Shown here: one piece after another, positions 1 through 47,609 of the stretch
Layout of the letters: every line of letters begins with the position of its first letter
How positions within the stretch are numbered: the first letter of the stretch is position 1
Assembly: GCA_947169825.1 (NCBI GenBank)
Contig: CAMVRE010000004.1
Location: forward strand, 1 to 47,609
Direction of reading: 5' to 3'
DNA length: 47,609 nt
Origin: an uncultured Verrucomicrobiota bacterium
Lineage (GTDB): Bacteria; Verrucomicrobiota; Kiritimatiellia; RFP12; UBA3636
The notes under the pieces: generated by a model
The model's input: only the letters and a program-made list of their open reading frames with translations
What the model was told of the DNA's origin: nothing
Databases searched by the model: none
Program-made: the position numbers and the translations under genes

Positions 1-70
1 GGACGTCCGCCGTGAGCAGGATGCCCTGCCCGCCGACGCCGACGAGGGTGACGTTGGTTGTATCGTTCAT
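1..70 (-). CDS. iorB: Indolepyruvate:ferredoxin oxidoreductase beta subunit, N-terminal fragment
   Basis: Only the first 23 codons lie in the window; the gene runs off the left edge. The reverse strand reads MNDTTNVTLVGVGGQGILL, the usual N-terminal Rossmann-like GxGGQG start of the IorB/2-oxoacid oxidoreductase gamma-type subunit. With IorA it would oxidatively decarboxylate arylpyruvates (from aromatic amino acids) to aryl-acyl-CoA while reducing ferredoxin in the cytoplasm. It follows iorA in the same direction after a 68-bp gap that holds a heptanucleotide repeat array. The identification rests on the motif plus the adjacent iorA, which is a standard pairing. Confidence 0.85.
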   Translation of the reverse strand, partial: MNDTTNVTLVGVGGQGILLTADV

Positions 71-94
71 GGTCTCAAGTCCCGGATCAAAGGT

Positions 95-127
95 CATTCA
101 GCATTCAGCATTCAGCATTCAGCATTC
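95..127. repeat. CATTCAG heptanucleotide tandem repeat, about 4.7 copies
   Basis: Four perfect CATTCAG units plus CATTC fill most of the short iorA-iorB gap. On the iorA/iorB message they read as AATGCTG units. The same heptamer array recurs at 15875-15934, so it is a dispersed element. Spacers are absent, so this is not CRISPR. Confidence 0.9.
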
Positions 128-138
128 TTCGCCAAGGA

Positions 139-1920
139 TCATTCCTTCGTGGAGGAGATGGCCTTGAACGGGCAGACCTGCGCGCAGACGTCGCAGCCGA
201 TGCACGCGGCCGGCTCGATCTTCGAGCGGAAGCGGCCGGGGGCCGTCTCCTCGCCGCGGACGATCGCCGGGCAGCCGAGCTTGAAGCACGCGCCGCAGGA
301 CTTGCACTTGGCCGGGTCGACCGCGTGCGGGACCGCGCCGACCGCCTTCTTGGCGGCGATGACGCAGGAGCCGTAGGCGACGACGACCGAGGGCTCGCCG
401 CAGTCGAGCTCCTCCTTGAGGACGCGCTCGACCTCCGCGAGGTTGTAGACGTCCACCTCGTGGACGCGTTTCACACCGAGGGCGCGGGCGACCTCGGCGA
501 TGCTCGTCTGCACCGTGGGCTCGCCCAGAAGCGTGCGGCCCGTGCCGGGGTTCGGCTGGTGGCCGGTCATGCCGGTGATGCGGTTGTCGAGCACCACGAC
601 CGTGATCGCGCCCTTGTTGTAGACGACGTCGAGCAGGCCGGTCATGCCGGAGTGGAAGAACGTCGAGTCGCCGATCACCGCCGCGAGGCGGCCCTTGTAG
701 CCCGCCTTGCGCATGCCGAAGGCCGCGCCGATCGAGGCGCCCATGCAGATCGTCGTGTCCATCGACGAGAGCGGCGGCGCCACGCCGAGCGTGTAGCAGC
801 CGATGTCGCCGGTGACCGTCGCCTTGAGCTTCGCGAGCGTGTAGAAGACGCCGCGGTGCCCGCAGCCGGCGCAGAGCGTCGGGGGGCGCGCCGGAAGCGC
901 CGGCAGGGCCGGCTTCTCCGGCGCGGGGGCGGCGCCCTCCCCGCCGAGCAGCTCCCGGCGCAGCGCACGGAGGCGGTCGACGTTGAGCTCCATCATCCGC
1001 AGCTCGGTCGCGTAGTCGCGGACCGGGATGCCGGCGAGGACGATCGCGTCGCGCAGGACGGGGTCGAGCTCCTCGACGACGACGAGCGCGCCGACCTTCG
1101 CGGCGAAGGCGCGGATCCTCTCCGCGGGGAGCGGATTGGAGAAGCCGACCTTGAAGACGGGGAACTCCGGGAACGCCTCCTTCACGTAGTTGTAGGCGGC
1201 GGCGCTCGCGACGAACCCGAAGTCCGTGCGCTCGCCCGGCTCCTCGCGGTTGAAGGGGCTCGCCTCGGACTCCTGGCGCAGGACCTCGAGCCGCTTCTCG
1301 ACCTCGAAGCGCATCGCGCGGGCGTTCGCGGGGACGGAGACGTATTTCTTCGGGTTCTTGACGTAGGGCTTCGGCTCGACGGCGCCGCGGGCGCCGTCGC
1401 CGACGTCCACGAGCGACGAGGAGTGCGACGTGCGCGTGGTCATGCGCAGGAAGACGATCGAGCCGGTGCGCTCGGAGAGGTCCCACGCGGCGCGCGCCAT
1501 GTCGAAGGCCTCCTGCGAGTCGGAGGGCTCGAGCGTGACGGCGCGGGCGAACCTCTGCAGCACGCGGTTGTCCTGCTCGTTCTGCGAGGAGTGCATGCCG
1601 GGGTCGTCCGCCGAGACGACGACGAGCCCGCCGTTCGTCCCCTCGAACGTGTAGGTCATGAGCGGGTCCATCGCGACGTTGAGGCCGACGTGCTTCATGC
1701 ACACGAGGGCGCGGGCGCCGGCGATCGAGGCGCCGATGCCGATTTCCATCGCGACCTTTTCGTTGACCGACCACTCGCAGTCGATCTCGCCCTTGAACTT
1801 CGCGATGTTCTCGAGGATCTCGGTGGACGGCGTGCCGGGGTAGGCGGAGGCGACGTGGCAGCCGGCGGCGTAGGCGCCGCGGGCGATGGCCTCGTTGCCG
1901 GAGAGGAAGAGCTTGCTCAT
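139..1920 (-). CDS. iorA: Indolepyruvate:ferredoxin oxidoreductase alpha subunit
   Basis: The 593-residue protein has the family's usual length and layout. The N-terminal pyrimidine-binding half begins MSKLFLSGNEAIARGAY with the SAYPGTPSTEI motif. The TPP-binding region carries CAGCGHRG and GDSTFFHSGM followed by VVVLDN. The C-terminus has two ferredoxin-type clusters, CKSCGACFKLGCP (about residue 539) and CIGCDVCAQVCP (about 573). It forms the catalytic complex with IorB and takes part in anaerobic aromatic amino acid catabolism or arylacetate formation, passing electrons to ferredoxin. Transcription runs towards iorB. The long plus-strand ORF opposite it is a composition artefact. Confidence 0.96.
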   Translation of the reverse strand: MSKLFLSGNEAIARGAYAAGCHVASAYPGTPSTEILENIAKFKGEIDCEWSVNEKVAMEIGIGASIAGARALVCMKHVGLNVAMDPLMTYTFEGTNGGLVVVSADDPGMHSSQNEQDNRVLQRFARAVTLEPSDSQEAFDMARAAWDLSERTGSIVFLRMTTRTSHSSSLVDVGDGARGAVEPKPYVKNPKKYVSVPANARAMRFEVEKRLEVLRQESEASPFNREEPGERTDFGFVASAAAYNYVKEAFPEFPVFKVGFSNPLPAERIRAFAAKVGALVVVEELDPVLRDAIVLAGIPVRDYATELRMMELNVDRLRALRRELLGGEGAAPAPEKPALPALPARPPTLCAGCGHRGVFYTLAKLKATVTGDIGCYTLGVAPPLSSMDTTICMGASIGAAFGMRKAGYKGRLAAVIGDSTFFHSGMTGLLDVVYNKGAITVVVLDNRITGMTGHQPNPGTGRTLLGEPTVQTSIAEVARALGVKRVHEVDVYNLAEVERVLKEELDCGEPSVVVAYGSCVIAAKKAVGAVPHAVDPAKCKSCGACFKLGCPAIVRGEETAPGRFRSKIEPAACIGCDVCAQVCPFKAISSTKE

Positions 1921-1924
1921 GGCG

Positions 1925-2308
1925 TTATTCGACGACGATCTTCGCCTTGGCCGTGTAGCCGGCGGAGGATGTGGAGTTGGTGCCGGAGCCGGACGACGAG
2001 CCCGAGCCGATGGCGATGGCGGTCACGTTGTAGACGGCGTCCGACGCTCCGCTCTCGGCGTAGAAGACGACGCTCTTGCCGGTCGTGGCCGAGAGATGGG
2101 CGCCGTTCTCGTTGTCGAGCGTCCACCGGTAGTTCTCCCAGCCGGACGCGTGGAGCGCCACGCTCTGCCCGCCCTTCACCTTGGCGTAGTTGGGCGAGAC
2201 GGAGATCGAGTAGGAGTCTCCCGACTCGCACCCCGCCACGAGGACGGAGAGCGCGGAGGCGGCGAGGACGAGCGTGGCGACGAGGCCGGTGCGGAGGAGT
2301 GTTTTCAT
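1925..2308 (-). CDS. Small secreted lipoprotein, Ig-like/PKD-type fold possible
   Basis: The ORF track starts upstream, but the sensible start is the internal ATG giving MKTLLRTGLVATLVLAAS, a signal peptide ending in a lipobox (LVAGC). That makes a 127-residue lipoprotein. The mature part (YSISVSPNYAKVKGGQSVALHASG...WTLDNENGAHLS) reads like a single beta-sandwich Big/PKD-like domain, with a Ser/Gly/Thr-rich stretch before the C-terminus. The gene stops 4 bp before iorA begins, so the two may be cotranscribed from the promoter at 2375-2403. No enzymatic motif is visible; the specific role is unknown. Confidence 0.8.
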   Translation of the reverse strand: MKTLLRTGLVATLVLAASALSVLVAGCESGDSYSISVSPNYAKVKGGQSVALHASGWENYRWTLDNENGAHLSATTGKSVVFYAESGASDAVYNVTAIAIGSGSSSGSGTNSTSSAGYTAKAKIVVE

Positions 2309-2374
2309 GGCGAAGTCCCGGGTTTTTGCGTCCGTGGCGGGGTCCCGCCGCGAAGCGCGGCGCGGAGGGACCGG

Positions 2375-2403
2375 AGTATAGCAGGACGCCCGGAACGAGA
2401 CAA
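2375..2403 (-). promoter_or_regulatory. Sigma70-type promoter for the lipoprotein (and probably iorA)
   Basis: On the minus strand TTGTCT and TATACT are separated by 17 bp, with a TG extended -10. The predicted start leaves a leader of roughly 60 nt before the lipoprotein ATG. It lies back to back with the metX promoter. Confidence 0.7.
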
Positions 2404-2409
2404 GCGGCA

Positions 2410-2438
2410 TTGCGCGGCGCGGCGGGGTCTGCTAGAAT
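2410..2438 (+). promoter_or_regulatory. Promoter of metX-metW
   Basis: TTGCGC, a 17-bp spacer and TAGAAT with an extended TGC. The -10 ends only 11 nt before the metX ATG, so the message would be almost leaderless. No Shine-Dalgarno sequence is visible in front of the ATG, in agreement with this. Confidence 0.6.
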
Positions 2439-2449
2439 CCGACGCCGCC

Positions 2450-4234
2450 ATGAGCGCCACGCCCGTCACCGAAACCCGCTTCCTCCGGCTCGACCTGCCG
2501 GACGGGGGTCTCCGCCTCGAGAAGGGCGGCGTCCTCCGCCAGGTGGACGTCGCCTACGAGACGTGCGGCGAGCTCTCGCCCGAGCGCGACAACGTCGTGT
2601 TCGTCTGCCACGCGCTCACGGGCGACGCCCATGTCGCCGGCCGCCACGAGGGCGACGACCGCGACACCGGCTGGTGGGCCGGCATGGCCTGCCCCGGCGG
2701 CGGCATCGACACGGACCGCTTCTTCGTCGTCTGCGCCAACATCCTCGGTGGCTGCATGGGCACGACCGGCCCCTCGTCGATCGACCCGGAGACCGGCGAG
2801 CCCTACGGCTCGCGCTTCCCGGAGATCACCGTCGCGGACATCGTCGACGTGCACCGCATGCTCCTGCGCCAGCTCGGCTTCGAGCGCATCTACGCCGTCG
2901 TCGGCGGCTCGTTCGGCGGCATGCAGGCGCTCGAGATGGCGCGCCGCCACCCGGACTTCGTCGACAAGGCCGTCTGCATCGCGACCGGCGCCTCGCTCTC
3001 CACGCAGGCGCTCGCCTTCGACGTCGTCGGCCGCAACGCGATCGAGCAGGACCCCGCCTTCAACGGCGGCGACTTCTACGGCGGCCCGCGCCCCGACGCC
3101 GGCCTCGCGCAGGCGCGCGAGCTGGCGCACATCACCTATCTCTCCGGCGAGATGATGAAGAAGAAGTTCGGGCGCCGCCGCCGCGAGCTCGCGGCCGCGG
3201 AGCGCGCCGCGTCCGCCGCCGGCGACGCGAAGGCGCCGGGGCCCGTCCACTCGATCTTCGAGGTGGAGTCCTACCTCCGCCACCAGGGGCACAAGTTCAT
3301 CGGGCGCTTCGACGCCAACTCCTACCTGCGCATCAGCGGCGCGATGGACGAGTTCGACCTCGCCTCCGGGCGCGCCTCGCTGGCCGAGGCGCTCGAGCCG
3401 GTGCGGGCGAAGGTGCTCGTCGTCGCGCTCAACGGCGACTGGCTCTTCCTGCCGCGCCAGTCCGAGTCGATCGTCCGCGCGCTCGCGACCGCGCGCAAGG
3501 ACGTCTCCTACTTCTGCCTCGACGCGCCGTCCGGCCACGACTCGTTCCTCATCCACATCGAGGAGCTCTCGCGCGTCGTGGCGGGGTTCCTCACGCGCCT
3601 GCCGGTGCGCCCGCCCGCGGACATCGACGCCGACCACCGCCGCGACTACGACGCGCTCGTGGGGCTCGTTCCGCAGAGCGCGCGCACGGTGCTGGACATC
3701 GCGTGCGGCGACGGCACGCTCCTGAACTACTTCGCCGAGAGCCGCCCGTGGGCGGACTGCACCGGGATCGACGTCTCGGTCGAGAGCGGCGCGAAGACGC
3801 TCGCGGCGGGGCACAACGTCATCCGCGCGGACGTGGACGGCGGGCTCGCGCGCATCCCGGACGACTCGTTCGACTGCGCGATCCTCTCCGAGTCGCTCCA
3901 GGTGATGCGGCGCCCGGACCGCGTCCTCTCGGAGCTGCTGCGCATCGCGCCGGTGGGGCTCGTCTCGTTCCCGAACTTCGGGATGTGGAAGATCCCGGCG
4001 GAGCTGGTCTTCCGCGGGCGGATGCCGGTCACGAAGCGCCTGCCCTGGCAGTGGTACGACACGCCGAACATCCACCTGTGCACCGTGAAGGACTTCCTCG
4101 ACCTCTGCCGCGCCAAGGGAATCAGGGTCGACAAGGTCGTCTACTTCTCGACGCTGCTCTCCTCGCGCATCCTCCGCGCCCTCGGAGCCCGCAGCCTCGG
4201 CACCTCGCGCGTCCTGGTGAAGATCCGCCGCTAG
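2450..4234 (+). CDS. metX: Homoserine O-acetyltransferase fused to MetW-like methyltransferase
   Basis: I start at the ATG giving MSATPVTETRFLRLDLPDGG, giving 594 residues; the track's longer N-terminus is antisense to the lipoprotein. Residues 1 to about 385 are an alpha/beta-hydrolase MetX: HALTGDAH, nucleophile elbow VGGSFGGMQ (Ser154), NGDWLFLP (Asp330) and SGHDSFL (His363). It transfers an acetyl or possibly succinyl group to homoserine in methionine synthesis. Residues from about 392 form a class I SAM-binding MetW domain (LDIACGDGTLL, about 415-425; later LSESLQVMRRPD). MetW is normally a separate gene next to metX, and fusions are known. It converges on the next gene with only 4 bp between. 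Confidence 0.93.
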   Translation: MSATPVTETRFLRLDLPDGGLRLEKGGVLRQVDVAYETCGELSPERDNVVFVCHALTGDAHVAGRHEGDDRDTGWWAGMACPGGGIDTDRFFVVCANILGGCMGTTGPSSIDPETGEPYGSRFPEITVADIVDVHRMLLRQLGFERIYAVVGGSFGGMQALEMARRHPDFVDKAVCIATGASLSTQALAFDVVGRNAIEQDPAFNGGDFYGGPRPDAGLAQARELAHITYLSGEMMKKKFGRRRRELAAAERAASAAGDAKAPGPVHSIFEVESYLRHQGHKFIGRFDANSYLRISGAMDEFDLASGRASLAEALEPVRAKVLVVALNGDWLFLPRQSESIVRALATARKDVSYFCLDAPSGHDSFLIHIEELSRVVAGFLTRLPVRPPADIDADHRRDYDALVGLVPQSARTVLDIACGDGTLLNYFAESRPWADCTGIDVSVESGAKTLAAGHNVIRADVDGGLARIPDDSFDCAILSESLQVMRRPDRVLSELLRIAPVGLVSFPNFGMWKIPAELVFRGRMPVTKRLPWQWYDTPNIHLCTVKDFLDLCRAKGIRVDKVVYFSTLLSSRILRALGARSLGTSRVLVKIRR

Positions 4235-4238
4235 CGGA

Positions 4239-5060
4239 TCAGGGCACCGGGATGCACTCGCGGGGCCCGGGCGGAGGCGGCGGCGCGGGGACGAGCGCCG
4301 GCGGCGAGGCCCGGACCGCGGGCGGCAGGCGGCCGAGGCGCTTGGTGACGCCGGCGGCGAAGGCGCGCGCGCCGGCGTGATCCGGATGGAGCCGGAGCAG
4401 GTTCTCGGCCCGCTCGAGGCGCTGCGGGCTGTCCTTCCACGCGGGGACGAGTTCGCCGAGCAGTCCGTCGAGGAACCCCGCGTCGCGGACGTCCTCGCCG
4501 ACGCGCCGGACGAGGAAGTCGACGTCGTTCCGGCGTTCCTCCTCGGAGCGGGCCGGCTCCAGCAGGGTGTACTGGATGCTGGTGTAGCAGTAGTAGGCGA
4601 AGAGGTCGTTGGTGCGGACGGACGCGTCGAGCCGGCGGACGAGCGGCTCCATGAGCCGCGGGTCGCACCGGCTGGCCCGGACGTAGGCCCGGCTCGGACC
4701 GCAGGCCTGCGGCATCGTCGGGTCCCAGAGCAGCTCCGCCAGCGTCGGGAGCACGTTGGTCGAGGCGAACTCCCCCATCAGCAGGAACGTGATCTCGTGT
4801 TCGAACGAGGCGCAGTAGTCGGTCCGCCGCGGGCGGAGGTCCGCCTCGAGCGCGAGGAGGATCTCGGCGCAGTCGTCGGGCGTCCAGCCGTTGCGCCGGA
4901 CCGCCCCCCGCATCATCGCCTCCTGGCACCCCTCGTATCCGAGGATGTTCCGGACGACCCGGATGCCGTTGGTGAGCCCGGGCGCGTCGAGGGCGTAGGT
5001 CCGCGGCGGAAGCAGGAGCAGGGCGGGAAGGAGCAGCAGGATGGTCGTCTTCGCTTTCAT
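4239..5060 (-). CDS. Secreted helical protein, last gene of metzincin operon 1
   Basis: The 273-residue product starts with a clear signal peptide (MKAKTTILLLLPALLLLPPRTYA). The remainder is alpha-helical and HEAT-like, with an extreme C-terminal proline tail. Its C-terminal region (VPAWKDSPQRLERAENLLRLHP) matches that of the protein at 10202-11164 (VPKWRASPQRAENAAKMILEHP), so they are paralogues. Both lie directly downstream of a metzincin gene, suggesting a conserved partner, perhaps an inhibitor, chaperone or substrate of the protease. An AAAGGA-like ribosome site precedes the ATG, 18 bp after the metzincin stop. I do not recognise a named family. Confidence 0.82.
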   Translation of the reverse strand: MKAKTTILLLLPALLLLPPRTYALDAPGLTNGIRVVRNILGYEGCQEAMMRGAVRRNGWTPDDCAEILLALEADLRPRRTDYCASFEHEITFLLMGEFASTNVLPTLAELLWDPTMPQACGPSRAYVRASRCDPRLMEPLVRRLDASVRTNDLFAYYCYTSIQYTLLEPARSEEERRNDVDFLVRRVGEDVRDAGFLDGLLGELVPAWKDSPQRLERAENLLRLHPDHAGARAFAAGVTKRLGRLPPAVRASPPALVPAPPPPPGPRECIPVP

Positions 5061-5078
5061 GGCGCGTTTTCCTTTCGT

Positions 5079-8000
5079 TCAGTTGCTGTGCGGGTTGGGG
5101 TCGGCGTTCTGGAAGAATCCGACGGGCGCGTTCGATTCGCGGTAGGGCTCGGTGGTGTAGATGGGCCTCCAGATGGCGCGGACGCCGCCGGTGGTGATGT
5201 CGCGCTTCGTCGGCGAGCAGCGTCCGTACATCAGCGTCCTCGTGATGAGTTCGGACTGCATGAGGGACGCGGGGTAGAACCCCTCGAAGTCCGTGGTCCC
5301 CCAGTCGCCGGGAAGGCGGTCGCGCGCGACGACGCCCGCGACGTCCGGCATTCCGTCCACGTTGTTCCCGTAGATGTCGGGAAGCCCCTGGGCGTGTCCG
5401 AGCTCGTGGGCGAGGCTGTTCGCCCCCGCCGCCGCGCGGATCGCGCATCCGCCGGGACTCGTGAGGCCGTTCGCCCCGACGATCGATTCCACGAAGTAGA
5501 CCTCGATGCCGTCCGTGACGTGGTGCGTGTCGACCAGTCTCGCGAACGCCGGCCATTCGTCGCCGGCCTTCTGGATCACCGCCCAGGCCCCGTTCGTGGC
5601 GGTGAATCCGACGGGCTCCTGCAGGACGAACCGCCGTCCGACCTGCCGGTAGATGTCGTTGGCACCGGCGATCCGCGCCCGGACGGTCGCGGCGTCCGTG
5701 ACGGGCCCGTTCGTCCCGCAGACGATCCACGCGTGGATCGGGATCACGGTCTCGGAAGTAATGACGTGGACGTTGGCGAGCGGCGCCGGCCCGTCCCAGC
5801 CGGCGATGTCGGCCGTGAGCATCGAGCCGCCCGACGCGATGCCGCCGGTCACCTCGATCTCGCGGCCGCGGAGGCCCGTCGAGGGAACCAGCGCGGAGGG
5901 GTTCGACACGTTCCAGACGATGTTGGAGTCCGGGAACGCCTGCGGCTCGATCCCGATCCGGAAGCGCGCCGTCTGCCCGCGCAGGATGCCGCAGGGGTTC
6001 ACGACGAAGCCGTCGACCTCGTTCGTGTTCACCGGCTCGAACCGGATGTCCGCGACCCAGACCTTGCGCGTCCGCGGCAGCGCGTTGGTGGCGAGATTCC
6101 CCGCGGCGTCGCGCTGCGGGACGAGGATGCTGTAGCGGATCTCGGAGGGCGCGCTCCCGCTCAGGCTCTCGCCGACGACCGTGAGCAGTCCCGTGGCGTC
6201 GTCGCCCGCGGAGAGCTCGTGCCCGGAGGCGTCGCAAACGGAAAGGTTCGGCGACGCGGAGACGAACCGGGCGCCGACCGCCGTGTCCTCCGGCGGGCAG
6301 CAGCACGAGGAGGACCCGACGAGGACGATCTCCCTCCCGTGTTCGTCGAGAATGTCCGCGACGCGCACGACGATCGGCGGGCAGGTGCAGTCCGAAAGCG
6401 CGTTCGTGACCGCGGGGCAGTCCTCCTCGTGCCAGCATTCCTCGTCCTCCCCGTGGACCATGCGGCACCAGTCGCACCAATGCTGGCCCTCGTCGTAGCA
6501 GCGGTGGATCGAGACGGTGTCGGAGATCCCGCCGTAGTCGAGCGCGGCCTCGACGGTCGCCGTCCCCGTCGCGCTCGCGCCCGCCTCGGACGAACCCACC
6601 TCGAGCCGCACGGCGCCTTCGCCGATCGGGTCGAGGTTGTCGAGCGTCGCGTCGGCGAGCCCGATCCCCGTGCCGGCCGGTTCGATCGCGAACCGGTAGT
6701 CGCGGTGGTCGTCGCTTCCGTGGAGGCAGTCGGGCGCGTCGGGGTCGACCGGCTCGAGCTCCAGCGTCGGCTGCGCCACGGCGGCCTCGCCGCCGGCCGC
6801 TTCGCCGTCGAGCAAGCCCTCCGGGTCGTCGCGCCAGCGCGGCGCGCCGCCGCCTCCGCTCCGCAGCCATCCGCCGCCGCGGCGCGTCGGATGCGGCGCG
6901 CGCGGCGCCGGCGAGAGCCGCAGCGGCACCGGGTTCTCCCCCGTCGAGAAGAGATGCACGTCGAGCCGCTCGCCCGGCGGAAGGCGCAGCGCGTAGTTCG
7001 TCGCCGCGCGGAGCGGCAACGCCAGGTCGCCCACCGTCAGCATCGCGCGGACGCCCGCCGGAATGTCCGCGTCGAGGCGGATCGTCCAGTCCGCCGCCAC
7101 GGGGTCGTCCGCCCACAGCCGGTGCGCGCGCCAAGCCGCCGGGTCGGCACCGTCCGGGATGCCGTCGTTGTTCTCGTCCGCGTCGCGCGGATCGGACCCG
7201 GCGAGCGCCTCCGGTCCGTCCGAAAGCCCGTCGCCGTCCGTGTCCGCGCGGCGCGGGTCGGTTCCGTGGACGAAGACCTCGTCCCGGTCGGAGAGCCCGT
7301 CGCCGTCGGAGTCGCCGTCGCCGATCGCCGCGATGTTCCTCCACTCGAGCGCGAACCGCGCGGGCGTCCGCAGCGCGCCGTTCGTGCAGAGCAGGTCCGC
7401 GACCGGGACGCCGTTCGCGACGCGCGCGCCGTCCACGCGCCAGACCGTCTCCGCGAGACTCCCCCACGCGGCTCCGCCGGGAGCCCCCTCGGGGAGGGGG
7501 CCGAAGTAGAGCGCGTTCACGCCGTTCGTTCCGGCCTGCGCGCCGATCGCGAAGTTCGTCGCGGGCGGGTCGAGCACGTCCGCGAAGTCGTAGCGGTAGG
7601 TGAAGTCTCCGCTCGGCTTCAGCTCCGCCTGGATCGTCGCGCGGCGGCCCGGCAGACGGTCCACGAGCACGTTCTCCCACGCGACGATCAGCCCGCCGCC
7701 CGGCGCCGGCGCGTGCCAGAGGCGCGACGGCGCCGCGTTCGTCTCGTTCGCCGCCGGCAGGATCCCGAGCGGCGCGCGGAAGGGCGCGAGCGCCGGAACC
7801 GCGGTTCCGTCCGGCAGCGCCGCCCCGGGCGGCGGATGCCGCGCGCTCCCGAAGGACAGCGCGCCCGACGCGCTCGCGTAGACGCGGTGCACCGGATTCG
7901 TCCCGAGCGCGAAGAACGGCTTCTCCCGCTCGATCCAGACCCCGTCCTCCGACGCGCCCCGCAGCCGCCACGCCGCCGCCTCGACCGAATTCGTCGGCTC

Positions 8001-8324
8001 CGCGCGCATCGCCACGTCCCGCGTCCGCACCTCCACGAGCCCGAACGCCGGCTCCGGCGGCGGCGCGGGCGGCACGCTTCGGAGACCCCCGCCGCCGCCG
8101 CCACCCCCGCCGCCGTCGCCCGGCTTCGTGCCGCCGATCGCGACGACCGCGACGAGCAGCGCGAGCGCGGCGGCCTGTCCGAGCGGCCCGCTCCGGCGCA
8201 GCCGCGCGAGGAGCTCTCGGCCCTGGGTCGAGCGCGCCGCGAGGCGGGCGAGGCCGTAGAGCCCGAAGCCGCACCAGAGCGCGGCCAGCGCGAGCGCGAA
8301 AAGCGTATGGGAGAGGTCGTCCAT
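5079..8324 (-). CDS. Giant membrane-anchored protein with metzincin-like protease domain (paralogue 1)
   Basis: The 1081-residue protein has two N-terminal hydrophobic segments (about 7-29 and 46-64), a Gly-run linker, then a large beta-rich region shared with the paralogue at 11161. Thrombospondin type 3-like calcium repeats follow (about 333-391; DSDGDGLSDRDE, DTDGDGLSDGPE), then a Cys/His-rich ribbon (about 606-635). The C-terminal domain has HELGHAQGLPD (from residue 973), the HExxHxxGxxD zinc motif of metzincins, and a candidate Met-turn, TLMYGR. This suggests a zinc endopeptidase acting outside the cytoplasm. The gene is second in an operon with the small secreted protein 8331-8930 and the helical protein 4239-5060. 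Confidence 0.85.
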   Translation of the reverse strand: MDDLSHTLFALALAALWCGFGLYGLARLAARSTQGRELLARLRRSGPLGQAAALALLVAVVAIGGTKPGDGGGGGGGGGGLRSVPPAPPPEPAFGLVEVRTRDVAMRAEPTNSVEAAAWRLRGASEDGVWIEREKPFFALGTNPVHRVYASASGALSFGSARHPPPGAALPDGTAVPALAPFRAPLGILPAANETNAAPSRLWHAPAPGGGLIVAWENVLVDRLPGRRATIQAELKPSGDFTYRYDFADVLDPPATNFAIGAQAGTNGVNALYFGPLPEGAPGGAAWGSLAETVWRVDGARVANGVPVADLLCTNGALRTPARFALEWRNIAAIGDGDSDGDGLSDRDEVFVHGTDPRRADTDGDGLSDGPEALAGSDPRDADENNDGIPDGADPAAWRAHRLWADDPVAADWTIRLDADIPAGVRAMLTVGDLALPLRAATNYALRLPPGERLDVHLFSTGENPVPLRLSPAPRAPHPTRRGGGWLRSGGGGAPRWRDDPEGLLDGEAAGGEAAVAQPTLELEPVDPDAPDCLHGSDDHRDYRFAIEPAGTGIGLADATLDNLDPIGEGAVRLEVGSSEAGASATGTATVEAALDYGGISDTVSIHRCYDEGQHWCDWCRMVHGEDEECWHEEDCPAVTNALSDCTCPPIVVRVADILDEHGREIVLVGSSSCCCPPEDTAVGARFVSASPNLSVCDASGHELSAGDDATGLLTVVGESLSGSAPSEIRYSILVPQRDAAGNLATNALPRTRKVWVADIRFEPVNTNEVDGFVVNPCGILRGQTARFRIGIEPQAFPDSNIVWNVSNPSALVPSTGLRGREIEVTGGIASGGSMLTADIAGWDGPAPLANVHVITSETVIPIHAWIVCGTNGPVTDAATVRARIAGANDIYRQVGRRFVLQEPVGFTATNGAWAVIQKAGDEWPAFARLVDTHHVTDGIEVYFVESIVGANGLTSPGGCAIRAAAGANSLAHELGHAQGLPDIYGNNVDGMPDVAGVVARDRLPGDWGTTDFEGFYPASLMQSELITRTLMYGRCSPTKRDITTGGVRAIWRPIYTTEPYRESNAPVGFFQNADPNPHSN

Positions 8325-8330
8325 GGCGCG

Positions 8331-8930
8331 CTACCTCAGGATGAGAATGCCGGCATCCGTGTCGAGCCGGACCGAAGCCGCCTCGTCGCCGCGCGGATCC
8401 GTTCCGCGCACGTCCACGCGGGCGGCGTTCCACCCGCGGGAGAAGAGCCACTCCGGCGGCGCCGCCGAGAGCGGCGCGAAGAGCGCGTTCGTCGCCCCCT
8501 CCTCGCGCGCCTCGAACGCGACCGGACGCCCCGACTCCGCCAGGCGCATCGACAGCACGAGCGCCCGCGCCGCCGCGCCCTCCGCCGCCACCGCCGGCGG
8601 CTCCTCCGCGCGGCCCGTCGGCGACGCGACGAACCACGCCCCGGCGTCCCAGCCGAACGCGAGCGACTCGTCGCCCTGCACGAGCGGCCCGCCCGGATCC
8701 CGCGACGCGCCGAACGAGACCTGGACGTTGTTCGAAGGCGTCGCGACGAGCGCCACGCGCGCCTTCACGAGACGCGCCCGCGCGACGATCGCGGCCGGCA
8801 ACGGCGCGTTCGTCGTGCTCTCCGTGTCGGGGAACGCCGGCGGCGGCGCGGGCGGAAGCGCCACCTCCGCGGCGCGCGCGGATCCGCCCGCGAGCGCGAG
8901 CAGAAGGATCGGAAGGAGTCGGGCTTTCAT
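8331..8930 (-). CDS. Secreted protein of unknown function, first gene of metzincin operon 1
   Basis: I start at the ATG giving MKARLLPILLLALAGGSARA, a clean signal peptide, rather than ten codons earlier; this gives 199 residues. The mature protein has a proline-rich start and a hydrophobic beta-rich body ending in VRLDTDAGILILR. The C-terminal part mentions no catalytic motif. Six bp separate its stop from the metzincin start, so the three genes 8930 to 4239 form one operon. The operon is driven by the box-containing promoter at 8990-9038. Function is unknown; it may be processed by, or display, the neighbouring protease. Confidence 0.8.
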   Translation of the reverse strand: MKARLLPILLLALAGGSARAAEVALPPAPPPAFPDTESTTNAPLPAAIVARARLVKARVALVATPSNNVQVSFGASRDPGGPLVQGDESLAFGWDAGAWFVASPTGRAEEPPAVAAEGAAARALVLSMRLAESGRPVAFEAREEGATNALFAPLSAAPPEWLFSRGWNAARVDVRGTDPRGDEAASVRLDTDAGILILR

Positions 8931-8989
8931 TTTCGGGGGGCTCCGGGGGGTTCTGGACATCCCGCGGCGAACCGCCGCGATCGCCCCGT

Positions 8990-9017
8990 ATCCTACCCCG
9001 CCCCCGCCCCGGCCGAA
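8990..9017 (-). promoter_or_regulatory. Promoter of metzincin operon 1
   Basis: On the minus strand TTCGGC and TAGGAT are 16 bp apart. The weak -35 abuts a tandem 11-bp box at 9017-9038. The same geometry occurs at 14547-14595, which suggests an activator-dependent promoter. Confidence 0.55.
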
Positions 9018-9038
9018 TGCTACAAATATGCTACAAAT
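9017..9038 (-). promoter_or_regulatory. Tandem 11-bp operator, two perfect copies
   Basis: The plus strand has ATGCTACAAAT twice in direct succession (minus strand ATTTGTAGCAT). An 11-bp direct-repeat pitch is typical of OmpR/PhoB-family winged-helix dimers. The adjacent regulator 9101-10108 belongs to that fold. The second site at 14574-14595 differs by one base in 22. Confidence 0.65.
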
Positions 9039-9045
9039 TCACCCC

Positions 9046-9075
9046 GGCGTGGCGGGGTCTCCACCCCGCCGCGCC
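9046..9075 (-). terminator. Strong GC hairpin downstream of the regulator gene
   Basis: GGCGTGGCGGGG and CCCCGCCGCGCC pair over 12 bp with one G-T wobble and a 6-nt loop, 25 bp after the regulator stop. It lacks a U-run, so intrinsic termination is only possible. A closely related hairpin is at 14628-14655, so it may be a dispersed element. Confidence 0.4.
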
Positions 9076-9100
9076 AGGCCGCGCGGATCGTCGCCCGCCG

Positions 9101-10108
9101 CTACGGCTCGACCGTCGCGGACCGCACCGCGAAGGGCTCGTCCGAGTCATCCGCGACGGCGACGAACACCTTGTAGACCGGCTTCTCCAGGGCGCAGGAG
9201 AAGGCGCCGGAGCCGGGATCGACGAAGCCGAGGCGCCGCTGCTCGTCGTCCGCGTATTGCACCCCGACGCGGACTTTCGGCGGGGCGTTGGTGCTTCCGG
9301 GAACGCCGCACCGCACGGACAGCGTTCCGCGGACGGACGGCCGGTACAGGACGAGAATGCAGTCCCGCTTCCGCGCCGGACCGAGCGTCTGGAACCAGGT
9401 GTTCGTGTTCCCGTCGATCGCGCATTCCGGCCCGTGCCCCGGCGCGACGGCCATCCCCTCCGTCGCCGCGAACGCCTCGGCCGGCGGCGGAGGCGGCGGG
9501 ATGAGTTCCTCGGCCCCGGGGGCCGGACGGGCGGGGGTTCCGGCCCGGAGGAGCCATCCGGCCGCGAAGCCGGCGACGAGGAAGAACGAGAACACGGCGG
9601 CGCGGTAGTGGGCGAACAGCCGGAAGATCCGGTCGAACGAGAGGCCGGCCCGCCTTCCCGGCCCGGGGTTCCAGCGGATGCCGACGCCGCGCTGCCGTTC
9701 GATGCTCGCGCCGAGCGGGCCGAGCTTCCGTTTCAGGCGGCGGACGGCCTGCTCGGCGGCGCGGGAGTCGGCGGGGCCCTTCCCGCCGTAGAGCTCGCGA
9801 TAGATGTCCCCGTCCGAAACGGGGTTGCCGACGTTCCGGAGCAGGAGCCAGAGCACCTTGATCTCCGACGACGAAAGGCCTCCCAGCAGCAGCCGGATCT
9901 GCGCTTCGGAGAACGAGGACCCGGCATCCCCGGCGGAATCGGACGCCAGCCCGGCGGCCTTCCGGGCCCCCTCGCCCCGGAGGATGGAGGCGGGAAACCC
10001 GCGGGAGGCCAGCTCGGCGAGGAGCGTCTCCGCGCCCTCCTCGCCGACCTCCACGACTAGGATCGTCCGCCCGGACGACCCGGATCTCCTGCCCGCCTTC
10101 GTAGCCAT
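9101..10108 (-). CDS. ToxR-like membrane regulator: winged helix, TM segment, periplasmic discoidin-like domain
   Basis: Starting at MATKAGRRSG gives 335 residues. Residues 14-45 (RTILVVEVGEEGAETLLAEL) resemble a decayed receiver start. Residues about 75-148 are an OmpR-type winged helix (LSSSEIKVLWLLL, AVRRLKRKLG, RGVGIRWNP). A TM helix spans about 170-188. The C-terminal part (from about 225) has GHGPECAIDGNTNTW and GTLSVRCGVPGSTN, like F5/8 type C (discoidin) domains. It should sense an extracytoplasmic ligand and control DNA directly. It lies between two metzincin operons whose promoters carry 11-bp tandem boxes. It is a paralogue of 44561-45646. Confidence 0.82.
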   Translation of the reverse strand: MATKAGRRSGSSGRTILVVEVGEEGAETLLAELASRGFPASILRGEGARKAAGLASDSAGDAGSSFSEAQIRLLLGGLSSSEIKVLWLLLRNVGNPVSDGDIYRELYGGKGPADSRAAEQAVRRLKRKLGPLGASIERQRGVGIRWNPGPGRRAGLSFDRIFRLFAHYRAAVFSFFLVAGFAAGWLLRAGTPARPAPGAEELIPPPPPPAEAFAATEGMAVAPGHGPECAIDGNTNTWFQTLGPARKRDCILVLYRPSVRGTLSVRCGVPGSTNAPPKVRVGVQYADDEQRRLGFVDPGSGAFSCALEKPVYKVFVAVADDSDEPFAVRSATVEP

Positions 10109-10201
10109 CGCGGCCGCGGATACTACCACGCCCCGCCGGAAAACACACGCCAAAAATGATCGCGCGGCTTCGGCGGGCCGATCCGTCTCCCCTTCCGTAT
10201 C

Positions 10202-11164
10202 TCAGAACGGAGGTTCGTAGCCCGGCGGCGGCGTCCAGGGTTTCTTTTCCGGAAGATCGTCGAGAAGCCCGGCCCACGGATCGGAAACGGCGGCGTTGCC
10301 GTTCGGCGCGGCGGGCGCGCCGGCTTCGGACACGCGATTCGTGGAGACGGGCGGCGACGCGGAATCGCGCCGTTCCGTGGGAACGGTCGCGCGTGCCGCT
10401 TCAAGCGCGTTGGTCCGGACGGTCTCGAAGAAGGCGACGAGCCGAGCGTCGTCCGGATGTTCGAGGATCATCTTCGCGGCGTTCTCCGCGCGCTGCGGGC
10501 TCGCTCTCCACTTGGGAACTTCGCGACAAAGAATTTCATCGAGCATATCGAACAACTGTGTGTCGACACTGGCTCGTTCCAATAGAAATCGGATAAGCGG
10601 AACCTGCTGTGACGAGGGTGGCGCCTCGTATTGCAAATGTGTTGAAATGGTTCGATAGACCTCTTGCCTTGCCCAGTTTTCAGTCGGGATGACATCCGCG
10701 ATTGCCTGCAATCGGGTAAGACAATCTGGATTGCTAAGAGACAATCGGGCAAGGGAGTAGGCGGCCGTCCGTCGTTCGGGTTCGTTTATATCGGTAAGGA
10801 GGCGTTCGAGAAATGCATATGCCTCTTCGCATGGATAGTCGCGAATACAACAAATGGCCTGAAAACGATCGTTTTTGTCTTGGAATGACTCGCCATCGGC
10901 GAGGTTGTCGACAAGATACTTCAGAGCCAGAACAGCGTCTTCATTCGACAGTTTGCAGACTGTTTGAAGATAGCCCTTTACGGCGCTCCCCTTCTCGTGG
11001 CGGTCAGAGAGAGCTTCCCGCAATCCAGCAAAGTAGGCAATGGGGTCTTCGGGAATGGTTGGGGCGAAGGCGCTTGAGACATTGTCGTCCTGGTTGATTG
11101 AGCCGGGAGTTTGAGCAACGGCCATAGCGGCCGATGCAAAAAGGAGCGGAAGAAACGATTTCAT
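10202..11164 (-). CDS. Secreted HEAT-like helical protein, second gene of metzincin operon 2
   Basis: The 320-residue product has a signal peptide (MKSFLPLLFASAAMAVAQ), then helical repeats resembling HEAT units (FQAICCIRDYPCEEAYAFLERLL, RRTAAYSLARLSL) and a proline-rich tail (KKPWTPPPGYEPPF). Its start overlaps the metzincin stop by ATGA, so translation is coupled. The C-terminal helical part is related to 4239-5060. Base composition drops to about 50 percent GC over much of the gene, unlike operon 1, suggesting a different history. The conserved position after a metzincin implies a joint role; the exact function is unknown. Confidence 0.83.
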   Translation of the reverse strand: MKSFLPLLFASAAMAVAQTPGSINQDDNVSSAFAPTIPEDPIAYFAGLREALSDRHEKGSAVKGYLQTVCKLSNEDAVLALKYLVDNLADGESFQDKNDRFQAICCIRDYPCEEAYAFLERLLTDINEPERRTAAYSLARLSLSNPDCLTRLQAIADVIPTENWARQEVYRTISTHLQYEAPPSSQQVPLIRFLLERASVDTQLFDMLDEILCREVPKWRASPQRAENAAKMILEHPDDARLVAFFETVRTNALEAARATVPTERRDSASPPVSTNRVSEAGAPAAPNGNAAVSDPWAGLLDDLPEKKPWTPPPGYEPPF

Positions 11165-14100
11165 GGTTTTGTCGTAGGTTGTTTGTTTCCGTGAAGGTGA
11201 AAACCGACGGGGACGATCCCGAGATCATGGTGGAATCCCCACGTTCCAGTCGCATCGTCGTATCGCCAATGGTTCCAGAGCCCATCGATATCGCCAGCAG
11301 AAATGTCGCACTGTGTTGATGGGTTTCTTCCCTGCATTAACAACCGGAGAATCAATGTGGATTGGGTAAGGTTCGTCGGATAGTATCCTTCATAGCTGTC
11401 CGAAGGCCAGTCGAGCGGAAGACGATCCTTGTCCACGTACCCGGAAACAGAAAGATTCGTTTTTTGAGGTCTAATTGCGTAGATGTCTCTTAATCCGCAT
11501 GAATGTCCAAACTCGTGGGCATAGGTCACGGGAGGGCTGTCGCCTTGAACGACACAACCATTGGTGCTCGTTAATCCGCCTGCGCCTACAATTGTTTCGA
11601 CGCAATATAATTCAACGCCGCCAGGAGCAAATCCATATGCGCAAATGTTGCTGTGCAAGTTGACTTGGTTGGGGCCATCGGGAATCATCGTCCAGGCTTG
11701 GTTCGTCACGAAGTTGACCTCGGCCAGCTGCCACGTGATTCCGGCCTGGTCCCAGATGCGGTTGATCTCCGGGAACTTGCCCCGGAGGACGGATTCCCCG
11801 ACGGCGGGAGCGCCGTTCGTTCCGCACACGATCCAGGCGTAGACCGGGACGGTGGTCCGCGGCATCGCGCGGGCGCGGACAAGGGGCGGCGGACCGGAAT
11901 AGCCCGTGATGTGCGCGGTCAGCGTGACATCGCCCTTGGAATTCCCCGTGACGGAAACCTGTCGTCCCGTTCGGACGTTCCCGACGAACTGAACGCGGTT
12001 CTCCGGCGTCGCGGTCCATTCGATCAGGGAATCCGGGAATGCGGCCGGCGACACCTCCATCCGAAAGGTCGCCGGCTCGTCGATGATGATTCCGCACGGG
12101 TTGATGATCCGGTTGCCGACGCGCATTGTCGTGACGGGTTCCAGTATCGCATCGATGGCCCAGACGCGCAACGTCCGCGTTCCGAAGACTTCGTTCGATA
12201 CGACGGAGCCGTTGCCGTCGTAGTGTCGGCGGACGAGCTGGTATTCGATCTCGGATGGCGCGCCTCCGGACACCCCCGTCGCATAGATCGTTGCGGAAAC
12301 GGGGCATTGTCCGGCCTCCACCCAGTTCGAAGGCGCCACGCTGTCCCAGATCGAAAGGTTGGAGTCGATGTGCCGTAGGCGCGCGTAGGTGAAGCACGTC
12401 GGCCGGGAGCAGCAGCAGTAGGCTTCGTCCGGGAAGTCCAGCTCGGCGAATTCCGAGAGGGCCGTTCCCGTTCCGTCCACCCGAATCACCGGAATCGGAC
12501 AGGTGCAATCCGCCGTGGCGTTTGTCCTTGACGGGCATCCGTCCCGGTGCGGACAGGAGTGTTCGTCGTCTTCGTCGTGGTACATTCCGCAGGCGGCGCA
12601 CCAGACGAGAGGCCCGCCTTCGCACCGGTGGATGCCGTGGTAGATGTCCGCATCGCCCCAGCAATGGTGCTTCGGCCCGAAACGGATGTATCCGTAGTCG
12701 CTGTCGCCGGGCTCTTCCGTGACGTGGAGCGAGACGAACTTCCCCTGCTGGATCTGGAAGCCGTCGATTTCATCCGCCTCGTGAAGCTCGAAGGTGCAGG
12801 AGGCGGGTTCCGTCACGATGGAATAGACACAGAAGCCCTCGCCGTGGATGCAGCTCCCGAGCATGTCGTCGTCGCCGGATTCGCAGCGCAGGTAGATGCG
12901 CGGCTCGGCGACGAAGCCCTCGCCTTTCGTCTGCTTCCCGTCGAACACGCCGAGAAGGTCGTGGAGCCGGAGGCAGGGGCCGTTGAACTCCTTCTGGGGC
13001 CGGTTCGGGGACGAGCGGAGGAGCCGGGTTGGCTGGCCGGGAAGCGCGTTGGACATCGAAAGGTCGACCGCATCAACGCCGCGGGAGAAGAGCCGGAAGG
13101 GAACTTCGACGCCGCTCGGAATCCCGAAGACATAGTGCCGCGCGTTTCGCAGCGGAATCGTGACGGAGCCGAGGACGAGCGATGCCGCGGCGCCGTCCGG
13201 GATGGCCGTGCCGAGCGTGACGACGAGATTCGTCTTTCCGGCGTTGTCCGCCCAGATGGGATCCGCCGCCCACGTGGCGGGGGCGGCGCCGTCGGGGATG
13301 CCGTCGTTGTTCTCGTCGGCGTCGAGCGGATCCGCGCCGGCGAGGACTTCGGCGGAGTCGGAGAGACTGTCGCCGTCCGTGTCCGCGCGGCGCGGGTCGG
13401 TGCCGTGGACGAACACCTCGTCCCAATCGGGGAGCCCGTCGCCGTCGGAGTCCGCGTTCGGGTCGAGACCGGACGTGTTCCTCCACTCGAGCGCAAACCG
13501 CGCCGGCGTCCGCAGCGCACCGTTCGTGCAGAGCAGGTCCGCGATGCTCTGCGGCTCGCCCGGAGGGCTCGCCCCACCATTGACGCGCCAGACTGGTGCG
13601 GAGAGACTCCCCCACCCGGCTCCGCCGGGAGCCCCCTCGGGGAGGGGGCCGAAGTAGAGCGCGTTCACGGCGTTCGTCCCCGCCTGCGCGCCGATTGCGA
13701 AGTTCGTCGCAGGCGGGTCGAGCGCGTCGGCGAAGTCGTAGCGGTAGGTGAAGTCGCCCGTGGGCTTCAGTTCCGCCTGGATCGTCGCGCGGCGGCCCGG
13801 CAAACGGTCCACGAGCACGTTCTCCCACGCGACGATCAGCCCGCCGCCCGGCGCCGGCGCGTGCCAGAAGCGCGACGGCACCGCGTCCGTCTCGACCGTC
13901 GCCGGCAGGATCCCGAGAGGCGCGCGAAAGGGCGCCAGCGCCGTCTCCAGGTGGGGCGAGGCGTCCCCGCCGAGCCGCTGCGGCAGCGCCGCTCCGACCG
14001 GCGGATGCCTCGCGTTCTCGAACGACAGTGCCCCCGACGCGCTCGCGTAGACGCGGCGCACCGGATTCGTCCCGAGCGCGAAGAACGGCTTCTCGCATTC

Positions 14101-14487
14101 GATCCAGATTCCGTCCTCCGACGCCCCGCGCAGCCGCCACGCCGCCGCCTCGACCGAATTCGTCGGTTCCGCGCGCAGCGCGACGCCCTCCGTTCGCACC
14201 TCGACGAGCCCGAACGCCGGCTCTGGCGGTGGCGCGGGCAGAACGGGGTTTCCGGCGCGGAGCCCGCCGCCGTTCCCGCCGCCCGGCTTCGTGCCGCCGA
14301 TCGCGACGACCGCGACGAGCATCGCGAGCGCGGCGGCCTCGCCGAGCGGCCCGCTCCGGCGCAGGCGCGCCAGCATCTCCCGCCCCTGCGGCGATCGCGC
14401 CGCCATCCGCGCAAGCCCGTAGAGCCCAAAGCCGCACCAAATGGCGGCCAGGGCGACGGCGAAGATCTGGACGGAAGCGTCGGTCAT
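11161..14487 (-). CDS. Giant membrane-anchored protein with metzincin-like protease domain (paralogue 2)
   Basis: At 1108 residues it shares the architecture of 5079-8324: two N-terminal hydrophobic segments (WCGFGLYGLARMAARS...), a large beta-rich region, thrombospondin type 3-like repeats (about 344-399) and a Cys/His ribbon (about 616-669). The C-terminal protease domain has HEFGHSCGLRD (from residue 991) and a candidate Met-turn LLMQGR. The N-terminal half is almost identical to paralogue 1 even at the DNA level, while the C-terminal half is much more diverged and AT-richer. Translation is coupled to 10202-11164. The boxed promoter at 14547-14595 drives it. Confidence 0.85.
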   Translation of the reverse strand: MTDASVQIFAVALAAIWCGFGLYGLARMAARSPQGREMLARLRRSGPLGEAAALAMLVAVVAIGGTKPGGGNGGGLRAGNPVLPAPPPEPAFGLVEVRTEGVALRAEPTNSVEAAAWRLRGASEDGIWIECEKPFFALGTNPVRRVYASASGALSFENARHPPVGAALPQRLGGDASPHLETALAPFRAPLGILPATVETDAVPSRFWHAPAPGGGLIVAWENVLVDRLPGRRATIQAELKPTGDFTYRYDFADALDPPATNFAIGAQAGTNAVNALYFGPLPEGAPGGAGWGSLSAPVWRVNGGASPPGEPQSIADLLCTNGALRTPARFALEWRNTSGLDPNADSDGDGLPDWDEVFVHGTDPRRADTDGDSLSDSAEVLAGADPLDADENNDGIPDGAAPATWAADPIWADNAGKTNLVVTLGTAIPDGAAASLVLGSVTIPLRNARHYVFGIPSGVEVPFRLFSRGVDAVDLSMSNALPGQPTRLLRSSPNRPQKEFNGPCLRLHDLLGVFDGKQTKGEGFVAEPRIYLRCESGDDDMLGSCIHGEGFCVYSIVTEPASCTFELHEADEIDGFQIQQGKFVSLHVTEEPGDSDYGYIRFGPKHHCWGDADIYHGIHRCEGGPLVWCAACGMYHDEDDEHSCPHRDGCPSRTNATADCTCPIPVIRVDGTGTALSEFAELDFPDEAYCCCSRPTCFTYARLRHIDSNLSIWDSVAPSNWVEAGQCPVSATIYATGVSGGAPSEIEYQLVRRHYDGNGSVVSNEVFGTRTLRVWAIDAILEPVTTMRVGNRIINPCGIIIDEPATFRMEVSPAAFPDSLIEWTATPENRVQFVGNVRTGRQVSVTGNSKGDVTLTAHITGYSGPPPLVRARAMPRTTVPVYAWIVCGTNGAPAVGESVLRGKFPEINRIWDQAGITWQLAEVNFVTNQAWTMIPDGPNQVNLHSNICAYGFAPGGVELYCVETIVGAGGLTSTNGCVVQGDSPPVTYAHEFGHSCGLRDIYAIRPQKTNLSVSGYVDKDRLPLDWPSDSYEGYYPTNLTQSTLILRLLMQGRNPSTQCDISAGDIDGLWNHWRYDDATGTWGFHHDLGIVPVGFHLHGNKQPTTKP

Positions 14488-14546
14488 CGGATCATCAAGG
14501 CGCGGCGCTCCGCATCCCTCGCGGAAGCGCGCCTCGCATGCGCACC

Positions 14547-14574
14547 ATTCTACGCCCGGATCGCCCCGCCCGAA
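14547..14574 (-). promoter_or_regulatory. Promoter of metzincin operon 2
   Basis: On the minus strand TTCGGG and TAGAAT are 16 bp apart, with the -35 touching the tandem 11-bp box. This matches the promoter at 8990-9017 in spacing and position (about 60 bp before the start codon). Confidence 0.6.
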
Positions 14575-14595
14575 TGCTACAAATTTGCTACAAAT
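14574..14595 (-). promoter_or_regulatory. Tandem 11-bp operator, second site
   Basis: ATGCTACAAAT followed directly by TTGCTACAAAT on the plus strand, flanked by GA and TC as at 9017-9038. This part of the 14488-14824 intergenic stretch also carries two hairpins (14628-14655 and 14705-14733) and the leader of the ORF6N gene. Confidence 0.65.
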
Positions 14596-14627
14596 TCATC
14601 CCCGCCCTGTGCATGCGATTAACGCCG

Positions 14628-14655
14628 GCGTGGCGGGGTCTGCATCCCGCCACGC
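14628..14655. repeat. Hairpin repeat related to 9046-9075
   Basis: GCGTGGCGGG pairs perfectly with CCCGCCACGC across an 8-nt loop. The core GGCGTGGCGGGGTCT is shared with the hairpin at 9046-9075, and both lie beside an 11-bp tandem operator, so the hairpin and operator may have been duplicated together. Confidence 0.6.
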
Positions 14656-14704
14656 TGTGCAAGGCCGTCCTTCGACCGCCGTGGGCGGTTCTTTCGACCG
14701 ACCG

Positions 14705-14733
14705 AAAAATGTCGCCTGCCAGGCGACATTTTT
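14705..14733. promoter_or_regulatory. Perfect 14-bp palindrome upstream of ORF6N gene
   Basis: AAAAATGTCGCCTG and CAGGCGACATTTTT flank a single central C. The A-run and T-run at the ends fit a bidirectional rho-independent terminator when the centre forms a loop. A protein operator is the alternative. It is about 90 bp before the ORF6N start. Confidence 0.6.
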
Positions 14734-14824
14734 CCCGGGGCGCTGTGGCAGTCTACCCCCCGTTCCGCGGGAATACGCCCGCGAAACGCCACCACGCCAC
14801 CCCCGAACAGAAAGGACAATCGCA

Positions 14825-15784
14825 ATGGACAACCCCAACCGCCAGCTCGTTCCGATTCCGCAGACGCCGGCACCCCTCGCCCCCGTCGTCATCGACGACG
14901 CCTTCATCAAATCGCGCATCTTCACCATCCGCGGCATGCAGGTGATGCTTGACCGGGATCTGGCCGTCATCTATGGTGTGGAGACAAAGGCCCTCAACCA
15001 GGCCGTCAAGCGAAACGCCGAACGATTCCCCGAAAGCTTTATGTTCCGGCTCTCTTCCGCGGAAGCGGAGAAATGGAAGTCACAGATTGTGACCTCCAAT
15101 CTGACGCCGAAGGAAGAGGCCGGACTGAGGATGGGGCTCCGGCGCCCTCCGTATGCTTTCACCGAACAGGGAATCGCCATGCTCTCGGCGGTCCTGAAAA
15201 GCAGGACCGCCGTTCTGGTGAGCGTCCGCATCATGGAGATTTTCGTCGCCATGCGCAGGGCGTTCGTATCGATGGCGCCGATGCTGGCGAGGCTCGACAC
15301 CGTCGAGCGTCGCCAGATCACCGACCAGGCCCGCAACGAGGAACGCTTCGACACGATCTTCAAGGCGATGGACGGCGGAGACTTCCCGCCGCAGAAGGTC
15401 TTCTTCGACGGCCAGGTCTACGATGCGTTCGAGCAGATGAAGAGGTTCGTCCGCATGGCGAAGACCGAGCTGATCGTCATCGATCCGTACTTCGACGACT
15501 CCGTCCTCCCGCTCGTCGCGCAGAAACGGAGCGGCGTGTCGGTCCTCGTGGTCAGGAACTCCCGCAACAAGCAGCTGCACGCCGCCGACGTGGCCGCCTT
15601 CAACGCGCAGTACGGAAACTCTCTCGCCGTGAAGATCTCGGACCGGTTCCACGACCGCTTCCTGATCCTCGACCGCTTCGTCCTGATCCACGTCGGGGCC
15701 TCGCTGAACCACCTCGGCAAGCGGTGCTTCGCCTTCTCCTCCCTGGACAAGTCCAACATCCCCGACATCCTGGCGAAAATCTGA
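14825..15784 (+). CDS. ORF6N domain DNA-binding protein with PLD-like C-terminal domain
   Basis: I start at the ATG preceded by AGAAAGGA, giving 319 residues (MDNPNRQLVPIPQTP). Residues about 25-115 are an ORF6N domain (IRGMQVMLDRDLAVIYGVETKALNQAVKRN; FTEQGIAMLSAVL), the phage-type KilA-N relative found in phages and bacterial islands. A helical linker follows. The C-terminal part (about 185-319) has IVIDPYFDD, HDRFLILD and HVGASLNHLGKRCFAFS, the phospholipase-D-like region commonly attached to chromosomal ORF6N proteins. It may be a regulator or antiphage factor; the catalytic HxK is replaced by HDR, so activity is uncertain. It is the first plus-strand gene before the defence island. Confidence 0.87.
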   Translation: MDNPNRQLVPIPQTPAPLAPVVIDDAFIKSRIFTIRGMQVMLDRDLAVIYGVETKALNQAVKRNAERFPESFMFRLSSAEAEKWKSQIVTSNLTPKEEAGLRMGLRRPPYAFTEQGIAMLSAVLKSRTAVLVSVRIMEIFVAMRRAFVSMAPMLARLDTVERRQITDQARNEERFDTIFKAMDGGDFPPQKVFFDGQVYDAFEQMKRFVRMAKTELIVIDPYFDDSVLPLVAQKRSGVSVLVVRNSRNKQLHAADVAAFNAQYGNSLAVKISDRFHDRFLILDRFVLIHVGASLNHLGKRCFAFSSLDKSNIPDILAKI

Positions 15785-15791
15785 CTGGCGA

Positions 15792-15828
15792 GGGATGCGC
15801 GCAACGGTTCCGCCGTCGCGCGCATCCC
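15792..15828 (+). terminator. Hairpin after the ORF6N gene
   Basis: GGGATGCGCGC and GCGCGCATCCC pair perfectly over 11 bp, and the loop contains a further ACGG/CCGT stem. It begins 7 bp after the ORF6N stop. There is no T-run, so its use as a terminator is likely but not certain. Confidence 0.5.
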
Positions 15829-15874
15829 GTCGTAGCTCGCTTCGCTCGGCCAACGGCTGGCAACCAGCACTCGG

Positions 15875-15934
15875 TATTCAGCATTGTCCGCGCCGCGCGG
15901 GCCATTCAGCACTCAGCATTCAGCATTCAGCATT
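15875..15934. repeat. CATTCAG heptanucleotide array, second location
   Basis: TATTCAGCATT is followed, after a GC-rich insert, by CATTCAG, CACTCAG, CATTCAG, CATTCAG and CATT. It is the same unit and strand orientation as 95-127. It lies in the 15785-16678 stretch, which has no convincing intact gene but holds this array, a gene remnant (about 15950-16399) and a promoter-like repeat (16454-16599). Confidence 0.85.
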
Positions 15935-15949
15935 GCCCGCGCAACGCGC

Positions 15950-16399
15950 GGGCTCTCGCCCGCCGTTGTCGTCCCCGCCGTCGTTCCTGCGGACGAGTCC
16001 ACCACGGATACCCGTTCCCGTCACGCGCCGATCAGGCGTTGTATCGCCGAAGAACGGCTGGCCGCGAACACGAACGACATCGTCGGCATCGTCCTCAAGA
16101 CGGAATACGACATCTCGTTCTCGCCGGCATCGGTTATTTCCAATTCGTTCCGACGAGTGCTGTCCGTCGGCGCCCATGTGGACACGCCGGCCTTTGCCGC
16201 GGCCTATCCGCGAATTGCATGGAATGTCTCCGGAATGTTCATCGCAACGGAACACTATACGGACGACGTGTATCTGTCGGAAAGGCAAAAAGGATTCAAT
16301 ACGCATGTTGAAATGGGGATGAAGTGGGCTTGGGACGCCTTGCACGAAGACGGCTGGCTCGACGTTTCCCCGACGAACGGCCCGCCGGCCGGTCCGTAA
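15950..16399 (+). pseudogene. Possible gene remnant of unknown function
   Basis: The tracked ORF 15884-16399 begins inside the heptamer array, so its N-terminus is not credible. From about 15950 it reads like real protein: PAVVVPAVVPADESTT, then NTNDIVGIVLKTEYDISFSP and ERQKGFNTHVEMGMKWAWDAL, with mixed charge and aromatic residues. No start codon with a ribosome site is evident and I recognise no family. The PAVVxxAVVxADES motif recurs in the fragment at 17073-17363, with mostly synonymous codon differences. I therefore treat both as remnants of one protein family. A short intact gene is an alternative. Confidence 0.35.
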
Positions 16400-16453
16400 T
16401 GTCGTTTCCATTCGGGTCCCGCGCCCCGCCGCGCCGGCGGAGGGACGGACGAT

Positions 16454-16599
16454 CTTGCAATTCTGTGACGATTTCCGGACAAATCCGCGAAAACGCCCGC
16501 AAAACCGGCCCCTCCGTTCCGGATTGTAAAACCATCGTCAAATCGTCTCCCGCCCCCTTGTATTCCCATCCCCGTTATGCTACTTTTCCACTTGTCGGC
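16454..16599 (+). repeat. Copy A of a 145-bp promoter-region repeat, inverted relative to 44365-44509
   Basis: The reverse complement aligns along its length with 44365-44509, at roughly three quarters identity by eye. Shared blocks include GCCGACAA, TAGCA, CGGGAGACGATTTGACG, TTTTACAAT and AATCGTCACA. It contains the promoter at 16558-16586 and drives nothing obvious except the 58-residue ORF at 16679. Confidence 0.75.
16558..16586 (+). promoter_or_regulatory. Promoter within repeat copy A
   Basis: TTGTAT, 17-bp spacer, TACTTT with an extended TGC. The corresponding bases of copy B (44377-44405) keep the same spacing. Confidence 0.55.
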
Positions 16600-16678
16600 C
16601 CACCGAGTGGCGGGTTACGATATTTCACGAATTCGGACACCAAGAATCCACAACCACGAACACAAAAGGAGCCAAATA

Positions 16679-16855
16679 ATGAAACTTGAAGACATTTCTT
16701 ACAATACGGACATTCCTCTGGAAACAATCGATGACATTTGCAAACAAGTTCGCAGTCAGCAAAAACTCATTTCCGAGATTATTCAAGTTCTCAAAACGAA
16801 GTTCCCGGAAGAGTTCTCCACGAAGGAAGGTGCTCCACTTTCCACAAATCCTTGA
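16679..16855 (+). CDS. Small 58-residue helical protein, unknown function
   Basis: The ATG is preceded by AGGAG with a 7-nt gap and lies about 90 bp after the promoter in repeat copy A. The product (MKLEDISYNTDIPLETIDDICKQVRS...) is acidic and predicted mostly helical, with no signal peptide or Cys motif. The surrounding DNA is AT-rich compared with the core genome, marking the left edge of the foreign segment. It occupies the place that the metzincin gene has beside copy B. It could be a small regulator or an antitoxin-like protein; no family is recognised. Nothing intact follows it until 17273. Confidence 0.5.
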   Translation: MKLEDISYNTDIPLETIDDICKQVRSQQKLISEIIQVLKTKFPEEFSTKEGAPLSTNP

Positions 16856-17072
16856 CATAATCAGAATCATACATTCCCGACCCTATCGTACGGACGCGGA
16901 GCTTTTTTCGCATCCGTGCGTGGGTTGTTGAATTCACCTCCTGACTCATTCTGCCGGAACAATCGTACGCCAGCCAACGGACTCGCTGACGAGTTCCATT
17001 TGGTGGTGTGTATTTCCCGATTACCGCCATTGATCAAGAGCCGCGTTATATCCCGCGCACAGACTCGAGCCC

Positions 17073-17363
17073 ATGACCCGCGTCCCGGCACCCGATCTGC
17101 CGCCCCCACGCGATCATTTTCCGCCCGTTCGCGTCGCGCCCGAAGATTTCAACGACGTAAATCAGCCCCCGCCCGCCGTTGTTTCCGCCGTTGTTTATGC
17201 AGATGAATCTGTCACGCTTGTACAAACAAAGCGACCACCTCTTCCGTATGTCTTGCAGAACATAGTTGGCGGCTATTTCTGCTTGTCTTCGTTCTCTTTA
17301 CGTGGAGGTCGTGGATATGGAATAGAGAACGACAAATTGGGAAGGGGGATCTTTGTCAACTGA
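17073..17363 (+). pseudogene. N-terminal gene fragment running into the 3' end of the HAD gene
   Basis: This 96-codon ORF begins MTRVPAPDLPPPRDHF and contains PPPAVVSAVVYADESVT, matching the motif of the 15950-16399 remnant. Its last 30 codons overlap the convergent HAD gene and are not credible. I read it as the 5' piece of a broken gene cut at the island boundary near 17270. The rest of the 16856-17272 stretch shows no other coding signal. Confidence 0.3.
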
Positions 17364-18433
17364 TCAATCGGATTTTGAACATCTTTCATTAAGGCATTCA
17401 ATGCTTCTTGAAACTGCTTCATCGGATAAGATGGGGCCACGAAGGAAGCAAACAGTTTAGGATTGTTCATCAAACCGTTCCAATCCATCTTTCTACGAAT
17501 GCGAATCTGGTTAATATCGTTAATTCCGGCTGCAAAGTCCCTATCTTTCTTGTCTAATCGAGCCTCTGTTAGACACTTAAAACTCTCCTTTTCCAGCTTG
17601 CTTCGCACGGCGACAAACCGAATGATGGTCGAAATCAATTGGTCCAACTCCGTTCCTTCCGAATAATCGGCCGAACAAAAATAGTTGATTCGATTTTCGC
17701 GAGCCATTTGCAATACTTTATCCTTGACGCCGGTTTCCGGATTGTAAACACCTATGGAAAAACCTCCGCTTGAGTTAACCAGTTTCATGCAAGGAATGTC
17801 CGTATCGCTATCGCCAATGTAGACAATGTTTCGAAAAGGGACCCGCATCTTTTCCGGAGGAATGTAATCATTCACTGCGTCATCGTTAATATCCAAACAG
17901 CCCTTCTCGATTCGGAAGAGAAACTGGGTCTTGTTCGTGAAGTTGACAATCTGCGCAGGCCATATCGCAACGCCTTTTTCATTGTAATGAAACGAGCTTG
18001 CATAGATTCGTTCAAATACATTTCTTTTTGCCAAACTAGTTCCTTCGATCATTTCTTTCAACCCGGAAGAAATGATGTAGTGTTCCACTTTAATTCCAAA
18101 ACTTTTCCCGAGTTGCTTCGTTCTGTCAAACCAACCTTCCACGCCCGGAAACAACTTGATTTTCGAACCATATTCTTGAAGCGTTTCGCGGGAAAAGACA
18201 ATCCTTCCTTCGGCCTCCTCTTTCATTTTCAACATATAGGCAAGATTCTGGTCCATATTGTTGGCTTTGGCCAATTTGTTCGACTCATCCCAGAACTCCT
18301 TTACATCATATCCGACGGACTGAATATACCCCTGGGCTTGCATATCATCGGGGGTCAACGTCTTGTCAAAATCGTAGCAAATGGCCAAGACGGTTTCTTT
18401 GCTCTCTTCAATGGACTTCTGAGGTGTACTCAT
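17273..18433 (-). CDS. HAD-superfamily phosphatase, PSP-like
   Basis: The 386-residue cytoplasmic protein carries the HAD motifs: CYDFDKTLT (Asp21 nucleophile, Asp23), YIISSG (about 120-124) and IGDSDTD (Asp208, Asp212). A helical cap lies between motifs I and II and a roughly 150-residue C-terminal extension of unknown fold follows. It is a phosphohydrolase for an unidentified small molecule or protein phosphate. It is last in the defence operon, 40 bp after the giant ATPase gene. Its AT-rich composition (about 42 percent GC) differs sharply from the ATPase and suggests separate acquisition. It could be a cargo gene rather than a defence component. Confidence 0.85.
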   Translation of the reverse strand: MSTPQKSIEESKETVLAICYDFDKTLTPDDMQAQGYIQSVGYDVKEFWDESNKLAKANNMDQNLAYMLKMKEEAEGRIVFSRETLQEYGSKIKLFPGVEGWFDRTKQLGKSFGIKVEHYIISSGLKEMIEGTSLAKRNVFERIYASSFHYNEKGVAIWPAQIVNFTNKTQFLFRIEKGCLDINDDAVNDYIPPEKMRVPFRNIVYIGDSDTDIPCMKLVNSSGGFSIGVYNPETGVKDKVLQMARENRINYFCSADYSEGTELDQLISTIIRFVAVRSKLEKESFKCLTEARLDKKDRDFAAGINDINQIRIRRKMDWNGLMNNPKLFASFVAPSYPMKQFQEALNALMKDVQNPIDQLTKIPLPNLSFSIPYPRPPRKENEDKQK

Positions 18434-18473
18434 GGCGAGGCGTGCTTTGAAATGGAGAGTTCGTTGGGGATGA

Positions 18474-21400
18474 TTACAAGACGTTTTTGATCCTGATCAA
18501 AAACTCTTTTTGGGCTTCCGGTGAAAGCGAATTGAACTGGGCGACGAGGAGGTCGACGCCGAGCGTGTCGTTGTGCTTGGCGAGGGCCTTTTCAATCGGG
18601 GCGAGTTTTGAGGCATCCTTCGGATTGAAGCAAGGAATGCGCCGAGCGAGTTCATTTTGCGCGGCAAGGGTTTCTTGCGGATTCAGCGCCGAAGGATCTG
18701 CATATTTCTCAAGCATCCGCGCGACCCAGGCCTTCGACTCCCGGTTGCGCATCTTTTCACAAGCGGCAACGAGTTGATCGAAAGTTTCCTGAGGATCCCA
18801 CGGAGGTTCGATTTCCGCGAACTTCTCGACAAAGTCGACTCGCGCCCTTTCCACACGTTCTCGGAACGTATCTTCGCTCGTTTCCAAATTGGACAGGGAG
18901 CCGGAAAGGGCGATGTAGTCATTCACCTCAAGACGGGCGTCGCGGAAGTCCGCCTGGTTCGTCGGGCTGCCCTCATAGAGTTGAATGACAGCTTCGATCT
19001 CGTCCAGAATATCCCGCGCCGTTTCCATCGATAGAGCCAGACCGAAGATTCTGCCAGCCCGACGATCCAATGATTGCCGGGTCTTGACCAGTTCGTCCTT
19101 GATGCCGTTCAAGGTCCTGTAGACCACTGCGATTTCGTCCGCGATGCCGGGATTGACCGTCCTCATCGAGGAGGCGCTCCTTTGAAGAACCTCGCGGTGC
19201 TGCTCACATTCCGACTTCCACGTGTCAAGCTGCGCACAGGATAGGTTCTGCGGCACCGACGAATGGGACTCCGCCCAAGCCTCGGCATCACGTTTGCGGG
19301 CCCGTGCGGATGAGATTGCGTCAAGGTGTTGGAGAGCGCGAACAACCTTCTTTTTGAGTTGTTCCTCCTCGTTGAAGAGTTCTAGATTGCGGAGACTCCG
19401 TCCCATTCGTTCATTCGCAATCTGTTTGTATGCCGCAATCGCATCCGGGGTGTCCCCTTCGGGGTTGAACGACTGCAGCCAGGCGGGGAACCAGGCGACA
19501 ACCCGCTGCCGGCTCTCCCGCAGTTCCTTTTCCAGTGGGGCGATGTCCAACTCCTTGTCCCACAGGTAAGACAGGTTGTTTCGTGATTTCAAATCATCAG
19601 TAAGAAGTGATGCGCCATACGCCAACTGGTACGTATCACCCCTTTGCGTAGCAACCATAATGCGGCTCATGTGATCGCTGACAGTTTTATCGGCGGCATC
19701 CATTTGTCGCTTGGCGTCGGCAATTCCCCGTTCGACATCCTGAACCCTGAATTTCAACGTGGGCGGGATGGACGGATGCGTCGCACGGAGGGCGTCGATT
19801 CGGTCCTTGAATGCGAGTTTCTCGCGATAGGAAATGCAGTCGGGCCAATCGTCGACGATCGTCTTCCACGGCGAATCGTCCCCGGAGACCGCCTTGACGA
19901 ACCGAACATCCCGGAAGTCCTTGGGGTCGATGGATGTACGATCAGGGAAGAGGGAGTCGAGCACATCGACATCGACGGCGTCGCCGTCCTTCATCACCTG
20001 AATGTCCCTGGTGTTCCGATGCGCCCGGAAAAACACGGCGAGAAGAAGTCCTGCCGAGGCGATGTTCGCACCATAGGGAGCGGCGCAGGCTCGTTCGAGA
20101 GCATCCACGACGGAGAGCCCTTCGTCCGAGAAGAGCGCCTTGCTCCATTCCTCCAGCAGCGACTTCACGGAGGCCGTCGCGCGCCGACTGGAAACGACGC
20201 CGTCCGTCGTGAAGACGGACCAGGAATCCCGAAGAACCGTCTGGGCTCGGTTCCGCTTCTGAACCCCCATCGCCTGAGTCGCATCGAAGCTGAAGTCGGT
20301 CAGGAAGAGCATACGTGTCAACTCCGCGCAGTCCTTCGACGCCTGAGACACTCCGCCCTTCGTCGTGAAACCGTCGAACGGGAACGGGATGATCTTCGGG
20401 AACATCTTTTCGAACACGGCGTCGCCGAACGCGCGCAGGCGGCGCGGCGCTTCGTCGAGCGATACGCCGGCGAAGAGATGCCGCTCCCGGATCGCGTCCC
20501 CGAGGGCCTGTTCCAACAGTTCCGTCTGTCCGTTCCGCTGCGCGGGAACAAGACGGTCGAACTGCTCCTTCTCCCGGGCTCCCAGCGTTTCCAGGAGGTC
20601 AAGTTGCACAAGCGGCTCGGAAATGCGGTGGTCCTTGTCGAAAAGAAGGACGAGCATAAACGGGACTTTCGCGCATTGGGCGCGAAGCATCCGTTGCGCC
20701 TCGTCACGGACTGCGGCTTCGTCCTCGTCATCCGGGACGAAACAGTACACGACGAATCCGCGCTTGTCCGACACAGATTGGTACCGGCTCCGCTCACGAA
20801 GTTCCGCAGCCAGATTGGAGACCGAGAGCCGGAACAGCTCCCACGTCGTGAATCTTGGCTCGAAGTCCCACTCGCGGGTCTGGATCTTCCGTTCGTTCCC
20901 GAAACCGCACGACAGGTTCTCGTTGATCATCTGGAGCGCCGGCGCCCTTCCGAGGAAGAGCCTAGCCCTCCGACCTTCGTCGTACTCCTCCGCCTTCTTG
21001 CGAAGATAGAGGCGGAACTGGGCCTTGGATCCGGTGTCGGCGAAGATCTCGAACCGGCGGAAAGACTCCTCCCACGCGATGACGTTCTTCTCCTTTTCGA
21101 GTTCCTCGAGGCACTCCTCGGCCTCGGCACGGTCCAATCCGGAAAAGACGGCGACGGCGGAAACCATATCGTTCCTATCGATCGCACGAAGTTTCGTCTG
21201 CTCGATCAGGACGAGAGCCCGAAGAACGGCCGTCTCCCCGCCCGAGAAGTGCTGGGCGTTTCGTTCGAAGACCGCATCGTACGACTGCACGATGACGCCG
21301 GACCCGCCGGAGGAGTTTTCCATCTCGACGAATTCGTCGTGGAGCGCCGCCGTCCAAAGCGCGACGGGCGGCAATGACGGATGGACATCATCGAGAATGT

Positions 21401-22742
21401 CGTCCGCGTGCGCGACAAGCGCCTCCTTGAGAAGGGAGAGGGCCGAACGCTGCTGCAGAAACCGGCCGCTGGAGGAAAGGTAGTAGAGAACCCACATTGC
21501 CTCCGGCGAGAGAGGCCAGCAGCCGGCTGCGATCTTGGCGAAGGAATCGGCATCCGCCCACGAGGAAGCGTTCTTGGCGGACTCGTACCATCCAAGGAGC
21601 CGTTTCTGCGAAGCGTCGGAATCCTTCGACGCCAGCTTCGGCGCCTTCGATTTGACGAGAAGGCTCGCGACCAGCGTCTCGAGGTTGCTGGACAGATAGT
21701 ATTTCTCCGCGGAATCGTAGCGCGTCACATAGCGGTTCGCCTCGTTCTGCCGCAAGCTGGCGAGCCGTTGGAGATAGGCCTTCAGCTCGAACTGGACGAA
21801 ACCGACGAAGGCGATGCAATCCGAATGGGTCTGGACGCCTTCGAAGAGATGCTGTAGGGCGCCGTCGCCGGCGACCTGCGGCTTGTTGGCGGCGAACTCG
21901 AGATAGTGGCCGAATTCGTCGAATAGGATCAGCAGCCGTGCATACGGCTTCCCGGTGCCGATGTATTCGGAAGCGACCTTCCCGAGGACATCCTTGACCG
22001 TTTCGTCTCCAATGGTCTGGATCGGCATCCCGATGGTTCGGAAGAACGTCTGCGCGCGGTCGTAGAGGGACTCGTCGAAGGAGAGAAGTCTGGTGCGGCA
22101 TTCGTCAAGGGAAGGGGCGCCCGCGTCCTTCACGAACGCGGCGGACAGAGCCGGCGAGAGATTCCCGAGCATCGTCGCCGCGATCTGGAATCGCCGGCGA
22201 AGGGACTCCAACGGTTCGATGGAATGGCCGTCCGCCGAGATCCGCTCCTTGAGCTGCGCGAGCAGCACGGACGCAAGATCGGCGTTGTTCATTCCGTTCA
22301 CGGTGAGCACGAGGACCGGACCGCCGATTTCCCGAACGGCCTCCTCGATGCGGCCGGCGAGACCGACGTCGGCCTTGGCGATGTTCCCGACGATCTCTTT
22401 CGCGGTCTTTCCTTCCGTGCCGGAAAACAGTTCCGACAATGTCACCGCAAGGTGCGACTTGCCGCTGCCGTAGCTCGCGATCGCAAGCGTGAAGGGACGC
22501 GAACCCGGATTGGCCAGATCCTCGGCGACATCCGCCACGAACGAGGCGGTGTCGATCAGGCGGTGGCCCGTCCCCTCCGCGACGGACGACGCGACTCCGT
22601 GCGTTCCGGGACCGTGGAACACGAACGATACGGCCGCGCGGGCCGCCTTGCCGGGATCGCTTCGAAGCCAGTCGACATCGACCGCGCCGTTGAACAGGCG
22701 GTCGATCTCGAAGCGGACGAGGTTGCCAAGCGTTTCGTTCAT
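18474..22742 (-). CDS. Giant P-loop ATPase, second SspC-like/BrxC-like protein
   Basis: The start MNETLGNLVRFEIDRLF follows GAGGAA and overlaps the preceding stop as TGATG; the product has 1422 residues. Walker A is ASYGSGKS (89-96) and Walker B LLILFDEFGHYLEF (DEFG 275-278). The middle has helical and winged-helix-like parts; residues from about 1000 on are long, charged helices suggestive of coiled coil. The DEFG Walker B is shared with the SspC-like protein at 36413-39730. Like that protein it follows a DUF4007-type gene, so the pair is duplicated. It recalls BREX BrxC/PglY ATPases, but no PglZ or PglX is present. Probable role: energy-driven DNA handling in the modification or restriction complex. 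Confidence 0.8.
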   Translation of the reverse strand: MNETLGNLVRFEIDRLFNGAVDVDWLRSDPGKAARAAVSFVFHGPGTHGVASSVAEGTGHRLIDTASFVADVAEDLANPGSRPFTLAIASYGSGKSHLAVTLSELFSGTEGKTAKEIVGNIAKADVGLAGRIEEAVREIGGPVLVLTVNGMNNADLASVLLAQLKERISADGHSIEPLESLRRRFQIAATMLGNLSPALSAAFVKDAGAPSLDECRTRLLSFDESLYDRAQTFFRTIGMPIQTIGDETVKDVLGKVASEYIGTGKPYARLLILFDEFGHYLEFAANKPQVAGDGALQHLFEGVQTHSDCIAFVGFVQFELKAYLQRLASLRQNEANRYVTRYDSAEKYYLSSNLETLVASLLVKSKAPKLASKDSDASQKRLLGWYESAKNASSWADADSFAKIAAGCWPLSPEAMWVLYYLSSSGRFLQQRSALSLLKEALVAHADDILDDVHPSLPPVALWTAALHDEFVEMENSSGGSGVIVQSYDAVFERNAQHFSGGETAVLRALVLIEQTKLRAIDRNDMVSAVAVFSGLDRAEAEECLEELEKEKNVIAWEESFRRFEIFADTGSKAQFRLYLRKKAEEYDEGRRARLFLGRAPALQMINENLSCGFGNERKIQTREWDFEPRFTTWELFRLSVSNLAAELRERSRYQSVSDKRGFVVYCFVPDDEDEAAVRDEAQRMLRAQCAKVPFMLVLLFDKDHRISEPLVQLDLLETLGAREKEQFDRLVPAQRNGQTELLEQALGDAIRERHLFAGVSLDEAPRRLRAFGDAVFEKMFPKIIPFPFDGFTTKGGVSQASKDCAELTRMLFLTDFSFDATQAMGVQKRNRAQTVLRDSWSVFTTDGVVSSRRATASVKSLLEEWSKALFSDEGLSVVDALERACAAPYGANIASAGLLLAVFFRAHRNTRDIQVMKDGDAVDVDVLDSLFPDRTSIDPKDFRDVRFVKAVSGDDSPWKTIVDDWPDCISYREKLAFKDRIDALRATHPSIPPTLKFRVQDVERGIADAKRQMDAADKTVSDHMSRIMVATQRGDTYQLAYGASLLTDDLKSRNNLSYLWDKELDIAPLEKELRESRQRVVAWFPAWLQSFNPEGDTPDAIAAYKQIANERMGRSLRNLELFNEEEQLKKKVVRALQHLDAISSARARKRDAEAWAESHSSVPQNLSCAQLDTWKSECEQHREVLQRSASSMRTVNPGIADEIAVVYRTLNGIKDELVKTRQSLDRRAGRIFGLALSMETARDILDEIEAVIQLYEGSPTNQADFRDARLEVNDYIALSGSLSNLETSEDTFRERVERARVDFVEKFAEIEPPWDPQETFDQLVAACEKMRNRESKAWVARMLEKYADPSALNPQETLAAQNELARRIPCFNPKDASKLAPIEKALAKHNDTLGVDLLVAQFNSLSPEAQKEFLIRIKNVL

Positions 22743-23599
22743 CAGAGAAATTCCTCGTACAGGCGGTTCCAGAGGGGTGCGGACGGATGAAGGAATCGCA
22801 CGAGCCAGGGATGCATATGGCGGTCTACCTCGGCGAGACGCTTCCGTTCGAGAAGCTCGAGAACCTCCTGCGCCTCGGATTGCGACCAGCCCGTGATCCG
22901 ACGGAATCCGGCCTGGACCTCGAGCTCCTCGACCGAAACCTGGCCGTTCCCGCGTCCGGCCAGCTCCATGCACTCAGCGAGCCAAGCGGCGTATCCAACG
23001 GCATACTCCGGGCGAACCGGCGCGGATGCGCGGACGAGTTCTCCCTTCTCCCGGACGATGGCCCCGCAATCGGCGAACGACGCCTCGTCCGCATACATTC
23101 GGATCGTCGGGGAGACCGCCGTCTCCGGATCCTTGCCGCCGATCAGCGGCGAAATCCATTTCATCATATCGGCGACCGCGGCGCGGTTGCCGAATACGGG
23201 CGCGCTCTCGCAGAAGAGGTAGAACCAGGTGTCGGCCCCGCGCCACTCGTTGCAGAGACGGAGATGCGCCAGCCACTGCGTGAACGGCTCCTTGAAGAAC
23301 TTGTCCTCGAGGAACACGGTGCGCCCGAACGGCGTGAGCGAGAGCGTCGTATCGGCATCCTTCGCCGCCGGCTTCGCGAGCGACACGAGCCCCATCCCGC
23401 GGCAGTAGTCCGCCGTCGGGATCGACTTGCCGCTCGACGCGCCGGTCGGTATGCCGGTCGCCTCGGCAATTTTCCGGATTTCGTAGGCGCCGCCGTCCGC
23501 CGCGTATTTGAGCAGTTCGCCGAGATACTGCCGCTCCGGAATGAACGTCCGGTGGAAGTTCTTCGCGAGCCTGTCCGCCTTCTGTTTCTTCGCGGCCAT
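22742..23599 (-). CDS. Divergent DUF4007-like protein, partner of the giant ATPase
   Basis: The 285-residue basic-start protein (MAAKKQKADRLAKNFHRTF) aligns in pattern with the DUF4007 protein at 39727-40704: GKSIPTADYCRGMGLV against GKNMVESIKYWCLQTGLI, then LTPFGRTVFLEDKF and WLAHLRL against LGRFLF, DPFLED and WLLHYQM. DUF4007 is the family of SspB, the putative nickase of Ssp phosphorothioation systems. The FSGHQTF signature at the N-terminus is replaced by FHRTFIP, so it is a remote member. It starts 3 bp after the DptH-like stop and overlaps the ATPase start by one base. It may give target recognition or be a PT-sensing variant. Confidence 0.65.
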   Translation of the reverse strand: MAAKKQKADRLAKNFHRTFIPERQYLGELLKYAADGGAYEIRKIAEATGIPTGASSGKSIPTADYCRGMGLVSLAKPAAKDADTTLSLTPFGRTVFLEDKFFKEPFTQWLAHLRLCNEWRGADTWFYLFCESAPVFGNRAAVADMMKWISPLIGGKDPETAVSPTIRMYADEASFADCGAIVREKGELVRASAPVRPEYAVGYAAWLAECMELAGRGNGQVSVEELEVQAGFRRITGWSQSEAQEVLELLERKRLAEVDRHMHPWLVRFLHPSAPLWNRLYEEFL

Positions 23600-23602
23600 C
23601 GG

Positions 23603-26600
23603 TCAGAATCCCCGCTCTTCTAGCGTGGAGACGTTGATGAGGTTGACCCTGCCCTTCAGGGAGTCTCCTTCCGCGGCAGGGCCGATGGAGATGCATTGGC
23701 CTTTCTCCAACGAAGAAAGACGCGCCTTCCACTCTTCCGCCGTTCCGGACTGCGCCGCCGTTCTCACAAGTTCGGAATAGCGCTTCAGCTCCGAATCCGC
23801 CGGCTTGAAGAACAGCTTGTGCGCCGCCTGGAACAGGCGGGCCTTCTCGTCGTCCTTCAGATTGCTCAGCGTCTGCGTCGCCGCGATGAGGCAGAGCCCG
23901 AACTTCCGTCCTTCCGTCAGGAACTTCCCGAGCGGAGAATCGAGCTTCTGGTCGAGGTTCTGCACCTCGTCGAGAACGACGACGTGCGGCTTCGTCTCGT
24001 CCCAGGCGGTCCGTGCCGTGGAATAGAGATCCCAAAGGACGAACTCGGTGAGCAGGAGGTATGTCGTGCGGTCGAGAATCGTCATCTGGAACACCTGGCA
24101 GAGGCGCTCCGTGTCGGCGAAGAGTTCGTCCCAGCCGATGGATTCGCCCTCCCTGAACAGTTTCGCCGCCACAAAGGGCTTGAGCTTGCTGATGACGGAT
24201 TTGAGCGCCGGCTGCTGATGGACGCCGTCGTCAAGAAACGCCTCGAGCGCGGGTATCAGATCGGACATCCCGAACGCGGGGTTCGAGGACATCCCCGTCT
24301 GGATGGCGTCGATGAGCACGCTGCGCTGCTGGTCGCCAAGGTTGTAGACGGAGTCGAAGATCGACGTGACGCGAGTCGCGACATCCCACTCGGATTCTTC
24401 CAGCGTTCCTCCGCAGCCGTCGTCGTCGGTCCCCTTCCGGAAGGGGTTGATGGGAAGCCCGTCCCTCCGCACGATGTGCTGGAGGGGGTCGACGGACCCC
24501 ACGAAGGCCGGTTTCAGCTGCTTGTTCAGGAACCCGTTCGTGTAATCGACGATCAGACTGTTCTGCGTCTTTCGCGCAAGCTCCGCCAGAATGGTCTGGA
24601 TCGCATAGGTCTTTCCCGTTCCGGAATTTCCGAAAATGAGGAAGTGCCGGTTGTTGAGCTTCGGATGGCCGAATTCCCAGTAGACCTCCTTCCCGGCCTT
24701 GGTCCTTCCGAGAAGGATCCGATCGGGAATGGAACGGGGAGTCGGTCCATCGGCCGGGGCCGGGGCATTGTTCGGAGCGACCGGTGCCGGAGCGACGGGC
24801 GAAGGTTCGACCGCCGGAGGCTCATCGACCGCCGTTTCCGGGACGGGTGCGGATGTCCGCGTCGGCGGCGCCGGCTCGTCCGGCTGTGGAACGGTCGGAA
24901 TCGGCACGCCGGTTCCGTCCTCTTCGGGCGCCGGCTCGGGCACCGGCTCGTCGTCTTCGTCGAAGTCGAAGTCCTGCCTCTCGCCCTCGTCCTCCTCGTC
25001 CGACTCGTCGTCCTCGTCGAGGAGACGGTCCTCGCGGATGCCGTAGTCCGGCGCGGCGGAGTCGCCGGCAAGGTCGATGGCGTCCTTCCAGACGAGCTTC
25101 GGCTTCGCGGCGGGCTGGCAGACGGCGTCGACGAAGGCGTATCCCGACTGGAAGACCGGGACGTCCAGCGTGTCTCCGTTCTCGTCCGAGTCGATCGTCA
25201 GGGTCTCGAACCGCTCCAGCGCGGGGCCGCGGGTCTCGTCCGTCACGAACGTGTAGACGGCCGCGTCCCATTCGATCTCGAACCTGCCGTCCGCGAGGTT
25301 CTCCATCGCGCGAAGGAAGGAGTCCTTGTCCGCCGACGACGGAGCGGCGCTCGCGATCATCCGATGAAGCTGCAGATGCCAGTAGCGCTGGTCCGGACGC
25401 GCGGCCGCGGGATCGTTCCACGAAGGCGCGAAAAGAGGCCGCAGGACGCGAAGTCCGTTCTCGATCTGGGTCTTCGCCTTTTCGAGGTGTCCGTCCATGT
25501 TCTGCGACTTGCCCATCTTGCATTCGATGAGGCTGGCGTGCAGCTTCAGGACGTCCCCCTCGATGTCGGCCCGGAGCCAGAGCAGGTCGGGATGGCGGTT
25601 GTCGTCCGCCGCAAGGTCGAACCAGTGCCGGTAGGCGTCGATCGAGAAGAGCCGATCACACAGATGGGACTCCGGGTCGAGCGGAACGATCCGGTGCAGG
25701 ATGCCGTAGGCCAGGAAGTCGCGGACGTATTCGCCCGGCCCGAGGGCCCGGACGAGCGAGAGGCCGGAAAGCTCCTTCGCCTCGTCCAGCAGCGTCTGCG
25801 CGATGCGCGCGTCCCGGTCGGGCGATCCGTAGGGGAACACGCCGCGCATCGCCGAGAGGAGCCGGTCCTTCAGCTCCCCGAGCCGGTACTGCTGGGTCGA
25901 GACGGTGTAATTGCTTTCCCCGTGCTGGCCGACGCCGGAGCCGAAGCCGATGAGCTCCCGCCTGCGTCCGGCGCCGCCATCGTCCGCCTGCGCGATGAGC
26001 GCCCGGTCGATGAGCGGATCGACCGCGACGACCCACTCGGCCGCCTCGTGCGCTGCGTCGACCACGTCTCGCCAGGGTGTGTAGTCGCCGGTCGCCAGCA
26101 CGATGTGCCGGTCTCCCGCGTGGACGCCGGGATCCCTCACGCGCGCGGAGAGGTTCGCGTGGGCGTCCGCCGTCGTGAACTGGCGGTTGCTGACGATCTG
26201 CGAACGGCGGAACCGCTCGTTCGGCTTCGTGCTGGCGCACTGCGACTGCTCGAGGATCGGGAACTTGATCGAGTTCTTGGTCACGACATACTTCTCCGCC
26301 TTCTCGAAGACGCATCCCTGGTTGTCTCGGCGGATGAAGTCGTAGAGGACGAACACGTCCGCGTCCACGTCGGAGCGGATGGTCTTCGCGAGCTGGCGGA
26401 CGCCGTCGGCGCTCGGCCCGACGACCCGGTGCGACACCGAGAGGTCGCAGTCCGCGTAGGGGCCCGACGCGTCCTCCTTCGACTCGACGTAGTCCTGCCA
26501 CGCGGAGAGCCACTGCGCGACGACGCTCGTGTCGGACGACTCGGAGAACACGGTCAGCCGGATCGAATACCGCTCGATCCGGTTCTCGGGCGGGATCTCC

Positions 26601-29026
26601 CGCTCGAGGAATCGGACGTAGGCGTCGATTCCCGCCAGGATGGGCTGGATGTCCTCGTTGCGGTACACCGCGAGCGAAAGGCCGTCCTTCGCACCGGCGT
26701 GGAGCCGGAAGAAGTCGCAGAGCGTCCGGCAGAGCAGGCGCGACTCGCTCGTTTCGCGAACCAGGTCCTCGTCGGCGATCTCGTCGTCGTCGACCTGGTT
26801 GTAGCGCGTGAGGAATCGCGTCGCCGCCAGCTCGGTTCCCGCCTGCGGCGAGCCGACCCGGAACACGAGCGCCGAGCCCGGGTCGGTCACGACGAACTTG
26901 CCGGACTCCGCGACCGGTAGGCCGACGATCGGCGCCTTGACCGCCGCCAGGTCCGAGTAGGCGGTCCACGCGCGGTCCTTGAAGGCCTTTGCGTTCCTGC
27001 GGCCGAACTCCATCTCGGCGGACCTCGCGAAGGCGTCGAGGAGGAACACCCACTGCGCCTGCAGCATTTCGACGAGGGCCGGGTGCAGGATCGTCACGAG
27101 GGCGGAGCCTTCGAATTTCTCGACGCCCCACGTGTTGATGTCCGCGCCGCCCCGCTCCGCGTCGACGAAGAGGAACGCGCGCATCAGCATCGCGCCCGCC
27201 TCCCGCGCGTTCGTCGCCCCGGCCGGGACGCCTTCGCCGCCGTAGGCGAACGCCTCGACCGCGTCCTGGTAGGCCTTGACGAACGGGATCGTCGCCTCCT
27301 GTCCGATGACGGCGTGGAGGCCCTTCGTCCGGCACTCGCGAAGGAACTCGCGGAACTTGTGCGAGAGATTGTCGAGCAGCCCGCGCATCGGCCGGGTGGC
27401 GGCGTTCGCGCGCCAGGCGGAGGTGAAGACGTTGGCGAGGAACGCGTCCTCGTCCAGCGCGCGGAGGGCCGCGTCGAGGACGCGGCTCGTCTCCTCCCCC
27501 TCGCGGGAAAGGAGCAGCTCCCGGTAGTAGGGCAGATGGAACACCGGGACGAGTCCGACCTCGTCCGGATGCGCCTCCATCGCGGCCTCCGTCCGGGCGA
27601 GCAGGTCGTCCGCCAGCCGGAAGGGGTGGATGTCCGGCAGCCGGAGCGCGAAACGCCGGCCGACCGGGGGCATCCCTTCGGGGCCGAACACCTCGACGCG
27701 GAACTCGAAGTACGGCTCGGACGCCTTCGCGGACTTGAACGAGAGTCCGGGCGACTCCGGGATGAGGTCGGAGGAGATCGCAACCTCCGCGTCGGAAATC
27801 TCGTCGTCGAGGCGGAGCCGGATGCGGCGCAGCATCTCGTCGAGGCCGCCGAGGAGCCGGCGGAGGCGCTCCCGGCACAGCTCCTCGATCTCGTCCGACG
27901 GCGCCTGCTCCGTCGCGTCGTGCCGGAACTGCACGCCCGTGAACGCCATCCGCTCCGGGATCGCGCCCGCGTACTCCCCCTTCTTCGTCCGCTCGACGAA
28001 TTCACCGAGCGTTCGCCAGGCCCCCAGGAGCAGGCCCTCGAGCGGCGAGCCGACGGGAAGCTTCTGCAGCGTGTCCTTCGGCTCCTTCTGCGTCTTTTCC
28101 TTCGACGGCTTCGCCTTGAGGATCAGGTCGTTGATCGCGAGGAAGTCGGCCCGGCGCAGATCGTCCAGCCGGGCGGTCTCGTGCGCTTCGATGTAGCCGC
28201 GCAGCGCCGCGAGAAGCTCCTCGCGCGAGGGGAATGGGGCCTCGTCCAGCGGCGGCGGCGGGTCCTTCCCCTCGAAATCGTCGATGGCCTTGAGCGCCTT
28301 CGTCCGGGCGGGTTCGTCCAGGAACGCGCCGTAGTTGAAGAAGGAGGTCGCCGCGTTCGCGTAGTAGCGGAATGTCCGCCGCCCGGGATTCCGGGCCTTC
28401 CTCGCGAAGGCGGAGAGATTCGGCTGGATGCCCCGCAGCAGCGCCTCCATCGCCTCCCGCTCGGATCCGATCCCCTCGTCCGCCGGGACGGAGCCGAGCA
28501 GGCGTGAGACATAGGGCAGGCTCGCGTCGTCGGCGAGGACGCCGAGGACGGAGTCCCACGCGTCCTTCCACTCCTTCGACGCCTCGATGCCGAACGTCCC
28601 GAGCCACTCCGAGACCCACGGCCGGAACGTCCCGCCCATCGTCTCCTCGAAGAGCGCGTCGGCGCCGCGGCGGTAGAAGTCCGCGAGGCTTCCGCGGTCC
28701 GCGGCGAGGTCGACGCCGAGCAGCACGACGAGCTGGCCGTCGGTTTCGTCGTTCCGGTATTGCGTGAGGTTGCCGTCGGCGAAATGCTCCTTGAGCGCCT
28801 CGACGTCTCCGGGCGTCCAGCCCGGGGCCGTCCGGCATTCGTTGGCGATGCGGAAGACGAGCGTGCGCGAAAAGGCGGCCGCGATGTCCTTGCAGTCGGC
28901 CAGGAGCAGGGCCGTGTCGGGGCCGGAAAGCCCGGGAACCATGAAGAGGAGGCGGCTGTTGTCCGCGGCCGACTTGCACTGGCTCCGGATGCTGCCGGAG
29001 AGCGTGCCGACATAGAGGTTCTTCAT
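23603..29026 (-). CDS. dptH: DptH/SspH-like restriction protein: HerA-type ATPase with candidate PD-(D/E)xK motif
   Basis: The ATG giving MKNLYVGTLSGSIRSQ overlaps the DptG-like stop (ATGA) and has AAAGGA upstream; the product has 1807 residues. The C-terminal ATPase domain starts with VYWEFGHPKLNNRHFLIFGNSGTGKT (Walker A at about 1466); Walker B is HVVVLDEVQNLD (about 1686), typical of DptH and HerA/FtsK translocases. Before it, HPDLLWL (Asp1147) and LIECKMG (Glu1168, Lys1170) resemble a PD-(D/E)xK nuclease core. A 100-residue acidic then proline-rich linker (about 1336-1432) joins the two. It should act with the DptF- and DptG-like proteins to damage unmodified DNA. Confidence 0.82.
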   Translation of the reverse strand: MKNLYVGTLSGSIRSQCKSAADNSRLLFMVPGLSGPDTALLLADCKDIAAAFSRTLVFRIANECRTAPGWTPGDVEALKEHFADGNLTQYRNDETDGQLVVLLGVDLAADRGSLADFYRRGADALFEETMGGTFRPWVSEWLGTFGIEASKEWKDAWDSVLGVLADDASLPYVSRLLGSVPADEGIGSEREAMEALLRGIQPNLSAFARKARNPGRRTFRYYANAATSFFNYGAFLDEPARTKALKAIDDFEGKDPPPPLDEAPFPSREELLAALRGYIEAHETARLDDLRRADFLAINDLILKAKPSKEKTQKEPKDTLQKLPVGSPLEGLLLGAWRTLGEFVERTKKGEYAGAIPERMAFTGVQFRHDATEQAPSDEIEELCRERLRRLLGGLDEMLRRIRLRLDDEISDAEVAISSDLIPESPGLSFKSAKASEPYFEFRVEVFGPEGMPPVGRRFALRLPDIHPFRLADDLLARTEAAMEAHPDEVGLVPVFHLPYYRELLLSREGEETSRVLDAALRALDEDAFLANVFTSAWRANAATRPMRGLLDNLSHKFREFLRECRTKGLHAVIGQEATIPFVKAYQDAVEAFAYGGEGVPAGATNAREAGAMLMRAFLFVDAERGGADINTWGVEKFEGSALVTILHPALVEMLQAQWVFLLDAFARSAEMEFGRRNAKAFKDRAWTAYSDLAAVKAPIVGLPVAESGKFVVTDPGSALVFRVGSPQAGTELAATRFLTRYNQVDDDEIADEDLVRETSESRLLCRTLCDFFRLHAGAKDGLSLAVYRNEDIQPILAGIDAYVRFLEREIPPENRIERYSIRLTVFSESSDTSVVAQWLSAWQDYVESKEDASGPYADCDLSVSHRVVGPSADGVRQLAKTIRSDVDADVFVLYDFIRRDNQGCVFEKAEKYVVTKNSIKFPILEQSQCASTKPNERFRRSQIVSNRQFTTADAHANLSARVRDPGVHAGDRHIVLATGDYTPWRDVVDAAHEAAEWVVAVDPLIDRALIAQADDGGAGRRRELIGFGSGVGQHGESNYTVSTQQYRLGELKDRLLSAMRGVFPYGSPDRDARIAQTLLDEAKELSGLSLVRALGPGEYVRDFLAYGILHRIVPLDPESHLCDRLFSIDAYRHWFDLAADDNRHPDLLWLRADIEGDVLKLHASLIECKMGKSQNMDGHLEKAKTQIENGLRVLRPLFAPSWNDPAAARPDQRYWHLQLHRMIASAAPSSADKDSFLRAMENLADGRFEIEWDAAVYTFVTDETRGPALERFETLTIDSDENGDTLDVPVFQSGYAFVDAVCQPAAKPKLVWKDAIDLAGDSAAPDYGIREDRLLDEDDESDEEDEGERQDFDFDEDDEPVPEPAPEEDGTGVPIPTVPQPDEPAPPTRTSAPVPETAVDEPPAVEPSPVAPAPVAPNNAPAPADGPTPRSIPDRILLGRTKAGKEVYWEFGHPKLNNRHFLIFGNSGTGKTYAIQTILAELARKTQNSLIVDYTNGFLNKQLKPAFVGSVDPLQHIVRRDGLPINPFRKGTDDDGCGGTLEESEWDVATRVTSIFDSVYNLGDQQRSVLIDAIQTGMSSNPAFGMSDLIPALEAFLDDGVHQQPALKSVISKLKPFVAAKLFREGESIGWDELFADTERLCQVFQMTILDRTTYLLLTEFVLWDLYSTARTAWDETKPHVVVLDEVQNLDQKLDSPLGKFLTEGRKFGLCLIAATQTLSNLKDDEKARLFQAAHKLFFKPADSELKRYSELVRTAAQSGTAEEWKARLSSLEKGQCISIGPAAEGDSLKGRVNLINVSTLEERGF

Positions 29027-30666
29027 TGGGCGGTCCTTTCTTCGGGCGCGAAGGGGTTGCGGACGAGGGAGCAGGCGTCGGAGAGCCGCACGAGCATCCC
29101 GGACGCCTCGAGCATCCGTTCGAGCCAGGCGTCGCCCGACTCCTCGCCCGCGAGCTCGTCGATCCGGCCCGACCAGTTGCGCGAGTCGGCCAGGCCCTTG
29201 AGGTCGAACACGAAGCCGTGGTGCGCCTTCATCCGCGCCTTGAACGTGTCGAGAGTCATCCGGCGCCCCGGCACGAGCGAAAGCACCAGGCACCGCAGGA
29301 TCTTCTCGTTGAGCGTGAACTTCATCGCGCCGCCGCGCGGCGGCACGATCAGCCCGATGCTCTTCCCGAGCTTGCGGAAGAGCTTGAAGCCGTACTTGTC
29401 CGCTTCCCCGTAGATGGACCGGAATCGGGTTGGAGAACCCGCGGCCGCCTCGCGAACCTTCTCCAGCAGGTCGGGCCGGCGCACCACCTGCTGGATTTCG
29501 CGGCTGATCTCCGAGAGGGACTGTTCCGAGAACGATTTCAGCTTCCGCTCCCCGCTCGCGGTGTCGCAAAGCAGGATGCGGTAGTCGGACCCGTCGGAGG
29601 GGCCGCCCGCCGTCGTCGTCTCGCGGTAGGTCTGCGAGGCGAGCGTGCGAAGAACCTGCAGCGCGCACTCGACTTCCAGCAGCTCGAGCTTGTCGATGAT
29701 CCCGATGTTCGCCGCGAGGATTCGGTTGAGCTCGACCGCGAAGAGATACCCCTCCGTCCAGCTTTTCTGCGGGATCCATCCGCAGGAGACGCTTCTCGGG
29801 TCTCCCCCGGGGAAGTCGGAAGCCCTTTGCGTCTCCTCGTCGGTCGACGTGTCGATGAACCGGATGACGTCCGCAAGCCCCTTCGGCGTCGCGTCGAAGA
29901 AGGCGTCGATGGCCTTCGAAAGTCCGTCCCTCAAAACGACGGGGTTCGCTTCGTCTGCGGTGAGGTCGACGCCGGGTCGCGAGCCGATTCCGCTCTCGAC
30001 CTCTTCTTTCGTCTGGGTCAGCGCATTGCAGATTTGAAGATAGAGCGACTCGCCGCTTCTGGCAAGAAATCGGTGTTTGCTTGAATCAAAGAGAGTGGAG
30101 AAGTTTTCCAGAACTTCTCCCCAGTCTGTCGGATCGACAGACCGCGCCTCGGTTGTGTTCCAGATCTCTTCGCCGCAGAGCAGTTCCCGGCAAAAGGGAA
30201 GGAAAGTCTGGGCACACCAGGTCCGGCTGGCGCCGTTGCCCCAGAATCCCAGAAACAGAGCGCTCAAGGTCTTGAGGAAGGCGCTCTTCTCCGCCGGCGT
30301 ATCGAGGTCGAGACCGTCGGCGAGGTCTTTCCAAAGCCGTTCCGCGTGCTTGCGATGGCTGCGGTGGCGGGTGTCCAACCGGGAAGATTCCAGGAAGGCG
30401 AAGAGCTTGAGGTTCAATCGCGCCTTCGGGAAGTAGGAGAGTCCGGCCGGTTTTGTACGCCAGTCACGGAGCGTCGCATCGTTCGGAAAGACCGTCGAAA
30501 ATTGGTCATTGTATAACTGCTTTCCAGACGCGCAGACAAGAAGAAACTCGGCCAGCATATCCATCGTCTGCTGGTCTTCTGAGAACCGCCGTCCGAAAAG
30601 ACGGATGGCGGGATTAGAATCCTCGCTGCTTTGCGGTTGGTAGATTTCAGAGGGGAAACTAATCAT
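29023..30666 (-). CDS. dptG: DptG/SspG-like protein of the restriction module
   Basis: The 547-residue protein shows no P-loop, nuclease or membrane motif; it is mixed alpha/beta with a helical C-terminus. Its place between the DptF-like and DptH-like genes, with overlaps on both sides (8 bp and ATGA), is the position of DptG/SspG, whose products are also poorly characterised and required for restriction. I assign it mainly by synteny. The N-terminal third is clearly AT-richer than the rest, so the gene looks mosaic. A structural adaptor linking the two ATPases is the most likely role. Confidence 0.6.
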   Translation of the reverse strand: MISFPSEIYQPQSSEDSNPAIRLFGRRFSEDQQTMDMLAEFLLVCASGKQLYNDQFSTVFPNDATLRDWRTKPAGLSYFPKARLNLKLFAFLESSRLDTRHRSHRKHAERLWKDLADGLDLDTPAEKSAFLKTLSALFLGFWGNGASRTWCAQTFLPFCRELLCGEEIWNTTEARSVDPTDWGEVLENFSTLFDSSKHRFLARSGESLYLQICNALTQTKEEVESGIGSRPGVDLTADEANPVVLRDGLSKAIDAFFDATPKGLADVIRFIDTSTDEETQRASDFPGGDPRSVSCGWIPQKSWTEGYLFAVELNRILAANIGIIDKLELLEVECALQVLRTLASQTYRETTTAGGPSDGSDYRILLCDTASGERKLKSFSEQSLSEISREIQQVVRRPDLLEKVREAAAGSPTRFRSIYGEADKYGFKLFRKLGKSIGLIVPPRGGAMKFTLNEKILRCLVLSLVPGRRMTLDTFKARMKAHHGFVFDLKGLADSRNWSGRIDELAGEESGDAWLERMLEASGMLVRLSDACSLVRNPFAPEERTAQ

Positions 30667-32890
30667 TGATCACCTCCAGTGCGTTCGCGCCGTCGCTCGG
30701 CTTGACGGAAACGGTGGAAAGGCTCCCGTCCGTCTGTCGTCGTAGCAGGACAAGGCCCTGCACGTCTCCCGAACGGATGGTCGCCAGGATTCGCGCCTTC
30801 AGGTCTTCGAGCCGGTCGCGGTAGGAGCGTTGCAGTCCGCGCCCCAGCTCTCCCTTGTTCCGCGCCGTCAGGTAGTCGAGGAACGGAAGCGGAAGATCCA
30901 GCCGGATGCCGTCCAGCCTTCCGATGCCGCAGAGCGCAGGCGTTCCGTCGACGAGCCGGATCTCGAAGTGGTCGTGGAAATCGAACTTCGAGAGGACCAG
31001 CTGGACGCTCTGGCGGATGTCGCCGCCGCGCCGGCCCAGGGTGATGTAGAGCGTTCCCGCCTTGCCCGTTCCCTCCGGCGGACGCATCCCGGAGAACTCT
31101 TCCTGCAGGACGCAGTAGATCGGAACGGCGAGGATCCTGGCCTTGAAGCTCGAAGGATCGTCCCGCCATCCCTGGACGTCGAGGATCCGGGGGGAGTCCA
31201 GGAACGCCGAAAGGAACGCGGGGAAGCCGTCGTCCCCCTCGGGGGCGGGCGAGCCGAGGAAGAAGGCGAGCCGCCTGTATTGCCGGCGCGCCAGGGCGGC
31301 GTCCCGGCCGGGGAGCGCCGCCTTCTTTCCGCCGCGGATCCGCCTTTCCAGGTCGGCGAGCGTCGCGTCCGTCTCCGCAAGCGGGGTGTGGCCTCCGAAG
31401 TTCCAGAACGCGCGCTCCTCGCGGGGCGAGTAGCGCGCGTCGAAGCGCTGCTCCCGCATCGCGGACACGGCGTGGAGCTGTCGCACCGCCTGCGGAATGT
31501 CCTTCTCGCCGTCGTCGCCCCAGAAAAGGTTCGTGAAGAGGTGTCTTTCGGGACGGATCTCCGCGCCGGAGGCGACACGCGCCGCCATCTCGCGGCAGGT
31601 CGCGCCGCCCGTGAGGAGGAAGGAGAAATGGGCGGCCATCTGCCGCATCGTGAGCCGCTCGCCGTAGGCGTAGGCGCGGAAGTAGAGCAGCCGGATGCGC
31701 CGGGATGCGAGGGCGAAGTGGCGTTCGAGGAGGTTGCGGTTCGCTAGCAGCGGGCAGCGGCCCGAGGCGGGGCATTCGCCGCATCGGTCCCATTGCGGCG
31801 AACGGACCATCCGTTCGAGCATCCGCAGCCCGATGTCGAGGTTGTCCTTCCGGGCGAGGTTGTGGACGGCGAAGGAGACGTGGCCGAACGGGAACGTGCG
31901 CCGGACGTCGGAATCCATCGCGCCGAGCAGACGGTCCTCGACGGTTGCGACGTTCTCCCCTGCCCGGCCGCAGTTGCTCTGGAAGAGGGAGAGGAGAGGC
32001 CCGGTGTTCGAGACGATCAGGAACCGCTCGCCCGACCCCGGCCGGAACAGGTCGTCGGCGAGCTTCCCGCGCTCGTCCTCCTTGCATTCGCTCAGATCCT
32101 TGACGACCGAAACGGTCCTTTCCCCGCAGGAGATGATCTCGCGCTTCTTCAGTCCGTCCTTGAGGGGATCGTCCGGGGGAAGCTTGCGCAGGGCCCGGAT
32201 CACCTCCAGCGCGAGGGTCGACTTGCCGTCGCCCGCGTGTCCCGTGAGGATGACGTTTCCTCCGTTTTCGCCGGTCAGTTCGGCGAGAATCTCTTGGGCG
32301 AGAGGATGGGGGACGCGAAGCTCCTTGAAAAGCGGGTTCTTGGCCTGCGATTCGGCAAGAGACCCCTTGTTGTTCGCGTCGGTTCCTTGAAGGGTGTTGA
32401 GGTAGGCGACAAATGGGTTTTCCATTTGCGATCCTCCGTTTGTTTGATGAGACGAAAGACGTTGTTCGGCGATCCGTTGGAAGGCAAGATTGAGTTCGCG
32501 GTCGTTGCGCATATCATACAGCACCCCTTCAAGAAGGGCACCCTTGACGAGCCTGTTCAGGTCGCCGGGCCCACCAATGGTCGTAGCTGCTTCAAGCGCT
32601 TGCTCCTGCCCTTCGTTGGGAATTAAACTCCACACGCCGGATGTGCGTAGATGGAAAAAGGGATTGTAGGGGCGGTTTCTATCACCATCTGCCCTAAACC
32701 GATCAAATAGGGTTTTGAACTCGTTGACAAGTTCCGGGCAGTAATAAACTATGGGGTCTTCAAGTTCTCCCCTGTAGCGAAGGCGAGCCCAGGCGAGAAG
32801 CAACAGCAACTTATGCGGCTTGTGCTGCGTTCCGGAAGGAAGCAACGAGTCTACAAGCTCTTCGATTTTCGCTTGGTTCTCGGGGGTCAT
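30659..32890 (-). CDS. dptF: DptF/SspF-like ATPase with N-terminal sulfur-binding-like domain
   Basis: The full ORF has 743 residues and starts with ATGA overlap on the cysteine desulfurase stop. Residues 1-150 (KPHKLLLLLAWARLRYRG; RPYNPFFHLRTSGVW) have the pattern of the SBD of PT-dependent HNH enzymes such as ScoMcrA: KPHKxLLL, then a PFxxLRxxGxW core. Residues from 156 form a DptF-like P-loop protein: ENPFVAYLNTL, Walker A GHAGDGKST (about 217-225), LIVSNTGPLLSLF and a Cys cluster CGECPASGRC (Cys370, 373, 379). An internal GGAGG and ATG at 32425 could give a 588-residue DptF alone. It would couple PT recognition to restriction. Confidence 0.78.
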   Translation of the reverse strand: MTPENQAKIEELVDSLLPSGTQHKPHKLLLLLAWARLRYRGELEDPIVYYCPELVNEFKTLFDRFRADGDRNRPYNPFFHLRTSGVWSLIPNEGQEQALEAATTIGGPGDLNRLVKGALLEGVLYDMRNDRELNLAFQRIAEQRLSSHQTNGGSQMENPFVAYLNTLQGTDANNKGSLAESQAKNPLFKELRVPHPLAQEILAELTGENGGNVILTGHAGDGKSTLALEVIRALRKLPPDDPLKDGLKKREIISCGERTVSVVKDLSECKEDERGKLADDLFRPGSGERFLIVSNTGPLLSLFQSNCGRAGENVATVEDRLLGAMDSDVRRTFPFGHVSFAVHNLARKDNLDIGLRMLERMVRSPQWDRCGECPASGRCPLLANRNLLERHFALASRRIRLLYFRAYAYGERLTMRQMAAHFSFLLTGGATCREMAARVASGAEIRPERHLFTNLFWGDDGEKDIPQAVRQLHAVSAMREQRFDARYSPREERAFWNFGGHTPLAETDATLADLERRIRGGKKAALPGRDAALARRQYRRLAFFLGSPAPEGDDGFPAFLSAFLDSPRILDVQGWRDDPSSFKARILAVPIYCVLQEEFSGMRPPEGTGKAGTLYITLGRRGGDIRQSVQLVLSKFDFHDHFEIRLVDGTPALCGIGRLDGIRLDLPLPFLDYLTARNKGELGRGLQRSYRDRLEDLKARILATIRSGDVQGLVLLRRQTDGSLSTVSVKPSDGANALEVIND
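32423..32437 (-). promoter_or_regulatory. Internal ribosome binding site and ATG inside the DptF-like gene
   Basis: The minus strand reads GGAGG, 7 nt, ATG (Met156), exactly where the SBD-like part ends and the DptF-like part (MENPFVAYLNTL) begins. It is the best Shine-Dalgarno match in the whole operon. Confidence 0.65.
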
Positions 32891-34047
32891 TTTAAGGCGT
32901 CCTTTGCGGCACGGAGAGCATTAAGAAACGATTGGAGTTCCGTCTCCAAGGTTGACACCGAAGTTGAAACACGAATGCAGTTACGAGCCTTGTCCCTGGA
33001 AAGTCCCATCGCTTGAAGCACGTAAGAAGGATCGATGGCTCCCGTGTTACAAGCCGAACCATTGCTCACACAGAAAAGGGGCAGACTGTCCATTAGAATA
33101 TCCGATGGCACTCCCGGGATGAAAAGATTCGTCGTGTTCGGCAACCGCTCCGCGCCCGCGCCGTTCACTCGGCTGCCCGGAATGGCAACGAGCGCGGCGG
33201 TTTCGAAAGCGTCGCGCATCGCCTTCATCCGGGCAAGGGCGGATGCGTCGGGCAGAAGCTCCATCGCCCTGCCGAGACCGACGATGCCGGGCACGTTGTG
33301 CGTCCCGGGACGGACGCCGCACTCCTGTCCGCCGCCCGCGAGCGGCATCGGGAACGGGAAGCGGTTCGCGCCGGCGCGCAGGAAGAGGAACCCGGCGCCC
33401 TTCGGGCCGTGGATCTTGTGGGCGCTGAACGCGGCGGAGTCCACGCCGAGGTCCGCAAGGGAGAACGGCATCTTGCCGAGCGCCTGCACGGCGTCGCAGT
33501 GGAAGAAGGCGCCGGCCTCGTGCGCCAGTTCCGCCAGTTCGCGGACGGGCTGGACGACGCCGGTCTCGTTGTTCGCGAGCTGCACGGAGACGAGGCCCGT
33601 TCCGGGCCGGATCGCCTCGCGCGCGGCGGCAAGGTCCACCACGCCGTCCTGCGTCACGGGAAGCAGCGCGACCTCGAACCCGAAGGACTCGAGCCGCCTG
33701 GCGGCGTTGAGGACGGACTTGTGCTCGATGGCGGACACCGCCACGCGCCGCGCCGCGGACTTCGAATCGGCGAACGCCTGGAAGATCCAGTTGTTCCCCT
33801 CCGTCGCGCCCGAGGTGAAGAAAACCTGACCGGGGTCGGCGCCGAGGGCGCCCGAGACGGCCGCGCGGGCGGACTCCACCGCACGGCGGGCGAGCCGGCC
33901 CGCGAAGTGTGCGCTCTCGGCGTTGCCGAACGCGGCGCCCCAATACGGCTCCATCGCCGCGACGACCTCCGGGGCGCAGGCGGTGGTCGCGTTGTTGTCG
34001 AGGTAGACGAGGCCCTCGGGAATCCTCACAGATGGCACATCAGACAC
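32887..34047 (-). CDS. sspA: Cysteine desulfurase, SspA/DndA-like
   Basis: No in-frame ATG is near the N-terminus. I choose the GTG (VSDVPSVRIPEGLVYLDNNATT) after GGGAG, giving 386 residues; the longer tracked N-terminus overlaps the SspD-like gene. Fold type I PLP enzyme features are present: TSGATEGNNW, ANNETGVVQP, HCDAVQ, SAHKIHGPKG (PLP Lys211) and CVSNGSACNTG with the catalytic Cys333. It takes sulfur from cysteine and passes it as persulfide to the SspD-like protein for DNA backbone sulfuration. The start overlaps sspD by 22 bp and the stop overlaps dptF as ATGA, so it is dedicated to this operon rather than housekeeping IscS. Confidence 0.93.
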   Translation of the reverse strand: MSDVPSVRIPEGLVYLDNNATTACAPEVVAAMEPYWGAAFGNAESAHFAGRLARRAVESARAAVSGALGADPGQVFFTSGATEGNNWIFQAFADSKSAARRVAVSAIEHKSVLNAARRLESFGFEVALLPVTQDGVVDLAAAREAIRPGTGLVSVQLANNETGVVQPVRELAELAHEAGAFFHCDAVQALGKMPFSLADLGVDSAAFSAHKIHGPKGAGFLFLRAGANRFPFPMPLAGGGQECGVRPGTHNVPGIVGLGRAMELLPDASALARMKAMRDAFETAALVAIPGSRVNGAGAERLPNTTNLFIPGVPSDILMDSLPLFCVSNGSACNTGAIDPSYVLQAMGLSRDKARNCIRVSTSVSTLETELQSFLNALRAAKDALK

Positions 34048-34847
34048 GCCTGGTCTCCCATATCGTCGCCCGCGAAAACATCCTTCAGGGAAAGGTTCGC
34101 CGCGCTCTTCGGCTTCGCCGCCTGCTTCCTGGCGAACTGCTCCTTGATTTCCGCGACGCGCTCGGGGCGCTGGAGTTCTTCCAGACTTTCCCCCTGGCAC
34201 CAGGTGAAGCGTTCCCCCGTGAGCGGATCGGCTTTCTCGTATTCCATCGCTTTCTTGAACAGGTCGGGATGTCGTTCAAGCAGGCCGACCCATTCAATTC
34301 GTTGCTGGAAGAAACAGAAGTAGCAACCGGAGCGCGAACGCCAGTCGTAGTAAGTGGGAACGCCAAGACCAGAATCTTCAAGAATTTTGAACACATCCGC
34401 TTTGCGGATGTTGTGCTCGATGAAGGGAAAAACCGCCTTGATGTTCGGCTTTGTCGAGATGTATCCCGTTCGATAGGGTTCGTCCGCACGGATTCCAACA
34501 TAACTGATGACATTGTCGTTCCCGATGTACTCCTCGTAGGGAATCAGTTTCAGATACTGCGTGCACCACCGCGACTGCTGGGAAGGAAGAAACCCTCTCT
34601 TGAGTTTAAGAATCTCGTCGAAACCATAGCCCGCCTTGTATTTAAGCGTCTTGATTGGTTTCCCGAGATACTGGCTCAGCCGTTGCATGTACTCGTAGGT
34701 TTCGTCCAGTTCCTTTTCCGTGTCGCAGAACACATATTCCATCTCGGGAACCTTGTCCTTCATAAACACGGCAAGGGCGGAGGAGTCCTTGCCCCCGGAA
34801 AGGGCGAGGATGTGGCGGACGGGCTTGTCGGAAAGCGGCGCGTTCAC
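34026..34847 (-). CDS. sspD: PAPS reductase/ATP-pyrophosphatase family protein, SspD/DndC-like
   Basis: I start at GTG (34847) with AGGAG 8 nt upstream; it overlaps the preceding stop as GTGA and gives 273 residues. The PP-loop is LSGGKDSSA (SGGKDS 17-22). Cys95 (RWCTQY), Cys175 and Cys178 (GCYFCFF) and a C-terminal CLMC pair (268, 271) fit an iron-sulfur cluster as in DndC. It activates the DNA phosphate with ATP and transfers sulfur to make the phosphorothioate linkage. It is directly upstream of its sulfur donor. Its GC content (about 50 percent) is lower than the flanking AlbA_2 gene. Confidence 0.88.
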   Translation of the reverse strand: MNAPLSDKPVRHILALSGGKDSSALAVFMKDKVPEMEYVFCDTEKELDETYEYMQRLSQYLGKPIKTLKYKAGYGFDEILKLKRGFLPSQQSRWCTQYLKLIPYEEYIGNDNVISYVGIRADEPYRTGYISTKPNIKAVFPFIEHNIRKADVFKILEDSGLGVPTYYDWRSRSGCYFCFFQQRIEWVGLLERHPDLFKKAMEYEKADPLTGERFTWCQGESLEELQRPERVAEIKEQFARKQAAKPKSAANLSLKDVFAGDDMGDQACLMCHL

Positions 34848-36292
34848 GTGCGTGTCTCCTTTGGTTGCATAACCTTCCACGTGCCATGCGCGCGGCCGCC
34901 TTCGCGGACGAGCAGACCGGCGGCCTTGAGATTGCGGATGTGTTCGGCGACAACCGACCTCGCTTTCCCCAGTCGTTCGGCCAGCATGGTCATCGTTCCG
35001 CTTGGATTGTTTTCCAGAAATGCGAGAATGGCCTTGTCCAATTCGCTCTTTAGTCCGGCTGTTAGTCCGGTTGTTGGTCCGGATGTTAGTCCGGGGTATT
35101 GTGAAGACCGCCCGGGCACGTGATTGTCGTCGAGGGGGATCGTCACCTTGAACTGGTCCTCCTCGTCGAGGACGGGATCGGCGCCGGAATAGAGCCGGAC
35201 GTAGCGGAAGAGGTTGCGGGTTCCGGAACCGAGCTCGTCGGCGTTGCCGATCTGCTTGAAGAACGACGCGAGAATCGGATTCTTCGGGACGGGCTGGACG
35301 TTCTCCGGCGTGATGAGGCCGTGAAAGGCGGCGCGGTTGGCGTTGTCCGCCCAGAGCCGATCCTTCTCGATCACGAGCCGGGCCGGCTTGGAACTGGAAT
35401 ACTCGCGGTGCACGAGACTGTTGGAGACGACTTCGCGGAGAATCTTGCCGCGGAGACTGACGCGGTTCGGACCGTCGAGCCAGAACTTGTCGGGCAGGTG
35501 CTTCTCGCCGAAGGCCATCAGACGGGAGAACGCCTCGACGAGATTGGTGCAGACGGTGTCGCGGTCGTCGTAGCGGTCGACGTCGACGCGGCGGAGGAGG
35601 GCGTCCGTGCGGTAGGCGGGAAAGACGTCGAGGATGGTGTCGTCCTTGCCGAAGAGCAGGACTCCCGCCGCGTTGAAGCCCTCCTTGCCCGTGGCGGCGT
35701 CGCGCCCGAATAGGCGGGCGCTCTTGAAGAACGCATCGGCGCCGAGCTTCCGCCAGGGATGGTCGGGACGGAAGGTCGCGGCCATTTCCTTCGCGACGGG
35801 CACGAGGTCGAGCCGCAGATCGGATTTGCGGATGCCGGGATAGACGCGGCGCTCCGTGTAGATCTCCTGCTTGCGGATGTAGAGCTGGGCGATCGCCTCG
35901 GTTTCGCGGACGCGGACGTCCGCCTCGTGGAAGCGGTCGAAGACGACGCCCTTGAAGCGGTGGACGTCCGCGCTCGGGGGAACGCGGACGTGGACGACGT
36001 TCCGGCCGCCGACCTTGAACGACTCGGGCTGGAGGTAGAACGGCGGGTCCATCAGCCCGGGATCGCCGGCGACCTTCACGACGTGCCGCATCGTCGGTTC
36101 GACCGCGCCGGCCGGCACGCCGACGACCGTCCCGTCGTCTTCGACGCCGAGAAAGAGGTCGCCGCCGAAGCGGTTCAGGAACGCGCAAATCGACTCGAAC
36201 GTGTCCGACTGCGCGCCGTTGCCGCCGCGCTTGAACTCGATGCCGACGTTTTCGCCCAACTGGCGGAAGTGTTCGAAATCCCGTGCCGTCAT
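34844..36292 (-). CDS. AlbA_2/Schlafen-like ATP-binding regulator with HTH
   Basis: The 482-residue protein begins MTARDFEHFRQLGE with GGAAAGGA upstream. Residues about 15-65 are an AlbA_2 domain (VGIEFKRGG; FLNRFGGDLFLGVEDDGTVVGVP). The middle holds an HATPase-like region (LREVVSNSLVHREY, about 288-301; GSGTRNL). A Thr/Gly linker and a winged HTH (TMTMLAERLGKARSVVAEHIRNLKAAGLL) end the protein. Members are putative transcriptional regulators or RNA/DNA-binding ATPases common in defence islands. It sits between sspC and sspD, where Ssp operons normally have no gene, and is coupled to sspD by GTGA. It may control the operon, with the hairpin 36332-36364 as a target. Confidence 0.82.
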   Translation of the reverse strand: MTARDFEHFRQLGENVGIEFKRGGNGAQSDTFESICAFLNRFGGDLFLGVEDDGTVVGVPAGAVEPTMRHVVKVAGDPGLMDPPFYLQPESFKVGGRNVVHVRVPPSADVHRFKGVVFDRFHEADVRVRETEAIAQLYIRKQEIYTERRVYPGIRKSDLRLDLVPVAKEMAATFRPDHPWRKLGADAFFKSARLFGRDAATGKEGFNAAGVLLFGKDDTILDVFPAYRTDALLRRVDVDRYDDRDTVCTNLVEAFSRLMAFGEKHLPDKFWLDGPNRVSLRGKILREVVSNSLVHREYSSSKPARLVIEKDRLWADNANRAAFHGLITPENVQPVPKNPILASFFKQIGNADELGSGTRNLFRYVRLYSGADPVLDEEDQFKVTIPLDDNHVPGRSSQYPGLTSGPTTGLTAGLKSELDKAILAFLENNPSGTMTMLAERLGKARSVVAEHIRNLKAAGLLVREGGRAHGTWKVMQPKETRT

Positions 36293-36331
36293 CGCAGCGT
36301 CCTTTCCGGTTCACTCCCGTTCCATCCGTCG

Positions 36332-36364
36332 CCCGATCCGTGACGCGGCGCGTCACGAATCGGG
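36332..36364. promoter_or_regulatory. Long inverted repeat between sspC and the AlbA_2 gene
   Basis: CCCGATCCGTGACGC and GCGTCACGAATCGGG are complementary over 15 bp with one mismatch and a 3-nt centre. It lies in the only sizeable gap (120 bp) of the operon. It could attenuate transcription into the downstream genes or be an operator for the AlbA_2/HTH protein. Confidence 0.55.
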
Positions 36365-36412
36365 GCGAAGGGTTCGCTGTTCTTCCGGGGCGTTTCGTTC
36401 ATGGATGGCATT

Positions 36413-39400
36413 CTATCCTTTCCCGTCGAGTTCGGCGAGCGCACGCAGGAGCGCGGCGCGGAAGGCGGCGGAGCCGGTCTTCTTCGCCTTCGCGGACGAA
36501 CGGATGGCGGCCAGAAGCGAATCCGCGGCCTTCTGTTCTCCGGCCGACAGCAGGACGGTTCCGTCGAAGGGCTTCCAGGCGGCGCGGAAGCGTTCGGCGA
36601 GACCGGCGACGCTCCGCCCGAATTCCTCGATCTGCAGCGGACCCCACTTGTCCATCGGCGACTGCTGGAGGTAGGCCATGACCTGCGAGGCCTTGGTCCG
36701 GTCTCCGTCGGTATTCTTGACATTCTGGAGGAAGGGCACGAGGTCGGAGGCGCCGACGCGGGCGAGAAGGAAGCAGCAGCGGTCGTAGAGCAGGCGCCAG
36801 CCCTCCTCCGAATCGTCGAAGCCGAACGCTTCGAGAAGTTTCTTCCGGCTGTCGGCGATGAGCGTCGGGAGCGCGCTGCCGAGTTCGCGGAGGCAGCCGT
36901 TGAGGTCCTCGAAGTAACGGTCGAGCTGGCGTTTGTCGAGACGGGTCGCATCGATGTCGCCGATTCCGAAGACGTCCGGCAGGGAGCGGAAGAGGAGGAC
37001 TTCGGGCGAGCGGGCTTCTTCGAACGCCTTCCGGAACGCCTTGGCGCGGTCGGAAACGGAATCCGTTTCCCTGGCGTATTTCGAAAGGGAGTTGCGAAGG
37101 CCGTAGAGTTTGCGGACGACGGGCATCACGGTTTCACTCGGGGCTCCGAGACCGGCGGCGAGCCGCTTCACGATGGCGGCACGGGTTCCGGAAACCTTCA
37201 TTCCTGAAAGGGCGAAGAGCTCGGGGCGACGGACCAGCAATTCGAAAAGGGCATCGGTCGGCTCCGGCTGGAAGGTCCCCTCGGAATACAGGAAGACCTC
37301 GTCCCGGTTGACGAGGTAGAACGCGATGACGACAACCGGCAGGAGTCCGTCGAGCATTCCGTAGGGCGGTCGGCGGAGCTCGTCGTAGATTTCCTTGACC
37401 GTGACGGGCCTTTCGCGCGAAGCGAAGACGATGCTTTCGAGTTTTTTCCACACGGGAAGGAGATTCGTCGGGGCGTTGGCGGCGGGAGCGACGAGCCGCC
37501 AAATGCCGTCGGCGCCTTCGATGTGCATTCCTGAAGCGAGGATGACGGCCTCGTAGATGCTCCGTTCGGGCGGGTATCCCTCGATGCCGAGGCGCTTGAG
37601 CTTGCGCGTTTCCGGATCGTTGAGGCGCTTCACGAGGGCGTTGCGCGCCGACGCGGCCTGTGAGGACGGTACGCGGCGGTTCACAAGCTCATTCCGGACG
37701 CGCGGCGATTCCGAGTAGAGCAGGTCACACCGTTCGGAAAGCAGCCGCGTCAGGTCCTTCCCGGAGCGAACGCCCGTCTGCCGTTCGCCGCCGCAGGCGA
37801 ACACGCACTCGACGCCGTGCGGCGAGGGTTTCGGATCGAGGAGGCCGAATTGGCGGAGCATCACGCTTTGCGTCGCCTCCGCCAGGCGGACCGAGATCTC
37901 GCGGCTCGCGATCCTGTCGTCGCGCAGCGCCTTTTCGGTGTCCTCGATCCAATGCAGGCGGCGGACTTCCTTGAGCGCTTCGCGCAGATCCCCGCACTCG
38001 CGGGGCACGGCGAAAAGCAGGGACGGATCGCCGGCGGAAAGCCGCTTCGCCTCTTCCAGGAACGTGTCGACTTCGCTGCGCCGCTCCGGCAGGCAGACGA
38101 CCAGCAGCCCGGACGCGGTTCCGCGATCCTGGCGGGAGACCTGTTCCAAGTCCGCCGGCCTGTCGGCGTAGCAGGTCTTGAAGAATCGAAGCGAACCCGT
38201 CTCGAAACTGTGCCGTTTGGCGACGATCGGTTCGGGGGGAAGGAACTTCCCGAGCGTTTCGGCAAGCGAAAACCCCGTTTTCCCAAGTTCGGCGTCCGCG
38301 CGTTTTTCGCAATCTTCCAGATCGACGTCGCTTCCGTTCCAGAGAGCGAACGTCTCGTTGAATTTCCGGTAGACCACGATGGACCGGCGCTTCAGTTTTT
38401 CGAGGCTCTCGTCGATTCGGGCGGGATGGAGCGCGAGGGAAACAAGCGGTTTCGTCGCGCGAAGCGGGCATTGCGTGCCGAGCGAGGAGAGCAGCGCGAT
38501 GGTTTTCAGCGTGTCGCGGTCCTCGTCGGAGAGGTCGTCCTTGGAGGAAAGGACCTCGTTCGCCTCGAGAAACGCCTGCCCGAACGGATTGCGGCTGAGC
38601 TGCGCCTCGAAGTTGGTGAAGAGGTAGTCGTAGAGGTCGCGAAGGCAGACCCGTTCGACGGGATCGTCGCCCGAACACAGGGCAAGAAGGCTTTTCGGCT
38701 CGTTGCCGGCGAGATAGGAAAACACAGATCGCTCGTTCTGCCCGAGGCGCCGAAACAGAACCGGCAGGGCGGCGAGGGCAAGGGGGTGCAACGGGTGCGA
38801 GGCCCGCGCGTATTCCGCGAACTCCTCGTCGGAAAGGCCGACTTGCCGCGGAACGCCGAGACGAACCGCTTCCGTGAGGATTTTAGCGTCGGCGGCGGAA
38901 AGGGGGTCTCGAGAACGGATGGCGGAGGCGACGAGCTGGATCTGTGAAGCCGTCGTCTCCGAGAAGACGATCGGATCAAACCGCCCCTCGATTTTGCTGA
39001 ACTCCCGACGAAGGGAAGGATCGGACGCCGCATAGTCGCCGACGCCTTGATGGAGAACGCCCATCAGGGCCAGCCCCGTTTCCCCGCCGCGCGATGCCGC
39101 TTCCGCGAGATCCTGGAGGACGGAAACGTCCGTTTCGCCCGGGCGAAGCCGGGCATTTTCGAACACGCGGCCGAATTCGTCAACGAGAAAGAGGACGCCG
39201 GCGTGACCCGCCTTGCGGAAATCCTTCGCGATTTCTTCGACAAGGCGCAGGACGTCGCGGGCGTCGCGGGCCGCGCGCAACTGGGAGGAAAGCGCGAAGA
39301 CGCTCCGGGGCGTCTTGCCGGAATGGGAATCGACGGCGTCGGCCAGCAATTCCGGAACGGACTGTCTCGACGCCGCCGTGGCCACGAGGCAGGCGTATCC

Positions 39401-39730
39401 TTCGGGAAACCGTTTCGGCCAGACGGTGGTGCGGAATTCGTCCGCCAGCGGCGGATCCGCCTTGCGAAGAAGGTTCCACGCCGATCCGTTCCGGTTCCGG
39501 AGCAGATGGAACAGGAACAGCGCGAACGAAGACTTGCCGGAACCGTAGGGGCCGGTCAGCGTGAAGGCCCGGTCGTTCCTAGATCCGGAAAGGCCTTGTC
39601 CGAGACGGGCGAGGGCCTGTCGGACGGACGCGGTGACGACATACCCTTCCAGTCCGGAATCGGACTGCCGGTCCCGCACGAGATTCGCCGAACGGAGAAA
39701 GCGGCGGGTGATGGACAGCGCTCTTTTCAT
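36413..39730 (-). CDS. sspC: SspC-like P-loop ATPase of the phosphorothioation module
   Basis: The 1105-residue protein starts with GGAAGGAG upstream and ATGA overlap on the DUF4007 stop. LEGYVVTASVRQAL precedes Walker A TGPYGSGKSS (about 59-68) and Walker B VLFLVDEFGRVFE (DEFG 184-187). The YVVT element before the P-loop recalls BREX BrxC/PglY ATPases. The rest is helical with scattered winged-helix-like stretches. Following a DUF4007 gene and near SspD/SspA homologues is the setting of SspC, the ATPase needed for DNA sulfuration. It is longer than the roughly 800 residues I would expect of SspC, so the assignment to that exact family is moderate. Confidence 0.78.
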   Translation of the reverse strand: MKRALSITRRFLRSANLVRDRQSDSGLEGYVVTASVRQALARLGQGLSGSRNDRAFTLTGPYGSGKSSFALFLFHLLRNRNGSAWNLLRKADPPLADEFRTTVWPKRFPEGYACLVATAASRQSVPELLADAVDSHSGKTPRSVFALSSQLRAARDARDVLRLVEEIAKDFRKAGHAGVLFLVDEFGRVFENARLRPGETDVSVLQDLAEAASRGGETGLALMGVLHQGVGDYAASDPSLRREFSKIEGRFDPIVFSETTASQIQLVASAIRSRDPLSAADAKILTEAVRLGVPRQVGLSDEEFAEYARASHPLHPLALAALPVLFRRLGQNERSVFSYLAGNEPKSLLALCSGDDPVERVCLRDLYDYLFTNFEAQLSRNPFGQAFLEANEVLSSKDDLSDEDRDTLKTIALLSSLGTQCPLRATKPLVSLALHPARIDESLEKLKRRSIVVYRKFNETFALWNGSDVDLEDCEKRADAELGKTGFSLAETLGKFLPPEPIVAKRHSFETGSLRFFKTCYADRPADLEQVSRQDRGTASGLLVVCLPERRSEVDTFLEEAKRLSAGDPSLLFAVPRECGDLREALKEVRRLHWIEDTEKALRDDRIASREISVRLAEATQSVMLRQFGLLDPKPSPHGVECVFACGGERQTGVRSGKDLTRLLSERCDLLYSESPRVRNELVNRRVPSSQAASARNALVKRLNDPETRKLKRLGIEGYPPERSIYEAVILASGMHIEGADGIWRLVAPAANAPTNLLPVWKKLESIVFASRERPVTVKEIYDELRRPPYGMLDGLLPVVVIAFYLVNRDEVFLYSEGTFQPEPTDALFELLVRRPELFALSGMKVSGTRAAIVKRLAAGLGAPSETVMPVVRKLYGLRNSLSKYARETDSVSDRAKAFRKAFEEARSPEVLLFRSLPDVFGIGDIDATRLDKRQLDRYFEDLNGCLRELGSALPTLIADSRKKLLEAFGFDDSEEGWRLLYDRCCFLLARVGASDLVPFLQNVKNTDGDRTKASQVMAYLQQSPMDKWGPLQIEEFGRSVAGLAERFRAAWKPFDGTVLLSAGEQKAADSLLAAIRSSAKAKKTGSAAFRAALLRALAELDGKG

Positions 39731-40704
39731 CGCCGGGCTCCTTCCGCATAATGGCTTCGGAGAAAACCGTCGGCGTCTCTCCGCAGTTTCAACCGGTCTC
39801 CTTTGTATTGCACCGTGTTCAGTCCTGCGGTGTCCGAATAGGAGAGCTTGGCTCCTCGCCGGTCTCCGAGTTCGAGAACGGCGTCGACGAGAGCTCCCTG
39901 GTCCAGTTTGAAAACCTGGCCCGGAGACTTCGGGTCGAACAGGAGGCGGGAGAGGGAAACGCTCAATTCCCCTCCGATCGACTCCATGTACCGGAGAATG
40001 GCGTAGCCGACCAGTTCGTTTGGAAGGTTGCTCTTCTTGCCGATGTTGAACCGGTAAAGTCCCGGATCGCTCGTCGGTTGCAAGAGCCGCAACGCAAGGA
40101 AGGGTGAATCGAAAGACTCTTCCCCGCCTTTGCCCTTCGCACCGGAGTAGGTTCGGACGAAACAGTCCACGTCCCGCTCCAACGTCGTTTCCGAAACCGA
40201 GGTCCCGAGATCCGCAAGTCTTCTTGCGATGAAGGCTTCAGCATCCTCCTTGCGAAACTCCGGCTTGTTGTAGAAGTTGAGCATCATGCTCCATGTGGAA
40301 AGAGGCGCGTCGACCGCCATCTGGTAGTGCAGAAGCCAGAGCGAGGCATCGTCTTCGAGGAACGGGTCGACGCCGGGAGCGTCTCCATCCCCGAATAGGA
40401 ATCGTCCGAGTTGGGCGAGCCGCATCGTGCCGGGCTGGTCCGCGTCTTCGATCAAACCGGTCTGGAGGCACCAGTACTTGATGCTTTCGACCATGTTCTT
40501 TCCGACGCCCAGCCGGACCACGGCATCGTCGGCGAGAAAACCGCCTGGATCGGCCTGAACGAGCCGGACTCCTTTTTCGAGCCACCCGTTGCGGGCGACG
40601 AAGGTTTGATGCCCGGAGAACCGCAACCTGTCCGGTTTCTTGGGTGGTTTGTCGCGAAGGACGGAAGTCCGGTTTTTCGAGGATGGACTATTCTTTTCAG
40701 CCAT
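39727..40704 (-). CDS. sspB: DUF4007 protein, SspB-like putative nickase
   Basis: I start at the ATG giving MAEKNSPSSKNRTSV (325 residues), about 55 nt after the predicted transcription start; the tracked longer start lies in the promoter. The DUF4007 signature FSGHQTFVARNGWLEKG (29-45) is followed by LGVGKNMVESIKYWCLQTGLIED and LEDDASLWLLHYQM. From memory of the family, SspB of SspABCD contains DUF4007 and nicks DNA as part of phosphorothioation. It opens the operon and couples to the ATPase by ATGA. No classic nuclease motif can be read from the sequence. Confidence 0.82.
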   Translation of the reverse strand: MAEKNSPSSKNRTSVLRDKPPKKPDRLRFSGHQTFVARNGWLEKGVRLVQADPGGFLADDAVVRLGVGKNMVESIKYWCLQTGLIEDADQPGTMRLAQLGRFLFGDGDAPGVDPFLEDDASLWLLHYQMAVDAPLSTWSMMLNFYNKPEFRKEDAEAFIARRLADLGTSVSETTLERDVDCFVRTYSGAKGKGGEESFDSPFLALRLLQPTSDPGLYRFNIGKKSNLPNELVGYAILRYMESIGGELSVSLSRLLFDPKSPGQVFKLDQGALVDAVLELGDRRGAKLSYSDTAGLNTVQYKGDRLKLRRDADGFLRSHYAEGARR

Positions 40705-40766
40705 GGTGGGAATCAGGGGCGACACGTTCCCCCGGGGATAGACCCGGTGTGTCGCGAACGAGCCGT

Positions 40767-40796
40767 AGTATACCCGAAAGCCGCTCTTGTTTCCAA
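40767..40796 (-). promoter_or_regulatory. Main promoter of the phosphorothioation/restriction operon
   Basis: On the minus strand TTGGAA, 18 bp and TATACT. It lies in the 200-bp gap between the KAP gene stop and the DUF4007 start and could drive the genes from 40704 to 17273. Confidence 0.6.
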
Positions 40797-40905
40797 CCAA
40801 AATTCTCGCAACTGCCGCCATCTTCAGTTCTCTGTGATGTCGCTGCGGAAGACCGCCGAATGCGTTGATCGGAAGAGATTCCAGAAAGGGCGTCGGAATG
40901 CTTGG

Positions 40906-42453
40906 TTATCCTTCCGTTCTAGACGGTCGTGGGCTCTCCATAAGATTGACGAGAGTTTCATATGATTTCAACGGATTTCCATTCGAGAACGCAGTTCTCA
41001 TTTCGCCATCGATGCCAGAAGACCAATCCGAAAGACTTTTGAGATTTTGCATTCCCCATCCACGCATCACTTTCGGAACAAACTCGGGAATGCTCGGAAG
41101 AGTGTTTATCGGCGCGCCCGGAGAAGATTGAAGAGAGTTTGCCCATTTGATGAGTTGCGTTGCGGGAGAATCCATCGGTCGACGATGCTCGGCCTCCTTG
41201 TTCCAAGGGTGGAAGGCATACAAGATTGAAACGGCCAATTGGCTTGGAAGATGTGCCGTGCTTGCCTCTAGGTTTGCTGGCAGCAAATAGTTGATGACTT
41301 CAGCAGGCTGACAGATAAGATTCACAAAGCGAGTCTCCAATGCTCGATTGCGCAACCGCAACAGTAACATCGCAGCAAGGAGTTGCGGCTGGATTCGCCG
41401 ACCGCTGGTTGTTTCGTCACGGAGAACAAGTAGATACGATCGGAAGACATATTCGATTTCACGGAAGGTCAACCGATGAAAAGTGGCAAGGAATGTGAAC
41501 GATTCCTTGAAAGATGCGTTCTTCTTAAAGAAACAATCACGTTCGTCATTACATCTTGCATCATGATCCATCAAACTTCCTGAAATGTCATAACGATCCC
41601 AAAGCATATCACAAAACGCATGTTGATCAATGCTTGTGAGAGGGAAAACAAAATCGAAAAACCGGTACAAGTAGTTGTCAACCTCGATATCTCCGTAGAC
41701 CGCTTTCAAGGATTTACTGAGATTCTGTTTGTCAACACAAAACACGAATACGAGATGCGGAACCGACAAGAAGTGTTTGATCCGCTCCAACACCTGCACC
41801 GCGAAGATCGGTCTGCATCGGTCGAGTTCGTCCACAACGAAAACGACAGGTTTTGCAAGCCCCGCCGAGGACTGCTTGGCCGCCCGTTCTACCGTACGAG
41901 AAAGAGCAGCGCGAAAGAGTGTCTTTGCACGACCTTCCTCTTCGAATCGGTTGAGTATTGAACCGGCATCGGAAGTGTCGTCGCCAACGATCATTTCCAA
42001 AGAGGCCTTGTCCAACCCACTCCAGGATTCCCATTTTCGCTCCGCAAAATGGACGGCAGCTCCCCTTGCAACTCGACAAACAAATGATAGAATCGTCTTG
42101 ATGTCCTTCTTGATTTCTCCCTCCAATTCTGTCTTGCTTTTCGACAATCCGAGATCGCGCCAGAGTTGACCGACAAGTGCCAGCATAGGATCATCAAAGG
42201 AATCGTCTTCCCATGCATTAAAATGGATGACCTTGAAATCGGAACTTTTCAAACTCTTTTCCCACCGTTCGACGAAGAAAGTCTTTCCGGAGCCCCAAGC
42301 ACCGTCAATACAGATGCTAATGGGCTGATTTTGGGCTGCAATCAGATTCGTGAGGCGTTGAGCAAGAACGCGACGCGTTTTCAATGCATCATCTTTCCAA
42401 GGATTGGTTGCATCGATTTCGTTCGGCGGAAGCTTCAGGCAGATGTTGCTCAT
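40906..42453 (-). CDS. KAP-family P-loop NTPase
   Basis: The 515-residue protein has the KAP hallmarks: CIDGAWGSGKT (Walker A about 51-58), HFNAWEDDSF and VVFVVDELDRCRP (Walker B, DELDRC 208-213), followed by FVFCVDKQ. I see no strong membrane helices, which many KAP proteins have. Predicted cytoplasmic ATPase; KAP proteins occur in many antiphage loci, such as Qat-like systems. It is encoded upstream of the Ssp-like operon in the same direction, with about 200 bp and a separate promoter between. The gene is AT-rich (under 50 percent GC), so it was probably acquired separately. It may be an accessory defence gene. Confidence 0.85.
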   Translation of the reverse strand: MSNICLKLPPNEIDATNPWKDDALKTRRVLAQRLTNLIAAQNQPISICIDGAWGSGKTFFVERWEKSLKSSDFKVIHFNAWEDDSFDDPMLALVGQLWRDLGLSKSKTELEGEIKKDIKTILSFVCRVARGAAVHFAERKWESWSGLDKASLEMIVGDDTSDAGSILNRFEEEGRAKTLFRAALSRTVERAAKQSSAGLAKPVVFVVDELDRCRPIFAVQVLERIKHFLSVPHLVFVFCVDKQNLSKSLKAVYGDIEVDNYLYRFFDFVFPLTSIDQHAFCDMLWDRYDISGSLMDHDARCNDERDCFFKKNASFKESFTFLATFHRLTFREIEYVFRSYLLVLRDETTSGRRIQPQLLAAMLLLRLRNRALETRFVNLICQPAEVINYLLPANLEASTAHLPSQLAVSILYAFHPWNKEAEHRRPMDSPATQLIKWANSLQSSPGAPINTLPSIPEFVPKVMRGWGMQNLKSLSDWSSGIDGEMRTAFSNGNPLKSYETLVNLMESPRPSRTEG

Positions 42454-42532
42454 TGGTGATCTCTATTTCGTTTTGATTTGTTTGAATGATTCGCGTTGTG
42501 TTCGGGTACGATGTGTATTCGTTGCGAGTTCC

Positions 42533-43288
42533 TCATTCCCTCCACTCCTGCGGGATTTCGGGGAGGACGAAAGTGGCGGGGAGGACGCGGGGGGCGGGCG
42601 GGGCGCGGGGGACGGGGAGGGAGAAGGGCGCGGGGTTGGTGGCGACGGCGGTCGCGAGGGGGCGCTCCGCTTCGGTCTGCTTGGCCCGTTCGGACGCCAG
42701 CTCCTTTCTCGTCCGTTCGAGATCGGCGAGGACGGCCCGGAAGGAGGGTTCTAGGCGACGGAGTTCCTCGAAGGTGCCGATCTGTCGACGGAGCGCGTCC
42801 TGGAAGTTCCGCAGTTCAATGCCAGCGTCGCGTCTGTTACCCGAGTCGAGCTCCTCCCGGAGACGATCGAAGGTCCGCAGGGGCCAGGCGAGCTCCGCCT
42901 GGACGACGGGATTCGTCGCGACATAGGACTTGATTGGTCCTTCGAGGACGAAGGCTTCGGCGACGGCGTTCGTCCAGTCCTCGTCAAAGCGGTCTCGGAC
43001 GGCCTGCAGCCGGTCGACGAAGGACTGCAGCGGTCCGACCGTCGCCGCCCGCTGCTCCAGCTCGCGGAGTTTCCCGGTCGCTGTGCCGATGCCGCCGCCG
43101 ATCCGCTCCTCCGCTTCTCGGAACATTCCGCGGGCAAGCAGGTTCGTGCCTTCCCGGCTGATCCGTTGCGCCCGGCGCAGCTCCGTTTCCGGCGTGATTT
43201 CCTCGTGCCATTCCCACTCTCTCGCGCCGACAGACGAAACCGCCAGCGCCGCGAGGAGGGCGATCAGAACCTGATTGTTCGCTTTCAT
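42533..43288 (-). CDS. Secreted helical protein, second gene of metzincin module 3
   Basis: The start is the ATG overlapping the metzincin stop (ATGA), giving 251 residues; the tracked upstream part is antisense. MKANNQVLIALLAALAVSSVGA is a signal peptide. The mature protein is charged and mostly helical with heptad-like stretches (RTRKELASERAKQTEAERPL) and a proline-rich tail. Sequence similarity to the partners at 4239 and 10202 is weak, but position after a metzincin gene is the same. A cognate partner or substrate of the protease is the most likely role. No family is recognised. Confidence 0.8.
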   Translation of the reverse strand: MKANNQVLIALLAALAVSSVGAREWEWHEEITPETELRRAQRISREGTNLLARGMFREAEERIGGGIGTATGKLRELEQRAATVGPLQSFVDRLQAVRDRFDEDWTNAVAEAFVLEGPIKSYVATNPVVQAELAWPLRTFDRLREELDSGNRRDAGIELRNFQDALRRQIGTFEELRRLEPSFRAVLADLERTRKELASERAKQTEAERPLATAVATNPAPFSLPVPRAPPAPRVLPATFVLPEIPQEWRE

Positions 43289-44340
43289 TTGAGGAACGGT
43301 GTTGGGTCTGCGTGTTCGAAGAAACCGACCGGGGCGAGCGATTCGTGCCACGACTTCACTCGTCCGCTCGGAGAAGGAGCGTTCGTCCAATGATACCAGA
43401 CGCCCCAGACGTCGCCACGGGGAATGTCGACGGCGTCGTGCTTCCCCCGTCCGAACATGAGAAGGCGTTCGACGAGGTTCGACTGGGTCTGGTCCGGCGG
43501 ATAGAATCCGTCGGTTTCGGAATCCGATCCCCAGTCCATGGGAATACGGTCGTGTCGAATCGGCATGGTTGGCGAGAGCGCCAGCGGAGAATCGTCGTCC
43601 CATGCGTAGACGTCGGAAAGACCGAAGCAATGGCAGGCTTCGTGGGCAACCGTCTTCCCCGTTCCGTCCCGTTCCACGAGAACGTCGCTCCCGCTCCGCA
43701 GTCCCCGGTATCCTCGGATGTCGTTCACGAAGTAGTAGACGAGACCGCCCGTTCCGTTCGTGACGGAAACGATTTGGTTGGCGATCGGAAATACAGTTGG
43801 AGGATTGGTCAGGTTGAACCAATCGGGGCGGTTCGTGGAATTGACGGAATCGAGCGAAAGCCGGACGCCGACTTGCGAGAGGATGTCGTTGGCGTCGTCG
43901 AAGAGTCCGCGGACCTCCTGTTCCGTCCGGGCCCAGACTCCGTTGTCCCCGATGATCCAGGCGTCGGCCTTGACGGTCGAGAGCGGAACCACGCGGGCGT
44001 TGGCGACGGGATGTTCGCCCGCGTAGCCGTCGATCGCGACGCGGAGAGCGACGTCGCCTGGCGCCTCCCCGCGCACGGCGACGGTGCGACCGGAAGAACC
44101 GGAGGGGAACGAGACGCGGGACGCCGGCTCGGCGGTCCAGCGGATGGCGGCGTCCGGGAAGGCGGCCGGGGCGATGTCGACGCGGAACGTCGCGGTTCCG
44201 CCCAGAACGATTCCCGCCGGGTTCAGCAATCCTTCCGTGCGGGCCGGCGCGGCCGCGCTGGCGAGAAGGGCGAGGACGGCCGCGCCTGCGCGGAACAGGC
44301 GGGCGGAGGAGAGGGGGCGGTTCGGGCGGAATGCGGACAC
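43285..44340 (-). CDS. Secreted metzincin-like protease (short paralogue 3)
   Basis: The start codon is GTG (44340); the ORF track shows it as M. The 351-residue product has a signal peptide (FRAGAAVLALLASAAAPARTEG), then only the last domains of the giant paralogues: an Ig-like part (PAGIVLGGTATFRVDIAP) and the protease domain with HEACHCFGLSD (from residue 233), DRIPMDW and a candidate Met-turn LLMFGRG. The N-terminal anchor, thrombospondin-type repeats and Cys/His ribbon are absent, so it is a free secreted form. The promoter at 44377-44405 gives a short leader. It is divergent from its probable regulator 44561-45646. Confidence 0.86.
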   Translation of the reverse strand: MSAFRPNRPLSSARLFRAGAAVLALLASAAAPARTEGLLNPAGIVLGGTATFRVDIAPAAFPDAAIRWTAEPASRVSFPSGSSGRTVAVRGEAPGDVALRVAIDGYAGEHPVANARVVPLSTVKADAWIIGDNGVWARTEQEVRGLFDDANDILSQVGVRLSLDSVNSTNRPDWFNLTNPPTVFPIANQIVSVTNGTGGLVYYFVNDIRGYRGLRSGSDVLVERDGTGKTVAHEACHCFGLSDVYAWDDDSPLALSPTMPIRHDRIPMDWGSDSETDGFYPPDQTQSNLVERLLMFGRGKHDAVDIPRGDVWGVWYHWTNAPSPSGRVKSWHESLAPVGFFEHADPTPFLK

Positions 44341-44364
44341 GGAGAAGGGTTGGAAGAGGGAGGA

Positions 44365-44509
44365 GCCGACAAATGGAAGGTAGCAGAACGGAAGGGGGAA
44401 GGCAAGGGGTCGGGAGACGATTTGACGGTGCTTTTACAATTCGGAAGAAAAGATGCGGATTTACGGGCGATTTCGGCGATTTTTCCGGGAATCGTCACAA
44501 ATTTGCAAG
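44365..44509 (+). repeat. Copy B of the 145-bp promoter-region repeat
   Basis: This is the divergent intergenic region of metzincin 3 and its regulator. It is homologous in inverted orientation to 16454-16599 (see there). Conserved blocks include the two promoter hexamers and the GACGATTTGACG and ATCGTCACA segments, which may be operators. Confidence 0.75.
44377..44405 (-). promoter_or_regulatory. Promoter of metzincin module 3
   Basis: Minus strand TTGCCT, 17-bp spacer, TACCTT with an extended TGC. It leaves about 30 nt before the GTG start. Equivalent to the promoter at 16558-16586 in copy A. Confidence 0.55.
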
Positions 44510-44524
44510 CAGGGCGGAAAAGGA

Positions 44525-44553
44525 TTGTCTCCGCGTTCCGTTTCTGCGATACT
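44525..44553 (+). promoter_or_regulatory. Promoter of the second ToxR-like regulator, probably leaderless
   Basis: TTGTCT, 17 bp, GATACT with an extended TGC. Only 7 nt separate the -10 from the ATG at 44561, so transcription should start at or next to the start codon. No Shine-Dalgarno sequence is present. Confidence 0.6.
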
Positions 44554-44560
44554 GGAGCGC

Positions 44561-45646
44561 ATGGAACCGAAGGAGGGAGCCCGCGTCTTCGCCGTCCCGG
44601 AGGGGCTGTCCCCGACGGAGGAACGGCTGCTGGCCGCGCTGCGGTCGCGGCCGGGGGAGGTTCTCTCGCGCGGAGAACTGCTCGAGATGATGCACGGGAC
44701 GGGCGGCGGCAACGTGCAGGAGCACGCGGTCGACGCGATGGTCTCGCGGCTGCGCAAGGCGCTCGGTCCGGGCGGCGCGTGCATCGAGACGGTCCGCCGG
44801 AAGGGCTTCCGGTGGAATCCGGACCGCGTCGAGGTCGATCCAGCGACGGGGAACGTCTGGGTCGGCGGAAACACGGTCGAGCTGATCCCCTGCGAGGCGG
44901 CGCTGATGTCGAGGCTGGCGTCCCGCCCGGGACGGACGCTCTCCCGCGAGGAACTCGCGGGCGGCGGGGGAAGGAAGGGCGAGCCCCCGTCCCGCGCCGC
45001 GGACGAAATCGTCTCGTCCCTGCGGCGCAAGCTGGGCGCCGCGGGCCGCTGCATCGCGACGGACCGCGGCCGGGGATACCGGTTCGTGCCGGACGGACCG
45101 GAGCCGGGACGGAAGGCGGCGGCCGCCGGGCGGGCGGCCCTCGCGCTCTTCTTCGTCGCCGCCCTCGCGGCCGGGTGGCTCCTCCGCTCCGGGCGGGACG
45201 GGGAACCGGGGGCGAAGCCCGTCCCGGCCGCGAGCGAACTTCCCTTGCCGCCTCCGCCGGTCCAGGCGTTTCCGTGGGGCGTGGATCAGCGCGCGCTGCC
45301 CGGACATGGGCCTGAATGCGCGATCGACGGGGACACGAACACCTGGTACCAGAGCGCCGGCCCGGCGCGGAAGAAGGACGGGCTCGTCGTCGAATACCAC
45401 CCGCCCATCCGCGGGACGCTCTCCGTCCGGTGCGGCGTTCCGGGCAGCACCAATGCCCTGCCCAGGATCCGCGTCGGCGTGGACTCCAACGACGACTCCC
45501 GCATCCGAAAGCTCGGGGAGATCGACCCGGCGACGGGCCTCTTCTCCGGCGACATCGGCGAGAAGCCGGCGCTCCGGGTCTTCCTGATCGTCGCCGCCGA
45601 CGCGGACGAACCCTTCGCGGTCCGGTCCGTGATGGTCGAGCCGTAG
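44561..45646 (+). CDS. ToxR-like membrane regulator with two winged-helix domains and discoidin-like domain
   Basis: I start at MEPKEGARVF because the promoter -10 lies inside the longer tracked ORF; this gives 361 residues. There are two tandem OmpR-type winged helices, about 13-86 (LSPTEERLLAALRSRPGE; VSRLRKALG; RRKGFRWNP) and 92-176 (LIPCEAALMSRLASRPGR; SSLRRKLG; RGRGYRFVP). A TM helix is at about 191-209. The periplasmic part has GHGPECAIDGDTNTWYQS and RCGVPGSTN, discoidin-like, strongly related to regulator 9101-10108. It presumably controls the divergent metzincin module. Two DNA-binding domains in one chain is unusual. Confidence 0.85.
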   Translation: MEPKEGARVFAVPEGLSPTEERLLAALRSRPGEVLSRGELLEMMHGTGGGNVQEHAVDAMVSRLRKALGPGGACIETVRRKGFRWNPDRVEVDPATGNVWVGGNTVELIPCEAALMSRLASRPGRTLSREELAGGGGRKGEPPSRAADEIVSSLRRKLGAAGRCIATDRGRGYRFVPDGPEPGRKAAAAGRAALALFFVAALAAGWLLRSGRDGEPGAKPVPAASELPLPPPPVQAFPWGVDQRALPGHGPECAIDGDTNTWYQSAGPARKKDGLVVEYHPPIRGTLSVRCGVPGSTNALPRIRVGVDSNDDSRIRKLGEIDPATGLFSGDIGEKPALRVFLIVAADADEPFAVRSVMVEP

Positions 45647-45793
45647 GGGCAAGGCCCGGCGCGCGCACGCTCGCGGGAGCCCGGCGGCGCGGCGCGCGCT
45701 TTTTGCTTGCGCCGGGCGGAGCGGCTGTGGTATTCTCCGCCCCCGTGGGACGCCACGGGAACCGGTTGCGGAAGACCCGGCGGCCCCTCCCGC

Positions 45794-45885
45794 GGAGAGA
45801 TGGCTGAGTGGCCGAAGGCAACGGTTTGCTAAACCGTCGTTCCGGGTTTCTGGAACCGGGGGTTCGAATCCCCCTCTCTCCGCCA
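45794..45885 (+). tRNA. tRNA-Ser(GCT)
   Basis: A 92-nt class II tRNA with acceptor GGAGAGA pairing with TCTCTCC, discriminator G and encoded CCA. The anticodon loop TTGCTAA has GCT at 45828-45830, reading AGC/AGU serine codons. A long variable arm (TTCCGGGTTTCTGGAA region) and GGTTCGAATCC T-loop are present. A TTGCGC and TATTCT pair with 18 bp about 60 bp upstream may be its promoter. Confidence 0.96.
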
Positions 45886-45900
45886 GCTCCTTTTCGCGCC

Positions 45901-47040
45901 ATGCACGCCGCTTCCCGACACGCCGCCGCCCTGCTGGCCGCCGCGCTCCTCGCGGCGGCGGGCGCCGCGCATCCGTGCGCCGCGGCGGCGACGGAGCTCC
46001 GCGTCGCGAACTGGAACGTCGAGAACCTCTTCGACGCGACGGTCAACCAGTCCAAGAGCTTCCTCACCGGCCAGCCGGCCGACGCGGAGTGGTGCGCGCA
46101 GTCGTGGCGGCGCTGGACCGAGGCGCGCTACCAGACCAAGCTCACGAACCTGGCGTGGGCGATCGACCGGATGAAGCCCGACATCCTCGTCGTCGAGGAG
46201 GTCGAGAACCGGGACGTCGTCCAGGCTCTCGCCGACCGCATCCAGGAGCGGCACGGCTGGACGTTCCCCTACATCGCGCACCGCGAGTCCCGCGACCCGC
46301 GCGGCATCGACGTGGCGATCCTCTCGAAGCATCCGATCCGCCGCGTCGACTACAAGGGGAAGATCGGCCGCCGCGGCCTCCTCGTCGCGGAGATCGAGGT
46401 GGACGGCACCACGGTCGTCGTCCTCGCCAACCACTGGAAGTCGCAGGTCGGCGACGCCGCGACGAACATCGCCGCGCGCACCGTCGAGGCGCAGGACGCG
46501 CGCGCGGAGATCGTCCGCCGCCTCGAGGCCGACCCGGACGCCGTCGTGGTCTGCTGCGGCGACTACAACGAGGACATGGACGGCCCCGCGATCACCGAGG
46601 GCCTCAAGCCGGCGAACGACCGCGTCGCGGCGCTCGCGTCCGCGAACGGCCCCGCGAGGGACGTCCGGCCCTTCAACCTCATCGGCGACATCCCGAAGAA
46701 GGAGCGCGGCTCGTTCTACTACGCGCGCCGCAAGATGTGGAACACGTTCGACGGCATCCACGTCGCCCCGCGCATGCTCCTGCCGCCCGGGCAGCCCGGC
46801 CCCGCCTGGCGCGCCGGGAAGCCGGAGGAGACGGTCACGTTCCGCCCGAAGGAGCTGCGCTGGGGCAAGGACGGCCGCCCGAACTCCTTCCGCCGCGTCC
46901 GCTCCTACGAGGAGGGGACCGACGGCGACAAGGTCGAGGACTCGAACTACTACGTCGAGGGCTACTCGGACCACTTCCCCGTCTACACGACGCTGCACCG
47001 CGCGCCGGCCGCCGGCGGCGGCGGAAAGGCCGCGAAGTGA
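45901..47040 (+). CDS. Secreted endonuclease/exonuclease/phosphatase family protein
   Basis: I start at the ATG giving MHAASRHAAALLAAALL (379 residues, signal peptide), since the tracked start lies in the tRNA. EEP-fold motifs: VANWNVENLFD, DILVVEEVENRD (metal-binding Glu), GIDVAILSKHP, LANHWKSQ, CGDYNED and the terminal YSDHFPV. It should be a Mg-dependent phosphodiesterase or nuclease in the periplasm or outside the cell, perhaps for nucleic acid scavenging or sphingomyelinase-like hydrolysis. A low-complexity Gly/Lys tail ends it. The GTGA overlap couples it to the release-factor-like gene. Confidence 0.9.
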   Translation: MHAASRHAAALLAAALLAAAGAAHPCAAAATELRVANWNVENLFDATVNQSKSFLTGQPADAEWCAQSWRRWTEARYQTKLTNLAWAIDRMKPDILVVEEVENRDVVQALADRIQERHGWTFPYIAHRESRDPRGIDVAILSKHPIRRVDYKGKIGRRGLLVAEIEVDGTTVVVLANHWKSQVGDAATNIAARTVEAQDARAEIVRRLEADPDAVVVCCGDYNEDMDGPAITEGLKPANDRVAALASANGPARDVRPFNLIGDIPKKERGSFYYARRKMWNTFDGIHVAPRMLLPPGQPGPAWRAGKPEETVTFRPKELRWGKDGRPNSFRRVRSYEEGTDGDKVEDSNYYVEGYSDHFPVYTTLHRAPAAGGGGKAAK

Positions 47041-47453
47041 ACCCCGCCCCGCCCGCCTCGGAGAAGGAGGCGCGCCTCGCCGCGCGCATGCTCTCGCTCG
47101 GCATCCGCGAGGAGGACCTCGCCGAGACGTTCGTCCGCGGCGCCGGCCCCGGCGGGCAGAAGATCAACAAGACCTCGTCCTGCGTCTCGCTCGTCTACGC
47201 GCCGCTCGACATCCGGATCAAGTGCCAGGCCTCCCGGTCGCTCGCGCTGAACCGCTACCGCGCGCGCGAGGAGCTCTGCGAGCGCGTGGCGGCGATCCTG
47301 CTGGGCGAGAAGACGCGCGCGCAGCAGGAGGCGGAGAGGATCCGCCGCCAGAAGCGCCGCCGCTCCCGCCGCGCGAAGGCGAGGATGCTCGCCGACAAGC
47401 GGGCCAACGCCGAGAAGAAGGCGCTGCGCCGCGCGCCCGCGCCGGAGGACTAG
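47037..47453 (+). CDS. Peptide chain release factor-like protein with GGQ motif
   Basis: GTG start overlapping the previous stop (GTGA); 138 residues. GAGPGGQKINKTSSCV contains the GGQ (39-41) used for peptidyl-tRNA hydrolysis. A very basic C-terminal tail (RRQKRRRSRRAKAR) resembles ArfB-type ribosome-rescue factors and small RF-like proteins. It lacks codon-recognition domains, so it is not RF1 or RF2. It probably releases stalled ribosomes by placing the tail in the mRNA channel. ArfB identity is not certain; prfH-like or related RF-like families remain possible. Confidence 0.87.
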   Translation: MNPAPPASEKEARLAARMLSLGIREEDLAETFVRGAGPGGQKINKTSSCVSLVYAPLDIRIKCQASRSLALNRYRAREELCERVAAILLGEKTRAQQEAERIRRQKRRRSRRAKARMLADKRANAEKKALRRAPAPED

Positions 47454-47456
47454 GCG

Positions 47457-47609
47457 ATGCGAGCCGACCCCGCCACGCACCGGAGCGCCCGCCTCGCGGG
47501 CTCGGCGCTCGTCGAGTGCCTCGTCGCGCTCGCCGTCGCGGCGGCGGTGTTCCTGCCGGCGCTCGCCGCGATCCGCGCCGCGATGCGCGCGGACGCCCGC
47601 GCGGCGGTC
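47457..47609 (+). CDS. Type IV pilin-like/pseudopilin, N-terminal part
   Basis: The gene continues past the right edge; 51 codons are visible. After a short basic leader, GSALVECLVALAVAAAVFLPAL fits a prepilin cleavage and N-methylation site (G, then an F-like position replaced by S, with Glu at +5 and a hydrophobic helix). It is likely a secretion-system or pilus minor pseudopilin, three bp after the release-factor-like gene. Confidence 0.75.
   Translation, partial: MRADPATHRSARLAGSALVECLVALAVAAAVFLPALAAIRAAMRADARAAV

What the first reader, a model, noticed from the sequence alone, without database searches (positions are those of the whole stretch)
18474..23599. Second, divergent DUF4007-like/DEFG-ATPase pair at the end of the operon
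The 285-residue protein matches the DUF4007 pattern of the operon's first gene (GKxxxxxxYCxxxGL, then LxxxGRxxF and WLxH). Its neighbour shares the YGSGKS and DEFG motifs with the SspC-like ATPase. Hence an SspB-SspC pair is duplicated at both ends of the operon, with the second pair much larger and more diverged. It may be an effector built from modification parts.
Basis: partly seen in the sequence, partly recalled or inferred. Interest (0 to 1): 0.72.

Follow-up and report, generated by a model that had tools for sequence, protein, structure and literature searches.

The report
Effector-side ATPase pair in sulfur-DNA defence
At the end of a bacterial anti-virus operon that marks its own DNA with sulfur sits a second DNA-scanning protein pair which is not a copy of the marking pair but a distant relative shared with another defence system (BREX), and it probably helps the attack half of the system, so marking and attacking may each have their own scanner.

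Summary
Observation confirmed, interpretation half right. Both are homologous to the operon's SspB and SspC: hhalign E=1.8e-4 and 1.4e-11. They are not a duplication made within this operon. A tree puts the ATPase with the second ATPase of 'two-pair' type-4 BREX loci (Thermomicrobium roseum, Pseudanabaena galeata; support 100/99), outside SspC.

The operon is an SspABCD-SspFGH phosphorothioation (PT) system with three linked changes: the second pair, a PT-reader (sulfur-binding domain) fused to SspF, and a HerA/DndH-type motor on the nuclease SspH. All three recur in five further genomes of the phylum; a sixth keeps the pair and SspH. Canonical SspFGH operons lack all three.

Two sister Pseudanabaena plasmids share writer genes but swap a DUF4007-2/ATPase-2/PglZ/BrxL cassette for SspFGH, which places the pair on the effector side. 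The second ATPase is broken in three of six relatives while the SspFGH genes present stay open.

Best reading: a second scanner/loader that serves restriction, not modification. Function is inferred; nothing was tested at the bench.

The parts
22742..23599 (-). Second DUF4007 protein (DUF4007-2, 285 aa), effector-side DNA-binding partner; lacks the RDxDC block invariant in the SspBs compared
   Evidence: PF13182 E=2.1e-6; hhalign v SspB E=1.8e-4; orthologues 41-73% identical; best outgroup is the Pseudanabaena second DUF4007, E=1e-14
18474..22742 (-). Second Orc/Cdc6/BrxC-like AAA+ ATPase (ATPase-2, called X2; 1,422 aa, ATG at 22742)
   Evidence: PADLOC SspC partial match E=2.2e-16; hhalign v SspC E=1.4e-11; clade with the second ATPase of two-pair type-4 BREX
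22455..22475 (-). Walker A of ATPase-2, SYGSGKS followed by H (residues 90-97, K95)
   Evidence: KSH is shared with BrxC proteins and not with SspC of Ssp operons
21909..21935 (-). Walker B of ATPase-2, LLILFDEFG (residues 270-278)
23603..29026 (-). SspH (1,807 aa): PD-(D/E)XK-type nuclease motif plus C-terminal HerA/DndH-type translocase
   Evidence: PADLOC DndH 5.7e-51 (C-terminus) and SspH 2.1e-19; alignment
25517..25594 (-). PD...ECK nuclease-like motif of SspH (D1147, E1168, K1170)
   Evidence: D and ExK conserved in 7 relatives with the pair and 3 canonical SspH; motif reading, no profile hit
23843..24727 (-). HerA-type translocase domain of SspH (residues 1434-1728), in place of the FtsK domain of canonical SspH
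   Evidence: canonical SspH of G041 has FtsK_SpoIIIE 2.4e-38
29023..30666 (-). SspG (547 aa)
   Evidence: PADLOC SspG 1.6e-18
30659..32890 (-). SspF (743 aa), P-loop NTPase with an added N-terminal sulfur-binding domain
   Evidence: PADLOC SspF 4.2e-27
32504..32875 (-). Sulfur-binding domain (PT-DNA reader) at the N-terminus of SspF (residues 6-129)
   Evidence: PDB 8h0l SBDHga1 E=2.2e-12; NF045808 E=3.3e-7; present in relatives with the pair, absent from canonical SspF
32887..34200 (-). SspA-like cysteine desulfurase (ORF bounds; the real start is probably further in)
   Evidence: DndA model 3.2e-93, NifS 2.5e-107, both below the curated cut-offs
34026..34859 (-). SspD PAPS-reductase-like sulfurtransferase (start approximate)
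   Evidence: PADLOC SspD 6.7e-112
36413..39730 (-). SspC, writer ATPase (1,105 aa)
   Evidence: PADLOC SspC 6e-271
39727..40821 (-). SspB, writer DUF4007 protein (ORF bounds; DUF4007 begins at residue 68)
   Evidence: PF13182 1.2e-76; PADLOC SspB 2.5e-75; profile hits the solved SspB 6juf/6lb9, 1.7e-51

Best explanation
The locus is an SspABCD-SspFGH phosphorothioate defence operon of a distinct subtype. SspB and SspC (with SspA and SspD) write PT marks. The second pair (DUF4007-2 + ATPase-2) belongs to the restriction half. DUF4007-2 is a SspB/BrxA-like DNA-binding protein and ATPase-2 a BrxC-like Orc/Cdc6 ring ATPase. Together they most likely sit on or scan DNA and recruit or load SspF-SspG-SspH. 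SspF reads PT through its added sulfur-binding domain, and SspH (HerA motor plus PD-(D/E)XK motif) pulls and cuts DNA that lacks the mark. Shown here: gene content, homology, lineage, linkage of the three features, and a cassette swap in sister plasmids. Inferred: the complex, the scanning and loading role, and PT-dependent control.
For: (1) ATPase-2 clades with the second ATPase of type-4 BREX loci, where it lies beside PglZ and BrxL and not with the writer. (2) Two Pseudanabaena plasmids share the writer block (83.5% over 7,035 bp) and the cysteine-desulfurase/ParA flank (93.9% over 2,791 bp); between them DUF4007-2/small gene/ATPase-2/PglZ/BrxL in one is SspF/G/H (plus DUF262 and kinase genes) in the other. 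(3) Canonical SspBCD-FGH operons have no second pair (G041, G382, G461; Sphingomonas plasmid), and such a set writes PT (PMC8092258), so the pair is not needed for writing. (4) The second pair goes with the SspF sulfur-binding domain and the HerA-type SspH. (5) ATPase-2 is broken in G292 (two IS copies, each with a 9-bp target duplication), G463 (TAA) and G030 (TAG), while SspF, G and H where present are open. (6) SspFGH is toxic without PT in a published system (PMC8092258); G292 (IS in sspB) and G030 (no sspD in the genome) have damaged writers and a broken ATPase-2, as expected if ATPase-2 is needed for attack.
Against: No biochemical or genetic test. In the cassette-swap sister plasmid the pair is tied to PglZ/BrxL, not to SspFGH. 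In type-1 BREX, BrxC is also needed for modification (PMC12839542), so a double role is possible. G030 also lacks SspF and SspG. The broken genes come from three genomes, two of them MAGs, and G292 has an IS in sspB too, so its whole operon may be decaying. AlphaFold models were too poor to check the fold. The sulfur-binding domain of SspF was not found by profile in G463 and is seen there only by alignment.
Confidence: 0.6

Rival explanations
1. Second writer: DUF4007-2 and ATPase-2 form a second modification complex that shares SspD and SspA but recognises another sequence, so the operon writes PT at two motifs.
For: Both proteins are homologues of the writer pair. DNA-binding proteins of this class may set target specificity (PMC10853773). 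Only one SspD-type sulfurtransferase is needed.
Against: The pair is never beside SspD in the loci compared; it follows SspH, or precedes PglZ/BrxL. In sister plasmids it moves with the effector cassette. DUF4007-2 lacks the RDxDC block invariant in the SspBs compared. G030 keeps the pair although its genome has no SspD.
Confidence: 0.15
2. Restraint: the pair keeps SspFGH off the host's own DNA, like an immunity or licensing factor, and is not part of the attack.
For: SspFGH is toxic without PT (PMC8092258), only part of the sites carry PT (PMC11931770), and a second scanner could check marks.
Against: ATPase-2 is broken in G463 and G292 while SspF, G and H stay open; loss of a restraint should be selected against. 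Canonical SspFGH operates without it.
Confidence: 0.12
3. Recent tandem-type duplication of SspBC at both ends of this operon.
For: Same protein order and the same two families.
Against: The tree puts ATPase-2 with the BREX second ATPases, far from SspC, AU p=0.0006; identity to SspC is only about 26%. The split predates the species compared.
Confidence: 0.03
4. A separate HerA-capture type defence unit merged into the operon: DUF4007-2 + Orc/Cdc6 ATPase-2 + the HerA half of SspH act on replicating or entering DNA regardless of PT.
For: HerA + Orc/Cdc6 + triple-wHTH associations are a known theme (PMC10853773, PMC12839542). The HerA domain and the pair occur together here.
Against: HerA is one polypeptide with the SspH region. 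The SspF of the same operons gained a PT reader, which points to PT-dependent control.
Confidence: 0.1

Closest known systems
SspABCD-SspFGH PT defence system (Wang et al. 2021, PMC8092258)
   Same: SspB, SspC, SspD, SspA, SspF, SspG and SspH all present in one operon
   Different: Extra DUF4007-2/ATPase-2 pair; SspF carries an N-terminal sulfur-binding domain; SspH has a HerA/DndH-type motor in place of FtsK
Type-4 BREX with two DUF4007-ATPase pairs (T. roseum NC_011961, P. galeata pPg_05)
   Same: SspB/SspC/SspD-type writer plus a second DUF4007/ATPase pair; the second ATPases form one clade; T. roseum SspC also groups with the SspCs of operons that have the pair
   Different: Effectors there are PglZ and BrxL, with a small protein between DUF4007-2 and ATPase-2; here SspFGH, and no PglZ, BrxL or small gene
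Canonical BREX core (BrxA-BrxB-BrxC-PglZ-BrxL)
   Same: DUF4007 proteins are described as BrxA-like DNA binders (PMC12839542); ATPase-2 has the BrxC-like GKSH Walker A
   Different: Deep relation to BrxC types 1 and 4 unresolved in the tree; no PglZ or BrxL
HerA/FtsK capture systems and BREX-related capture (BRC) systems (PMC10853773, PMC12839542)
   Same: HerA translocase next to an Orc/Cdc6 ATPase and a DUF4007-type wHTH protein
   Different: Those are described with PglZ, TGT, GNAT or free REases; here the module is built into an SspABCD-FGH operon

Membership tests
SspABCD PT-modification module | SspB, SspC, SspD and cysteine desulfurase in one operon | tested here: met
   PADLOC SspB 2.5e-75, SspC 6e-271, SspD 6.7e-112; desulfurase PF00266 2.1e-65
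SspABCD PT-modification module | PT in the genomic DNA | not testable with these tools
   needs LC-MS/MS or PT sequencing
SspFGH restriction module | SspF, SspG and SspH homologues | tested here: met
   PADLOC 4.2e-27, 1.6e-18, 2.1e-19
SspFGH restriction module | FtsK/SpoIIIE-type C-terminus of SspH | tested here: not met
   HerA/TrwB/DndH-type here; FtsK in canonical G041
SspB (for DUF4007-2) | Full-length DUF4007 match and the residues invariant in the SspBs compared (RDxDC) | tested here: not met
   PF13182 27.5 bits v cut-off 27, profile 63-136 of 288; RDxDC absent
SspC (for ATPase-2) | Lies within the SspC clade and matches an SspC model over its length | tested here: not met
   partial model match 2.2e-16; outside SspC in the trees
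BrxC (for ATPase-2) | BrxC model match or BrxC clade | tested here: inconclusive
   PADLOC BrxC 0.0045; GKSH motif as in BrxC; deep branching unresolved
Type-4 BREX | PglZ and BrxL in the operon | tested here: not met
   no such hit among the operon genes
HerA/FtsK capture system | HerA + Orc/Cdc6 ATPase + triple-wHTH protein + REase in one operon | tested here: inconclusive
   HerA, ATPase and DUF4007-2 present; REase only as a motif inside SspH; triple-wHTH fold of DUF4007-2 not confirmed

The most novel reading that the evidence does not exclude
PT immunity comes in a two-scanner architecture: one DUF4007-Orc/Cdc6 motor for writing and a separate, exchangeable one that licenses nucleases. 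The second module pairs with PglZ/BrxL in some lineages and with SspFGH (PT reader fused to SspF) in others. It is a hitherto unnamed core component of both type-4 BREX variants and an Ssp subtype, and current defence-gene libraries miss it.
Probability: 0.4. Interest if true: 0.72.

Novelty: new variant of a known kind. Interest (0 to 1): 0.55.

Why it matters
How PT systems tell self from non-self when only a fraction of sites is marked is an open question. This subtype ties a PT-reading domain directly to the SspF effector and adds a second scanning motor on the effector side, so writing and reading could be separated genetically in one operon. The second ATPase of the BREX examples has no match in PADLOC or Pfam, so BREX-4 loci with two pairs may be annotated incompletely. 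The cassette swap between sister plasmids offers a ready-made test of which genes write and which attack.

Tried and rejected
Recent duplication within the operon: rejected by tree and motifs. ATPase-2 as a plain SspC or DUF4007-2 as a plain SspB: model coverage, motif and clade not met. A solved-structure relative of DUF4007-2 or ATPase-2 by sequence: none. AlphaFold of DUF4007-2 and of the first 530 residues of ATPase-2: pLDDT 33-34, pTM 0.22-0.23, not used; only the window and the one search for related loci locus (L001, one row each) were allowed in the alignment, so no fold search was run. Phage and viral collections: no relative. The BrxP family search was unspecific for single-domain PAPS reductases (313 of 388 genomes); only the matches over most of the 779-position model were used, to find true BREX-4 loci. 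The Abditibacteriota and G089/G260 MTase-BREX ATPases looked like members of the second-ATPase family by BLAST but fall in a separate clade (AU p=0.0001). The BREX-4 preprint on gut bacteria (PMC12914056) is not held and could not be read. Searches failed on a wrong SspD coordinate, on an 'of' handle, on a search term.

Full report
What is there. The window is a whole 47.6-kb contig (G000:C4) of a MAG. Its nearest relative in the genome collection, with 73% identical ATPase-2, is an uncultured Verrucomicrobia bacterium; the matching contig, of the same length, is G124:C100 of the same genus. On the minus strand an operon runs from about 40.8 kb to 18.5 kb: sspB, sspC, a Schlafen-AlbA_2/wHTH gene, sspD, sspA, sspF, sspG, sspH, DUF4007-2, ATPase-2. 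ATPase-2 starts at ATG 22742, overlapping the DUF4007-2 stop as ATGA.

Is the homology real? Yes, but remote. DUF4007-2 scores 27.5 bits against PF13182 (cut-off 27) over a quarter of the model. BLASTP against SspB gives 1e-4. Four-row profiles give E=1.8e-4 over 229 columns; hhalign's probability is only 49%. For the ATPases BLASTP gives 0.003, the best SspC model 2.2e-16, and profile-profile 1.4e-11 over 727 columns. The invariant RDxDC block of the SspBs compared is missing from DUF4007-2, which has its own invariant residues, among them Y169, D171-E172-A173 and C178-G179. The ATPase motifs are intact.

Not a local duplication. A tree of the N-terminal 620 residues puts the window's ATPase-2 and its orthologues together with the second ATPase of Thermomicrobium roseum, Pseudanabaena galeata and Annamia (100/99), apart from 17 SspC-type proteins. 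With BREX type-1, type-4 and MTase-BREX ATPases added, this clade holds at 99/100, and joining the window type with SspC without the BREX members is rejected (AU p=0.0006); the deeper order is unresolved. ATPase-2 shares the Walker A form YGxGKSH with BrxC proteins, while SspCs of Ssp operons have a residue other than His after GK[ST]. A profile of DUF4007-2 finds the Pseudanabaena second DUF4007 first, at 1e-14. In T. roseum and P. galeata the first pair is SspB/SspC-like and lies with the PAPS reductase, and the second pair lies with PglZ and BrxL. PADLOC's BrxC model PDLC02478 matches the first T. roseum ATPase end to end (2,632 bits), and nothing in PADLOC or Pfam recognises the second.

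How widespread. In Verrucomicrobiota samples the second pair was found in G000, G018, G030, G055, G124, G292 and G463, always directly after SspH. The full order sspB-C-D-A-F-G-H-pair holds in G018, G055, G463 and G292; G124 shows D onwards because its contig ends. In one even draw of 388 genomes, 13 had a full SspB-type DUF4007 and five of those had the second pair. SspBCD-FGH without the pair occurs in G041, G382 and G461 and on a Sphingomonas plasmid. G030 keeps SspB, SspC, SspH and the pair, but KilA-N, methyltransferase-HNH and S24 genes stand where D, A, F and G should be, and its genome has no SspD.

Three linked features. SspF of the window has an N-terminal sulfur-binding domain: PDB 8h0l, E=2.2e-12, and NF045808, 3.3e-7. 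It is found by profile in G018, G055 and G124 and seen by alignment in G292 and, more diverged, in G463. The three canonical SspFs checked start directly at the NTPase domain. SspH has a HerA/TrwB/DndH-type C-terminus, whereas the canonical G041 SspH has FtsK_SpoIIIE. Just before it all ten SspHs share a D...ExK motif, PDLLW...IECK in the window, which reads as a PD-(D/E)XK nuclease (motif only).

Which side does the pair serve? Two Pseudanabaena plasmids give a natural experiment. P. galeata pPg_05 and ABRG5-3 plasmid b match at 83.5% over 7,035 bp across the writer genes and at 93.9% over 2,791 bp across cysteine desulfurase and parA. Between these blocks the first has DUF4007-2, a small gene, ATPase-2, PglZ and BrxL, and the second has SspF, G, H, a DUF262 gene and a kinase. 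So the second pair moves with the effector cassette. A caveat: sspD of ABRG5-3 is read in two frames, so its writer may be dead. That a SspBCD-type writer needs no second pair is independently known, since Vibrio anguillarum IscS-SspBCD writes PT and works with SspFGH (PMC8092258).

Gene decay agrees. ATPase-2 carries two IS copies in G292, each with a 9-bp target duplication (ACAGCCGCA; GCTGTCCAT), plus a frameshift in its DUF4007-2; an in-frame TAA in G463; and a TAG in G030. All other operon genes covered there are open, except sspB of G292, which has an IS in its 3' part. SspFGH is toxic without PT (PMC8092258). G292 and G030 have damaged writers, so breaking ATPase-2 could be how they were disarmed. 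The numbers are small and this is a hint, not a proof.

Mechanism proposed. Writer: SspA, B, C and D. Reader/effector: DUF4007-2 binds DNA, ATPase-2 forms a ring and scans or loads, SspF senses PT through its sulfur-binding domain and NTPase, and SspH pulls and cuts unmarked DNA. Shown: parts, lineage, linkage, swap. Inferred: every physical and regulatory step. In type-1 BREX, BrxC is also needed for modification (PMC12839542), so a double role cannot be excluded.

Comparison with the literature. HerA-Orc/Cdc6-wHTH associations and BREX-related capture systems are described (PMC10853773, PMC12839542), and type-4 BREX is described with one BrxC and one DUF4007 (PMC12839542; brxPCZL in PMC11931770). 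In the held library no paper contains both SspFGH and DUF4007, and a search for SspF with 'sulfur-binding domain' gave only one paper holding both terms, with two and one mentions (that paper was not read). The annual reviews and the BREX-4 preprint could not be read, so priority is not certain.

Verdict. A real, conserved, so far unnamed subtype of Ssp defence with an effector-side pair shared with a type-4 BREX variant. New variant of a known kind; interest 0.55.

Noticed in passing
   Followed up: yes
window 34844-36292 (-): A Schlafen AlbA_2 + HATPase_c_4 + wHTH gene sits between sspC and sspD; it is not at this place in G018, G055 or G463. Possibly a regulator or a defence insert.
   Followed up: partly
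window 17273-18433 (-): HAD-family protein matching PADLOC candidate PDC-S34 (E=7.6e-151) starts 40 bp after ATPase-2; not found downstream of the pair in G018 or G055.
   Followed up: partly
window 40906-42453 (-): KAP-family P-loop NTPase directly upstream of sspB (PF07693 6.1e-37).
   Followed up: no
window 5079-8324, 11161-14487 and 43285-44340 (-): Related proteins of 1,081, 1,108 and 351 aa; the two long ones share an N-terminal segment and DADGDGL-type repeats. Unknown role.
   Followed up: no
window 14441-15784 (+): ORF whose sequence looks like an ORF6N/KilA-type phage protein (from reading, not tested).
   Followed up: no
L014 (G030:C77) 11158-14291: KilA-N (PDC-S22), methyltransferase-HNH and S24-peptidase-like genes replace sspD, sspA, sspF and sspG between SspC and SspH; the genome has no SspD. 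What SspB/SspC do there is unexplained.
   Followed up: partly
L099 (Pseudanabaena sp. ABRG5-3) 7459-8245: sspD-like PAPS reductase is read in two frames and is not annotated: probable pseudogene in a plasmid that keeps SspFGH.
   Followed up: no
L091 (Abditibacteriota plasmid) 1733-14383; L034 and L035: Adenine-methyltransferase BREX-type loci whose BrxA-like slot is a DUF4007 protein, with a distinct BrxC clade; L091 also has a small P-loop protein between DUF4007 and the ATPase.
   Followed up: partly
L031 6088-7456 and 7927-9295; L032 near 6694-8009: Two copies of one IS element inside ATPase-2 of G292 (9-bp target duplications) and a further transposase insertion inside the 3' part of sspB.
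   Followed up: yes
L015/L016 (G055) and L017 (G124): Assembly breaks fall inside ATPase-2 in both genomes (127-bp overlap in G055); could reflect strain variation at this gene.
   Followed up: no
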